DNA from: a virus | Strand: one strand, 5' to 3' | Virus record (IMG/VR): IMGVR_UViG_3300019768_000010 | Span: 1 to 41,825 of that record | DNA length: 41,825 bases | Part shown: in pieces, positions 1 to 41,825 of the stretch | How positions within the stretch are numbered: the stretch's first letter is position 1 | How the letters are laid out: each line of letters opens with the position of its first letter | The notes under the pieces: generated by a model | What the model was told of the DNA's origin: nothing | Database searches by the model: none | The model's input: only the letters and a program-made list of their open reading frames with translations | Program-made: the position numbers and the translations under genes

Positions 1-14
1 GTCGTACTTAAGAG

Positions 15-341
15 ATGTCAAAATTTCAGCAAAAAGGGCTTGACACGTTTCATGACCAAGGATATAATCTGTCATGTAGAAGCACAGGAGGCTATATGAA
101 AGGATATATACATTTTGAGAATGAATTACCCATTCTTATTACGACCAAGGGAGAGAAGGTTGAAATACTGAATACTACGGGCTTGGTATACATAAAAGGA
201 GTGGAAGTGACTAGCACCTTGGATGCTAGTTTCGTAATGAGAGATGATTTAATTGATGACATTTTAGGAAAAAAATTTAAAACCAAGGAAGCAATAGCAG
301 AAACACCAGCAAAAAAGACAATACCTAGAGATAATATATGA
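15..341 (+). CDS. Hypothetical protein upstream of terminase
   Basis: A 108-residue soluble protein that I do not recognise. It has no signal peptide or membrane segment and looks like a small beta-rich domain (residues 25-65) with a lysine-rich C-terminal tail. The ATG follows a weak purine stretch (AAGAG). Its TGA overlaps the next ATG as ATGA, so it is translationally coupled to the small terminase. Genes in this place in other phages are often small DNA-binding or packaging accessory proteins, but nothing in the sequence proves that here. The window starts only 14 bases upstream, so its promoter is not visible. Confidence 0.75.
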   Translation: MSKFQQKGLDTFHDQGYNLSCRSTGGYMKGYIHFENELPILITTKGEKVEILNTTGLVYIKGVEVTSTLDASFVMRDDLIDDILGKKFKTKEAIAETPAKKTIPRDNI

Positions 342-829
342 CAGCAGGAAGACCCCCTAAACCCCTAGAAAGCAAAGCCCTTGATGGAACACTGCGAGCT
401 GATCGTGATGGTACAAAAGTTGAGCAGATATATTATGAAAACGAAGCTATCATGCCGACCGAGGTGCGGAACAACTGGCGAGCCAAGGAAGAGTGGGAAA
501 GGATAGCGCCTTTATTAACCAGCAAGCAACTCTTAACAGAGGTGGACGTGGGGGCATTTACTCAGTACTGTGTATCTTACTCTATATACATGGACTGTCT
601 GGATAAATTAACCAGTGAAGACGGTAACTTTTGCACCATTATTGAAACAAAGGATGGTTTTGTTATAAATCCCCATGTTAAGATAATGGAGAGGCAGGCT
701 GTAATCATGAATACCTTGCTAGGTAAGTTTGGTTTGACCCCTAGCGATAGGGCGAAGTTGAGGATACCCCAAAAAGGGGAAACAGAAAAAGAAAACCCAA
801 GAAGTAGGTACTTGGGAGGGGCAAAGTGA
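338..829 (+). CDS. terS: Terminase small subunit, P27 family
   Basis: DNA-recognition subunit of the packaging motor; it binds phage DNA and hands it to the large subunit. The 163 residues follow the P27/Terminase_4 plan: an N-terminal GRPPKPLE segment, a helical W-x-R-A-K-x-x-W-E-R block around residues 46-55, a D-x-x-x-F-x-x-Y-C helix around 71-79, and the family hallmark near the C-terminus where NPHVKIMERQ is followed by FGLTPSDRAKLR. Length is normal for the family. It overlaps its upstream neighbour as ATGA and the downstream membrane gene as GTGA, with GGGAGGGG serving that next start. Unusually, terL does not follow directly but sits about 500 bases on, behind a terminator and a new promoter. 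Confidence 0.9.
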   Translation: MTAGRPPKPLESKALDGTLRADRDGTKVEQIYYENEAIMPTEVRNNWRAKEEWERIAPLLTSKQLLTEVDVGAFTQYCVSYSIYMDCLDKLTSEDGNFCTIIETKDGFVINPHVKIMERQAVIMNTLLGKFGLTPSDRAKLRIPQKGETEKENPRSRYLGGAK

Positions 830-1047
830 AAATTATTATTAATATCTTTAAATTTGTTGTAAATATTTTGCAGCTTATCATCGGTCTGATGTTTTTATGG
901 CTTGGTATTGCGGGGCTTGTTATAGCTTCTTATGAAACCTTTCCTCTATCTAAAACTGCACTTTATTTATCTAGTGCATTAGGCTGGTTATTTGGTGGCG
1001 CAATGATCATAGTCCACTTGCTTAGAAAGTTTTCAAATAAAAAATAA
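826..1047 (+). CDS. Small two-pass membrane protein
   Basis: A 73-residue protein starting at GTG, overlapping the terS stop as GTGA and preceded by a strong ribosome site (GGGAGGGG). Two hydrophobic helices are clear, about residues 8-33 and 45-66, joined by a short polar loop and followed by a basic tail (RKFSNKK), which predicts a small inner-membrane hairpin with cytoplasmic ends. No family was recognised. A membrane protein inside a terminase operon is odd; holin-like or superinfection-exclusion roles are possible but unsupported. The actual lysis cassette lies at 18.4-19.3 kb. Confidence 0.7.
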   Translation: MKIIINIFKFVVNILQLIIGLMFLWLGIAGLVIASYETFPLSKTALYLSSALGWLFGGAMIIVHLLRKFSNKK

Positions 1048-1055
1048 AAAAGTAT

Positions 1056-1084
1056 TTGACTTTTAATAGAAAATCATGTAGTTT
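1056..1084 (+). promoter_or_regulatory. Weak promoter before tRNA-like element
   Basis: TTGACT at 1056-1061 and TAGTTT at 1079-1084 are separated by 17 bp. The -35 box is good and the -10 box is poor, although the sequence just downstream is very AT-rich. It would read into the tRNA-like element that begins about 29 bases further on. Confidence 0.35.
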
Positions 1085-1112
1085 AATAATTGTTGATAGA
1101 CACTTGCTTTAT

Positions 1113-1177
1113 AGCTCTCTAGTTTAACGACAGAATGCTAGGCTAATTTAGTTATTGGTTCGAATCCGATAAGGGCT
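1113..1177 (+). tRNA. Degenerate tRNA-like element
   Basis: The 3' half is a textbook T arm: ATTGG (1154-1158), loop TTCGAAT, CCGAT (1166-1170), then AAGGGCT (1171-1177), which pairs with AGCTCTC at 1113-1119 as an acceptor stem with one G-T wobble and one C-A mismatch. A D-arm-like GTTT/GAAT stem with a 7-base loop follows TA at positions 8-9. The anticodon arm is wrong: only CTA/TAG pairs around an 8-base loop, and the whole element is about 65 nt instead of 72-76. It is best read as a decayed tRNA, or a host-tRNA-derived attachment remnant. No anticodon can be assigned. Confidence 0.4.
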
Positions 1178-1230
1178 TTTTTGTTTCTTCTACACACTTA
1201 CGATCTCCCGTTTGATATCTCATCCAGACT

Positions 1231-1265
1231 AGGGCTAGTTTAACTCCTTTACTAGCCCTTTTCTG
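1231..1265 (+). terminator. Factor-independent terminator after terS unit
   Basis: AGGGCTAGT (1231-1239) pairs with ACTAGCCCT (1251-1259) over nine base pairs with an 11-base loop, followed by a short T-rich tail. The tail is imperfect (TTT then C), so efficiency may be moderate. It separates terS from the terL promoter. Confidence 0.55.
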
Positions 1266-1285
1266 TGTCCAAAATCCCTTACTTC

Positions 1286-1314
1286 TTGACAATTTTCCTT
1301 TAAAATGCTATTAT
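1286..1314 (+). promoter_or_regulatory. Sigma70-type promoter for terL
   Basis: TTGACA at 1286-1291 and TATTAT at 1309-1314 with an ideal 17-bp spacer: a perfect -35 and a 5/6 -10 box. Transcription would start near 1321, about 24 bases before the terL ATG. Confidence 0.75.
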
Positions 1315-1344
1315 TTATAATAAAATACGTAAAAATGGTTAAAA

Positions 1345-3054
1345 ATGGAAGAAAATGATAAAAAGTATGAAAATATGCATCCTGTTGATGAATATGCCCA
1401 AAAAGTAATAGATGGTGTGATTCCTTCGTGTCAATTTGTTATCCAAGCGTGCGAAAGACATATAAGAGACCTTGAAAGGGATGATATTTGGTTCGATTAT
1501 GATCATGCTGAGTATGTATGTGATTATTTCCCTGTTATGTTGACCTTGACCAAAGGTAAAGATGCTAACAAGCCTTTTGTACTAGAACTGTGGCAGAAAT
1601 TTATTGTTGGCTCGTTGTTCGGATGGAAGAAGAAAGGTTCTGATTTGCGAAGATACAAGACAGCACATATAGAGATACCTAAGAAAAATGGTAAGACTGA
1701 ATTAATGGCTGGCATAGCTCTATATATGCTGGAAGCTGATGGTGAGGCTGGTGCTGAGGTGTATTCTGGTGCGACTGGGCGAGACCAAGCATCTATCGTT
1801 TGGGACGCATCAAAGGTTATGGTTAAAAAGAACAAGGAATGGTTCGATTCTAGCTACCTCCGAATAGTTGCCACTAGTAAAAGCATTGTTCATGATGAAT
1901 CCAATTCCCTTTTTCGTCCTCTCTCGGCTGATGCCAACACTCTTGACGGTAAAAACGTACATTGTGCTATTATTGATGAATTACACCAGCATAAAACAGC
2001 AGAAGTTTATGATACGATTCTTAACGGTCGTGTTTCCCGAACCCAGCCAATGGGTATTTCTATTACCACGGCAGGTGACGACAAATATTCTATTGCTTAT
2101 GAAATAAGAGATTATGTGACAAAGATACTTGACGGTGTACTCGAAGATGATTCTTTTTTTGGTATAATATTTACTATAGATGAAAAAGATGATTGGATGG
2201 ATGAGTCAAATCATATCAAGGCTAATCCTAATTGGAATGTTAGTGTTTTTGAAGAATTTATTTCGGATCAATTTAAAAAAGCAACGCAAATACCTACTTT
2301 CCAAAACGTTTTTAAGAGGTTTCATTTAAACCAGTGGACGGATTCAACTACAGCATGGATTTCGGATGGAAAATGGAGTAAATGCGATAAAGGACAGGTC
2401 GACTTGTCTAGTCTTAAACATAAACGCTGCTTCGTTGGGATGGATTTATCATCTACCTCTGACATCACAGCGATAGTGTGTATGTTTATGCCCGAGGAAG
2501 AAAAAGAAGATTGGATTATGATCCCTTATTTTTTCGTACCAGCCCATACATTAACAGAAAGGTCAAAAGAAGATAAAGTGCCTTATGATATATGGGAAAA
2601 GGACGGCTTTTTATTCAAAACAGAAGGTGATACCATTGATTATCGTCAAATAAGGGAATTTATATTGGACGATTTAGCTTTAAAGTATAATATAGAGGAA
2701 ATAGACTATGACAGATACCATTCAACCGCACTTATTAATGAGCTAATGGATAATGGGATAGAGTGTGTACCTATAGCCCAATCTATTACGCAAATGTCAG
2801 CTCCTACGAAAGAGTTGGAGAGATTGGTTCTCAGTAATGAGTTGAATCATATGGGTAACCCTGTTATGCGATGGATGATGAGTAATGTTGAGATTTACAC
2901 AGACGCTAATGAGAATTACAAGCCAGTGAAAGGGCGTAACCAGAAAAAAAGAATTGATGGCGTTATAGCTTCTATTATGGCACTAGCTAGAGGTATGATA
3001 GTAAGGGAAGAACAGAAAAGTATTTATGAGGAAAGAGGTTTGTTAATATTATGA
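1345..3054 (+). CDS. terL: Terminase large subunit (ATPase and nuclease)
   Basis: Motor ATPase and DNA-cutting nuclease of head packaging; 569 residues, normal for the Terminase_1 group found with HK97-type heads. The ATPase domain shows a Walker A variant IPKKNGKTEL at 111-120, Walker B CAIIDELH at 207-214 with catalytic Glu, and a coupling motif SITTAG at 239-244. The RNase H-like nuclease shows its first acidic residue in GMDLSSTSD (D367), a second in EEIDYDRYHS (D454 or D456) and the last in KKRIDGVIAS (D538). It has its own promoter. The ribosome site before the ATG is weak, so initiation on a short A-rich leader is likely. No truncation is seen. Confidence 0.96.
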   Translation: MEENDKKYENMHPVDEYAQKVIDGVIPSCQFVIQACERHIRDLERDDIWFDYDHAEYVCDYFPVMLTLTKGKDANKPFVLELWQKFIVGSLFGWKKKGSDLRRYKTAHIEIPKKNGKTELMAGIALYMLEADGEAGAEVYSGATGRDQASIVWDASKVMVKKNKEWFDSSYLRIVATSKSIVHDESNSLFRPLSADANTLDGKNVHCAIIDELHQHKTAEVYDTILNGRVSRTQPMGISITTAGDDKYSIAYEIRDYVTKILDGVLEDDSFFGIIFTIDEKDDWMDESNHIKANPNWNVSVFEEFISDQFKKATQIPTFQNVFKRFHLNQWTDSTTAWISDGKWSKCDKGQVDLSSLKHKRCFVGMDLSSTSDITAIVCMFMPEEEKEDWIMIPYFFVPAHTLTERSKEDKVPYDIWEKDGFLFKTEGDTIDYRQIREFILDDLALKYNIEEIDYDRYHSTALINELMDNGIECVPIAQSITQMSAPTKELERLVLSNELNHMGNPVMRWMMSNVEIYTDANENYKPVKGRNQKKRIDGVIASIMALARGMIVREEQKSIYEERGLLIL

Positions 3055-3203
3055 GTTGAGGTTAGGAAATTTAACCCTAGACAAGAAAGGAAAGACAAAA
3101 CTGCCTCTCCTCTCTGTGTCGGGGTGTTTTAATGGGGGGGGGTGCTAGTACAATAGCCAATTTACACAATTAAGTCAAGTCTTTTATCTTTTTTTTATTC
3201 AAA

Positions 3204-4085
3204 TTAATCCACCACATGCCCCTGAATTATTGCTTCGCCTATTTCCATGTCTGTCAAATCGTCCTGTACTATCAGTTGTATTTGGTCTCCTGTTTCTCCC
3301 TGACTTCCCAGTCTAATAGATACACCATTCTTTTCCTGTCCATTAAAAGTCCTTCTGCCATGAACCGCATACAATCCTGTTTTAGAGGCAGGTACGTAGA
3401 TCAAATCCCCACCGCATCTTTGCCTTAATGCTCCATTTGTTTTTACATTAAATACATTTTTGGTTACCCCGTTAACCGTTCGCAGAACCAATCCTTTATT
3501 AATAGCTGGTATTGTGCCAAAAGAGGTGTCGTCTGGTTGCGGGTCTGAGACTTCCCCTGTTCCAGCAAAGCTTATCATTATTCTGTTTATATCCCACTTT
3601 GTTCCAAATGCTAACTTGGCAGGTGTCACAGCGAAAACAACAGGCGTAGTACTTCCGTCTACAGCTAAATTAGTATTAGTTAGCGAGCAACCATCATCTA
3701 TCCCAAATGCGAAATCTAGCGGGGTATCCAACTTTATTCTATATTGATTAGCACCTAAGTTTGTAACTTCCAAAGGAGTACCTTGGTAAAAAGCGACACC
3801 ATCTAAATCTTTCAGACAGATAGTATCGTTCAGTGTAGGCGTAACACCTGTGGTTTCAACATCTATAGTTGTGTCATTGACAGAATAATTATTCAAAAGA
3901 GTCAAATCATCCAGTTTCGTAGCCATCTTTAAATCTATAATCTCAGTGAACTGATCTTGGATAGCAACCTGCACATTCCCTCTGCTATCGTAAAATTCAT
4001 AAACCTCATCGTTAGCCAAAACAACAGTGCTAGACCTCGGAACATATTTTTGAGCCAAACCACTTATTTTCTTTATAAATCCCAT
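3204..4085 (-). CDS. Inverted structural-like protein between terL and portal
   Basis: A 293-residue, beta-rich, Thr/Asp/Asn-rich protein on the minus strand inside an otherwise plus-strand head block. No signal peptide, membrane segment or catalytic motif is visible. The C-terminal third (GRRTFNGQEKNGVSIRLG followed by QIQLIVQDDLTDMEIGEAIIQGH) resembles a domain I associate with uncharacterised virion or tail-associated phage proteins, but I cannot name a family. The ATG has a very strong ribosome site (AAGGTGATCA) and a dedicated divergent promoter (4110-4137). Its composition matches its neighbours, so it is not obviously a recent import. It may be a separately regulated virion decoration or receptor-related protein (inference). 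Confidence 0.85.
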   Translation of the reverse strand: MGFIKKISGLAQKYVPRSSTVVLANDEVYEFYDSRGNVQVAIQDQFTEIIDLKMATKLDDLTLLNNYSVNDTTIDVETTGVTPTLNDTICLKDLDGVAFYQGTPLEVTNLGANQYRIKLDTPLDFAFGIDDGCSLTNTNLAVDGSTTPVVFAVTPAKLAFGTKWDINRIMISFAGTGEVSDPQPDDTSFGTIPAINKGLVLRTVNGVTKNVFNVKTNGALRQRCGGDLIYVPASKTGLYAVHGRRTFNGQEKNGVSIRLGSQGETGDQIQLIVQDDLTDMEIGEAIIQGHVVD

Positions 4086-4109
4086 TGATCACCTTTTCTT
4101 TTTTCTTTA

Positions 4110-4137
4110 AATATAGATTTAATAATAAAAAAAACAA
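4110..4137 (-). promoter_or_regulatory. Divergent promoter for the inverted gene
   Basis: Read on the minus strand: TTGTTT (4137-4132), 16-bp spacer, TATATT (4115-4110). The start site would lie about 20 bases upstream of the ribosome site of the 3204-4085 gene. It is back to back with the portal promoter at 4147-4174. Confidence 0.55.
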
Positions 4138-4146
4138 TATTTATCC

Positions 4147-4174
4147 TTGACTTACATTAAAAACATACTATTTT
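4147..4174 (+). promoter_or_regulatory. Promoter for the portal-protease-capsid unit
   Basis: TTGACT (4147-4152) and TATTTT (4169-4174) with a 16-bp spacer. It lies 58 bases upstream of the likely TTG start of portal. Together with the promoter at 4110-4137 it forms a divergent pair in a 131-base AT-rich gap. Confidence 0.6.
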
Positions 4175-4231
4175 ACTTCACATAAGCAACGCAAATCATT
4201 AACAACATAATATAAAATGAAGGGTGATTTT

Positions 4232-5515
4232 TTGGGTATATTTAATTTTTTCAAAAAAGATAAGTCTGCTAAAAATGAGACCTATTTCGATAAACAAGGA
4301 AATATAGTCTATCTGGGTGATTCCGATATAGTCACAACCCCTGCTCAGGCTCTTCAAATTTCGGCAGTGTATGCCTGTGTTCGTGTTATTTCTGAAAATA
4401 TTTCTACTACGCCTTTAGACTTATACAAAAAAGCATCAGATGGTAGCAGAGAGAAGCAGGATAACGGTTTATCTTACCTCTTACGTTATAAGCCAAACGC
4501 AGTCCAATCAATTTCGCAACTATTAGCATATATCACATCATCAATAGTTCTGCGTGGTGGTGGTTTCATAAAAGTAAACCGAAAAGTATCAGGCGAAATA
4601 CACTCATTGGTCTCGTTAAATCCTGACGATATAGAGGTAATAGTTGAGCAAACCACCAATTTTAGACTGGTTAAACAGTATAAGTATAATTCACCAGATG
4701 GCAAACAAGTTATCCTCAACCAGAGAGACGTTATTCATATACCAAACCTTGTATCAACCGATGGTTATTGTGGTCTATCAACTATTTCTGCTTTTAGAGA
4801 GACTTTTGGTTCAGGTCTAGCACAGGTTGAGCATGAAAACAAATTCTATTCAAATGGTGCTAAATACAACGGTATTCTTCAAATGGATGGGAAGCTTTCT
4901 GACGCAGGAATAACAAAGCTCAAGAAGCAGTTTAAAGAAGAGTATGGTGGTAAAAACGGTAATGGTAAAACTCTCGTTTTGGAAGAAGGGTTGACATTTT
5001 CCCCCCTAACCATGTCTCACTCTGACGCTCAATTCATAGAGTCAAGACGTTTTACTACAGAGGATATAGCTCGTGTTTTTAACGTACCACCTCATATGAT
5101 ACAGGATTTATCAAGGGCTACTTTTTCTAACATAGAGGAACAGTCTATTAACTTTGTGAGATATACATTGCAGCCATATTTTGTAAATATAGAACAGCAA
5201 TTTATGAATATACTCCTAACTCCTGAGGATATTGATGCAGGTTATTTCCTAGAATTCAATACACGCAACCAGCTCCGCTCTACTCTCGAAAAAAGATATG
5301 ATGCTTATTCTAAAGCTATTGATAAAGGATGGATGCAACCTAACGAAGCAAGAGAGCTTGAAAACCTCAAAAAGCTTGATGGTCTTAGTAATTCTTTCAT
5401 CCAGTTAAACATGGGTAAAATTGATGAAGATGGGAATGTTATTTCTCATTTGAATACCGAGAACACCATCGAAGCAGGAAACACAGACAGTCCAACAGAG
5501 GATAATAATGAATAA
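4232..5515 (+). CDS. Portal protein, HK97 gp3 family
   Basis: Dodecameric ring at the head vertex through which DNA enters and leaves. The open frame runs from an ATG at 4217, but that ATG has no ribosome site, whereas AAGGGTGAT sits just before an in-frame TTG at 4232 giving the typical portal N-terminus MGIFNFFKK; I chose the TTG (427 residues). Family features: ALQISAVYACVRVISENIS near residues 40-60, a VLRGGGFIKVNR strand, a DVIHIPN turn, the YSNGAKYNG crown region, the EDIARVFNVPPHMIQDL segment, and an acidic disordered C-terminus. The stop overlaps the protease start by 8 bases. Confidence 0.94.
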   Translation: MGIFNFFKKDKSAKNETYFDKQGNIVYLGDSDIVTTPAQALQISAVYACVRVISENISTTPLDLYKKASDGSREKQDNGLSYLLRYKPNAVQSISQLLAYITSSIVLRGGGFIKVNRKVSGEIHSLVSLNPDDIEVIVEQTTNFRLVKQYKYNSPDGKQVILNQRDVIHIPNLVSTDGYCGLSTISAFRETFGSGLAQVEHENKFYSNGAKYNGILQMDGKLSDAGITKLKKQFKEEYGGKNGNGKTLVLEEGLTFSPLTMSHSDAQFIESRRFTTEDIARVFNVPPHMIQDLSRATFSNIEEQSINFVRYTLQPYFVNIEQQFMNILLTPEDIDAGYFLEFNTRNQLRSTLEKRYDAYSKAIDKGWMQPNEARELENLKKLDGLSNSFIQLNMGKIDEDGNVISHLNTENTIEAGNTDSPTEDNNE

Positions 5516-6296
5516 AGAAAAAACCGAAAAAAGAAATTGGTTCAGTATTAAAAATACCGCTGATATTGCGACAATAAATATCTATGATGATATTGGTGGA
5601 TGGGGTGTGACTGGCGAAGACTTCGTGTATGCCCTCAAATCCTTAGCCTCCTATCCTATGGTGGATATCCGCATTAATTCTGGCGGTGGGTATGTTTCTG
5701 ACGGTCTAGTGATATATAATGCACTTCGTCAGTCAAAACAAACCATTCGAGTGTTCGTGGATGGCATTTGTGCTTCATCTGCATCTTTTTTAGCAATGGG
5801 TGCTGACCAAATACTGATGCCGAAAACATCCTTTATGATGATCCATAATGCATCTGGTTCTGTTTATGGTGACGCTAACGATATGGAGCAAATGGCAGAA
5901 TTTCTCAAGCAAAACACCGATTTAATCGCAGGTATCTACGCAGAAAGAACCAAGATAGATATAGAAGAAATTAAAGAACTAATGAGTGCTGAAACTTGGT
6001 TCACGGGTGAACAGGCAGTGGATAAAGGTTTTGCTGATGAATTAACAGATGTTCAAGAGATTACCAACCGTCTTGATTTATCAGTATTTAACAAAGTACC
6101 AGACTTGGCAAAGGAAAAATATTGTGTATTAGGGGAAGAGTGCGATGAAGCTACTAGTATAGAAAATAAAGAAAAGCAAGAAAAGGAAGAAAGTAAGGAA
6201 GAGCCAGAGCAAGAGTTCACACCGATGTGTTCTACTGAAAGGCTTAAAATGGAATTAGACTTGACAGAAAAAGAACTTAAATTGTCTGTCGACTAA
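5508..6296 (+). CDS. Prohead protease, ClpP-like serine protease
   Basis: Head-maturation protease (262 residues) that probably trims the N-terminal scaffolding arm of the capsid protein. The ClpP fold is clear: oxyanion strand INSGGGYVSDG at 56-66, nucleophile Ser90 in GICASSASFLA, catalytic His113 in MMIHNASG, and the AETWFTGEQAVDKGFADE helix at 161-178. After about residue 215 a Lys/Glu-rich low-complexity tail (EKQEKEESKEEPEQE) leads to a final helix, perhaps the capsid-docking part. It overlaps portal by 8 bases. Order and class fit HK97-like heads whose protease is ClpP-type rather than U35. Confidence 0.93.
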   Translation: MNKEKTEKRNWFSIKNTADIATINIYDDIGGWGVTGEDFVYALKSLASYPMVDIRINSGGGYVSDGLVIYNALRQSKQTIRVFVDGICASSASFLAMGADQILMPKTSFMMIHNASGSVYGDANDMEQMAEFLKQNTDLIAGIYAERTKIDIEEIKELMSAETWFTGEQAVDKGFADELTDVQEITNRLDLSVFNKVPDLAKEKYCVLGEECDEATSIENKEKQEKEESKEEPEQEFTPMCSTERLKMELDLTEKELKLSVD

Positions 6297-6315
6297 AAAT
6301 AAAGAGGTAAATAAT

Positions 6316-7548
6316 ATGAGTACAATTAAAATCGAAGAACTCAAGAAACTAGCTAGTCAGCCTCTCGCAGAAGCTAGAGAAATTCTTGATGCACACAGCG
6401 GTGATATACCAGCTGACCGAAAAGAAGCATATGATAAATTAATGGATGCTCACGTCAAAGCTAAAAGCAATCTTGACACCTATGTCGAGAACGCTAAGGC
6501 TACAGCGGACATGGAGTCTTACGAATCTCTCAATTTTGGAGATGATGGCAATGTGACAGTATCTAGCCACAGCAAGAAAGCACCTGAAAACAAATACGCT
6601 TCTGCTGAGTATAAAGAAGCTTTTGCTTCGTATCTCCTCGGTGGTAGTGCTGATTCTCTCAAGGCTATCAATGGCTCAACAGTATCCAACGACCCTAATG
6701 CTGGTTATCTTTCAGAAGCAGATTTCAGCTCTGAGTACATCAAGCAAGTTGATGACGCAACTGTTTTCCGTGGAATGGCTAGAATCTTTAGAGTCAATAA
6801 CTACAAAGGTATTGGCTTCCCAGAACTCAAAATAGAAGCTTCTGCTGAATGGGGTGGAGAGGTTACAAAGCAACCTGAAACATCGGTGGGATTTGGACGC
6901 AGATCACTTAAGCCTCACGATGTAAAAGCCAAGCTTAAAGCATCTGAGACTCTTCTTCGCAACACAACCAATTTTCAGGGTGATATCATCATCCCTCAAC
7001 TTGCGAAGGCTCACGCTGAGTTGACAGAGAATGCTTTTATGAATGGTGATGGAGTCAATAAGCCACTTGGTGTTTTCGCAGCGTCAGACGAAGGTATTTC
7101 TACAAATAGAGATATCGAATCATCTACATCAGGTGAAATTGATATGGACGTTCTCAGGGAGATGGTAACAGGAATTAAATCACCTTATCTTGTGAACGCT
7201 AAATACCTTATGCATAGACTCGTATATCGTGAAATTGCAAACCTTAAAAACTCAGAAGGTAATTATTACGTAAATATGATGGGTGCTAGAGATGATATTT
7301 TCGGTAACCTCAACGGCTACGGAATCACTCTTTCTGAATATGCTCCATCATCAGTCACTGCTGGTACTTACGCAGCTATTTTCGGTGATTTCTCGAACTA
7401 TTGGATACAAGAAGCTCTTGCCCCAAGCATAAGAGTTCTTGACCAGCTTTACGCAGAAACAAACCAGATTGGTTACATATCTAATTCACAAGTAGATGGT
7501 GCGCCAATGCTAGAAGAAGCTTTTATCAGACTTAAAATCAAGGCATAA
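6316..7548 (+). CDS. Major capsid protein, HK97 gp5 fold
   Basis: Shell protein of 410 residues, with ribosome site AGAGG. Residues 1-66 form a charged helical, coiled-coil arm, the usual scaffolding (delta) domain removed by the protease encoded just upstream. The capsid fold begins near the SNDPNAGYLSEADFSSEYIK segment at 124-143, followed by the E-loop-like strands around FPELKIEAS and the conserved NGDGVNKPLGVF turn near 243-254, then the DVLREMVTGI helix and a C-terminal strand. The exact cleavage site cannot be read from sequence. Coding bias and a strong ribosome site fit very high expression. Confidence 0.94.
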   Translation: MSTIKIEELKKLASQPLAEAREILDAHSGDIPADRKEAYDKLMDAHVKAKSNLDTYVENAKATADMESYESLNFGDDGNVTVSSHSKKAPENKYASAEYKEAFASYLLGGSADSLKAINGSTVSNDPNAGYLSEADFSSEYIKQVDDATVFRGMARIFRVNNYKGIGFPELKIEASAEWGGEVTKQPETSVGFGRRSLKPHDVKAKLKASETLLRNTTNFQGDIIIPQLAKAHAELTENAFMNGDGVNKPLGVFAASDEGISTNRDIESSTSGEIDMDVLREMVTGIKSPYLVNAKYLMHRLVYREIANLKNSEGNYYVNMMGARDDIFGNLNGYGITLSEYAPSSVTAGTYAAIFGDFSNYWIQEALAPSIRVLDQLYAETNQIGYISNSQVDGAPMLEEAFIRLKIKA

Positions 7549-7560
7549 GGAGTATAAATA

Positions 7561-8004
7561 ATGCAAACAATTAACGATACAAAAATAATCAGAGTGGCAA
7601 ATTCTCAAGTTGCTGGAACAACAGCGGTAAACAGTTCTCTTGTTTCCACTGCTAACGCTAAGTCATTTGAATTTGACGCTATCTTCGGTGATGTAACAGA
7701 TGCATCCGTACTTGGTCTAAAAATCCAAGGTGGCGAAGAAAGTAACGGTTCTGATATGGCTGATCTTACAGGTGCTTCTGTTAGTTTTACAGCTGATGCA
7801 ACTTCTGGTGATAATAAAATTCTCAGAATCGCTATCGAAAGACCGCTTAACACATATCTTCGTGCTGTAGTGACTAGAACAGTTGCTAATGCTGTTGTAG
7901 ATGGCGTTATCTGTCTAGTTTCAGATGGCAGAAGTGTTCCAGTAACGGACGATGCTTCTGTAGTTGGTAATGGTGGAGCTATAGCAAGTCCTAGCCAAGT
8001 ATAA
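7561..8004 (+). CDS. Probable head decoration or fibre protein
   Basis: A 147-residue protein dominated by small and polar residues with predicted beta strands and no membrane segment. Strong ribosome site AAGGAGT, 12 bases after the capsid gene. The pattern of an N-terminal strand, a SFEFDAIFGDVTDASVLGLKIQ core, and a second sheet ending in LRAVVTRTV matches a class of small beta proteins often encoded right after the major capsid gene and thought to decorate the shell. Position and composition drive the call; a minor head or tail protein remains possible. Confidence 0.65.
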   Translation: MQTINDTKIIRVANSQVAGTTAVNSSLVSTANAKSFEFDAIFGDVTDASVLGLKIQGGEESNGSDMADLTGASVSFTADATSGDNKILRIAIERPLNTYLRAVVTRTVANAVVDGVICLVSDGRSVPVTDDASVVGNGGAIASPSQV

Positions 8005-8009
8005 ATAAT

Positions 8010-8036
8010 CTAGGGGTGGTTCTCTAGTGTTTTTTA
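8010..8036 (+). terminator. Weak terminator after decoration gene
   Basis: CTAGGG (8010-8015) pairs with CTCTAG (8022-8027) with one G-T pair, a 6-base loop, then TGTTTTTT. The stem is short, so it may only attenuate, lowering expression of the downstream connector genes relative to the capsid genes. Confidence 0.4.
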
Positions 8037-8067
8037 GCCTCATCAGTCATCCTCCGTTGGTGGGGCT
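8036..8067 (+). other. Ten-base-pair hairpin in capsid-connector gap
   Basis: AGCCTCATCA (8036-8045) can pair with TGGTGGGGCT (8058-8067) over ten positions including two G-T wobbles, with a 12-base loop. No T tract follows, so it is not a classical terminator. It starts on the last T run of the preceding weak terminator and could be an mRNA end-protecting structure or processing site. Confidence 0.4.
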
Positions 8068-8102
8068 TGTAAGAAACTAGACAAGAAAAAAAAGAGGTTG
8101 GT

Positions 8103-8345
8103 ATGAAAAGATACAAAGTTTTAATGAAAGCAACAGTCCCTTCACCTGAAAAATGTTTTGAAAAAGGCAAGGAGTATTTTTTTGATGAAAAAAAAGCCAG
8201 AGCGTGGGAATCTCAAGACCTTTGCAGTATCATTCAAGAAGAAGCGACAAGTGAAAAACAGATTAATAAAGGAAGCACTGGAAAAGCTAAACAAGGTAAA
8301 AAAAATACTATCCATGGTAATAAAGAAAAAAAAGAGAGTAAGTGA
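8103..8345 (+). CDS. Small head-region protein with lysine-rich tail
   Basis: An 80-residue protein. The N-terminal half (MKRYKVLMKATV, then KGKEYFFDEKKARAWE) resembles the small domain proteins often found between the capsid and connector genes, with a KVL strand and an EYFFDEKKA helix start. The C-terminal 35 residues are low complexity and strongly basic (Lys/Gly/Asn), suggesting nucleic-acid contact or disorder. Ribosome site AGAGG; its TGA overlaps the next ATG (TGATG). A second open frame inside it (8158-8367) is equally Lys-rich but lacks coupling and is taken as a shadow. Confidence 0.65.
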   Translation: MKRYKVLMKATVPSPEKCFEKGKEYFFDEKKARAWESQDLCSIIQEEATSEKQINKGSTGKAKQGKKNTIHGNKEKKESK

Positions 8346-8929
8346 TGTTATTGCAAAGAACCGTTGACCCATCAATAGAACCTGTAACTTTGGAAGAAGC
8401 TAAATTACACTTGCGTGTTGATGGAACAGAAGAGGACAGTTTAATATCCATTCTTATTCAACTAGGTAGAGAGTATGTGGAGACTTATACGGGCAGACCT
8501 CTTATCACTCAATCATGGAAAATGATACTAGACGGTTTTTACTCGCCTATGCAGCTCTACAAACTACCAATACAAGAAGTTGTATCTGTTACATATGCTG
8601 ATACTGCTGGTGACGTGCAAACCCTATCCACAGATATATATAAAACAGTCTTTACCGATTATGATTCCTACATAGAAGTAAAAGATGGGCAATCATTCCC
8701 TGAGACTTTATCAGAATCAGCAGTTGTTGAAATAAACACGACCGCTGGCTATGGACTTACCGCTGATACAGTACCAGCAGGTTTGAAAAACGCCATCCTT
8801 CTTTTGGTTGGTTCTTATTATCAAAATAGGGAAACTATTTACTTTGCGTCTATAGGCACGGTGGCTGACCTGCCTCGGTCGATAGCAATAGATACGCTAC
8901 TAAATAACTATAAATTACCGAGGGTATAA
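8345..8929 (+). CDS. Head-tail connector, HK97 gp6 family
   Basis: Forms the ring attached below the portal. The 194 residues match the gp6/phage connector pattern: PVTLEEAKLHLRVDGTEEDSLI at the N-terminus, the REYVETYTGRPLITQSW helix-turn, central strands with LPIQEVVSVTY, and a C-terminal helix (AGLKNAILLLVGSYYQNRE) before the DLPRSIAIDTLLNNYKLPRV tail. I prefer the ATG at 8345, which overlaps the upstream TGA, to the in-frame GTG at 8342. The stop overlaps the next start as TAATG, so the connector genes are tightly coupled. Confidence 0.92.
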   Translation: MLLQRTVDPSIEPVTLEEAKLHLRVDGTEEDSLISILIQLGREYVETYTGRPLITQSWKMILDGFYSPMQLYKLPIQEVVSVTYADTAGDVQTLSTDIYKTVFTDYDSYIEVKDGQSFPETLSESAVVEINTTAGYGLTADTVPAGLKNAILLLVGSYYQNRETIYFASIGTVADLPRSIAIDTLLNNYKLPRV

Positions 8930-9267
8930 TGCCTTATATTAATAAAGCGTCTGGCTCGCTGTCTCAAAGGATTGAATTATTCTCATATTCTCAATCCAAA
9001 AACGAGTTTGGGGAAGATGTAGAGAATTTTGTATCCGCTGGCAAGGTTTGGGCTGAGGTTGTTTTTCGTATAGGTAAAGAAAAGTTTAACGAGGACTCAA
9101 CCAACTCTATGCAAAAAGTCATTATGCGTATTCGTTATACTGATACTTTAAGTGTTCGTGATAAAGTCCTTTACAATAACGATTATTATAATATATTAAG
9201 TATTGTTCCAATGGGTAGTACAAAACGAGATTTACTGGAAATGGAGACTCTTAGACAGGTGAAATGA
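8929..9267 (+). CDS. Head-tail adaptor (SPP1 gp16-like)
   Basis: A 112-residue head-closure protein of the phage head-tail joining family. Diagnostic pattern: LSQRIELFSYSQSKNEFGED, then VWAEVVFRIGKEKF, VIMRIRYTDTLSVRDKVLYNNDYYNILSIV, and a C-terminal strand with METLRQ. Length is typical (about 110). It overlaps the connector gene by TAATG and the gp10-like gene by ATGA. It should sit between the connector ring and the tail. Confidence 0.9.
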   Translation: MPYINKASGSLSQRIELFSYSQSKNEFGEDVENFVSAGKVWAEVVFRIGKEKFNEDSTNSMQKVIMRIRYTDTLSVRDKVLYNNDYYNILSIVPMGSTKRDLLEMETLRQVK

Positions 9268-9824
9268 TGGCTTTTAAACAGTCTGGTGTTCGTGGTGCTG
9301 ATGATGTCGTTGCCAAATTCAAAGAGGTGTTTAAGCAACTAGACCCTAAGCAACAGGGAACTAAGGTTCTGCGTCCTGCTATTAAAAGAGCATCTAAGCC
9401 GTTAGCGGAACAGATAGAAAAAAACGCTTCTAAGTTTGGCAAATACTCAACAGGTAACATAGCCGATAATGTAGTTATTACTGCTGATATCAAGAAATTC
9501 AGAAGACGTGGACGCTCTATGGTATTCGTTGGTATTAAGAAGAAAGGCACTATTAGCCTAGGGTCTATTAAGGGTAAAACCAATACACATTATGCCTATT
9601 TTCTTGAATATGGCACAGGTCGACACTTCACCAATAATCCGTCCAGATATGCGAAGGGTGAGGAGTCTCCAAGGCACATGAAGCCTCAGCCATTTATTAG
9701 ACCAGCGATAGAGGCACAAAGAAAAGCAACATTTTCTAGCTTGAACAATGAATTAACAAAACAGGTAAACTCAGTTATAAAGAAACTTTCAAGTGGTAAA
9801 TTAAAAGGTAATGGTGGTAAATGA
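9264..9824 (+). CDS. HK97 gp10-like tail completion protein
   Basis: A 186-residue protein of the HK97-gp10 family, acting at the head-tail interface. Signature features are the basic helix-rich N-terminus (KVLRPAIKRASKPLAEQI), a basic FRRRGRSMVFVGIKKKG strand pair, the invariant HYAYFLEYGTGRH segment and the PQPFIRPAIEA motif followed by a long terminal helix. Two tandem ATGs occur (9264 and 9267); either could serve, after AGGTGA. Start and stop both overlap neighbours as ATGA, typical of the completion cluster. Confidence 0.9.
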   Translation: MMAFKQSGVRGADDVVAKFKEVFKQLDPKQQGTKVLRPAIKRASKPLAEQIEKNASKFGKYSTGNIADNVVITADIKKFRRRGRSMVFVGIKKKGTISLGSIKGKTNTHYAYFLEYGTGRHFTNNPSRYAKGEESPRHMKPQPFIRPAIEAQRKATFSSLNNELTKQVNSVIKKLSSGKLKGNGGK

Positions 9825-10204
9825 GTTTAAGAAGTAAATTATATACATTATTATCAACTAACACAGATATATCGAATATAGTCGGCAATCGGATAACGCC
9901 GTCTATAATTACTCAGAATCAACCAGCACCATATATACTATACTCTGTTATTGCTGAAACGCCTATGAATACGTTAACCAGCAATAACAGGAATGATAGG
10001 AGATTATGGGTTCAAATAGATTGTGTAGCAGAGACTTTTTCAGAAACAGAAACTCTCTCAGTGTTAGTTGCTAATGCTATACTTTCAGAGGAAACCGTAT
10101 TCACTTCCACATATAAAAACGAACAAGAAGATTATGACTCAGAAGTTGAACCAAAGACTTACAGAAGAATTTTAGAGTTCCATATTTTTGGAAACGATAA
10201 TTAA
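9821..10204 (+). CDS. Tail completion protein, DUF3168 family
   Basis: A 127-residue protein with the DUF3168 layout: a helical start (SLRSKLYTLLSTNTDISNIVGNRI), the QNQPAPYILYSVI strand, RRLWVQIDCVAETFSETETLS, and a closing YRRILEFHIFG strand. DUF3168 proteins act at the tail end of the neck (tail terminator/completion role). It overlaps its upstream neighbour as ATGA and precedes the tail tube gene by 17 bases, the expected order. Confidence 0.87.
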   Translation: MSLRSKLYTLLSTNTDISNIVGNRITPSIITQNQPAPYILYSVIAETPMNTLTSNNRNDRRLWVQIDCVAETFSETETLSVLVANAILSEETVFTSTYKNEQEDYDSEVEPKTYRRILEFHIFGNDN

Positions 10205-10221
10205 AATAAAGAGGTAAAAAA

Positions 10222-10656
10222 ATGGCTAAATATTCAACACAAGGATTGCTCTTACAGATAGGAGAGACGACAGACGCTTCTTCTGCATTGTCAACAATAG
10301 GCAACCTTAATAGTTTTTCCCCACCTATTGGAGACGATTCATCAGAGATTGACGTAACAGATTACACATCTACCGTAAAGGAATTCATTCTCGGTCTTAA
10401 AGATGGTGGTTCTATGGATGTATCTGGGTTCTGGGATTCAGAAATTCCTGAACACGCAGAACTTATTTCGGCTAACAATACTCAGACACTGAAACAATTT
10501 CTGGTTACTTTCACCGATGGAACAACGACCCCATCTACTCTTGGGTTTAACGCCTTTGTAAAAAACCTAAATTCTTCAACAGAGATTGATGATGCTTTCC
10601 AATTCACGGCTACGTTGAGAGTTTCAGGAACTAAGACTTACACACCAGCAACTTAA
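10222..10656 (+). CDS. Major tail tube protein
   Basis: Polymerises into the tail tube. The 144 residues show the usual tube features: an N-terminal GLLLQIG strand, DDSSEIDVTDYTS (the conserved DVT turn), KEFILGLKDGGSMDVSGFW, a central LKQFLVTFTDGTTTPSTLGFNAFVK strand pair, and the terminal FTATLRVSGTKTY strand. Ribosome site AGAGG is good. Size is at the small end for siphovirus tube proteins and lacks an added Ig-like domain. Confidence 0.9.
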   Translation: MAKYSTQGLLLQIGETTDASSALSTIGNLNSFSPPIGDDSSEIDVTDYTSTVKEFILGLKDGGSMDVSGFWDSEIPEHAELISANNTQTLKQFLVTFTDGTTTPSTLGFNAFVKNLNSSTEIDDAFQFTATLRVSGTKTYTPAT

Positions 10657-10682
10657 TAAACCATAACTAGGAGGATTTTCAA

Positions 10683-11045
10683 ATGATTTTAACAAGAGAC
10701 CAAATTTTAAATGCTAGCGATATCGGTATCGAAAAAGTTTCAGTTCCAGAGTGGGGCGGTGAGATATATGTAAAAGCTATGTCTCTAGGCGACAGGAACA
10801 AATGCTCATTGTGTCTTTTTGATACTGATGAAAAAGGCGAACAAATAGCAAAAAAAGATGTTGACTATAATACAGTCATGTTGGCTTTTACTCTTTGTGA
10901 TAAAAAAGGCAAGCTTATCTTTTCCGAGGAAGACATTGAGGCTATTTCTAACAAATCAACTAAGGCTACAGATAGATGCTTGGAAGTGGCTAAAAGATTG
11001 AATAATTTTACAGAAGAAGAAGTGGATAACGCCGAAAAAAAATAA
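10683..11045 (+). CDS. Tail assembly chaperone (G product)
   Basis: A 120-residue lambda gpG-like chaperone that coats the tape measure during tail assembly. Typical start (MILTRDQILNASDI, then VPEWGGEIYVKAMSLGDRN), a Cys-containing core and an acidic helix ending EEVDNAEKK. Ribosome site AGGAGG. The stop TAA lies directly after a run of eight A residues (11035-11042) that makes a programmed -1 frameshift site, so a fraction of ribosomes should continue into the T frame to make a 241-residue G-T fusion. Confidence 0.9.
   Translation: MILTRDQILNASDIGIEKVSVPEWGGEIYVKAMSLGDRNKCSLCLFDTDEKGEQIAKKDVDYNTVMLAFTLCDKKGKLIFSEEDIEAISNKSTKATDRCLEVAKRLNNFTEEEVDNAEKK
11036..11042 (+). promoter_or_regulatory. 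Programmed -1 frameshift slippery site
   Basis: Within codons GAA-AAA-AAA-TAA of the G gene, the heptamer A-AAA-AAA is in the X-XXY-YYZ register. A -1 slip makes the next codon ATA at 11042-11044 and opens the downstream T frame (IRSRPEEHLK then MRLALALGKT). The zero-frame stop follows the heptamer directly, which favours pausing. Confidence 0.85.
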
Positions 11046-11407
11046 GAAGCCGTCCAGAGGAACATTTAAAGATGCGATTAGCTCTGGCACTTGGTAAAAC
11101 CCTATCCGAGATAGAGCATATGCCAATGTCAGAGTTTATTCGATGGACGGCATGGGACAGGATACAGCATATTGGTGAGTATCGCCAAGATGTAAATTTC
11201 GGTATTTTGGTTTCAGTTCTTAGGAATATAGCTTCATCGTTTGGTGGGAAAAACGGTAAACCAGCTACACCTGAAAATTCAATCCCTCATCTTAAAGATT
11301 ACCACCGCAAAGCAATAAATATTGAAGTTAATACTGGCTTAGAAGCTATGGATGAATGGATTAAAGAAGGGCTTGATTCTGGTGAAATTATCCTTAATAA
11401 AAAATAA
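11042..11407 (+). CDS. G-T chaperone extension (-1 frame)
   Basis: The T part of the gpG-T tail chaperone, read only after the -1 frameshift. From 11042 it adds 121 residues: RPEEHLKMRLALALGKTLSE is the classic T-domain opening, followed by MSEFIRWTAWDRI and a short disordered end. An ATG exists at 11072, but it has no good ribosome site and would cut off the conserved RPEEHL segment, so independent translation is unlikely. The T domain is known in lambda to recruit the tail tube protein to the tape measure. It lies 13 bases before the tape measure gene, as expected. Confidence 0.85.
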   Translation: MRSRPEEHLKMRLALALGKTLSEIEHMPMSEFIRWTAWDRIQHIGEYRQDVNFGILVSVLRNIASSFGGKNGKPATPENSIPHLKDYHRKAINIEVNTGLEAMDEWIKEGLDSGEIILNKK

Positions 11408-11420
11408 AAAGGATCGATAA

Positions 11421-14400
11421 ATGGCAAATATTTTAGAGAATATGGTAATAGGTATCGGAGCAGATATTTCAGCCATTCAAAAGGATTTAGGACAAGCTAC
11501 ACGAATAATCAAAAATTTTGAATCCACCGCAAATAAAAACTTAAAAGAATTTAAGCAAAATACAGAAAAAAACATGAAAAGTGCGACAAGGTCAATCAAG
11601 GGGCTTACTGTCGCATTTGTTGGTTTAAATACCGCCATGTCGGCATTACGTTTGACCTATAATATTGGTCGACAAATAGCTGACACGTCAGGTCAGTTTG
11701 AGACTCTGCAAACCAGACTAGTAACCCTGTCAGGTTCGTCTGCGAAAGCTAGGGAATCTATGGCTTGGATTGTAGACTTCACTAAAAAAACTCCTTTTCA
11801 GTTAAGAGAAACGGCAGATGCTTTCAACAAGCTGACCGCATCAGGTGTAGAGGCTACCAGAATGCTTCCTCTTATAGGTGATGCTGTTTCCGCTATTGGT
11901 GGTGGCAAAGAAGACCTTAATGGTGTGGTTAGAGCTTTCACTCAGATATCAGCCAAAGGTAGAGTTTCAGCAGAGGAGCTTTTGCAGATTTCAGAGCGTG
12001 GTATCCCTGCGCTTAAAATCATGAAAGAAGAGCTGGGTTTAACAGCTAAAGAAATGGATAATTTGACAAAAGCTGTCCCAGATATGGATGAGTTTTGGGA
12101 TGCTATGGAAAAAGGAATAAAGGAACGTTTCGGTGGAGCGATGGCTCGCCAAATGACCAAATTTAATGGTCTTGTTTCTAACCTGTCAGATGAGTTCATG
12201 TTATTCACAAAAGAAATAGGTGAAGCTGGGTTCTTGGGAGTGTTAAAAAGAGAACTAGCTACAGCCTTGGTAACTATAGATAATTTACGTAAAGATGGTA
12301 CTCTGTCTCGATGGGCTGTGGAAATATCCGATGCCTTATCCCAAGTAACCATGTCTGTGATAAAATTCACAAAGGCTACCGTGGCTTTCTTGTCCAGTAA
12401 TCAGGAAATCTTCAAATGGGCTGGCAAGATAACTGCTGCTTATCTGGCATGGAAGGGTGTATTTTCTCCTATCCTTAACTTGATGAAAAACTCAGTGATT
12501 GCTATACGTTCTATGGGTGTGGGTATGAAGGCATATACTGTATCCGTAGCCACGGCAACTACAGGGACTAAGGGCTTAAAATCAGCTCTTATCGCCACCA
12601 ACATAAGCCTCAAGGCTCTTAAGGCTTCCATGATGACCTTTTTACCAACAGCCTTGATTATAGTCGCTGGTGAAGCTTTAGCTTATATCTATAACAATTT
12701 AGATAGAATAAAGAAGAAAATGGATGGTTTTGCTTCTAACCATGCTCTTTACGAACAAGCTTTTCGCAACTTAGGTGCTGGTGCGAACCCTGATGAAATT
12801 ATAAAAGAAATGGACAGAATTAGGAAAGCCAGAGAAGTAGAATTATCACAAAAACAAAAACTCATAGAATTAGATACAACGATAGCACAGCAAAGAATAG
12901 AAGCTCTTGTCGATGGTGAACATATTGCCAAGATGACAAATGAGTTAAATAATGCACTTAGAATACCTTTTCAAAAAGGTTTAGCAAAGGCTGATAGTCG
13001 TCAATTAAAACAAGATAAGGACAACAAAGTCTTTGATGTTTTAATGATTCAAAACTTCGGTACTGCTCAAGACAAGATTAATCTTAAGTATGATAAGATG
13101 ATAGACAAAGTAAGGGCATTAAAAACTACCACTGAGCAGTTTAATATTTTCCAAAGACTAGCGGACAAAGCAAGACTTAAGGCTTTGGACGATTTATCTG
13201 AAAAAGAAAAAAAGAAGGCGATGAAAGAGCAAGAACGCCTAAACAATAAAACAAAAAGAGAGTTTACTAAAAAACAAAAACTTTTAGATGACCAAGCAAA
13301 GATAGAAGCCCAGTACCGCCAAGAGACATTTAAGTTAGCTGAGGAGTTTGATCCTTTCACTAGAGAAGAATCCAAGATAGCACAAAGTGTCAAATTAAAG
13401 ATGGATGCTCTTGAAGAATATGCCGAATTTGTTGGTGCTACAGAAGAAGAGATAGCTGTTATGCAAAATCGCATTTATCGCACAGCCGAGGAAGAAAGGT
13501 TGGCATTTAGAGAGCAAAAAGCCGATGAAGCGATAAAAGCAGAAACACTCTCGCAAAGAAAATTCATAGTCAGTATGAAGGAAATGTGGGGTAAATACTA
13601 TGACGATGTAGCCAGCATCGCTACTGGTTTTGCCTCCTCTACTGAAAGCACTTTATCAGACGTACTTTTTGATGGTTTGGTTGGAGAAATGAAAACCTTT
13701 CAGGAATACTGGGAGGGGTTTTGGCGTTCTATGGTTAGAACAGTTACAGACGCAATAGCTAAAATCGCAGTTGAAAAGGGTGTTTCATCTCTTGTTGGCT
13801 GGGGTCAAGCAATGAACTTCTTTGATATTGGTGCATACGAGGTAAAACAAGACCAAGTAGCCATGGTTCACCAAGGTGAGATGATTATTCCTAAACACGA
13901 GGCTGAAACCTTCCGCCAATCATTGCAAAAGAACACGGGGTTATCAGCAATGGATGAAGCTACAAACGGTGCATTGATGAGAGGAGCGACAGAGAGTTTT
14001 GCTTTTGGAGGTGGAACACACGTTCTTAGTGCTGGTGTGGGCGGTATCGCCATGGGTGCTAGCATGGATCAGATAGCAGGAGCGTTGACAGATGTTAATG
14101 CTTGGTCGGCTATTTACGGTGGATCGGTAATAGAAGGTATCGAATCAGCTTTCACTGAAAAATTTGGTTTAGTTGATAATAAAAGAACAGACATGGTGGA
14201 CAATTTTCTATCCAAAGCCCTTGTAGGTTTCGGTGCTGTTGCTCCCACAGGCGGTGGCATGTTAGTTGCTAAGGCATTTGGGTCTTTAGGTGAGCTGATA
14301 TCAGGTGCTGTTGGCAAATATATAGGGACTAACTATGACGAGATAGCTAAGGATGGTTATGGTGCTTTGGCTGGAATAGGAGACCTTCTGGATGCCAGAC

Positions 14401-15071
14401 CTAACGAAAGAACACTAGACGCATTAGAAGGCTCTGTCCGTTTTGGTCAACTTTCAGCAGATGCATCAAACAGATACGCCCAAGTTTTAAAAGATTCTTA
14501 TCTTGGTACAGAAGTTCTCACAAGTAATTTTGATAACATCCGTGAGAGTTACTCATCTTATTTAGAAAGAGAAGTTGGGCAAGGGCAAGAGTTCCGCAAC
14601 AAGCTAGGTACAGCTCAGGTGATGGATGCTATCCAAAAACAAATGGCTTCCTTCCAAACTTTTTCCTTTGAAGGCGAACCTTCATCCACATCTTTCTCTG
14701 ACTCTTTCGGGATGAGTATAAGCGATGCGATAGACTCCATAAGCGAAGATGACGGTTTCGGCAGTGATGGGTTTGGTGGCTTTGACACTTTTGAAAAAGG
14801 TGGTAGACCTAAACTCAATCAACCATCTATCGTAGGTGAAAAGGGGTGGGAGCTTTTCATCCCTGACCAAGCTGGAACTATTATTCCTCATGACAGGAGC
14901 AAGAGAATGCTAGACTCAGCAACAACGGCTAGTTCCTATTCCCCAGAAACCTCAAGTAGTGATGGAGATTTTGCAACAAAGTCATTGCTAGAAATAGCAA
15001 AAAACACTAAATTAACTTATAATAAGCTTAATGAAATACAAGTACTAGGTTTGCCTGTACAGGAGAGCTAA
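11421..15071 (+). CDS. Tape measure protein
   Basis: The 1216-residue protein that sets tail length and is ejected with DNA; at roughly 0.15 nm per residue it predicts a tail near 180 nm (inference). The N-terminal part is the known tape measure domain (LRLTYNIGRQIAD, ETLQTRLVTLSGSS, ISAKGRVSAEELLQISERG). A hydrophobic stretch near 405-425 (FLPTALIIVAGEALAYIY) may be a membrane segment. The middle is a long charged coiled coil (about 430-740). The C-terminal part has two GE-type strand motifs, HQGEMIIPKHEAETF near 818 and VGEKGWELFIPDQAGTIIPH near 1137, seen in lambda H-like C-termini. Intact and in frame throughout. Confidence 0.95.
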   Translation: MANILENMVIGIGADISAIQKDLGQATRIIKNFESTANKNLKEFKQNTEKNMKSATRSIKGLTVAFVGLNTAMSALRLTYNIGRQIADTSGQFETLQTRLVTLSGSSAKARESMAWIVDFTKKTPFQLRETADAFNKLTASGVEATRMLPLIGDAVSAIGGGKEDLNGVVRAFTQISAKGRVSAEELLQISERGIPALKIMKEELGLTAKEMDNLTKAVPDMDEFWDAMEKGIKERFGGAMARQMTKFNGLVSNLSDEFMLFTKEIGEAGFLGVLKRELATALVTIDNLRKDGTLSRWAVEISDALSQVTMSVIKFTKATVAFLSSNQEIFKWAGKITAAYLAWKGVFSPILNLMKNSVIAIRSMGVGMKAYTVSVATATTGTKGLKSALIATNISLKALKASMMTFLPTALIIVAGEALAYIYNNLDRIKKKMDGFASNHALYEQAFRNLGAGANPDEIIKEMDRIRKAREVELSQKQKLIELDTTIAQQRIEALVDGEHIAKMTNELNNALRIPFQKGLAKADSRQLKQDKDNKVFDVLMIQNFGTAQDKINLKYDKMIDKVRALKTTTEQFNIFQRLADKARLKALDDLSEKEKKKAMKEQERLNNKTKREFTKKQKLLDDQAKIEAQYRQETFKLAEEFDPFTREESKIAQSVKLKMDALEEYAEFVGATEEEIAVMQNRIYRTAEEERLAFREQKADEAIKAETLSQRKFIVSMKEMWGKYYDDVASIATGFASSTESTLSDVLFDGLVGEMKTFQEYWEGFWRSMVRTVTDAIAKIAVEKGVSSLVGWGQAMNFFDIGAYEVKQDQVAMVHQGEMIIPKHEAETFRQSLQKNTGLSAMDEATNGALMRGATESFAFGGGTHVLSAGVGGIAMGASMDQIAGALTDVNAWSAIYGGSVIEGIESAFTEKFGLVDNKRTDMVDNFLSKALVGFGAVAPTGGGMLVAKAFGSLGELISGAVGKYIGTNYDEIAKDGYGALAGIGDLLDARPNERTLDALEGSVRFGQLSADASNRYAQVLKDSYLGTEVLTSNFDNIRESYSSYLEREVGQGQEFRNKLGTAQVMDAIQKQMASFQTFSFEGEPSSTSFSDSFGMSISDAIDSISEDDGFGSDGFGGFDTFEKGGRPKLNQPSIVGEKGWELFIPDQAGTIIPHDRSKRMLDSATTASSYSPETSSSDGDFATKSLLEIAKNTKLTYNKLNEIQVLGLPVQES

Positions 15072-15074
15072 TAT

Positions 15075-16145
15075 ATGAGAATAATAACATTGGAACAAAA
15101 TATAGATTATGCTGTAGATGGAATTAACATAGCAGAGCCAGATATAGGAGAAACCTTATGGGTTTCTTCTGCTGTTTCTACTGTAGATTCCGAATATATA
15201 TTGACTTCCACCCATAGGGTTTACAAGGCTCTGGATGATAGCACTGGGAGACAACCCGATGCTTACTTGAAAATATCTGATTATGATGTTTACGACAGTA
15301 CTGTAACATATACAAAGGATGCAAAAGCAAGAACAGTAGACGGGGTTCTATACAAATCCCTGCAAGACTCGAACACTGGAAATTTACCTAACACTAGTAC
15401 TGATTTTTGGGTTTCAACAATTGTCGATTGGGAAGAGTTAAGAGGTACTAATAAATATGCCATGCTTGACCCTATAACAAATACTCAAACTACCTCGTCA
15501 GCAAATATCACATTTTCCGTTGATACATCTCTAAACGATTCTTTGGGTTTCTTCAATCTCACAAATGCTACCTCTATACAGGTAGTGTCTACAAAGGATA
15601 AAGGTGAGATAACGGAAGAAGAGTTGAGTAATAAAACAATCCCTTTGAAAGTGAACACTGTTTCTTCTTGGCTTGAATACGTGACGCAAGACCCTTACTT
15701 GGCTTACAAGGGTGATGTAGTTATAACCATCCCTGCGAGGGTTAATGTAACCACTGATATAACAATAAACGGCAATGATTCAGGTACGGATTTAGGTGTG
15801 GGTGTTTTTACATTTGGAAAATCTTATGAAGCTGGTATTACGAGATATGGGGCTTCCGCTGGTATTAATGACTTTTCCACAACAAATATAGACTCCGAAA
15901 CAGGCAACGTTACCCTAAAACAAGGTGTTTACCAGAAAAGAAACAACTATAGCGTATTTGTAAACCCTGCCAAACTTTCTATTTTGTTCAGGAAGTTGGT
16001 TAACGAAAGGGCTAGACCTGCAATATATGATGGCGGTGGGGAAAGAGAAGCTTTCCTTGTATACGGCTTTTACAGGTCTTTTGAAGAAGTAGTTTCAGAC
16101 CCTAGCGCTATTTTTTGTTCATTAGAACTTGAAAGTATTACTTAA
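15075..16145 (+). CDS. Distal tail protein with carbohydrate-binding-like module
   Basis: A 356-residue protein right behind the tape measure, where distal tail or hub proteins are encoded. Two similar aromatic/Gly segments, STHRVYKALDDSTGRQPD and DGVLYKSLQDSNTGNLPN, are typical of small chitin/carbohydrate-binding-like modules, and WEELRGTNKYAMLD is a motif I recognise from such tail proteins. The rest is beta-rich, with a final FLVYGFYRSFEEV strand. Ribosome site AGGAGAG. It may adsorb to surface glycans or cap the tail tube; it is not a classic Dit by sequence. Confidence 0.75.
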   Translation: MRIITLEQNIDYAVDGINIAEPDIGETLWVSSAVSTVDSEYILTSTHRVYKALDDSTGRQPDAYLKISDYDVYDSTVTYTKDAKARTVDGVLYKSLQDSNTGNLPNTSTDFWVSTIVDWEELRGTNKYAMLDPITNTQTTSSANITFSVDTSLNDSLGFFNLTNATSIQVVSTKDKGEITEEELSNKTIPLKVNTVSSWLEYVTQDPYLAYKGDVVITIPARVNVTTDITINGNDSGTDLGVGVFTFGKSYEAGITRYGASAGINDFSTTNIDSETGNVTLKQGVYQKRNNYSVFVNPAKLSILFRKLVNERARPAIYDGGGEREAFLVYGFYRSFEEVVSDPSAIFCSLELESIT

Positions 16146-16196
16146 AGTATTATATATAAACATATGATAATCTTGAAATAAACAATAGGTGAAAAG

Positions 16197-17780
16197 ATGG
16201 CTATAAATCAAAACGTACCAAATTTTACCCAAAGCCCCCCAAATCTGGATAACCCAGAAAATTTTAACGAATTAGCGGATTCGGCTTTTGAAGATTTAGA
16301 AGCGAGTATAATTCCAGCCATAAATACATGGGCTGACCAAGCAAATGATACCGCAAGTGCAATAAATACAAGTGAGCAAAATGTAGATGCAAATACTATC
16401 TCTGCTAGCAATTCGGCATTATCAGCTCAAGGCTCTGCTAATTATCGAGGCGTTTATCCTACTGGGTCACCATACGACATAGGTGACACTGTGAGCGGTT
16501 CTGATGGCAAGATATACCTCAATCAGTTAGATAATAATATTATTGACCCTGTAGCAGTGGGTACGGGCTGGATTGATATATATGCCCTATCTTACGATAA
16601 TAAATCTGTTGGTAATGTTGGTAACCCTTTATCGCATATCCCTCTTAAAAACGATTTAAACATATCACAGGGGGCAGGGGAAGTTAATCTGACCAGAGCT
16701 AGCACAGGTAGTTATCTAAATAGATACGGGGTGATTAAATACTCAGCAGTTGATGAGCCTAGGTTCGAAAAAGAGGGGCTTTTGATTGAAGGCTCACATA
16801 CTAATTATGCGTTGCATTCGGAAGATTTTACAGATTCAGCGTGGATAAAAAACAATATGGGTGTAACCACTAATGCGACAACCGCACCAGATGGCGAATT
16901 GACCGCTGATAAGTTGTATAGGACAGCAGTGTCAGGACAACAGCATTATATCTACCAAATATACACAATGCCTATTACGCTAGGTAATGACTATACACAG
17001 ACTATATTTCTTGAGGCAGACGAGGTTGCCGATTTTTACATTACCTTTAATGCTACTCAATTCGGTAGTAGTGTCAGTCTTCATGTGGATTTGGCTACTA
17101 AAACGCTTGCACCGACAAATCTAAAAAGCTCAAGCCTGACTGTTTTAGCAAATGGCAAAATCAGGATTGACGCAACCGCAACAGCAACAGTAAATGACAC
17201 GAGTGCTACAATCTATCTTGATTTTGATGGGCTGGGTACTGGTTCAGGTGATGGCAGTTCCGGGCTTTATGTTTGGGGTGGTCAATTCACTGAAACAAGC
17301 AAGGGTGTTAGTTACATATCAACAACGACAACACCAAGCACAAGAGCAAACGACATTGTAACACTTTCGCTAGATGGAAATATCCCAGCGGAAGCAGATG
17401 AGCTGACTTTCATTTGCGATGTTGCTACAACAGGTGGCACAGGTTCAAATCAGTCAATATTTCAACTCACTGGGTCAGGTAGTGTAAGTGACTACTATTT
17501 ATATTTATCTGGGGCAAGCTTATATAGTTTTTGGGCGGGTGCGTTTATATCGACTAATGTCTCAGGGAATGGTAGGCTTGGCTTTGTGATGGGGGATTCG
17601 CATGGTATAATCGAAAATGGACTAATTGCGAATACAGGGGTAAGGTCGGAGCTAGCTTATAATGCAACAACTATAAGTATCGGTAGTAATAATGGGGTCG
17701 CTGGTTTTATTGACGGACATATTAGCCATATAAAAATTTATGATAGGGCGTTAACAGCGTCAGAGATAAGGATTGCATAA
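16197..17780 (+). CDS. Tail fibre with lectin-like C-terminal domain
   Basis: A 527-residue host-recognition protein. Residues 1-80 are helical and Ala/Ser/Asn-rich (probable trimeric stalk), followed by a carbohydrate-module-like segment (YRGVYPTGSPYDIGDTVSG). From about 160 comes the LTRASTGSYLNRYG ... PRFEKEGLLIEGSHTNYALHS block common in phage tail fibres, and a final concanavalin/laminin-G-like jelly roll that ends with the diagnostic SHIKIYDRALTASEIRIA. Ribosome site AGGTGAAAAG. The stop overlaps the next ATG (TAATG). This is probably the main receptor-binding protein. Confidence 0.85.
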   Translation: MAINQNVPNFTQSPPNLDNPENFNELADSAFEDLEASIIPAINTWADQANDTASAINTSEQNVDANTISASNSALSAQGSANYRGVYPTGSPYDIGDTVSGSDGKIYLNQLDNNIIDPVAVGTGWIDIYALSYDNKSVGNVGNPLSHIPLKNDLNISQGAGEVNLTRASTGSYLNRYGVIKYSAVDEPRFEKEGLLIEGSHTNYALHSEDFTDSAWIKNNMGVTTNATTAPDGELTADKLYRTAVSGQQHYIYQIYTMPITLGNDYTQTIFLEADEVADFYITFNATQFGSSVSLHVDLATKTLAPTNLKSSSLTVLANGKIRIDATATATVNDTSATIYLDFDGLGTGSGDGSSGLYVWGGQFTETSKGVSYISTTTTPSTRANDIVTLSLDGNIPAEADELTFICDVATTGGTGSNQSIFQLTGSGSVSDYYLYLSGASLYSFWAGAFISTNVSGNGRLGFVMGDSHGIIENGLIANTGVRSELAYNATTISIGSNNGVAGFIDGHISHIKIYDRALTASEIRIA

Positions 17781-18109
17781 TGACGGATAAAATTATTTAT
17801 TGCCCTGATTTGATAGCTTTCAAGGGTGAATTACAAGTAAAAGGTTTTTTAGATAATCATGGTAATTATACTCACGGTTTGATAAAAACTCAAACAGTCG
17901 CAAGAGGGAACGAATCATTATCTTTAGTTCGAAATTACTCTTGTAATTTTGATAATCTTGTGGACTTAGGAACATATGAGGAAGTTTTTGAAAATGCTGA
18001 AAACTTGGCTATTTATGAAAGAGTTTATCAGCGAGAGTTTTATTATTTGGACGAAAAAGGCGAAACCAAGGCAGGATTAAAGCCTGAAAAATTCGGTGTT
18101 TTTGCATAA
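17780..18109 (+). CDS. Small tail-fibre-associated protein
   Basis: A 109-residue protein overlapping the fibre gene by TAATG. It contains a VKGFLDNHGNYTHGLIKTQ strand pair and an aromatic YQREFYYLDEKGE turn, is soluble, and has no recognisable catalytic motif. Translational coupling to the fibre suggests a fibre accessory or assembly chaperone. I do not recognise a family. Confidence 0.7.
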   Translation: MTDKIIYCPDLIAFKGELQVKGFLDNHGNYTHGLIKTQTVARGNESLSLVRNYSCNFDNLVDLGTYEEVFENAENLAIYERVYQREFYYLDEKGETKAGLKPEKFGVFA

Positions 18110-18124
18110 TAAAAGGAGGCAGAT

Positions 18125-18457
18125 ATGGCAACAGGTTACAATTTGAATAGTTTTTCAGAGTCGATACAAGACAGGTTATTTACGGCTTATGGTCTTTTTG
18201 ATGGCGTGAGTGTGTCGTTAGTGAGAGGCTACAATATATCTAGCATTGTTAAAAACTCAACTGGTAATTATACCATAACCTTTACTAACCCTGTCGATGC
18301 AAATTCGTCAATAGTCGCATCAGGTGCTAGAGTTGGTGGGCTTGCTGATAGTGTTGTTAGCATATTCGCTGTTACTGCTTCGACTGTGCAATTGATATGT
18401 TCGAATGCGAATGGTGGTTTAGAAGATTTTGACAGAATACACCTGCAAGTTGTCTAG
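18125..18457 (+). CDS. Small fibre-tip-like beta protein
   Basis: A 110-residue protein with a strong ribosome site (AAAGGAGG). The central GYNISSIVKNSTGNYTITFTNP pattern is the short beta module commonly found at the C-terminus of phage tail fibres, here as a stand-alone gene. It probably attaches to the fibre tip or baseplate. Composition is Ser/Val/Asn-rich like the fibre upstream. Function is inferred from pattern and position only. Confidence 0.7.
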   Translation: MATGYNLNSFSESIQDRLFTAYGLFDGVSVSLVRGYNISSIVKNSTGNYTITFTNPVDANSSIVASGARVGGLADSVVSIFAVTASTVQLICSNANGGLEDFDRIHLQVV

Positions 18458-18760
18458 ATGGTCGATGTATTGGGTTATATTTCGTCAGAAACGGTTATTA
18501 AGGCACTCGCTGGTTTATTAGCAGGGGCATTATGGTACAAGGTCAACCGTATAGACACACGACAGGACAAAACAGACGAGAAATTAACAGAGCTGTTACA
18601 AGTCGTGGTTGAAAACCAGAGTGAAAACAGTAAAACTTTTGCAGAGATACAAAAGGATAATCTGCGGATGATAGGTTCTTTACATGAAAAAGTAAATAGT
18701 GTTGCCGTCGACCTTGCAAGCTTGCGTGGCAGTCATGACGCTATAAATAAGAGGATTTGA
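18458..18760 (+). CDS. Lysis-cassette membrane protein with coiled coil
   Basis: A 100-residue protein starting directly after the previous stop. One hydrophobic helix lies at about residues 10-27 (TVIKALAGLLAGALWY), followed by a long charged coiled coil to the end. This layout, just upstream of the endolysin, suits an inner-membrane spanin-like or accessory holin protein. XhlA-type proteins have the opposite order (coil then membrane). The stop overlaps the endolysin ATG (TGATG). No partner lipoprotein gene is adjacent. Confidence 0.7.
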   Translation: MVDVLGYISSETVIKALAGLLAGALWYKVNRIDTRQDKTDEKLTELLQVVVENQSENSKTFAEIQKDNLRMIGSLHEKVNSVAVDLASLRGSHDAINKRI

Positions 18761-19110
18761 TGAAAGAATATTTTAATGATGACGAGTTTAGATGTTCCTG
18801 CTGTGGCGGGTATGTGCTTAGCGTGGAACTAAGGCAGATGCTAAACAAGGCTCGTGAGATTGCTGGAATACCTTTTGTTATCACGTCTGGTTATCGATGC
18901 GAAAAGCATAATGAATATATCGGGGGCGTTGCTAATAGTTCCCATACAAAAGGCGTAGCAGTCGATATATCTGCTAACGATAGTCGCAGACGAGGCTTAA
19001 TTTTAAAAGGTTTATACTTAGCAGGGTTTACAAGGGTAGGAATCTCAGAGAGCTTTATACATGCAGATATCGATAATGATAAAAAAAATAATGTAGCTTG
19101 GTTGTACTAA
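18760..19110 (+). CDS. Endolysin, M15 zinc peptidase
   Basis: A 116-residue peptidoglycan peptidase of the M15 (VanY/M15_3) family, expected to cut cell-wall cross-bridges at lysis. Zinc ligands are visible as His62 and Asp69 in SSHTKGVAVDI and His101 in FIHADID; SGYRCEKHNEYIGGV precedes them, and the N-terminal FRCSCCGGY is typical of the family. I chose the ATG at 18760, after AAGAGG, over the in-frame TTG at 18757. No signal peptide and no wall-binding domain are present, so export needs a holin, and the compact form suits a Gram-negative host (inference). Confidence 0.93.
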   Translation: MKEYFNDDEFRCSCCGGYVLSVELRQMLNKAREIAGIPFVITSGYRCEKHNEYIGGVANSSHTKGVAVDISANDSRRRGLILKGLYLAGFTRVGISESFIHADIDNDKKNNVAWLY

Positions 19111-19124
19111 GCAAGGAGTGTATT

Positions 19125-19310
19125 ATGGAATTTATGGAACTAATGAAAGAATACCTAACAATCGACAACATATTGACGGTTGTCGGTGGTGTAGCTGTAA
19201 TTATGACAGGTGTGCCAGTGCCGAAGTCAGGAACGGCTTTGTTCAGATTTTACAATCTTGTTAAATATCTGGGTGCGAACTTTGGTCACGCAGACCATAC
19301 GAAGAAGTAA
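19125..19310 (+). CDS. Small membrane protein, holin candidate
   Basis: A 61-residue protein; the ATG at 19125 follows AAGGAG, so the longer frame from 19098 is rejected. One hydrophobic segment is clear (about residues 16-30, ILTVVGGVAVIMTGV), followed by PVPKSG and an amphipathic second helix (ALFRFYNLVKYLGANFG), then a His/Lys tail. Placed directly after the endolysin and before the strong late terminator, it is a reasonable holin or pinholin candidate. No family signature was recognised. Confidence 0.7.
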   Translation: MEFMELMKEYLTIDNILTVVGGVAVIMTGVPVPKSGTALFRFYNLVKYLGANFGHADHTKK

Positions 19311-19315
19311 GGAAG

Positions 19316-19338
19316 GGGGCGGTTAAGCCCCTTTTTTT
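19316..19338 (+). terminator. Strong terminator ending the late block
   Basis: GGGGC (19316-19320), loop GGTTAA, GCCCC (19327-19331), then seven T. This is a classic factor-independent terminator placed exactly at the convergence of the plus-strand late block with the minus-strand early block. Confidence 0.9.
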
Positions 19339-19341
19339 ATC

Positions 19342-19542
19342 TTACCAATCAAAGTATACACGGTCTAATTCCAGACTCAACCCAGTTTGGTCTGTTTCGT
19401 AAACTTCGCAGTTGTCGAACACATCCCATGTGTCAATAAGCTCCTTCGCCAGTTTGTTAGCATCATCAAGGCTTTTAGCCTCTATGGTTGTTTCATATTT
19501 TATACCAACCGTATGGATAAACTCCACTGTATATTTCATCAT
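19342..19542 (-). CDS. Small hypothetical protein
   Basis: A 66-residue protein with alternating strand and helix character (KYTVEFIHTVGIKYETTIEA, then SLDDANKLAKELI) that resembles a small alpha/beta sandwich. The start at 19542 follows AGGAGTG, which lies over the stop of the upstream gene; the longer frame from 19686 is rejected. It is the last gene of the leftward unit that begins at 23827. Function unknown. Confidence 0.7.
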   Translation of the reverse strand: MMKYTVEFIHTVGIKYETTIEAKSLDDANKLAKELIDTWDVFDNCEVYETDQTGLSLELDRVYFDW

Positions 19543-19546
19543 TGTT

Positions 19547-19819
19547 TCACTCCTCATCTTTCCCTTTCCCTTTAATGTGGTCGTAAAAATTCCATAGACT
19601 ATCGAAAGTGTTTTCTCCGTTGTCTGTATAATCGGGGTGATAAAAGACTTCTTCAATCTGTGCTGAACAAAAGAGATGTAATGCATAGGACTGAAACTCT
19701 CCTTCGTGTATAGCTGTGGTTCTTTCGTATACTTCTTTGTCTCTTATTAGTTTTAGACACCATTCACATTGGTGTGTTTTTTTTGCTACTTGCGTCTTCC
19801 TACTAAGCATTCTATTCAT
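19547..19819 (-). CDS. Small CxxC and His/Cys zinc-binding-like protein
   Basis: A 90-residue protein with a CEWC pair near residue 20 and a second H-x-x-x-C cluster (HLFC) about 30 residues on, spaced like a single zinc site. The ATG at 19819 with AAGGTGAAG before it is favoured over the in-frame GTG at 19828. Its start overlaps the end of a short membrane-protein gene. It may bind nucleic acid or act as a small adaptor; no family recognised. Confidence 0.65.
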   Translation of the reverse strand: MNRMLSRKTQVAKKTHQCEWCLKLIRDKEVYERTTAIHEGEFQSYALHLFCSAQIEEVFYHPDYTDNGENTFDSLWNFYDHIKGKGKDEE

Positions 19820-19985
19820 CTTCTTCACCTTTTTTATTGCACACTTTTAGGTCAATGCTCGACCGCCTAAATCTCGCCTGTAACGTGAGCGACCACGCTT
19901 GATACAGTATGTATAGCATTGCGACCGACAAAACCAAGCCAGAGGCAACCAGTAGGCTAAAAATCGAAATATCCCATGCGTGCAT
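19812..19985 (-). CDS. Short single-pass membrane protein
   Basis: A 57-residue frame that fills an otherwise empty 128-base gap. The N-terminal half is a clean membrane helix (ISIFSLLVASGLVLSVAMLY, residues 7-26); the rest is polar and basic and ends GEEDE. It starts inside the end of the upstream gene and stops 8 bases inside the next, the packing used throughout this operon. No strong ribosome site is seen, so expression may depend on coupling. Function unknown. Confidence 0.55.
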   Translation of the reverse strand: MHAWDISIFSLLVASGLVLSVAMLYILYQAWSLTLQARFRRSSIDLKVCNKKGEEDE

Positions 19986-20307
19986 TCATATGGTTGCGGT
20001 CTGCGAGTATGCTGATGAGGTTATTGATACTTATTAACGGCTGGTTATTATCGTGCGGAGTAATATCTCCACCCATTATGTGAATCGAACGGCTGTACTT
20101 TTCGTCAATACAAGTCGCAGGATACATCAATCTTTCATTGTGCGTGGGTGTATCAACTATACAAACCAAGTCTGTTTCTTCACGCCATGGTTCGTCGAAT
20201 CTTATCCATTCACCATCACAGTTACAAGTGACTAGTTCGCTTAGTTTAAAATATCTATGGTTGCCTTTCTGGTAAACCATTTTTGCTGATAGCTCTTTAT
20301 CTTTCAT
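19957..20307 (-). CDS. Hypothetical protein
   Basis: A 116-residue soluble protein with a good ribosome site (AGAGGT). It has one Cys pair (TCNCDGEW) near residue 29 and a C-terminal helix with repeated N-x-L-I-S-I. No catalytic motif or membrane segment is visible. It belongs to the leftward unit of small genes; nothing in the sequence shows its role. Confidence 0.65.
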   Translation of the reverse strand: MKDKELSAKMVYQKGNHRYFKLSELVTCNCDGEWIRFDEPWREETDLVCIVDTPTHNERLMYPATCIDEKYSRSIHIMGGDITPHDNNQPLISINNLISILADRNHMNARMGYFDF

Positions 20308-20407
20308 TTCTCGACCTCTTTGGTATAAAATTAAACATCTCAGGGTAGTTCACGCATAGGCTGTCAATGCCCCTGCTTATTGTGACAAGTACCTCGTTAG
20401 CTTTCAT
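20297..20407 (-). CDS. 36-residue overlapping ORF
   Basis: A tiny frame bridging the gap between two larger genes. The ATG at 20407 lies within the last codons of the upstream gene behind AAAAGG, and its TAA lies 11 bases into the downstream gene. The peptide (MKANEVLVTISRGIDSLCVN then a basic end) is plausible as a small protein, but the length gives little statistical weight. Such two-sided overlaps are the norm here, which raises the likelihood. Confidence 0.4.
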   Translation of the reverse strand: MKANEVLVTISRGIDSLCVNYPEMFNFIPKRSRNER

Positions 20408-20879
20408 CACCTTTTCCTGTTAAGTAGCCACTGACTGTATACCACTGCTTAGCTTCTGGCTCGTTCTCGATTAGCCAGATAGCCGATTTTAGACGTGCTG
20501 TAGCTTCGGTAGCATCTATGATTGTGTATGTATCTTGTTCAAGCCATTCACGCTCAGACTTGTCATAAAATACCCATTTAATAGCATTGTCGCCAAGATC
20601 AGTAACAGGGAATGAACGTTTTCCTTCAATAGTGATTCCACCTGTGGGCAACGGCACTTCTTCTACTGAGTACGCAGGTATGAGAAAAGCCCTTGTTTCA
20701 CCGTCTTCGGCTCTCCCGTCTTCTAGTTCCCTGAAAAAGTCACTTTCTTTGTCCGTAAACCTCACCCATAGTTTTTCAGTTTCTGTATGCCAGTAAAAAG
20801 TAGTTTCACGTTTCAGCCCTAAATCGTAGGCTTTTTTGCTTGTTTCGAAGTCTGCTTGGATATCCTTAATTTTGCTCAT
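20397..20879 (-). CDS. Conserved-type phage protein (IWLIENE C-terminus)
   Basis: A 160-residue protein with a strong ribosome site (AAGGAG). The layout, with SKKAYDLGLKRETTFYWHTE at the start, an IPAYSVEEVP middle and a final ARLKSAIWLIENEP helix, matches a family of uncharacterised phage proteins that typically read LELAKKLKELG-FYW-FTVAELGEML-AKMLIWLIEN. It carries an extra beta insert of about 40 residues (EGKRSFPVTDLGDNAIKWVF). Function is unknown in the family. Confidence 0.65.
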   Translation of the reverse strand: MSKIKDIQADFETSKKAYDLGLKRETTFYWHTETEKLWVRFTDKESDFFRELEDGRAEDGETRAFLIPAYSVEEVPLPTGGITIEGKRSFPVTDLGDNAIKWVFYDKSEREWLEQDTYTIIDATEATARLKSAIWLIENEPEAKQWYTVSGYLTGKGDES

Positions 20880-20964
20880 TTCTATATCTCCTTGTGGGTT
20901 ATATTCTTAGATAATATATCTACCATTACTCGCTGTTTTTCGTTTATCTCTTTTTGCAGCAAGC

Positions 20965-21360
20965 TTATGTACTTCTCAGTATCTTAGGGTTCTCGTAGAT
21001 ATTGCCTACAATCTCAAAATCGCAAATATCGTCATTATCGATAGCCCAATCTAAACGAGTTGATTCGTAGTCAGAGTAACTGTCAATTTCTATAACGCCA
21101 CCTTTGCCTAATTCTGTGATGTACGTTTCCCCCTCAGAATTAGTGCATTTCAGCATATCTCCTTCGAAAACTTCGCCAGCGGTAAAAGAGTCGAATAGTG
21201 GCATTAGTTCGATATCCTTAAAACTGTACGCACAAGCGGTACTGGTTTCAGTGCTATTAGGTATGTAACATGTGATGGTTGCTGTTTCAAAATTAACACT
21301 TACCACATTTACCATGCATTGAATGTCTTTTATCCATGCCCTAAATTTTAGTTTAATCAT
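20965..21360 (-). CDS. YopX-family protein
   Basis: A 131-residue YopX-like protein. The family pattern is clear: IKLKFRAWIKDIQCMVNV at the start, GEVFEGDMLKC in the middle and EIVGNIYENPKIL at the end. The internal segment before the conserved GDML turn is shorter than usual and lacks the common QYTGLKDKNG motif. YopX proteins are widespread in phages and of unknown function. The ribosome site is a purine-rich GGGGGGCGGGAAG. It overlaps the small coiled-coil gene upstream by 8 bases. Confidence 0.88.
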   Translation of the reverse strand: MIKLKFRAWIKDIQCMVNVVSVNFETATITCYIPNSTETSTACAYSFKDIELMPLFDSFTAGEVFEGDMLKCTNSEGETYITELGKGGVIEIDSYSDYESTRLDWAIDNDDICDFEIVGNIYENPKILRST

Positions 21361-21529
21361 CTTCCCGCCCCCCTTTAAAAAACTCTTCTGCTCGTTTTTT
21401 AGCTATATGATAAGCCTTGCCAGTGTCAAAACATTCACCATTGTAACATTCGTCGTATTCAGCGAGTTGCTTTTTCAATTTTTCGTTTTCCTGTTTGAGA
21501 TTATCAATCTCAATATTTTTCTCACTCAT
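21353..21529 (-). CDS. Small coiled-coil protein
   Basis: A 58-residue frame filling the 180-base gap before the YopX gene. Residues 1-25 are a heptad-rich helix (EIDNLKQENEKLKKQLAEY), followed by a short CYNGECF loop and a basic helix. The ATG follows GAGGAC and the TAA overlaps the YopX start by 8 bases. A leucine-zipper-like dimer is likely. It may be a DNA-binding or adaptor protein (inference). Confidence 0.7.
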   Translation of the reverse strand: MSEKNIEIDNLKQENEKLKKQLAEYDECYNGECFDTGKAYHIAKKRAEEFFKGGREDD

Positions 21530-21540
21530 GAACAGTCCTC

Positions 21541-21876
21541 TTATTCATCATCAAAATTAGGGTTGTGCGGTCTTGCCTTAATTGTTGGATTATCACACGA
21601 GTTCATTTCAGAGTAATACTCCATGCCCAGTTTTATATCATTATTTTTTACAATTTCTTTTGCTTCTTCTTCCGACACGCCAAGCATCTCAGCTAGTGAT
21701 TTATTAAGAACCATGTTCTTCATTTGTTTCAGCTTTTCGTGTTGTGTTGTACAATTATCTATCCTGCATTTTTCGCTACTATGGCACGCCTTGCCGTCAT
21801 TTCCGCAAGTACCGTCACCGTCTAAAGTTTTTTTAAAGCATGTACAATTTTCGCATATCTTTCTTATTATATCCAT
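21541..21876 (-). CDS. Cys-rich N-terminal zinc-binding-like protein
   Basis: A 111-residue protein starting at 21876 behind GGGAG; the longer start at 21912 has no ribosome site. The first 45 residues hold eight Cys and one His (CENCTCF, TCGNDGKACHSSEKC, DNC), suggesting one or two metal sites. The rest is helical, with LAEMLGVSEEEAKEIV resembling a helix-turn-helix segment, and ends in a polar tail. Function unknown; a DNA-binding role is possible. Confidence 0.65.
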   Translation of the reverse strand: MDIIRKICENCTCFKKTLDGDGTCGNDGKACHSSEKCRIDNCTTQHEKLKQMKNMVLNKSLAEMLGVSEEEAKEIVKNNDIKLGMEYYSEMNSCDNPTIKARPHNPNFDDE

Positions 21877-21919
21877 GTCTAGCTCCCTGTTTTCTTCATT
21901 AAACCAATACAAATCGACA

Positions 21920-22267
21920 TTATTTAACTATCCTCTCTTGAAAATCTACACCCATATAGGTCAAAACGTCCTTGAGTTCTACCAACTCCTGCCATACTGT
22001 ATCATGTGAAGATTCTAGTTGCTCATTAGCCTTTTGCAAGTCTGTAACTTGTTGTTTTAAGTCAGCAATAACAGCATCCTTCAAGTAGGTGTTGTGTTCG
22101 GATACTGGGATTGCCTCAAATTTATCATTGCTTTTAATAAATTTTTTGCAGTAGGCAATTGCCTCATCTTTCGGGTAGATTCCTGCGCTGGTTTCACTCT
22201 GAGTATAACCGCAATAATTCCTGCCGTAATACTTTCCGTTTTTTCTTATTGTATAATATTCAGTCAT
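21920..22267 (-). CDS. Hypothetical protein with coiled coil
   Basis: A 115-residue protein. Residues 1-50 look like a small strand-turn domain (YYTIRKNGKYYGRNYCGY, then KDEAIAYCKKFI) of the kind that copes with data-like surface binding; residues 60-100 form a coiled coil (LKQQVTDLQKANEQLES). It overlaps the upstream gene as ATGA. No known family. Confidence 0.65.
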   Translation of the reverse strand: MTEYYTIRKNGKYYGRNYCGYTQSETSAGIYPKDEAIAYCKKFIKSNDKFEAIPVSEHNTYLKDAVIADLKQQVTDLQKANEQLESSHDTVWQELVELKDVLTYMGVDFQERIVK

Positions 22268-22479
22268 AATTCAACCTCTATTTTTATCATGTCAATAACC
22301 CATTCCCGACCGACAGGGTGTTTTGATTCAATATCTTCCGCTAGTTTGTCAACAGAGTCTTGAATCTTGTCTTTTATTTCGTCATAAACAACGACGCATT
22401 CGTCGGGGTGGCGATGCCCGTTACCAAAGAGGCATTCGCCGTCTTTTCTCTCATTCTTGCATCCGTTACCGTAACACAT
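22264..22479 (-). CDS. Small Cys/His protein
   Basis: A 71-residue protein starting at ATG 22479, which overlaps the upstream TGA (TGATG). The N-terminal 30 residues have four Cys and two His (CYGNGCKNERKDGECLFGNG then HRHPDEC), spaced like a compact zinc knuckle; the C-terminal half is an amphipathic helix. It follows the beta-helix pair and may work with it, but this is only positional. Confidence 0.65.
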   Translation of the reverse strand: MCYGNGCKNERKDGECLFGNGHRHPDECVVVYDEIKDKIQDSVDKLAEDIESKHPVGREWVIDMIKIEVEL

Positions 22480-23339
22480 CAACTCATCTCCATCATAGCT
22501 TTCATCTTCGGGTAAGCTTCCAATCTTAACTTACCTTGTTCACTACCCTCTGGAAACTCTTCATCTTTGTTCCAAAAAACATTATCCCATTCTTCAATTG
22601 TTCGTGTGAAACATCCTATTTGAACGTATTTAATACCTGTTCTGTCATCTGCGAAACCAGATAAACTATACTTATATTCGTTAAAGAGATGGACGATTTT
22701 TGTTATCATTACACCTTCGGCAACCTTCGCACGAAGGAGTAAAGTTACATTATGACCGATGCTCACATCATCACCAATAGTTACAGAATTACCGATAGTT
22801 ACATCATCACCTATAATTACATCTTCACCGATAGTTACGTTCTGATGTATAGTTACAGAATCACCGATAGTTACATTCTTACCAATAGTTACAGAATTGC
22901 TGATATTTACAGAATCATCGATATCTGCATCACCGCCGATAATTGCAGAATCACCAATATTTATGTTCTCGCATATATTTACATTTTGACCTATATTTAC
23001 AAATTTACCGATAGTTACACACTTGTCGATAACAACCCATTTACCGATAGCTACATTTTTATATATAGTTACACCATCACCGATATCTGCAAAACCACCT
23101 ATAATTACAGAATTACCAATAATTGCAAAATCACCTATAGTTACATCATTGCCTATAATTACATTGTCACCTATATCTGCAAAGTCATCAATAGTTGCAC
23201 GCTCGCCGATAATGATATCGTCACCGATATCTGCAAAGTCACCAATAGTTATATCATACTTTTCCGCTTCTTCCCTAAGCTCGTTAATATCATTCCACTC
23301 AAACTTTTCTTTCTTACTACCTAGATATGTCGTTTTCAT
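22479..23339 (-). CDS. Hexapeptide-repeat left-handed beta-helix protein 2
   Basis: A 286-residue protein. After a 28-residue N-terminal cap (MKTTYLGSKKEKFEWNDINE) comes a run of about 29 six-residue repeats of the form IGDxVT or IGDFAD (residues about 28-205), which fold as a left-handed parallel beta-helix. The C-terminal 80 residues (KYVQIGCFTRTIEEWDNVFW, then EEFPEG) match a domain I recognise on uncharacterised phage proteins with this helix. No acyl- or acetyltransferase catalytic loop is apparent, so an enzyme role is doubtful. The ATG at 23339 follows AAAGG; the in-frame GTG at 23345 is less likely. It is a tandem paralogue of the upstream gene. Confidence 0.85.
   Translation of the reverse strand: MKTTYLGSKKEKFEWNDINELREEAEKYDITIGDFADIGDDIIIGERATIDDFADIGDNVIIGNDVTIGDFAIIGNSVIIGGFADIGDGVTIYKNVAIGKWVVIDKCVTIGKFVNIGQNVNICENINIGDSAIIGGDADIDDSVNISNSVTIGKNVTIGDSVTIHQNVTIGEDVIIGDDVTIGNSVTIGDDVSIGHNVTLLLRAKVAEGVMITKIVHLFNEYKYSLSGFADDRTGIKYVQIGCFTRTIEEWDNVFWNKDEEFPEGSEQGKLRLEAYPKMKAMMEMS
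22750..23265 (-). repeat. 18-bp degenerate tandem repeat array (gene 2)
   Basis: Six-codon (18-bp) units coding for the IGDxVT hexapeptide run through the beta-helix part of the gene; the recurring plus-strand form is ACATCATCACCGATAGTT with variation mainly at the two or three coil-outside codons. The near-identity of many units suggests expansion by slippage or unequal recombination. Both reverse-complement frames stay open, which creates long spurious ORFs on the plus strand. Confidence 0.85.
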
Positions 23340-23341
23340 TT

Positions 23342-23827
23342 TCACACCTTTTTTTTTGTTACGTTCTTATATATATTTACAGAATCACTGATAGTCACAC
23401 CATCATCGATAACTACACCATCACCGATAGTTACATCTTCACCGATAGTTACATTCTTACCAATAGTTACAAAGTCACCAATAGTTGCAAAGTCACCAAT
23501 AGTTGCATTGGTGTAGATATCTGTCCAATTACCGATAGTTACTTCATCACCGATATTTACAAATTTACCGATAGTTACAGAATCACCGATAACTGCACCA
23601 TTACCAATAATTGCAGAATCACATATAATTGCAAATTTACCCATAGTTGCATGATCACCAATAGTTACATTGGTGTAGATATCTGTCCAATTACCGATAG
23701 TTATTTTATCACCGATAATTACAGACTTACCGATATTTATATTATACTTTTTCGCTTCTTTTCTAAGCTCACTGATAGCTTCCCACTCAAACTTTTCTCT
23801 CTTTCGACCTAGATATGTTACTTTCAT
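23342..23827 (-). CDS. Hexapeptide-repeat beta-helix protein 1 (short paralogue)
   Basis: A 161-residue protein, first gene of its unit, with the strongest ribosome site of the pair (GGAGG, 7 bases before ATG 23827). The N-terminal cap (MKVTYLGRKREKFEWEAISE) is nearly the same as in its downstream paralogue, followed by about 21 hexapeptide repeats including two copies of the IGNWTDIYTN unit. It lacks the paralogue's C-terminal 80-residue domain and ends in VTKKKV over a run of nine A. Its stop lies next to the start of gene 2, so the pair looks like a partial tandem duplication. Confidence 0.82.
   Translation of the reverse strand: MKVTYLGRKREKFEWEAISELRKEAKKYNINIGKSVIIGDKITIGNWTDIYTNVTIGDHATMGKFAIICDSAIIGNGAVIGDSVTIGKFVNIGDEVTIGNWTDIYTNATIGDFATIGDFVTIGKNVTIGEDVTIGDGVVIDDGVTISDSVNIYKNVTKKKV
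23380..23745 (-). repeat. 18-bp degenerate tandem repeat array (gene 1)
   Basis: The same 18-bp coding repeat as in 22750-23265. A larger duplicated block is visible inside it: the segment coding GNWTDIYTN occurs at about 23510-23535 and 23670-23695, suggesting a secondary internal duplication of about 160 bp. Confidence 0.8.
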
Positions 23828-23856
23828 TTTCACACCTCCGTTCTTGACTGTGATTA

Positions 23857-23884
23857 ACTATAACATAGCTAGAAACGAAGTCAA
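23857..23884 (-). promoter_or_regulatory. Strong leftward promoter for the beta-helix unit
   Basis: On the minus strand: TTGACT (23884-23879), 16-bp spacer, TATAGT (23862-23857), with an extended -10 TG one base upstream. It reads into the ribosome site at 23838 and the whole 23827-19342 unit. Sequence from the -10 box downstream (23839-23864) is almost identical to that at the 41397-41425 promoter. Confidence 0.8.
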
Positions 23885-23894
23885 GCAAAAAAAA

Positions 23895-24488
23895 TCACCT
23901 CACCAATCCAATCTTAATCAATTGTTGCAAAACCGTATCAACTTCAATAACATTCCATTCGGATTTTTCTAAAAGTTCATGTCTTACATAGTTTTTATAA
24001 TACCCACAAGCTTTAAATTCCTTGCACCCACCCCTGTAAATACAATCAGGGACTAGATTATCATACAATTCTTTATCAATACCCTTTATCTCACCCTTGA
24101 TCCTTTCAACAACCGCTCTAGTTTCCTCGTGAGGATGCAATTTGCATAATCTCTTCCTGCAAACATGTATTAAGGCTTGAGCGTTAAGCAGTATAGCCAT
24201 ATCAACAGGGCTATTTCTGTCCTCTTTTCCTGTGCCTCCCCTATCATCTCTTAGAGACTTTATAAAAGGTTCAAACCCTATTTTATGCCTAGCCAGATGC
24301 ATTGCCACAAATGAAGGGATATTTCTCATTTCAACCCAAAATAACTGAGTCCTAGATGGGCTGTGTTCGGAGCGATAAAAACCACCAATATTCTTACAAT
24401 TTATTTCTGACCCAACAGTAAAGCCCACTGATTTATCCAGTAGGCTCTTTCCTGTTAATTTAGTAACTGTCACTTCTATATTATTCAT
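23895..24488 (-). CDS. ThyX-like flavin-dependent thymidylate synthase homologue
   Basis: A 197-residue protein with a ThyX-type pattern: SEHSPSR at 40-46, a hydrophobic helix, then HLARHKIGFEPFIKSLRDD at 65-82, which parallels the RHR-x7-S ThyX motif, and a C-terminal Arg-rich helix (NAQALIHVCRKRLC, then EETRAVVERIK). A trailing Cys-rich loop (DCIYRGGCKEFKACGYY) is not in classical ThyX and may bind metal. Close relatives in phages are annotated as FAD-dependent thymidylate synthases, but the RHK variant and spacing make activity uncertain. The ATG at 24488 sits behind GGGAG and overlaps the MazG-like gene. Confidence 0.68.
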   Translation of the reverse strand: MNNIEVTVTKLTGKSLLDKSVGFTVGSEINCKNIGGFYRSEHSPSRTQLFWVEMRNIPSFVAMHLARHKIGFEPFIKSLRDDRGGTGKEDRNSPVDMAILLNAQALIHVCRKRLCKLHPHEETRAVVERIKGEIKGIDKELYDNLVPDCIYRGGCKEFKACGYYKNYVRHELLEKSEWNVIEVDTVLQQLIKIGLVR

Positions 24489-24837
24489 TTCCACTCCCGT
24501 CTTCCTGCTTGAACATACTAGGATGTAAAAGCCTTAGAGCATCTTCAATATCTTTACTATAATACCCTCTATTGACATTTTTCTTTAACACTTCATATTT
24601 CGCCCTTAATGCCAAATCTCCATCTACAAAATTTCTTATGAAAGTTTCAATACTATGTAAACCATCAAATAATTCCATAACGCAAGCAAGAGTAAGCTTT
24701 TCACCATATTTATATTCAGCCTCAAATTCACCTAACTCCTCAAATATCTTATTAAACTGTACGAGTTGATTATTACCGCCCTTGAAAGCAGGGAAACTAA
24801 AATGTATACCGCCCAAAGAGTCATCTTCTGTTTTCAC
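24481..24837 (-). CDS. MazG-like nucleotide pyrophosphohydrolase
   Basis: A 118-residue all-alpha NTP pyrophosphohydrolase candidate. The metal-binding pattern EELGEFEAE at 33-41 and ELFDGLHSIET at 55-65 (E-x-x-E ... E-x-x-D) fits the MazG/dUTPase-like superfamily. It starts at GTG behind GAGGG and overlaps its upstream neighbour as GTGA. Next to a ThyX-like gene, it would fit dNTP-pool control (for example dUTP removal), which is inference. Confidence 0.72.
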   Translation of the reverse strand: MKTEDDSLGGIHFSFPAFKGGNNQLVQFNKIFEELGEFEAEYKYGEKLTLACVMELFDGLHSIETFIRNFVDGDLALRAKYEVLKKNVNRGYYSKDIEDALRLLHPSMFKQEDGSGNE

Positions 24838-25385
24838 ATAGCCCTCACTTTTTTAAGAATTTTTAACAAGTTTTCTGCTTGGTTAACAGCATCCCCGAGA
24901 GCATCGTGAGAGTTGTGGTTGCTTTCTGTTATTCCCATCATTTCCCCTATGGATTTAGCTGTTCTATAGTCCCTGATGTTTCTGTAATTCCAAGGATAAG
25001 GATTTTCAAAGCAGGTGTGACACCCAATAAAAGCATCAGTTAAAATATCGTAATCAAAAGAACCTTTGCTCCAAAAGTAATCAGCAGTACAGCATTCCTT
25101 CACAATTTTGGATAGCCCTAAATCCAGACAATGTCTATCGATATTATAAGTGAATATATTTTGAATATTAGGTCTTTCAATCCACCAAGCAAGAGTATCG
25201 GCACTCATTGTTCTCTTATCAACAGTCATTTGTTCTTTCCAATCCAAATTCACCACTTTTGTTTTAATGAGACCATCTTCATTAAACAAAACCATTCCAA
25301 TCTGAACTATAATAGCATTAGTAGTAGTATCTAATGTTTCTATATCAATCATAGTATGTATATCATTTTTATCAAAACCAAGCAT
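24834..25385 (-). CDS. 3'-5' exonuclease, DEDDh family
   Basis: A 183-residue DnaQ-fold exonuclease. Catalytic residues are visible: Asp14 and Glu16 in MIDIETLDT, Asp111 in GSFDYDIL, and His160/Asp165 in HDALGDAVNQAENLL, placing it in the DEDDh class near the RNase T/Rv2179c-like group. It is a compact stand-alone domain with no polymerase attached. The start overlaps the upstream stop as TAATG behind GGAGG. It probably processes DNA or RNA ends within the recombination module. Confidence 0.9.
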   Translation of the reverse strand: MLGFDKNDIHTMIDIETLDTTTNAIIVQIGMVLFNEDGLIKTKVVNLDWKEQMTVDKRTMSADTLAWWIERPNIQNIFTYNIDRHCLDLGLSKIVKECCTADYFWSKGSFDYDILTDAFIGCHTCFENPYPWNYRNIRDYRTAKSIGEMMGITESNHNSHDALGDAVNQAENLLKILKKVRAM

Positions 25386-25909
25386 TAATTACCTCCTTCT
25401 GTCATCATCATAGGTGTTGCCACCTTCTTAAAACCTGCATCCCTAGACATTTTGTCTGGTGCTTTCTGCAAAGCTCTCTTGATTCCTAATTCCATTTGTT
25501 CATTAGTGCTCAAACCTTTGTTGATACCGTCTTCATACCTTTTCTTCATATTAATTAAATCCTCAAGAAAGTCCTCTTTTTCCCTCAATTCATCCATTTC
25601 AAGAGCTAGCTCAAACTCACCCCTATCAAGCCCCCCTTCATCACAATCAAGGACAGCCCAAACAAGCTTTACTCCGTGATTAAAAATAACACGAGCCAAG
25701 TCACTTTTTTCTGGATAAATACTACTGTACTGTTCTCTCAAAATTCTAAACATTCGCCCAACATCATCAGTAGTCCTAAAGTTAACAGTATAATCTTTCT
25801 TTTCACCACGAGAACTTTTCGGTTTCATGGTGAGATCATGTCCGTATTGTTTGGCAATCTGGTCATATATGTTTTCTTTTTTCTTACCGTTTTTTCCACC
25901 AATAGCCAT
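25385..25909 (-). CDS. Ribbon-helix-helix-like hypothetical protein
   Basis: A 174-residue protein. Residues about 37-82 read as a strand (DYTVNFRTTDDV), a helix and a second helix containing KSDLARVIFNHGVKLV, the layout of a ribbon-helix-helix DNA-binding domain. A charged coiled coil follows (residues 95-125) and a Met-rich tail. The N-terminus is very basic. It may regulate the recombination operon or bind DNA as an accessory factor; only the fold guess is supported. Confidence 0.6.
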   Translation of the reverse strand: MAIGGKNGKKKENIYDQIAKQYGHDLTMKPKSSRGEKKDYTVNFRTTDDVGRMFRILREQYSSIYPEKSDLARVIFNHGVKLVWAVLDCDEGGLDRGEFELALEMDELREKEDFLEDLINMKKRYEDGINKGLSTNEQMELGIKRALQKAPDKMSRDAGFKKVATPMMMTEGGN

Positions 25910-25914
25910 TTAGC

Positions 25915-26427
25915 CTAACCTTTATTTTTTTTATAAAACTTGATAGCTCTATCAACCGCCCACCTCTCACAAGCTGACCTGTCCTTGTTCATATATACAT
26001 GGAAACCTCTGAGTTCCCATGAAACAATAAATTGACGTGCGACCTCAGGGGATACCTTAGAAAACCTAGACCCTCTTAATATTTCTGATTCATCACAATC
26101 AATAACAAGCCCGACAAAGCCACCATTTTTGACTATATCTTGAAACTCAGTCATTTTTCTATCAGTTTTAAGGACTCTTTCTTTTCCGATATATGAATAA
26201 AAATCACTCATTTGTTTTCTTTCTATACAGAAAGTTTCTTCCATTCCTTTTATAGTGTAATCACCTTTTCGAACAGTGTCCACTATGTGAGGAACATCAA
26301 CTAGAGGGTAAGGCTTTTGCTCCCTAGTATCAACTATCATTTCAAAACCGTCAGGGATTATAAAAGGCTTCAATTTTCTTCTGACAGTCCTTTTTCTAGT
26401 AGAAGTTCGGCTGTTACCTATCGCCAT
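25915..26427 (-). CDS. ERCC4/XPF-type nuclease
   Basis: A 170-residue stand-alone ERCC4 nuclease. The signature is complete: VDTREQKPYPL at 32-42, GDYTI at 55-59 and IERKQMSDFYSYI at 68-80 (the ERK-x3-D core), followed by an LVIDCDES strand. The N-terminus is basic (RTSTRKRTVRRKLK). In phages such proteins are taken to act as branched-DNA resolvases. Its ATG lies inside the end of the upstream gene (10-base overlap). Confidence 0.92.
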   Translation of the reverse strand: MAIGNSRTSTRKRTVRRKLKPFIIPDGFEMIVDTREQKPYPLVDVPHIVDTVRKGDYTIKGMEETFCIERKQMSDFYSYIGKERVLKTDRKMTEFQDIVKNGGFVGLVIDCDESEILRGSRFSKVSPEVARQFIVSWELRGFHVYMNKDRSACERWAVDRAIKFYKKNKG

Positions 26428-26837
26428 AGGAAGCCAAGCTTCTTCTTTATTTTGCCAAAAAAACCAATTTTTTCCTCTTGTCCCTTTTGCCCCTTTCCTT
26501 GCTTCTTATTCTTGTAATAAACGTCCATGTTTACAAGATAAATCTTTCGCCCTTCTTCATCTGTTAGCATAAGTTCTTCATCTGTTGACATAAGTGTTTT
26601 TTCTAAAGAACTCGTCATCTTAACCAACCCTTTAAATGGTCGGTAGGTAATAAACACTGATTGTCCATCAATGGTACAAGCTACTAGATAAGTGAAATCT
26701 TTGAAATTCTCATAATTCACTTCTTGTATTGTTTCTATAGCTATGTTTCTAATCTTCCTGATAAACTTCTTACGCCATTTGCTGCTCTTTGGTTCTGTTT
26801 TTAAAACTATCATCGTATCTTTATCAAAATTACTCAT
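26418..26837 (-). CDS. Hypothetical basic-tailed protein
   Basis: A 139-residue protein with an N-terminal basic segment (SSKWRKKFIRKIRN), a central alpha/beta part (FTYLVACTIDGQSVFITYRP) and a strongly basic C-terminus (KKQGKGQKGQEEK, then FFGKIKKKLG). The basic ends suggest nucleic-acid binding. It begins after a strong terminator, with the ribosome site AAGGAGA directly behind the T tract. No known family. Confidence 0.65.
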   Translation of the reverse strand: MSNFDKDTMIVLKTEPKSSKWRKKFIRKIRNIAIETIQEVNYENFKDFTYLVACTIDGQSVFITYRPFKGLVKMTSSLEKTLMSTDEELMLTDEEGRKIYLVNMDVYYKNKKQGKGQKGQEEKIGFFGKIKKKLGFLWR

Positions 26838-26848
26838 ATTTTCTCCTT

Positions 26849-26877
26849 AAAAAAAATAGGGGCAGTTACCCACCCCT
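26849..26877 (-). terminator. Leftward terminator after SSB-like gene
   Basis: On the minus strand AGGGG and CCCCT (26877-26873 with 26862-26858) form a 5-bp stem with a 10-base loop, followed by A and eight T. It lies in the 54-base gap between the SSB-like gene and the next gene, so it should set a higher SSB-like dose relative to downstream nucleases. Confidence 0.75.
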
Positions 26878-26891
26878 TTTGTAATATTTAT

Positions 26892-27509
26892 TTAGAACGT
26901 ATCTTCTTCATCCTCAGCAAAAGAGCTGTCATTGCTAGCACCAGTATCATCCGATTCGAAATCAACCTTCTCGCAAATCTTAACCTTTTTGAACTTTACA
27001 TCATTGTACTGTTTGAAATACATAATATTTCCGTCTTTGTCTGTTTTAACATCGCCAGTGTCTTTATCTGTCATCTCTTTCCCATTTTCCACCTCAAAAG
27101 AAACGATAGCCTCGAAGCTAGCACCGACACAATTATCCACCATAAACTCTTCAACTTCTTCTGAGAAATAATCTGGCTCATCACCAAACTGTTCGATAAA
27201 TTTAGCAGTCATACCAGTTGAACCGAGAAGAACAGTGAACCATTTTTCCAAAGGTTTAACAGAATATTGACCATACTCTCCATCTTTCCCGACATAGAGC
27301 ATAATCATGAGTTGGTCAAAACCGTCACTCTCTCCACCTACAATCTGAACAGGCATAAAGTATGTTTCTGATGAGGTGTTATCATTAACATATTTCTTAA
27401 GTTCCTTGTATTCCTTGTTGATAACCGCAAGTCTGTATCTCTCGCCACTTGTTGGTTCTTTTGCAAATTCCTGTGCTTCGTATCCTACTTCTCTTTCCTG
27501 AATAGCCAT
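26892..27509 (-). CDS. SSB-like protein with acidic C-terminal tail
   Basis: A 205-residue protein, beta-rich in its first 130 residues, whose C-terminus is strongly acidic and ends in Phe (FAEDEEDTF), like the protein-docking tip of single-strand DNA-binding proteins. It carries no classical OB signature I can read. Its place right after a Sak4-like ATPase and before nucleases supports an SSB role. Ribosome site AGGAGGA; a terminator follows. Alternative: a DUF-type phage recombination accessory. Confidence 0.68.
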   Translation of the reverse strand: MAIQEREVGYEAQEFAKEPTSGERYRLAVINKEYKELKKYVNDNTSSETYFMPVQIVGGESDGFDQLMIMLYVGKDGEYGQYSVKPLEKWFTVLLGSTGMTAKFIEQFGDEPDYFSEEVEEFMVDNCVGASFEAIVSFEVENGKEMTDKDTGDVKTDKDGNIMYFKQYNDVKFKKVKICEKVDFESDDTGASNDSSFAEDEEDTF

Positions 27510-27522
27510 ATAATCTATCCTC

Positions 27523-27699
27523 CTACTTTTTATTTAATATTATTTTTTCAATAATAATTTTCTCATATTGTTGAACTTTCATTTCCATTCTACTCACAGA
27601 TTTATATACAAGTCCTGAGAATATAAAAGAACCTGCTAACATAATCCAAAGAGCTAAAGTCATTACAGTGTTTATACTACTATTGTTTTCCTTTTTCAC
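27523..27699 (-). CDS. Small single-pass membrane protein
   Basis: A 58-residue protein starting at GTG 27699, behind AGAGGAG at a good distance; the longer frame from 27831 is an overlap artefact. One membrane helix (about residues 11-31, TVMTLALWIMLAGSFIFSGLV) is followed by a short charged helix (MEMKVQQYEKIIIEKI). It overlaps the end of the ATPase gene. A membrane anchor in a recombination operon is unusual; it may tether the complex or act in exclusion (inference). Confidence 0.65.
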   Translation of the reverse strand: MKKENNSSINTVMTLALWIMLAGSFIFSGLVYKSVSRMEMKVQQYEKIIIEKIILNKK

Positions 27700-28504
27700 C
27701 AAAACTCCTCTCAAGGATTTCATCCAAAACAAATCGGTGAGGCTTCTCAGTAAACTCAGACTTACCTCTCCATTTTGCCATATAATCCTTAGTTTTCTTA
27801 AAATACACCCTCGGTCTTGGGTCGTCATCATCAGAAGCCTTTACATAACCAACGATATCAAAAAAACCAGAGACTATTCTAGTTGTTTTTTGGTTACCGA
27901 AATCAGGGGCTATATCGAAATCAGCATTAGGGTCAGCTATTAGTTTAGTATTCCTTCCTTCCCCTGCTTTTTTCTTACCATAATCTGGGTTAACGTGGCA
28001 ATTAAAGATGAAAAATATTGGTAATCTCACCGCCAAGTCAGCAATACCCCTAGTGAATCTAACTATCTGGTCATAAACCACCTGATAATCGCTCATATCC
28101 TTAGCACTTTCTTGCAATAGAATAGAAGCATCCTTGTCTTTTAACTTTGTCCCTTCACTGATTTCATCCAAAACTTCCTTGAATAATAAAGTAACATCAT
28201 CAAAAATCACAGTCCCATAACCCTCATATGTATCAGGATTGAAAAACAATTCCTTCATGTCAGCATAACCCTCGATACCTGACCCGTGGATATCAACAAC
28301 ATCGGTCTTACTAATATCAAAACCCATCGTTTTAAGGTGTCTCGTGGGGTCATATTTGTACGTGACAAATAGAGTTTTGTTCTTGTTAATGCATGAGGAA
28401 ATAGTTTTCCCTGCACCAGCTGAGCCGTAAAATAAAGCCATACAGCCAGAATTTCCACCACTCTTAGGTTTGATTTTAAGAGTTAACTTCTTCTTCTCTT
28501 CCAT
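27680..28504 (-). CDS. Sak4-like RecA-fold recombination ATPase
   Basis: A 274-residue P-loop ATPase of the AAA_24/Sak4 type, a RecA-core single-strand annealing or exchange protein. Walker A is FYGSAGAGKT (25-34), Walker B is TVIFDD (98-103). The middle has IFFIFNCHV, a sensor-like strand, and the C-terminus has RVYFKKTKDYMAKWRGK. Sak4 proteins normally act with an SSB, and an SSB-like gene lies just downstream. Ribosome site AAAGGAGG. Length is typical for Sak4 plus a small C-terminal extension. Confidence 0.85.
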   Translation of the reverse strand: MEEKKKLTLKIKPKSGGNSGCMALFYGSAGAGKTISSCINKNKTLFVTYKYDPTRHLKTMGFDISKTDVVDIHGSGIEGYADMKELFFNPDTYEGYGTVIFDDVTLLFKEVLDEISEGTKLKDKDASILLQESAKDMSDYQVVYDQIVRFTRGIADLAVRLPIFFIFNCHVNPDYGKKKAGEGRNTKLIADPNADFDIAPDFGNQKTTRIVSGFFDIVGYVKASDDDDPRPRVYFKKTKDYMAKWRGKSEFTEKPHRFVLDEILERSFGEKGKQ

Positions 28505-28514
28505 TATTCCTCCT

Positions 28515-29396
28515 TTATTTATTTCTTTTCCTTAAGCTTAAGTCTTCTTCCAGTTTAACTCCTTGTCTACAAACTGTATAGTAGTCACAAAACCCAAAAT
28601 TACTTATACAATTATCGGTGTTTCTGAAAAAAATCTTTTTATCCAAGCCATTTAGAACATCATACACATCCTCTTTAACTCTGTCAATATTTATCTCGGA
28701 TTTGTGTACAACTTTTCCACATACTCTTTGTTTTTTATTATAACCTATAAAAAACTTGCCTACATCTTGACATATCTCAGATAGTATCCTAGCTGTATAG
28801 TCCTCATAATTCTCATCTTTTTTTAGCCTCTGCTGAGGAGTGCGTATTATTTCAAGCTTACATCTCTTGATATCTTCATCGCTACAGAAGTAAACCCCTA
28901 ATTGAGTCTCGACAATATCCAAGGCTAGATATTTGTCAGGCACAGAGGTCAGCTTTGTTTCCACAAAAACCTTTTCCCCTGATTTCATAACCTTATATCT
29001 ATCCATGTAGCCTAGTATATCATATTCATCATTCAAAGGGATGAGAACCTTCTTTTCGCATTCCATTTTTAAGGGCTTTATTTTTAAATCCCACGCTTCC
29101 ATAAGGGCGTTTAGTTTACATTTATTCTGATCGCTAATACTTTCCCATGTGTCAGCCATTTCTTTTTCTATTTCCAACCTATCTGACTTATTCCCTTCAT
29201 TCCATTCCGTATAAGAACACTCGATAAACATACCCCAGTATTTACCCATTAACAAAGGTTGTGATGTAAAAGCTGTTTTTGATTCATAACCAGCTATGTA
29301 TTTATACCACCACATTTTAGGACATTTTGTGTATGTACCTATTTGTGATATAGATATATGTTTTTTATCTGTCTTTTTTTTCTCAGGCTCAAGCAT
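28515..29396 (-). CDS. Cas4/RecB-like FeS PD-(D/E)XK nuclease
   Basis: A 293-residue nuclease of the RecB/AddB/Cas4 group. The N-terminal ISQIGTYTKCPKMWWYKYI is the standard motif with first cluster Cys25; catalytic residues are Asp132 in GYMDRY and Glu146/Lys148 in VETKLTS, followed by the QLGVYF helix. Three C-terminal Cys (263, 270 and 276) complete a 4Cys FeS cluster site. It would resect DNA ends to produce single strands for the Sak4-like protein encoded directly downstream. Its ATG overlaps the upstream stop. Confidence 0.88.
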   Translation of the reverse strand: MLEPEKKKTDKKHISISQIGTYTKCPKMWWYKYIAGYESKTAFTSQPLLMGKYWGMFIECSYTEWNEGNKSDRLEIEKEMADTWESISDQNKCKLNALMEAWDLKIKPLKMECEKKVLIPLNDEYDILGYMDRYKVMKSGEKVFVETKLTSVPDKYLALDIVETQLGVYFCSDEDIKRCKLEIIRTPQQRLKKDENYEDYTARILSEICQDVGKFFIGYNKKQRVCGKVVHKSEINIDRVKEDVYDVLNGLDKKIFFRNTDNCISNFGFCDYYTVCRQGVKLEEDLSLRKRNK

Positions 29397-29610
29397 CCTT
29401 AACTATCTCCCAGAATCGCATTTTTTTTCCACCGTCTTTGTATATAAAAGTAGCAGAACCCCTGTTGCCTTTTATACTCTCACCTTCTATGGATGTGATA
29501 TCCTTAATTAAAGGATCACAGCCTTGTGCAGCAGGTAGAATGTTTTGATTAATATCCTTTCCTGTTATCTTGTATAGAAATTCCCAATTAACATTGTAAA
29601 ATTTTATCAT
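29389..29610 (-). CDS. Small hypothetical protein
   Basis: A 73-residue soluble protein (IKFYNVNWEFLYKITGKDIN, then a beta pair around SATFIYKDGGKKMRFWEIV). No motif recognised. Its start overlaps the lipoprotein stop as ATGA and its own stop overlaps the Cas4-like gene start by 8 bases. It is probably a partner or inhibitor encoded in the recombination operon, but this rests only on position. Confidence 0.65.
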   Translation of the reverse strand: MIKFYNVNWEFLYKITGKDINQNILPAAQGCDPLIKDITSIEGESIKGNRGSATFIYKDGGKKMRFWEIVKDA

Positions 29611-29735
29611 TTCCTTACCATCCTAGACAGGTCATATTCCAAAACTTTATTGACCACATCAATAGGTTCTATTTTCTTATTAAAGCAACCAGTGAGCATG
29701 AGAACAGATATTAATAGAACAACGATTGATTTCAT
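29607..29735 (-). CDS. Tiny lipoprotein
   Basis: A 42-residue frame filling a 121-base gap. The N-terminus is a clear lipoprotein signal peptide: basic start (MK), hydrophobic core and lipobox LTGC with Cys17; cleavage would leave a 26-residue lipidated peptide (CFNKKIEPIDVVNKVLEYD and a basic end). Ribosome site AAGGATAAGG. Start and stop overlap neighbours as ATGA on both sides. It could be an o-spanin-like or a superinfection-exclusion lipoprotein (compare the idea of T5 Llp); its place away from the lysis genes argues for the latter (inference). Confidence 0.75.
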   Translation of the reverse strand: MKSIVVLLISVLMLTGCFNKKIEPIDVVNKVLEYDLSRMVRK

Positions 29736-30607
29736 TTCCTTATCCTTCTTAATTCCCTATTTGCATAGTGGATTATCTTATTTAAATCTCTTTCGTATGT
29801 AGTCCCTGCATGTCTCTTGGTATTCAAACACCAGATAGCTTTGACCATATTGCCTTGGTTAAAATTCATCCCTCGATGCTCGATAAAATCATCTGCATCT
29901 TTGATATTGTTTGGAAGCTGGTAGTAATCGGTTTTGCCTCCGTTATTCAAACTGCTATCTTCATGTTCTTTATCAGTTATTGGCGTTGGTTTAGGTTGAA
30001 CTTCTTCTTTGGCTTCTGGCTCGGATATAACGTCTACAAAATCGCTATGCCACGCCCAGCATTCATCTGAGCTAGTTTTGTAGTAGTCTTTATAACCATC
30101 AAAAATGTCTGGAAATTCCCTACCTGCATGTTCCCACATCGACTCGAAGAAAAGGGGAGAAGAATGTGAATCTTCCCCCTTTTTAACCCCAAGTGTTTTT
30201 TCTAGTTCCTCAACACTTTTAACTCTGATTCTGACACCTTTACTCATTTCGTCACCTTCCACCAACTGTCTAGCCAGACTCTCATATTCCTTTACCACAT
30301 AATCCAAATCTCTAAAAACCTCAGAACCATCATTCAGAAATAATTCAGCCATTATCGGGTTGGAAAAATAACTTTTATCACCAGCATGTCCACAATCAAA
30401 GCCTATTCTCCAATCTGTTTCATCTATAAATCTGCCAGTGAATGTCACACCACCATGAACCATAAAATCGTCAAGAAACCCATCTTTACCGTAAAGAGGA
30501 TGTGTCTCAGGGATAATAACATATCCGCAATAAACACCTGTCCTTTCTCTAAAAATAGCTTCCGCTTCTAAACCTGCTTCCGTTTTCCATTTACGGTTTT
30601 CCATCAT
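29732..30607 (-). CDS. Two-domain protein with DUF3310-like C-terminus
   Basis: A 291-residue protein. Residues about 15-80 contain GVYCGYVIIPETHPLYGKDG and a later VHGGVTFTG and GFDCGHAGD, a domain seen in uncharacterised phage proteins. After a charged linker, residues 225-290 (YYQLPNNIKDADDFIEH, then GNMVKAIWCLNTKRHAG, then DLNKIIHYANREL) match the DUF3310 pattern, of unknown function and often near nucleotide or DNA metabolism genes. The fusion of both in one chain is noteworthy. The ATG follows GGAGGTGG and overlaps the helicase stop. Confidence 0.78.
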   Translation of the reverse strand: MMENRKWKTEAGLEAEAIFRERTGVYCGYVIIPETHPLYGKDGFLDDFMVHGGVTFTGRFIDETDWRIGFDCGHAGDKSYFSNPIMAELFLNDGSEVFRDLDYVVKEYESLARQLVEGDEMSKGVRIRVKSVEELEKTLGVKKGEDSHSSPLFFESMWEHAGREFPDIFDGYKDYYKTSSDECWAWHSDFVDVISEPEAKEEVQPKPTPITDKEHEDSSLNNGGKTDYYQLPNNIKDADDFIEHRGMNFNQGNMVKAIWCLNTKRHAGTTYERDLNKIIHYANRELRRIRK

Positions 30608-32193
30608 TTAACCACCTCCTTACCTTCCATCATCCACTTAGGAAAATTTTTACTATTCATCATCCTTCGTGCATCGGTGTCTAGCACGTAAACACTAGCA
30701 TAATCTCTCACACTACGAATCCCACGACCCATCATCTGAATCATCTCTTGAACAGCTAATTCACTATACCATTGTTTTCCGAATTGTCCAGAATAAAAAC
30801 GGCTTTGAATTAACTTATCCCCTAGATACCCATACGGTACTTTAGGTATGACGATAAATCTGCACAAATCATCAGGTAAATCAACACCCCTTGACGAGCT
30901 AGGTGAGAAAAAAACTAGTGACTTGTTACTCGATTTAAACATCTCCAACCTCTCCACTTTATTACTACCCTGTTCATGCAGAAAACATCTCTTTCTGTAC
31001 CCCTTGCCAAGAGAATTATATATATCACTCTGTAATTTAAAACTAACAGTATGAACAATGCCTTTTTCATCAGGATGTTTATCAAATATTTCCTCTATAC
31101 TCCTCACCACTTTAGGTAAGCTCTCCCCTTGGTTCTTCTTGCCCATACTTCCCTTATACATGCAGTATATCGGTCGATTCTCGACAGGCACGTCACTACT
31201 CGTCTTTGCATAAGCTGTATCATCTTTATCAATGCCTATCAGCCCACAGAAAACCTCCTTGCTAGGTAAGCTGCCCGACATAAATACAAATTTCTTCCCG
31301 AGCCTACCCATTATTTGCTGAAAAAGATTTCTACTCATCCATAGAGGCTTAAACTCATATCTATCCTGTTTATCTTCAAACAGCCAGCTTTTATTAACGT
31401 TCTTCGCTAGAAAATCCAGTTTCCATAGCAACCCTGTATATCTCTTGGCATGACTAATCCATTCTTTAGTGTCCTCAACCAAGCCCTTGTTTAGTAAGAC
31501 TATACTCATTTCAGTGTCAATAAACGTATCGACACTCTCCAATGTTTCCTCAGCCCATTTCTTCCATATACCCTCAATATCCTTCGCTTGGTTACTTACC
31601 CTGCTGGGCTTAGTCAAACCTAACTCTGTTAACACGCTCTTGGATATATCTATTGTCACAAAACCAGTGAGTTTTTCTTCCAAAACATCAGCTTCATCAC
31701 AAACTATTAAATCGTAAGAGCCTTTTGAGTTTTTAAGCTGTTTATCAAATTCATCTGTCAGGTTACCCATTGTTAAAAAGAAATCATAATTCATAACCTG
31801 AATATCTTTTTTAAATAAAACCCTTTTTGCTTTTTGATATTCGCACTCATATCTACTACAACAAGGCATATCTGCTGTATGCAGACACTCCGAACAATCC
31901 CCTCCGTGTTCCATGCACACGTAATTTCGTCTACCTTTGATTTTCCCGACATTTGAAAACTCCTCGTGCAATTGGTCTTGGAGTTGTATAGATGAGCAGA
32001 GATATGCGGTTTTGCCTGTTAAAAGACCTAATGTAACACCTAGTACGCTTTTCCCTGATCCTGTCGGCATTTGGTAGACTATGTTTTTCTTATCCGTGTT
32101 TCTTGTAAACAAATCCACAGCTTTTAATTGTTTTTCTCTGGGCGTTTTCCCATCTAAGCCTTGGAATCCCGACCATAGTTTATTGTAATCCAT
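30604..32193 (-). CDS. DinG/XPD-like FeS helicase
   Basis: A 529-residue superfamily 2 helicase. Walker A PTGSGKS at 43-49, then a Cys cluster (C93, C100, C103, C111/112, C117) where XPD/DinG proteins bind an FeS cluster, DEAD box at 166-169, a SSSRGVDLPDD strand with the motif V region and QMMGRGIRSVRD (motif VI) at 486-497. The size and cluster fit DinG-type 5'-3' helicases. It likely unwinds R-loops, forks or recombination intermediates during phage replication. Ribosome site GGGGAA. Intact. Confidence 0.92.
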   Translation of the reverse strand: MDYNKLWSGFQGLDGKTPREKQLKAVDLFTRNTDKKNIVYQMPTGSGKSVLGVTLGLLTGKTAYLCSSIQLQDQLHEEFSNVGKIKGRRNYVCMEHGGDCSECLHTADMPCCSRYECEYQKAKRVLFKKDIQVMNYDFFLTMGNLTDEFDKQLKNSKGSYDLIVCDEADVLEEKLTGFVTIDISKSVLTELGLTKPSRVSNQAKDIEGIWKKWAEETLESVDTFIDTEMSIVLLNKGLVEDTKEWISHAKRYTGLLWKLDFLAKNVNKSWLFEDKQDRYEFKPLWMSRNLFQQIMGRLGKKFVFMSGSLPSKEVFCGLIGIDKDDTAYAKTSSDVPVENRPIYCMYKGSMGKKNQGESLPKVVRSIEEIFDKHPDEKGIVHTVSFKLQSDIYNSLGKGYRKRCFLHEQGSNKVERLEMFKSSNKSLVFFSPSSSRGVDLPDDLCRFIVIPKVPYGYLGDKLIQSRFYSGQFGKQWYSELAVQEMIQMMGRGIRSVRDYASVYVLDTDARRMMNSKNFPKWMMEGKEVVK

Positions 32194-32196
32194 TAT

Positions 32197-32463
32197 TTAT
32201 TCCCCTATGTTATAAATATTAAAAATGTTTTGCATATAAGCATCTGCCTTTCCCTGATTAAAAGAATCAAAAGATTTATCTCTTTTAATTTTCTGTTCTT
32301 CGTAACTATCTCCGTCAAAATCAATATTTGTGGAGACAGAAAACCTTTGTGATATTTCTTTGTGAGGCTCTAGGACTATAAGAAGCACTGGCTTATCCTC
32401 AGAATCCATCTTAAGCACCATTAATTGTCCAAATTTTTCCGTTTCAAATATTTTTACAAACAT
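32197..32463 (-). CDS. Small hypothetical protein
   Basis: An 88-residue protein with a beta-rich first half (KFGQLMVLKMDSEDKPVLLIVLEP) and a helical second half (EEQKIKRDKSFDSFNQGKAD). No membrane segment and no known motif. The ribosome site AAAGGAG is good, and the gene touches the upstream one by a single base. It lies directly before the helicase gene and may be a small helicase partner (positional inference). Confidence 0.65.
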   Translation of the reverse strand: MFVKIFETEKFGQLMVLKMDSEDKPVLLIVLEPHKEISQRFSVSTNIDFDGDSYEEQKIKRDKSFDSFNQGKADAYMQNIFNIYNIGE

Positions 32464-32927
32464 TACTTTTCTCCTTTCCCTATTAAAAGGTAAGATTTAT
32501 CCAAACCTTTTTCCGCATCATATTCACTTATATTACAAAAATTATACCTAACTATGAAATTTATCACATCATCAATTTCAGCAACACGCCTTTCATACCT
32601 TTTCCCGCTGTCTATCAAATCCAGCTTAACTTCAATAAGGCAGTTGAAAACGATAGTCATTAGTTGGTGCTTATTAGTTCCTTGCTTGAACTCATCAGTT
32701 ATTACAACCGCTCTGTATCTTTCATACAATAATGTAGCTTTTTTTCTCTGACTATCTGTTAATATTTCAGTATTCCAATTAACATGTAACTTGCACAGTG
32801 CCTTTTCGATAGAGCAATATGATTTAGTCAGAGAACTATACATTTGCGTCAATCGCCACGAAGCAAATAGCAAAAAAGCTGTTTTAGTCTTTCCTTCCAT
32901 CTTTATCATCTTCTCTTTCGTTTCCAT
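32463..32927 (-). CDS. Hypothetical helical protein
   Basis: A 154-residue mostly helical protein (LLFASWRLTQMYSSLTKSYC, then SQRKKATLLYERYRAVV). The start at 32927 has a good ribosome site (GAAGGTGG) lying within the end of the upstream gene, so the two genes overlap by 44 bases; in-frame ATGs at 32909 and 32900 are alternatives. It carries no recognised motif. It sits between the zinc-ribbon protein and the helicase. Confidence 0.65.
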   Translation of the reverse strand: METKEKMIKMEGKTKTAFLLFASWRLTQMYSSLTKSYCSIEKALCKLHVNWNTEILTDSQRKKATLLYERYRAVVITDEFKQGTNKHQLMTIVFNCLIEVKLDLIDSGKRYERRVAEIDDVINFIVRYNFCNISEYDAEKGLDKSYLLIGKGEK

Positions 32928-33195
32928 TTAGTTCCACCTTCTCTATTGTTCCGTTAAATCCAAAGTTAAAACTGGTATCGCTCTCACTATTACTCGTTTC
33001 CAGTGCTTCCAAAAACACCGCAGGACGCTCACAAACATAGTCAGTGAGATATTTAAAAGTGTTGTAGGCTTCCTCGTTCCCAGTCGCATCAAAGTAGGCT
33101 TTTAAATTACCGATAGATGATAATATGTCACTCATCAGCATCTTCACCTTGTTTTCTGTATTCTTCAATTTCTCATTCACTCTAGTATGCCCCAT
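32884..33195 (-). CDS. Hypothetical protein
   Basis: A 103-residue protein with an amphipathic N-terminal helical part (NEKLKNTENKVKMLMSDILS) and a highly charged C-terminal end (NEREDDKDGRKD). Ribosome site AAAGGAGG. No motif recognised. It is the second gene after the promoter at 34003-34030, so it should be expressed early in that unit. Confidence 0.65.
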   Translation of the reverse strand: MGHTRVNEKLKNTENKVKMLMSDILSSIGNLKAYFDATGNEEAYNTFKYLTDYVCERPAVFLEALETSNSESDTSFNFGFNGTIEKVELNGNEREDDKDGRKD

Positions 33196-33210
33196 AGCAT
33201 CCTCCTTTTT

Positions 33211-33966
33211 TTATCTTTTGAAATGCCTTGCCCATTTTTTATAATTCCTTTCCGATAAGACCATCTCCGCAAAAGAATAATATTTGTCCATGTCACCAAA
33301 GTTATTCTCCAAACAGAATTCCATATCCTTCTTATTTCTTATCTCTACAAGTTCCTCATAGGTCTCCACATTCCTAAAATCTTCAACCGATTCAATATCT
33401 ACAAGCCACATCGTCCTTAAAACATTTAATAATTTCTCATCTTCTTTCGACTGTATCCACTGAGGATATTCAGGATATGTAAAACCCTTCGACATTAATC
33501 TTCCACTTGGGGTTAATTTATCCATGCGTGTATCTTTAGCTCTTTCTACCCCACACGAAACACATCTGTTGTAAACTTTTTGAGCATAGTAATATTGCTT
33601 GCAGTCTTCGCAAAACCTCCTCATCTTCATTGTGCTTTTTTTGCAAACAGGACAGTACCCTAGTGTTTTAGCTCTGTATTCAAAATTACCGTGTTCCTCA
33701 CAATAAAACACGTTTAGTTTTATACCTCTTTTAATTAGCTTACATTCTTTACAACTATGGGCATATACTCCAATGTATTTCTTTTTTCCGCATGTTGAAC
33801 ATTTCTTATGAACAACAGAACAGGCTTTAAAGCAAATAGGACAGGACGGGTGGTTTCTTCTATCAGTGAAGATGTGTCCACACTGGCACTTGAATTGTTT
33901 TTTCGGTAGTAGATTTCTTTCGATATTCGGTTTCTTTAACTTATCTATATTCCTTTTCTTTTTCAT
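33211..33966 (-). CDS. Multi-zinc-ribbon protein
   Basis: A 251-residue protein built from four consecutive zinc-ribbon-like units in residues 27-142: CQCGH...CPIC, CSTCGKK...CKEC, CEEHG...CPVC and CEDCKQ...CVSC. A separate helical C-terminal region (residues 150-251, WIQSKEDEKLLNVLRTMWLV and MDKYYSFAEMVLSERNYKKW) follows. It is the first gene of the unit driven from 34003-34030, with a strong ribosome site (AAAGGGAGG). Similar late-gene zinc proteins can act as transcription or recombination factors, but this array is not one I recognise. Charge and metal sites point to nucleic-acid binding. Confidence 0.78.
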   Translation of the reverse strand: MKKKRNIDKLKKPNIERNLLPKKQFKCQCGHIFTDRRNHPSCPICFKACSVVHKKCSTCGKKKYIGVYAHSCKECKLIKRGIKLNVFYCEEHGNFEYRAKTLGYCPVCKKSTMKMRRFCEDCKQYYYAQKVYNRCVSCGVERAKDTRMDKLTPSGRLMSKGFTYPEYPQWIQSKEDEKLLNVLRTMWLVDIESVEDFRNVETYEELVEIRNKKDMEFCLENNFGDMDKYYSFAEMVLSERNYKKWARHFKR

Positions 33967-34002
33967 GTATAATAAGCCTCCCTTTGTTTTCCATCTATAA
34001 CG

Positions 34003-34030
34003 ATTCTAGCACAGGGAAATCCATTGTCAA
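34003..34030 (-). promoter_or_regulatory. Leftward promoter for the recombination unit
   Basis: On the minus strand: TTGACA (34030-34025), 16-bp spacer, TAGAAT (34008-34003) with an extended -10 TGC upstream. It precedes the zinc-ribbon gene and would drive the 33966-23895 unit. Confidence 0.78.
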
Positions 34031-34087
34031 TAATAAAAAGTATTTTTCCTGAAATTAATATAAGGTTTTGTTTATTGATAATACATA

Positions 34088-34438
34088 TCACTTATTACCG
34101 AATCTTTTATGCTCTTTGTTATGGCAATTATTACATAGACTCATCAGATTGCTTATTTCGTTACCGCCACCATCCTTCACTTCCATTATGTGGTGAACAC
34201 ATTCAGCTTCTTTGACAATCCCCTCTTTTTCACATCTTTCACATAAAGGGTTTATTTTTAATTTACTGTTCCTTATTTTACGCCATGATTTATCATAGCC
34301 AGCTATAGTGGTTTTAACTCTAGCCTTGTTTCTTCTTCTGTGATCAAGGGATTTATGTTTGGTACAGAAACGGTCACTAGAATGGATAAGTTCCCCACAG
34401 AGAGGAGATTGACAGGGTTTTCTGGGTTTCATAGGCAT
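34088..34438 (-). CDS. HNH endonuclease
   Basis: A 116-residue HNH nuclease. The treble clef is visible: CERC at 66-69, the AECVHHIMEV strand-turn with His82/83, EISNLMSLCNNCHNKEH at 94-110 with the last pair of Cys and metal His. Residues 9-27 hold an extra CQSPLC...FCTKH zinc-like motif. Similar HNH proteins, usually encoded next to terminase, help cos cleavage; here the gene is on the opposite strand about 30 kb from terS in this linear view. It could be a packaging nuclease or a homing-type enzyme. Confidence 0.9.
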   Translation of the reverse strand: MPMKPRKPCQSPLCGELIHSSDRFCTKHKSLDHRRRNKARVKTTIAGYDKSWRKIRNSKLKINPLCERCEKEGIVKEAECVHHIMEVKDGGGNEISNLMSLCNNCHNKEHKRFGNK

Positions 34439-34440
34439 GG

Positions 34441-34689
34441 TTATACCCTCAAGAACATTTTTTCTAGGTCTGATATTATTCCATCATAATAGCCATCCAG
34501 TGCCGAATGACTTATCATTATACTTGCTTTGGAAAATTCCAGTATATCTATTTTAATTATATCCCCGTTATTAATGTTAAAACAGCTCCAACAGTCACAC
34601 ATAAAGTATCCGTTGGTGTCTTTGGGTATATTAAATATTTCTTCATGTCCGCAATCTGGACAGGTAAACGTTTTTTCTATATTGTGCAT
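34441..34689 (-). CDS. Small zinc-ribbon protein
   Basis: An 82-residue protein with an N-terminal zinc ribbon (FTCPDCGHEEIF, then MCDCWSCFN) and a helical C-terminal half ending LEKMFLRV. The ribosome site is GAGGC. A candidate promoter lies upstream. It is followed within 3 bases by the HNH gene. Its role is unknown; binding nucleic acid or a protein partner is plausible. Confidence 0.7.
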   Translation of the reverse strand: MHNIEKTFTCPDCGHEEIFNIPKDTNGYFMCDCWSCFNINNGDIIKIDILEFSKASIMISHSALDGYYDGIISDLEKMFLRV

Positions 34690-34718
34690 TGATGTTAGCC
34701 TCGTGTGTGAGTTTTGTT

Positions 34719-34749
34719 AGTATAGGCATGGGTTGAGGAGAGAAGTCAA
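34719..34749 (-). promoter_or_regulatory. Candidate promoter for zinc-ribbon/HNH unit
   Basis: On the minus strand: TTGACT (34749-34744) and TATACT (34724-34719) with a 19-bp spacer, which is longer than ideal. It follows the bidirectional terminator at 34771-34810, so the 34689 gene needs a promoter here. Confidence 0.45.
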
Positions 34750-34770
34750 GTGGGAAGGAGGGGCGGACGT

Positions 34771-34810
34771 AAAAAAAAAGGGTTAGCCTCGACATAGACT
34801 AACCCTTTTT
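34771..34810. terminator. Bidirectional terminator
   Basis: A perfect 12-bp stem, AAAAAGGGTTAG (34775-34786) with CTAACCCTTTTT (34799-34810), and a 12-base loop. It ends in T on both strands (nine T on the minus strand), so it can stop leftward transcripts of the methyltransferase unit and any rightward transcript. Confidence 0.85.
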
Positions 34811-34819
34811 ATAGCCATT

Positions 34820-35068
34820 TTAGACCTCTGCGTCCGTAATAAAATATTCATCTGAATTGTTTAGTGTTGGCACTGCTTCATAAGTAATACGACCTAGTTT
34901 AAATCTAATGAGAGTAATACCAACAAAAAGGTAACCTCTCTTTAAACCGTCACTGGCATCTATAAAGTCAGATGAGGCTTTTAAGAAAGAAAAACCTTCC
35001 ATGTTTTTAATATCTCCAATACTTTCCACCTGTCCTATTTGCAATGGTAATTCTTTAAATTCTATCAT
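34820..35068 (-). CDS. Small hypothetical protein
   Basis: An 82-residue protein with alternating strands (IEFKELPLQIGQVESI, then YLFVGITLIRFKLGRITYEAV), no Cys pairs or membrane segment. Ribosome site AAAGGTGAGGG. It is the last gene before the bidirectional terminator, so it belongs to the methyltransferase unit. Function unknown. Confidence 0.65.
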   Translation of the reverse strand: MIEFKELPLQIGQVESIGDIKNMEGFSFLKASSDFIDASDGLKRGYLFVGITLIRFKLGRITYEAVPTLNNSDEYFITDAEV

Positions 35069-35071
35069 CCC

Positions 35072-35209
35072 TCACCTTTCCTTGTCGCAATATTTACAAC
35101 GTATCTGTGGCGATGTGATACCAGCCCCTAGCCTTTTGCTTAGGCACACATGCTTCGAATCCAATAAATACCACTTATGAAAACCTAGCAAACATCTAAC
35201 TTTTTTCAC
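35072..35209 (-). CDS. Small LGFHKW-type zinc protein
   Basis: A 45-residue frame filling a 142-base gap. The peptide (GTG start, KKVRCLLGFHKWYLLDSKH, then RCKYCDKER) has the pattern of small phage proteins with a C-x-LGFHKW start and a C-terminal RxCxxC zinc site. The ribosome site AGGAGG lies 7 bases upstream, overlapping the end of the preceding nuclease gene. Its function in the family is unknown. Confidence 0.75.
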   Translation of the reverse strand: MKKVRCLLGFHKWYLLDSKHVCLSKRLGAGITSPQIRCKYCDKER

Positions 35210-35210
35210 C

Positions 35211-35720
35211 TTATCGCCTCCTTAAAGCACTAGCCATTAATGCACGTTCTGCCATAAGATTACACTCGTGTACAGGGTTGTTTAGATAATTACTATCGGG
35301 AAAAACTACAAGCTTTATTTTCTTGTTTTGCCCAACTGTTAGCAAAAACCAATTTTCGTAGATACCTTTAAGGTCTTCTGGTTTGATAACGCCCTCTGGA
35401 CATAGTAGAATCCTAAATTGCCCCATGCCTAGCTCTGGGTTAATCCTAAAAGCCTTCTTTTTATCTGCCAAAAAATCAGCACGTGAGGTTTTGCATTCGA
35501 TCATCATAGAATAACCAGACTTAAAAGCGAAAATGTCAGGAATTTCACCTGTGCAATTACAGCTTTTCAACTCGGGCAAGACAAAAGAGCAACCGAATCT
35601 TTTACACCAATTAGAGCCAAGTTTAACTAACATATCGTGGGTAAATTCAAGTTTACCAGAGTCAGGGCATATATCTCTATAGCCTAGTAGCTTTTCAGCT
35701 ATGTCACATTTTTTACACAT
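35211..35720 (-). CDS. PD-(D/E)XK nuclease-like protein
   Basis: A 169-residue protein with a PD-(D/E)XK core: GEIPDIFAFKSG (Asp62) and MMIECKTSRADF (Glu75, Lys77), followed by GQFRILLCPEGVI and a NWFLLTVG strand, as in restriction-like and MmcB/VRR-type nuclease domains. Extra Cys pairs lie at the N-terminus (MCKKC) and before the core (SCNC), maybe a metal site. Ribosome site AGAGGGG. It shares an operon with a C5-methyltransferase and an HNH-like gene, so roles in host DNA degradation or modification-linked cutting are worth testing. Confidence 0.8.
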   Translation of the reverse strand: MCKKCDIAEKLLGYRDICPDSGKLEFTHDMLVKLGSNWCKRFGCSFVLPELKSCNCTGEIPDIFAFKSGYSMMIECKTSRADFLADKKKAFRINPELGMGQFRILLCPEGVIKPEDLKGIYENWFLLTVGQNKKIKLVVFPDSNYLNNPVHECNLMAERALMASALRRR

Positions 35721-35721
35721 C

Positions 35722-35940
35722 TTATCCCCTCTTTAGCGTAATACTTTTTTTGTGCAGCCATTTAGCCGAGTAATGCATAAGCCTAGCACATAAAACAGTA
35801 TATCCTGTCGATACGCATATCACATACATACAAATATCCAAGAGAGGCACTTCTTCATCAGGCTTCAATGCATCCTTGACGAGATACACTGTACCTATCA
35901 GACCGCAAATAAACCACGTCACGCCTTTAAATTCAATCAT
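35722..35940 (-). CDS. Two-pass membrane protein
   Basis: A 72-residue protein with two hydrophobic stretches, about residues 8-22 (TWFICGLIGTVYLV) and 34-52 (LDICMYVICVSTGYTVLCA), and a basic C-terminus (KKSITLKRG). The loop PDEEVP lies between. It overlaps its upstream neighbour as ATGA. A membrane protein between nuclease genes is unusual; exclusion or lysis timing could be proposed but is unsupported. Confidence 0.7.
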   Translation of the reverse strand: MIEFKGVTWFICGLIGTVYLVKDALKPDEEVPLLDICMYVICVSTGYTVLCARLMHYSAKWLHKKSITLKRG

Positions 35941-36227
35941 CGTCCACTCTCCTTTTCGAATCGCCTGTAGTAGTTATCAGCCATCATTAGTTGCTGTTCC
36001 ATGGGTAGGTCTTTGTTGAATTTCTCAGGTTTTGCATGTACCGAATAATTACCCCTGTGATGTGATAGGCATAACGGTAACATTCTTTTGTGCGACTTGT
36101 ACGGTGTTAGCCTGTTTGACCTGATGTGATGCAATTCCACCTTTTCAGCGTTGCAGATAGCACAACGCCCGTTTTCAGCTAACCAGTTATGATAGTCTTT
36201 TTCGTGCTTAGTCTTCTTTTTCTTCAT
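35937..36227 (-). CDS. HNH-like nuclease, Ref/DUF968-type
   Basis: A 96-residue protein with a His-rich HNH-type metal site: CAIC at 22-25, KVELHHIRSNRL at 29-40, and LPLCLSHHRGNYSVH at 50-64. The spacing and the CxxC ... HHI ... LCxxHHR order resemble the RecA-dependent Ref nuclease and related DUF968-like phage proteins. It overlaps the methyltransferase gene by 20 bases and shares the same ribosome-site context (GGGGTGCGAA) with it. Nuclease activity is likely but not proved. Confidence 0.82.
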   Translation of the reverse strand: MKKKKTKHEKDYHNWLAENGRCAICNAEKVELHHIRSNRLTPYKSHKRMLPLCLSHHRGNYSVHAKPEKFNKDLPMEQQLMMADNYYRRFEKESGR

Positions 36228-37224
36228 TTCGCACCCCCTTTAAAATATGACAGATTACATCAACCGTCCAACCGTTCCCAAGCGCTTTTTTTGCTTGGTT
36301 TTCAGTGATTGAGCTTGTGTATCCTCTTGGTATAGTTTGCAGTGCCTCACATTCAGATACGCTTAGGTCTCTTATAAACCCATCTCTAAACAGCACATAT
36401 TTAAAGTTTGTGGCTGTCAAGCAATTAGCTTTAAATTCCATACTGCGTCCACGCCTTGTCTTGGAATTGATAAAAGTAAGATCTACACAATTATTATTTT
36501 TGATGACACAGTATTGTTTTTTTGTAGCTTCAGGCACTATTAAGTACAACCCTGTTTTAGCTCCCCAACCCCCACCAAGTGCAGATAAAGAAACAGATTT
36601 GCCTTCCAGCCCATACACTCTTTGCCCTTGACCTCCTTTCCCATAAGTCAATAGACGTAGAGGCTTGTTAGTAAATAATTCCTGAGTGTATATATTGTCT
36701 TCTATTATATCTTTTAAATATATCCTCTTGTCTTCTGGCTGTGTAATATTTGGGATATTAGCCCAGTATAGTCGCTTGCGGTTTTGAGCTGAAACAAGAG
36801 CAGAGTTTATTTCTATCGGTTGCACGCCTAAAAGTTCAGAAATTACATTCTGATACTCTTTTTTCATCTTCACATTTTCAAGTAAAAAATACTTTGGTTG
36901 ACATTCCTTCACAAGCCTAGCAAATTCAAAAAATAAAGCAGAGCGTGGGTCATTAAAATTTAGCTGTTTTCCTGCAAAACTAAAGCCCTGACATGGTGAA
37001 CCCCCCATCACTAAATCTATTTTTGGCAAATCAATTGCTTTTACCTTTGTAATATCCCCTAATTGAATAGTATCAGGGTAATTTTTCTGGGTTACTTTAA
37101 TGGCGTATTTATCTATCTCACTCGCATAATAGTTGTTAACCTTTATCCCTGCTCTTTCTAAGGCTACTTGACCGCAGCTTATGCCATCAAAAAGACTTAA
37201 TACATTAATGCCGTTGCTTTTCAT
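36208..37224 (-). CDS. DNA C5-cytosine methyltransferase
   Basis: A 338-residue C5-cytosine methyltransferase. Motif I NVLSLFDGISCG (7-18), catalytic PCQ in GGSPCQGFSFAG with Cys78 (motif IV), LLENVKM with ENV at 116-118 (VI), the SAQNRKRLYW QxRxR stretch (VIII), a long variable target region with glycine-rich segments, VSECEALQTIPRGYT (IX) and KALGNGWTVDVICHIL (X). It probably protects phage DNA from host restriction. No cognate type II enzyme is obvious, but two nuclease-like genes follow in the operon. Intact. Confidence 0.94.
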   Translation of the reverse strand: MKSNGINVLSLFDGISCGQVALERAGIKVNNYYASEIDKYAIKVTQKNYPDTIQLGDITKVKAIDLPKIDLVMGGSPCQGFSFAGKQLNFNDPRSALFFEFARLVKECQPKYFLLENVKMKKEYQNVISELLGVQPIEINSALVSAQNRKRLYWANIPNITQPEDKRIYLKDIIEDNIYTQELFTNKPLRLLTYGKGGQGQRVYGLEGKSVSLSALGGGWGAKTGLYLIVPEATKKQYCVIKNNNCVDLTFINSKTRRGRSMEFKANCLTATNFKYVLFRDGFIRDLSVSECEALQTIPRGYTSSITENQAKKALGNGWTVDVICHILKGVRNEEKED

Positions 37225-37255
37225 TTCGCACCCCTGATAATTCTGTCTAGCAAGC

Positions 37256-37897
37256 TCATGACTTCACCATCCCAAACCTTTTAGCTCTGTACTCAGTCCT
37301 AAAAAACAGTTGCTCTCTTCCACCAATCGAATATAAACACCCTGAATTACTGACAGTAAATATGATACCATAGTGTTTTATAATATACGAATACGGCTTC
37401 GTGGCATCTACAATAGCAAACTCCAAAGGGAGACCCAAGCTGTCAATACTGTATACATTATCCCACTTTTCCATACCTTCTAGCTCTTTAGCAAGTCTAA
37501 GACTGGTCAACTCATGTGTTTTATAGTTAACACTATCGTACCCGTTAACTTTAAACATATGATGATTTTCTGATGGGGATTCTAAATAGTCAAGATATTC
37601 GTCAGACTCTTCCCTGTAGTATACACACCCCTCCTTCAGTTTTATACATCCAGCAACCTCAACTTCTATGTCAACCCAGCCTTGTTTTTTTGCTACGTCT
37701 AGGTGAAAGAGTGAGCGTCTGGTACATGATACAGAAACCCCTTGTGCTGTAAAATGTGCTTTGGGGTCTTCATCAAAAGCACATATCACAGAGTAATCAT
37801 CCCAAGAAATACGAAGAACAACTCCATCTCCCTCTTTCATAGTCCAGACTGCATCACCAACCTTAAACGGTCTTTCCTTAATCACTTTCTTGCTCAC
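37256..37897 (-). CDS. Hypothetical protein with SH3/KOW-like start
   Basis: A 213-residue protein. The GTG at 37897 is chosen because AAAGGAGG precedes it at a proper distance, and the promoter -10 box overlaps the upstream ATG region (37942), which rules that start out. The first 40 residues (RPFKVGDAVWTMKEGDGVVLRISWD) resemble a small SH3-like barrel. The remainder is soluble alpha/beta with a final basic YRAKRFGMVK. First gene of the methyltransferase unit. Function unknown. Confidence 0.72.
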   Translation of the reverse strand: MSKKVIKERPFKVGDAVWTMKEGDGVVLRISWDDYSVICAFDEDPKAHFTAQGVSVSCTRRSLFHLDVAKKQGWVDIEVEVAGCIKLKEGCVYYREESDEYLDYLESPSENHHMFKVNGYDSVNYKTHELTSLRLAKELEGMEKWDNVYSIDSLGLPLEFAIVDATKPYSYIIKHYGIIFTVSNSGCLYSIGGREQLFFRTEYRAKRFGMVKS

Positions 37898-37927
37898 CTT
37901 ATAGCCTCCTTTATTTCCATTTGACCA

Positions 37928-37955
37928 ATCATACCACGCCACAAACCAATGTCAA
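37928..37955 (-). promoter_or_regulatory. Leftward promoter for the methyltransferase unit
   Basis: On the minus strand: TTGACA (37955-37950), 16-bp spacer, TATGAT (37933-37928) with extended -10 TGG. Direct repeats at 38011-38048 lie 56-93 bases upstream of the -35 box and may control it. Confidence 0.8.
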
Positions 37956-38010
37956 TAAAAAACAACGCCTAACACCAGAAAAAATAATCCTAGGACTCCA
38001 TTAAATAACA

Positions 38011-38048
38011 CGCAGGACTATGTTTGAAAAAGGCGCAGGACTATGTTT
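38011..38048. repeat. 15-bp perfect direct repeat pair
   Basis: CGCAGGACTATGTTT occurs at 38011-38025 and 38034-38048, a start-to-start distance of 23 bp (about two helical turns). A partial copy (AGGACT) lies near 37992. The pair lies upstream of the leftward promoter at 37928-37955, so it may be an operator or activator site. Confidence 0.8.
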
Positions 38049-38313
38049 CGTACTGGATAGCACGTATAATAAACAAAAATGAAATAAAATAGAAAAAAAG
38101 TGAAAAAAATAAAATAAATATTTAGACAAAAAACAAGGTGAGAGACAAACAAAATAACGCCCTGCTAATAATATAACATATAATATTATATTAATCAATA
38201 AAAAACTGAAAAAACACCAAATTATTTTTAAAACACTGTTCTACGAAAAACGTTATTTTCACTTTTTTTTCCTTATAACTTGCTAATAATAAAAAGGAAT
38301 CTCGGATTATTTT

Positions 38314-38363
38314 TTTTTGTGTACATGTAAATCGTTTTTTTTCCATTTACATGTACACAAAAA
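38314..38363. repeat. Perfect 19-bp inverted repeat
   Basis: TTTTTGTGTACATGTAAAT (38314-38332) is exactly reverse-complementary to 38345-38363, with a 12-base pyrimidine-rich loop. Each arm also contains TGTACA, itself a palindrome. It lacks a GC-rich stem, so it looks like a cruciform or protein-binding site rather than a terminator. Confidence 0.9.
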
Positions 38364-38374
38364 TGTCGACATTT
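38361..38374. repeat. 14-bp perfect palindrome
   Basis: AAATGTCGACATTT, touching the right arm of the larger inverted repeat and centred on a SalI-type GTCGAC. It is a likely dimeric protein binding site. Confidence 0.75.
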
Positions 38375-38476
38375 CAAAAACGCTTTAATCACAATAACTT
38401 ACAAGATAATTTTTGCGAAAAAAAGAAATTTGCTAGAACAACGTTTTATTATGAAACCAATGAAAAACTCCTACCC

Positions 38477-38504
38477 TTGACAAAACCAAAAAATTTATTA
38501 TATT
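38477..38504 (+). promoter_or_regulatory. Rightward promoter towards the iterons
   Basis: TTGACA (38477-38482), 16-bp spacer, TATATT (38499-38504). It is flanked by CCTTGA and TCAAGG arms. No convincing gene lies just downstream; the transcript would cross the iteron array, as an origin primer or small RNA might. Confidence 0.6.
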
Positions 38505-38619
38505 CAAGGTATCGCCTGCTGAGAGAGATATGTTTCAAAAAAACTGTTTACTCTCTTAAAATTATCTGCTACAATTTGCTTTGCCCGCCGAGAGAAAAAC
38601 CCCTTTGAAAACATTCAGA

Positions 38620-38676
38620 CTATCGGCTAGCCATCGCCACAGTATCGGCGAACTATCGGCTGGACTATCGGCTAGG
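38620..38676. repeat. Iteron-like array of five 11-12 bp repeats
   Basis: Consensus CTATCGGCTAG. The TATCGG core starts at 38621, 38643, 38654 and 38666, with a degenerate copy (CATCGC) at 38632, so spacing is 11, 11, 11 and 12 bp, one helical turn. The array is GC-rich against very AT-rich flanks and is bordered by CCGAGAGA elements near 38588 and 38681. Confidence 0.85.
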
Positions 38677-38919
38677 CTTCCCGAGAGAGATAGATATATA
38701 CAGAGAAACAGACGATTATATTTTTTTCTATGCGAAAGTATATAGATACACGTATATTCATACATAATAACACATGTAATATTTTTATTTTTTTTGTTCA
38801 ATCCAATTGCATTATAGACTATATTAAATTTGTCGATTCTTTTCGGAGGTGGAGGCTTGTTTTTATGGTTCAGCTCAGAGGTGTATTACAGGGCGTAAGG
38901 ATTGCATAATATCAGGCGT

Positions 38920-38942
38920 AAAAAAACCAGCGTTTAAACTGG
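38920..38942 (-). terminator. Leftward terminator after 38974 gene
   Basis: On the minus strand CCAGT and GCTGG (38942-38938 with 38931-38927) form a 5-bp stem including one wobble pair with a 6-base loop, followed by seven T. It lies 32 bases beyond the stop of the 38974-39180 gene. Confidence 0.6.
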
Positions 38943-38973
38943 GCTGCGTGCATAGTATTTTATGTGGTACAAC

Positions 38974-39180
38974 TTATTTAAATAATCTCTTTGCTATTTT
39001 TCCTTTTGTTCGGCTTTCTGCGTCTTTTTCGACTGCGTCTATTATATTTTGTAGTTCGTCAATGCCAGCCTGTGAGCTAAATAATGGATTGCTTTCATCT
39101 GGTAGGTATGGCATAGCACCACCATGCTTATTATCAACTTGTATACTTCCCTTGTGGTATGTTATCTTGTAATTGCTCAT
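38974..39180 (-). CDS. Small monocistronic hypothetical protein
   Basis: A 68-residue protein with a very strong ribosome site (AAGGAGG). It starts with two strands (NYKITYHKGSIQVDN), then a loop with PYLPDESNPLF and a basic helix at the end (DELQNIIDAVEKDAESRTKG). It has its own promoter (39214-39241) and terminator (38920-38942), so it is expressed alone next to the origin-like region. It could bind DNA or regulate replication, which is only positional. Confidence 0.7.
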   Translation of the reverse strand: MSNYKITYHKGSIQVDNKHGGAMPYLPDESNPLFSSQAGIDELQNIIDAVEKDAESRTKGKIAKRLFK

Positions 39181-39213
39181 TTCAAAGCCTCCTTTTTATT
39201 ACTTCTATTATCA

Positions 39214-39241
39214 ATAATGCCATAGTAAACCCAAATGTAAA
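39214..39241 (-). promoter_or_regulatory. Promoter for the 38974 gene
   Basis: On the minus strand: TTTACA (39241-39236), 16-bp spacer, CATTAT (39219-39214) with extended -10 TGG. It resembles the promoter at 37928-37955 in spacing and in its TGG context. Confidence 0.55.
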
Positions 39242-39254
39242 TATATTTTTAAAC

Positions 39255-39282
39255 AAAAAAAACCGACTCTTCTAAAAGTCGG
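39255..39282 (-). terminator. Leftward terminator after 39316 gene
   Basis: On the minus strand CCGACT and AGTCGG (39282-39277 with 39268-39263) form a 6-bp stem with an 8-base loop, followed by eight T. It closes the unit that begins near 41359. Confidence 0.85.
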
Positions 39283-39315
39283 CTAATGTGTCATAAAAAA
39301 AACACTAATAATAAT

Positions 39316-39624
39316 CTAATAATCTAAATGCTCGCCATTCCCCTTACACTCTTTACATATAACCTCTCTTATTTTAAACCTTTTGACACTAGTGCGAAGA
39401 TGTATAAAATCACAATCGCTAAGCTTGTGACTATTGCCGCAATAATCGCAAAAAAACATTTCATCATCTTTTTTAAGCTTAGTACTTAACGGCAAACCGT
39501 TTTTCTTGCAAAACTCGCAAAAAGCCTCAACCGTTGTTTCTGAATTATAAACAATAATCACCTGGTTATCTTCAACAAAAGAATCTATATCGTTTATTAG
39601 TCTGTCAATTTCTTTAAATTTCAT
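39316..39624 (-). CDS. Small protein with two zinc-ribbon-like sites
   Basis: A 102-residue protein starting at ATG 39624 behind AAGGTGG; the GTG at 39633 is less likely. Three CxxC-type pairs are visible (FCEFCKKNG, FFCDYCGNSHKLSDC, ICKECKGNG) with a helical N-terminus (FKEIDRLINDIDSFVED). It is the last gene of the 41359 unit. Probably metal-binding and possibly nucleic-acid-binding; family not recognised. Confidence 0.7.
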   Translation of the reverse strand: MKFKEIDRLINDIDSFVEDNQVIIVYNSETTVEAFCEFCKKNGLPLSTKLKKDDEMFFCDYCGNSHKLSDCDFIHLRTSVKRFKIREVICKECKGNGEHLDY

Positions 39625-39637
39625 GTTATCCACCTTT

Positions 39638-39661
39638 TATTTAATTATTTAATTATTTAAT
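39638..39661. repeat. Three tandem copies of an 8-bp AT repeat
   Basis: TATTTAAT repeated three times exactly, in the gap between the small membrane gene and the 39316 gene. It is short enough to be chance in AT-rich DNA. Confidence 0.6.
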
Positions 39662-39675
39662 TTTTTGTTTTTTTG

Positions 39676-39783
39676 TCACTCTTTTCCAAAACTAACTACA
39701 AAATATAAACCGTATAAAATAATACCCGCCCAACCAAGAAAACAGACAGCACCCAAACCAATTAGTAGTTTTAACGGATTCAT
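39676..39783 (-). CDS. 35-residue membrane protein
   Basis: A short frame filling the gap between 39634 and 39785. It starts 2 bases after the upstream stop behind a strong GGAGGTG ribosome site. The peptide is nearly all one membrane helix (residues 5-30, KLLIGLGAVCFLGWAGIILY and onward) with a charged end (GKE). Very small phage membrane peptides often interfere with host envelope functions, but the role here is unknown. Confidence 0.7.
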   Translation of the reverse strand: MNPLKLLIGLGAVCFLGWAGIILYGLYFVVSFGKE

Positions 39784-39785
39784 AA

Positions 39786-40334
39786 CTACACCTCCATTTC
39801 AGGACTATATATATTATCTTCTACAAAAAAAGGATAATCTTCGTTAAGAAAGTTTATTATAACTGTTAACAAAGTCTCGATTAATAAATCCCTGTGCTTT
39901 CTCTTGTAAAAATCACTTGCTTTAAAAAAAGGTCTAAAACCACTAGAGGCGGCTGTGCGGTCTTTTATATGTTCTTTTACCTTGTTTTCTAAACTCTCAA
40001 ATCTAATATACTCAAATAGCTTTAAGCAGTCTTTTCTTGTTATTTCTACAAAAATAACATCTGTTCCAAAATTATAAAAACGTGGGCTAATAAGCTCTTT
40101 ATATTTTATACCTGTTTCTAACTCGTCATTAAGCTTGTCTATGTATTCCTTGGAATACAATTCATGCACAACACCCCATTTATTATAACTGTATAAGTCG
40201 TCTGCGTGTTCCTCTTTGAGTTCGCCTGTGTCCTCATTATCCCAGTTATTACTGGATATAACCGCCTCTTCGCATTTTTCCTCATGTATTGACTCATAAA
40301 AACCACCAAAGTTAACTACAGTTTGGATACTCAT
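39786..40334 (-). CDS. Hypothetical protein (FGGFYESIH type)
   Basis: A 182-residue protein starting QTVVNFGGFYESIHEEKCEEA, an opening I have seen in uncharacterised phage and plasmid proteins. It is acidic, alpha/beta, with a Phe/Tyr-rich centre (RFYNFGTDVIFVEITRKDC) and helical end. Ribosome site AAAGGGG. It follows two other unknown early proteins and may belong to the host takeover set. Confidence 0.68.
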   Translation of the reverse strand: MSIQTVVNFGGFYESIHEEKCEEAVISSNNWDNEDTGELKEEHADDLYSYNKWGVVHELYSKEYIDKLNDELETGIKYKELISPRFYNFGTDVIFVEITRKDCLKLFEYIRFESLENKVKEHIKDRTAASSGFRPFFKASDFYKRKHRDLLIETLLTVIINFLNEDYPFFVEDNIYSPEMEV

Positions 40335-40335
40335 T

Positions 40336-40920
40336 TTATACCCCTTTCGCTTTTATAATAATTTCATTTAATTTATTTAAATAGTTTTTGTGTATTTTTG
40401 TGCAATTTGCTTTAACTTCTACACCGTCACAACATACTAGTTGCTCTGATAAAAAATATAGAAAATTATCAGATATTTTAATATCAAAAAATTCAGCTAG
40501 TAATTTAAAATGTTCACCTTTTAAATATTTTTCTTCTTTTAATGAATAGCACAACTCTGCTATTTTATCTTTTTTCGCTTCGTTTCTCTTTTCCTTTTCA
40601 GCTTGTTTTTTAGCTTGTTTCTCTTGTCTTTGCTCTTGGCTTTTTTTCTTTATTTCTTCGTTGTTAAAACCAGTGTCATATTTTTTTAATATCTTTTTTA
40701 AAGCCGTTTCAATATGACTATCAAGCAAATTTTCATCTTTAATCATTGCTCTGATGTCATTATCAATGCTATTATGAAACACAAACCAGATAAAACTGGT
40801 ATATTGACAGTTAACAAAAGAAATATTGTTACGATTTTCTTCAAAACTAATTAAACAAGCCTTTTCATATTCGTTTATTTTGTTTTCTATTTTTGTATAA
40901 AGCTCTTTTGATATTTTCAT
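40336..40920 (-). CDS. Hypothetical protein with charged coiled coil
   Basis: A 194-residue protein. Residues about 95-120 form a highly charged single helix (KKSQEQRQEKQAKKQAEKEK), flanked by folded helical parts: an N-terminal one with an aromatic FIWFVFHNS stretch and a C-terminal one with LVCCDGVEVKANC. Ribosome site AAGGGG. Together with its neighbours it forms the earliest leftward unit. No function can be read. Confidence 0.68.
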   Translation of the reverse strand: MKISKELYTKIENKINEYEKACLISFEENRNNISFVNCQYTSFIWFVFHNSIDNDIRAMIKDENLLDSHIETALKKILKKYDTGFNNEEIKKKSQEQRQEKQAKKQAEKEKRNEAKKDKIAELCYSLKEEKYLKGEHFKLLAEFFDIKISDNFLYFLSEQLVCCDGVEVKANCTKIHKNYLNKLNEIIIKAKGV

Positions 40921-40930
40921 TTTACACCCC

Positions 40931-41359
40931 TTAAACTTCGTCTTCGTCTAACTCTTCTAAGCCTTCAACGATAGAATTAATCATATGTATTTTTAATTCA
41001 TTTGTAGCATGTACTAAACAAGCAAATAAATCAGACGAACCTTGTGAGATAGCTTCGTTGATTCGGTATAATGCGTCTGGGCAATCTTTTAAAAAATCGT
41101 TTATTTCACTGTTATAAACGTGTTGTTCTGTAAAAGACAAAACACAATGAATATCGTCTTTAATATCAACATCGTATGCACGAGCTTCGACAAGGGCATT
41201 AATACAGTCAACTATCATGCTATAATAAAAATCGTTTGGTAGTATGTTTCCGCTATTATGACAAGCTTTCACAATGTTACAATATTTATCATTAGTTAAG
41301 CACCATTTATCGTTTTTTACTTCAAATGCTTTTTTAAAATCTTCTAACTGTTTTCTCAT
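40931..41359 (-). CDS. First gene of rightmost early unit, hypothetical
   Basis: A 142-residue helical acidic protein starting at ATG 41359 behind AAAGGGG; the frame from 41425 cannot be used because the promoter -10 box overlaps it. Cys/His residues are scattered (CLTNDKYCNIVKACHNSG) without a clear zinc pattern. The C-terminus is strongly acidic (EGLEELDEDEV), suggesting DNA mimicry or a host-protein binding role (inference). First gene after a consensus promoter. Confidence 0.7.
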   Translation of the reverse strand: MRKQLEDFKKAFEVKNDKWCLTNDKYCNIVKACHNSGNILPNDFYYSMIVDCINALVEARAYDVDIKDDIHCVLSFTEQHVYNSEINDFLKDCPDALYRINEAISQGSSDLFACLVHATNELKIHMINSIVEGLEELDEDEV

Positions 41360-41396
41360 GTTTAGCCCCTTTGTTCTTCGTTCTTGATCGTAATTA

Positions 41397-41425
41397 ACTA
41401 TAACCTTTATAATTATCTTTGTCAA
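41397..41425 (-). promoter_or_regulatory. Consensus leftward early promoter
   Basis: On the minus strand: TTGACA (41425-41420), 17-bp spacer, TATAGT (41402-41397). It is the strongest promoter of the window by consensus. The stretch 41379-41404 is nearly identical to 23839-23864 downstream of the beta-helix promoter. Confidence 0.85.
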
Positions 41426-41825
41426 ACTTTTTTATCGATTTATTTAAAAAACATTTGCTCCAATAATAGAAACTCTATGAAATCCCATAAGAACATCTTT
41501 TGGACGATCAGTATACAATAAGCAACCAACCATAATAAATCGCATATATAATAAGGAATAATAATAGCACAAACCATGCCAAACACTCAACCGCACACCT
41601 ACTCATTAGTGCCAACGCCTCCACCTAACCTAATACCTTTCTTGATATATAATTATATTCAAATATAAACACATATTAATATATAAATAATCATCTATTC
41701 ATACATTCTAATAATTATATATATGCATATTCAAATATTTATATATTTATATATATGTATATTAATTAATCTGAATATTCATACATAGGGATACCTGAAT
41801 ACCTATGAAGTTAAGTTTTACTAAA
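41426..41825. other. AT-rich right-end region without genes
   Basis: About 400 bases with no convincing ORF. The first part is mixed; from about 41640 it is almost pure A/T with repeated ATATAT and TATTCATACAT motifs (41696 and 41776). Near the end CATAGG (41784-41789) pairs with CCTATG (41802-41807). I see no promoter of consensus quality other than the one at its left border. It may be the junction to the first gene if the genome is circular or permuted. Confidence 0.5.

Follow-up and report, generated by a model that had tools for sequence, protein, structure and literature searches.

A candidate iteron-type replication origin in the longest non-coding gap of an unclassified tailed phage

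The locus described here raises the question of what a sigma-70-type promoter does when it reads across helically phased short repeats and leads to no recognisable gene. The window analysed is the whole of IMG/VR record IMGVR_UViG_3300019768_000010 (41,825 bp). The promoter-plus-repeat arrangement, noted in a preliminary description of this DNA, is real; the array site is likewise real and, to judge from its sequence, probably functional. Positions 38477–38833 are proposed to form a cis-acting, protein-bound control region, most likely the iteron-type replication origin of the phage (probability about 0.4).

The contig is that of a tailed bacterial phage and is unclassified. Its rightward genes encode a terminase, a portal, a ClpP-like protease and an HK97-type capsid, and its leftward half encodes a Rad3/DinG-like helicase, a Sak4-like AAA protein, PD-(D/E)XK and other nucleases, a C5 DNA methylase and many further products without a recognised family. 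An archaeal virus, considered on account of the Rad3-like helicase and weak ERCC4 and Hjc matches, is ruled out by the canonical sigma-70 promoters and strong ribosome-binding (Shine-Dalgarno) sites that precede the genes; thus, the bacterial promoter consensus is the right yardstick for this DNA. The weak ERCC4 (XPF-like) nuclease domain (25915–26427, minus strand) and the Rad3/DinG-like helicase (Helicase_C_2; 30604–32193, minus strand) make up a repair-like pair within one phage. Odd for an early phage region are two ORFs at 22479–23833 (minus strand) in which 18-bp repeats, arranged in long runs, encode hexapeptide (left-handed beta-helix) repeats; the one scanned matches Pfam Hexapep, and the two are possibly a single split gene.

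Relatives were sought in viral contigs (with three proteins), in genome contigs (with the terminase) and by blastn/tblastn against phages and plasmids. The record is without a near relative in these collections, and none of them holds a close relative that covers the gap. The only relatives found are terminases of at most about 42% identity and contig L047 (IMGVR_UViG_3300019759_000041), which is 100% identical to positions 1–8585 (8.6 kb, the left end) and ends there. L047 begins at exactly base 1 of the contig, and this common start may mark a physical end of the genome, or both assemblies may break at the same point.

The repeats lie in a gap inside the leftward early cluster, for which the following features frame the setting:

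37898–38973, no strand: non-coding gap of 1,076 bp, the longest of the contig (gap list)
37955–37928, minus strand: strong leftward promoter TTGACA-16-TATGAT with TG (sequence scan)
38011–38048, plus strand: two exact 15-bp CGCAGGACTATGTTT direct repeats, 23 bp apart, 56–93 bp upstream of the -35 box of the leftward promoter
38942–38927, minus strand: terminator-like hairpin 3' of gene 38974–39180 (sequence scan)

The gap parts a leftward monocistronic gene with a terminator (38974–39180) from a leftward operon with a strong promoter. Its left limit, 37898, depends on starting the leftward gene 37256–37897 at GTG 37897, which is preceded by the ribosome site AAAGGAGGCTATAAG. The start regions of both flanking genes (37897 and 39180, minus strand) are near-identical (AAAGGAGGCTWTRARRTGAGCAA). 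The hairpin at 38927–38942 would keep leftward transcription from entering the gap. The CGCAGGACTATGTTT pair, a pattern absent from the viral contigs scanned, provides possible activator or regulator sites for the leftward promoter.

Rightward transcription signals are found in the right half of the gap:

38477–38504, plus strand: P1, sigma-70-type promoter TTGACA-16-TATATT, 11/12 consensus bases
38547–38575, plus strand: P2, weaker promoter TTTACT-17-TGcTACAAT with an extended -10, 9/12, TG present
38865–38909, plus strand: 14-codon ATG ORF MVQLRGVLQGVRIA with a strong GGAGG ribosome-binding site, downstream of P1/P2

Nine sites in the whole contig, P1 included, score at least 11/12, and three of the other eight sit 31–37 bp upstream of a same-strand gene; thus, such a score marks likely promoters in this contig. 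The array begins 116 bp past the P1 -10 box, in agreement with the roughly 115 bp first reported, while P2, which lies between P1 and the array, was absent from that account. The statement that the transcript has no clear ORF holds overall, with the exception of the previously unmentioned 14-codon ORF, which may be a leader peptide or chance.

The array itself is laid out as follows:

38620–38675, plus strand: five phased 11-bp units (iterons), spaced 11, 11, 11 and 12 bp
38620, plus strand: unit CTATCGGCTAG, core (TATCG/CATCG) at 38621
38631, plus strand: unit CCATCGCCACA, core at 38632
38642, plus strand: unit GTATCGGCGAA, core at 38643
38653, plus strand: unit CTATCGGCTGG, core at 38654
38665, plus strand: unit CTATCGGCTAG, core at 38666

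CTATCGGCTRG is matched exactly by three units (two CTATCGGCTAG and one CTATCGGCTGG), while the remaining two are degenerate, with 6/11 and 8/11 matches counted by eye. The preliminary description was therefore right about five helically phased units but not about five CTATCGGCTAG copies, as only three units are good. A five-unit chain of such 7-mers at 10–13 bp spacing occurs in none of 300 Markov sequences of 320 bp, where the simulated maximum is three. The direct repeats are thus in helical phase, as in iteron origins.

Beside the promoters and the array are further repeats, some of which resemble the unit in reverse:

38514–38530, plus strand: GCCTGCTGAGAGAGATA, 17-bp element copy 1, beginning 10 bp after the P1 -10 box
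38583–38599, plus strand: GCCCGCCGAGAGAAAAA, 17-bp element copy 2, beginning 8 bp after the P2 -10 box
38676–38692, plus strand: GCTTCCCGAGAGAGATA, 17-bp element copy 3, closing the array
38509–38525, no strand: GTATCGCCTGCTGAGAG in the P1 start region, a weak forward unit (9.1) overlapping a weak inverted unit (7.4) in a PWM scan

The GAGAGAGATA elements (GAGAGA) are part of this 17-bp family, with its three copies at 38514, 38583 and 38676. Flanking repeats were earlier taken as a sign of a designed site; the three copies do exist but are weaker evidence than the array, as 3 of 150 simulations reach three-copy families. The complement of copy 2 (CTCTCGGCGGG) closely resembles the iteron (score 11.8) in a PWM scan with the unit, which ranks copy 2 sixth among all sites of the contig. 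The complement of GCCGAGAG is CTCTCGGC, one base off the unit CTATCGGC. Reverse-oriented sites may therefore be present at both promoters, although scores are low for the copies that follow P1 and the array. The GTATCGCCTGCTGAGAG unit matches are also weak and could be chance.

Phased direct repeats together with nearby AT-rich, easily melted DNA are the standard anatomy of iteron origins (PMC5043065). In the gap, the AT-rich component and other elements are:

38714–38833, no strand: AT-rich, easily melted stretch, candidate unwinding element, 20% GC, seventh least stable 120-bp stretch of the contig
38083–38202, no strand: second easily melted stretch, 18% GC, third least stable of the contig
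38314–38363, no strand: perfect 19-bp inverted repeat TTTTTGTGTACATGTAAAT with a 12-nt loop (repeat search)

The stretch at 38714–38833 lies beside the repeats, as expected of an unwinding element. The inverted repeat is not a terminator on either strand, since no T run follows the stem, and its pattern is absent from the viral contigs scanned. The gap (37898–38973) contains no DnaA box with one mismatch or fewer; such a box is not obligatory for phage origins such as that of lambda. Near the right contig end, 41673–41787 comprises very AT-rich, imperfect 32-bp tandem repeats in which the stability of the contig is lowest (10% GC); melting could alternatively take place there.

Strand composition is compatible with replication starting in the right-hand part of the contig. 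At fourfold-degenerate sites, the plus strand of rightward genes is C-rich (GC skew -0.10, CI -0.17 to -0.02), and the leftward genes have a coding-strand skew of +0.11 (CI 0.01 to 0.21), which again means a C-rich plus strand (stratified odds ratio 1.49, gene-bootstrap interval 1.05–2.00). The lone leftward gene within the rightward cluster agrees, with 25 G and 12 C. Thus, the bias is independent of transcription direction and, provided that the leading strand is G-rich as it commonly is, hints at forks that go left over most of the contig. As the overall GC skew has no turn at 38.5 kb and only 32 informative fourfold sites lie right of the gap, skew cannot place the origin.

The protein complement bears on how such an origin might be served. 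The phage encodes replication-type proteins (the helicase, the Sak4-like protein and nucleases), whereas no DNA polymerase is found among the proteins scanned, which implies that the host replisome is used at a phage-specified site. The proteins scanned include no known initiator family (Rep, O or similar) and no recognised DNA-binding family; proteins of the leftward cluster without a recognised family could include a novel initiator. The 68-aa protein of 38974–39180, put forward earlier as the binder, does not bear out that role: it matches no RHH or HTH family, has no informative relative, and its low-confidence model (pLDDT 65, pTM 0.32) has no Foldseek match. The model of the 37256–37897 protein is uninformative (pLDDT 34).

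In the proposed mechanism, a putative phage (or host) protein would bind the five phased units on one helix face and perhaps also the weaker copies in reverse orientation next to the two promoters and the array end. The bound protein would wrap the DNA and help to open the AT-rich stretch at 38714–38833, where the phage helicase and the host replisome would load. Rightward transcription from P1/P2 may activate the region by local unwinding or, alternatively, the bound protein may shut these transcripts down.

An operator array would account for the sequence features nearly as well as an origin. Here, a phage regulator would bind the units and the reverse copies to repress or activate P1/P2 (or the leftward early promoter at 37955–37928), with no role in replication. 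The 17-bp GCCYGCYGAGAGA copies 10 bp and 8 bp past the P1 and P2 -10 boxes are in the usual operator position, the complement of these elements is a near copy of the iteron unit, and the gap parts a terminator-ended leftward gene from a strong-promoter leftward operon. However, P1/P2 lead to no recognisable gene, just the 14-codon ORF, and so there is little to regulate; the 17-bp family is not strong alone, given its recurrence in simulations; and palindromes are more usual in phage operators than phased direct repeats. An array of operators with no part in replication is possible but somewhat unlikely.

A variant of the origin reading extends it to a lineage without known initiators, in which a phage protein on short 11-bp phased units, placed in both orientations around two tandem promoters, would couple transcription of an untranslated RNA to leftward replication. 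As a specific scheme this is unlikely.

The RNA itself may instead be considered as the functional product, and was the favourite of the preliminary description. Lactococcal c2-type phages have an ori that is flanked by two early promoters and gives rise to the non-coding transcript PE1-T (PMC7150918), and RNA-based prophage origins exist in mycobacteriophages (PMC7157519). With these precedents, a non-coding P1 transcript that crosses the repeats could be processed to a primer: the promoter sequence is present, followed within the intergenic gap by a stretch that has only the 14-codon ORF with its ribosome site. By contrast, a rightward RNA primes a rightward leading strand, the wrong direction if forks go left as the fourfold-site skew modestly suggests, the predicted transcripts fold near background (z -0.5 to -2.0 versus shuffles), and the mechanism needs no phased DNA repeats. 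Similarity to the ori of c2, bIL67 or 923 is not found; blastn against 50,697 phage records returns only weak short matches (about 29–44 bases), and the Lactococcus matches among those listed lie in holin genes. A primer-RNA origin is therefore improbable.

A regulatory or structured RNA, or an antisense RNA into gene 38974–39180, made from P1 or P2, is still less credible. The region is GC-richer than its flanks (45–53% versus 20–34%), and no rightward terminator is found between P1/P2 and the leftward gene, such that antisense overlap would be possible. A structured RNA is nonetheless disfavoured by the folding statistics; no Rfam model matches anywhere in the contig at the gathering score, and even a cutoff relaxed to E = 10 brings up no match at the repeats. 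The 11–12 bp register is moreover a periodicity of DNA, not RNA. Together, these results make an array of protein-binding DNA sites more likely than a functional RNA. Thus, the designed, origin-like site of the preliminary description remains plausible (by its phased repeats, adjacent AT-rich stretch, location in the longest gap and strand composition), whereas its primer or regulatory RNA is unsupported.

The array may also be viewed as a functionless leftover of local tandem duplication, a reading with a very slim chance of being correct. TATCGGC triples at 10–11 bp spacing have 37 matches in 2.9 million viral contigs, compared to 42 for a composition-matched scrambled 7-mer, suggesting that any sequence gives rise to short tandem arrays. 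Against this, units 1, 4 and 5, which match best, do not all sit side by side; the core is preserved across differing spacers; and the array falls in the longest gap together with promoters and reverse copies. The same counts, with no gene common to this phage and the contigs with TATCGGC triples, reject the triple as a family-wide motif; it defines no family and gives no evidence of a wider array family.

A centromere-like partition site of the parC type, with the phage kept as a plasmid, is scarcely credible and largely refuted: runs of 10–11 bp direct repeats beside a promoter are the anatomy of ParR-bound parC (e.g., the 10-bp repeats of pSK41, PMC4911067), yet parC sites adjoin par genes, the proteins scanned include no ParM, ParA, ParB, ParR or TubZ family, no recognisable partition gene is near the array, and no RHH or HTH family is recognised in the 68-aa protein, the nearest one.

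If the region is the origin, as preferred here, it supplies a phage that has no near relative in the searched collections with a mapped replication start and candidate sites for its initiator, and points to an initiator beyond the reach of profile searches; if it is an operator array only, it is routine.

Plasmid iterons are about 17–22 bp, and the iterons of lambda lie within the O gene. Like the iteron plasmid origins of P1, RK2, F and pSC101, the array combines phased direct repeats with an AT-rich, easily melted stretch (PMC5043065); it differs in its short 11-bp units and in having no recognisable Rep gene beside it and no DnaA box. The lambda ori similarly has an array of repeated initiator sites with AT-rich DNA alongside, but its iterons, which are bound by O dimers, are inverted repeats (PMC5043065), whereas here shorter, direct units occupy a non-coding gap and no relative of O or P is found. 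With the c2 (Ceduovirus) ori, the site shares a non-coding gap, two promoters and a presumed non-coding transcript (PMC7150918). The c2 ori, however, is flanked by PE1 and PE2 and separates the early from the late cluster, while here both promoters are on one side of the array, the leftward early cluster encloses the gap and phased iterons dominate. The parC centromeres of R1 and pSK41 likewise have phased 10–11 bp direct repeats beside a promoter, but here recognisable partition genes are lacking. Thus, apart from its short units and the absence of a recognised initiator, the site resembles known kinds, and by itself it leaves the general picture unaltered.
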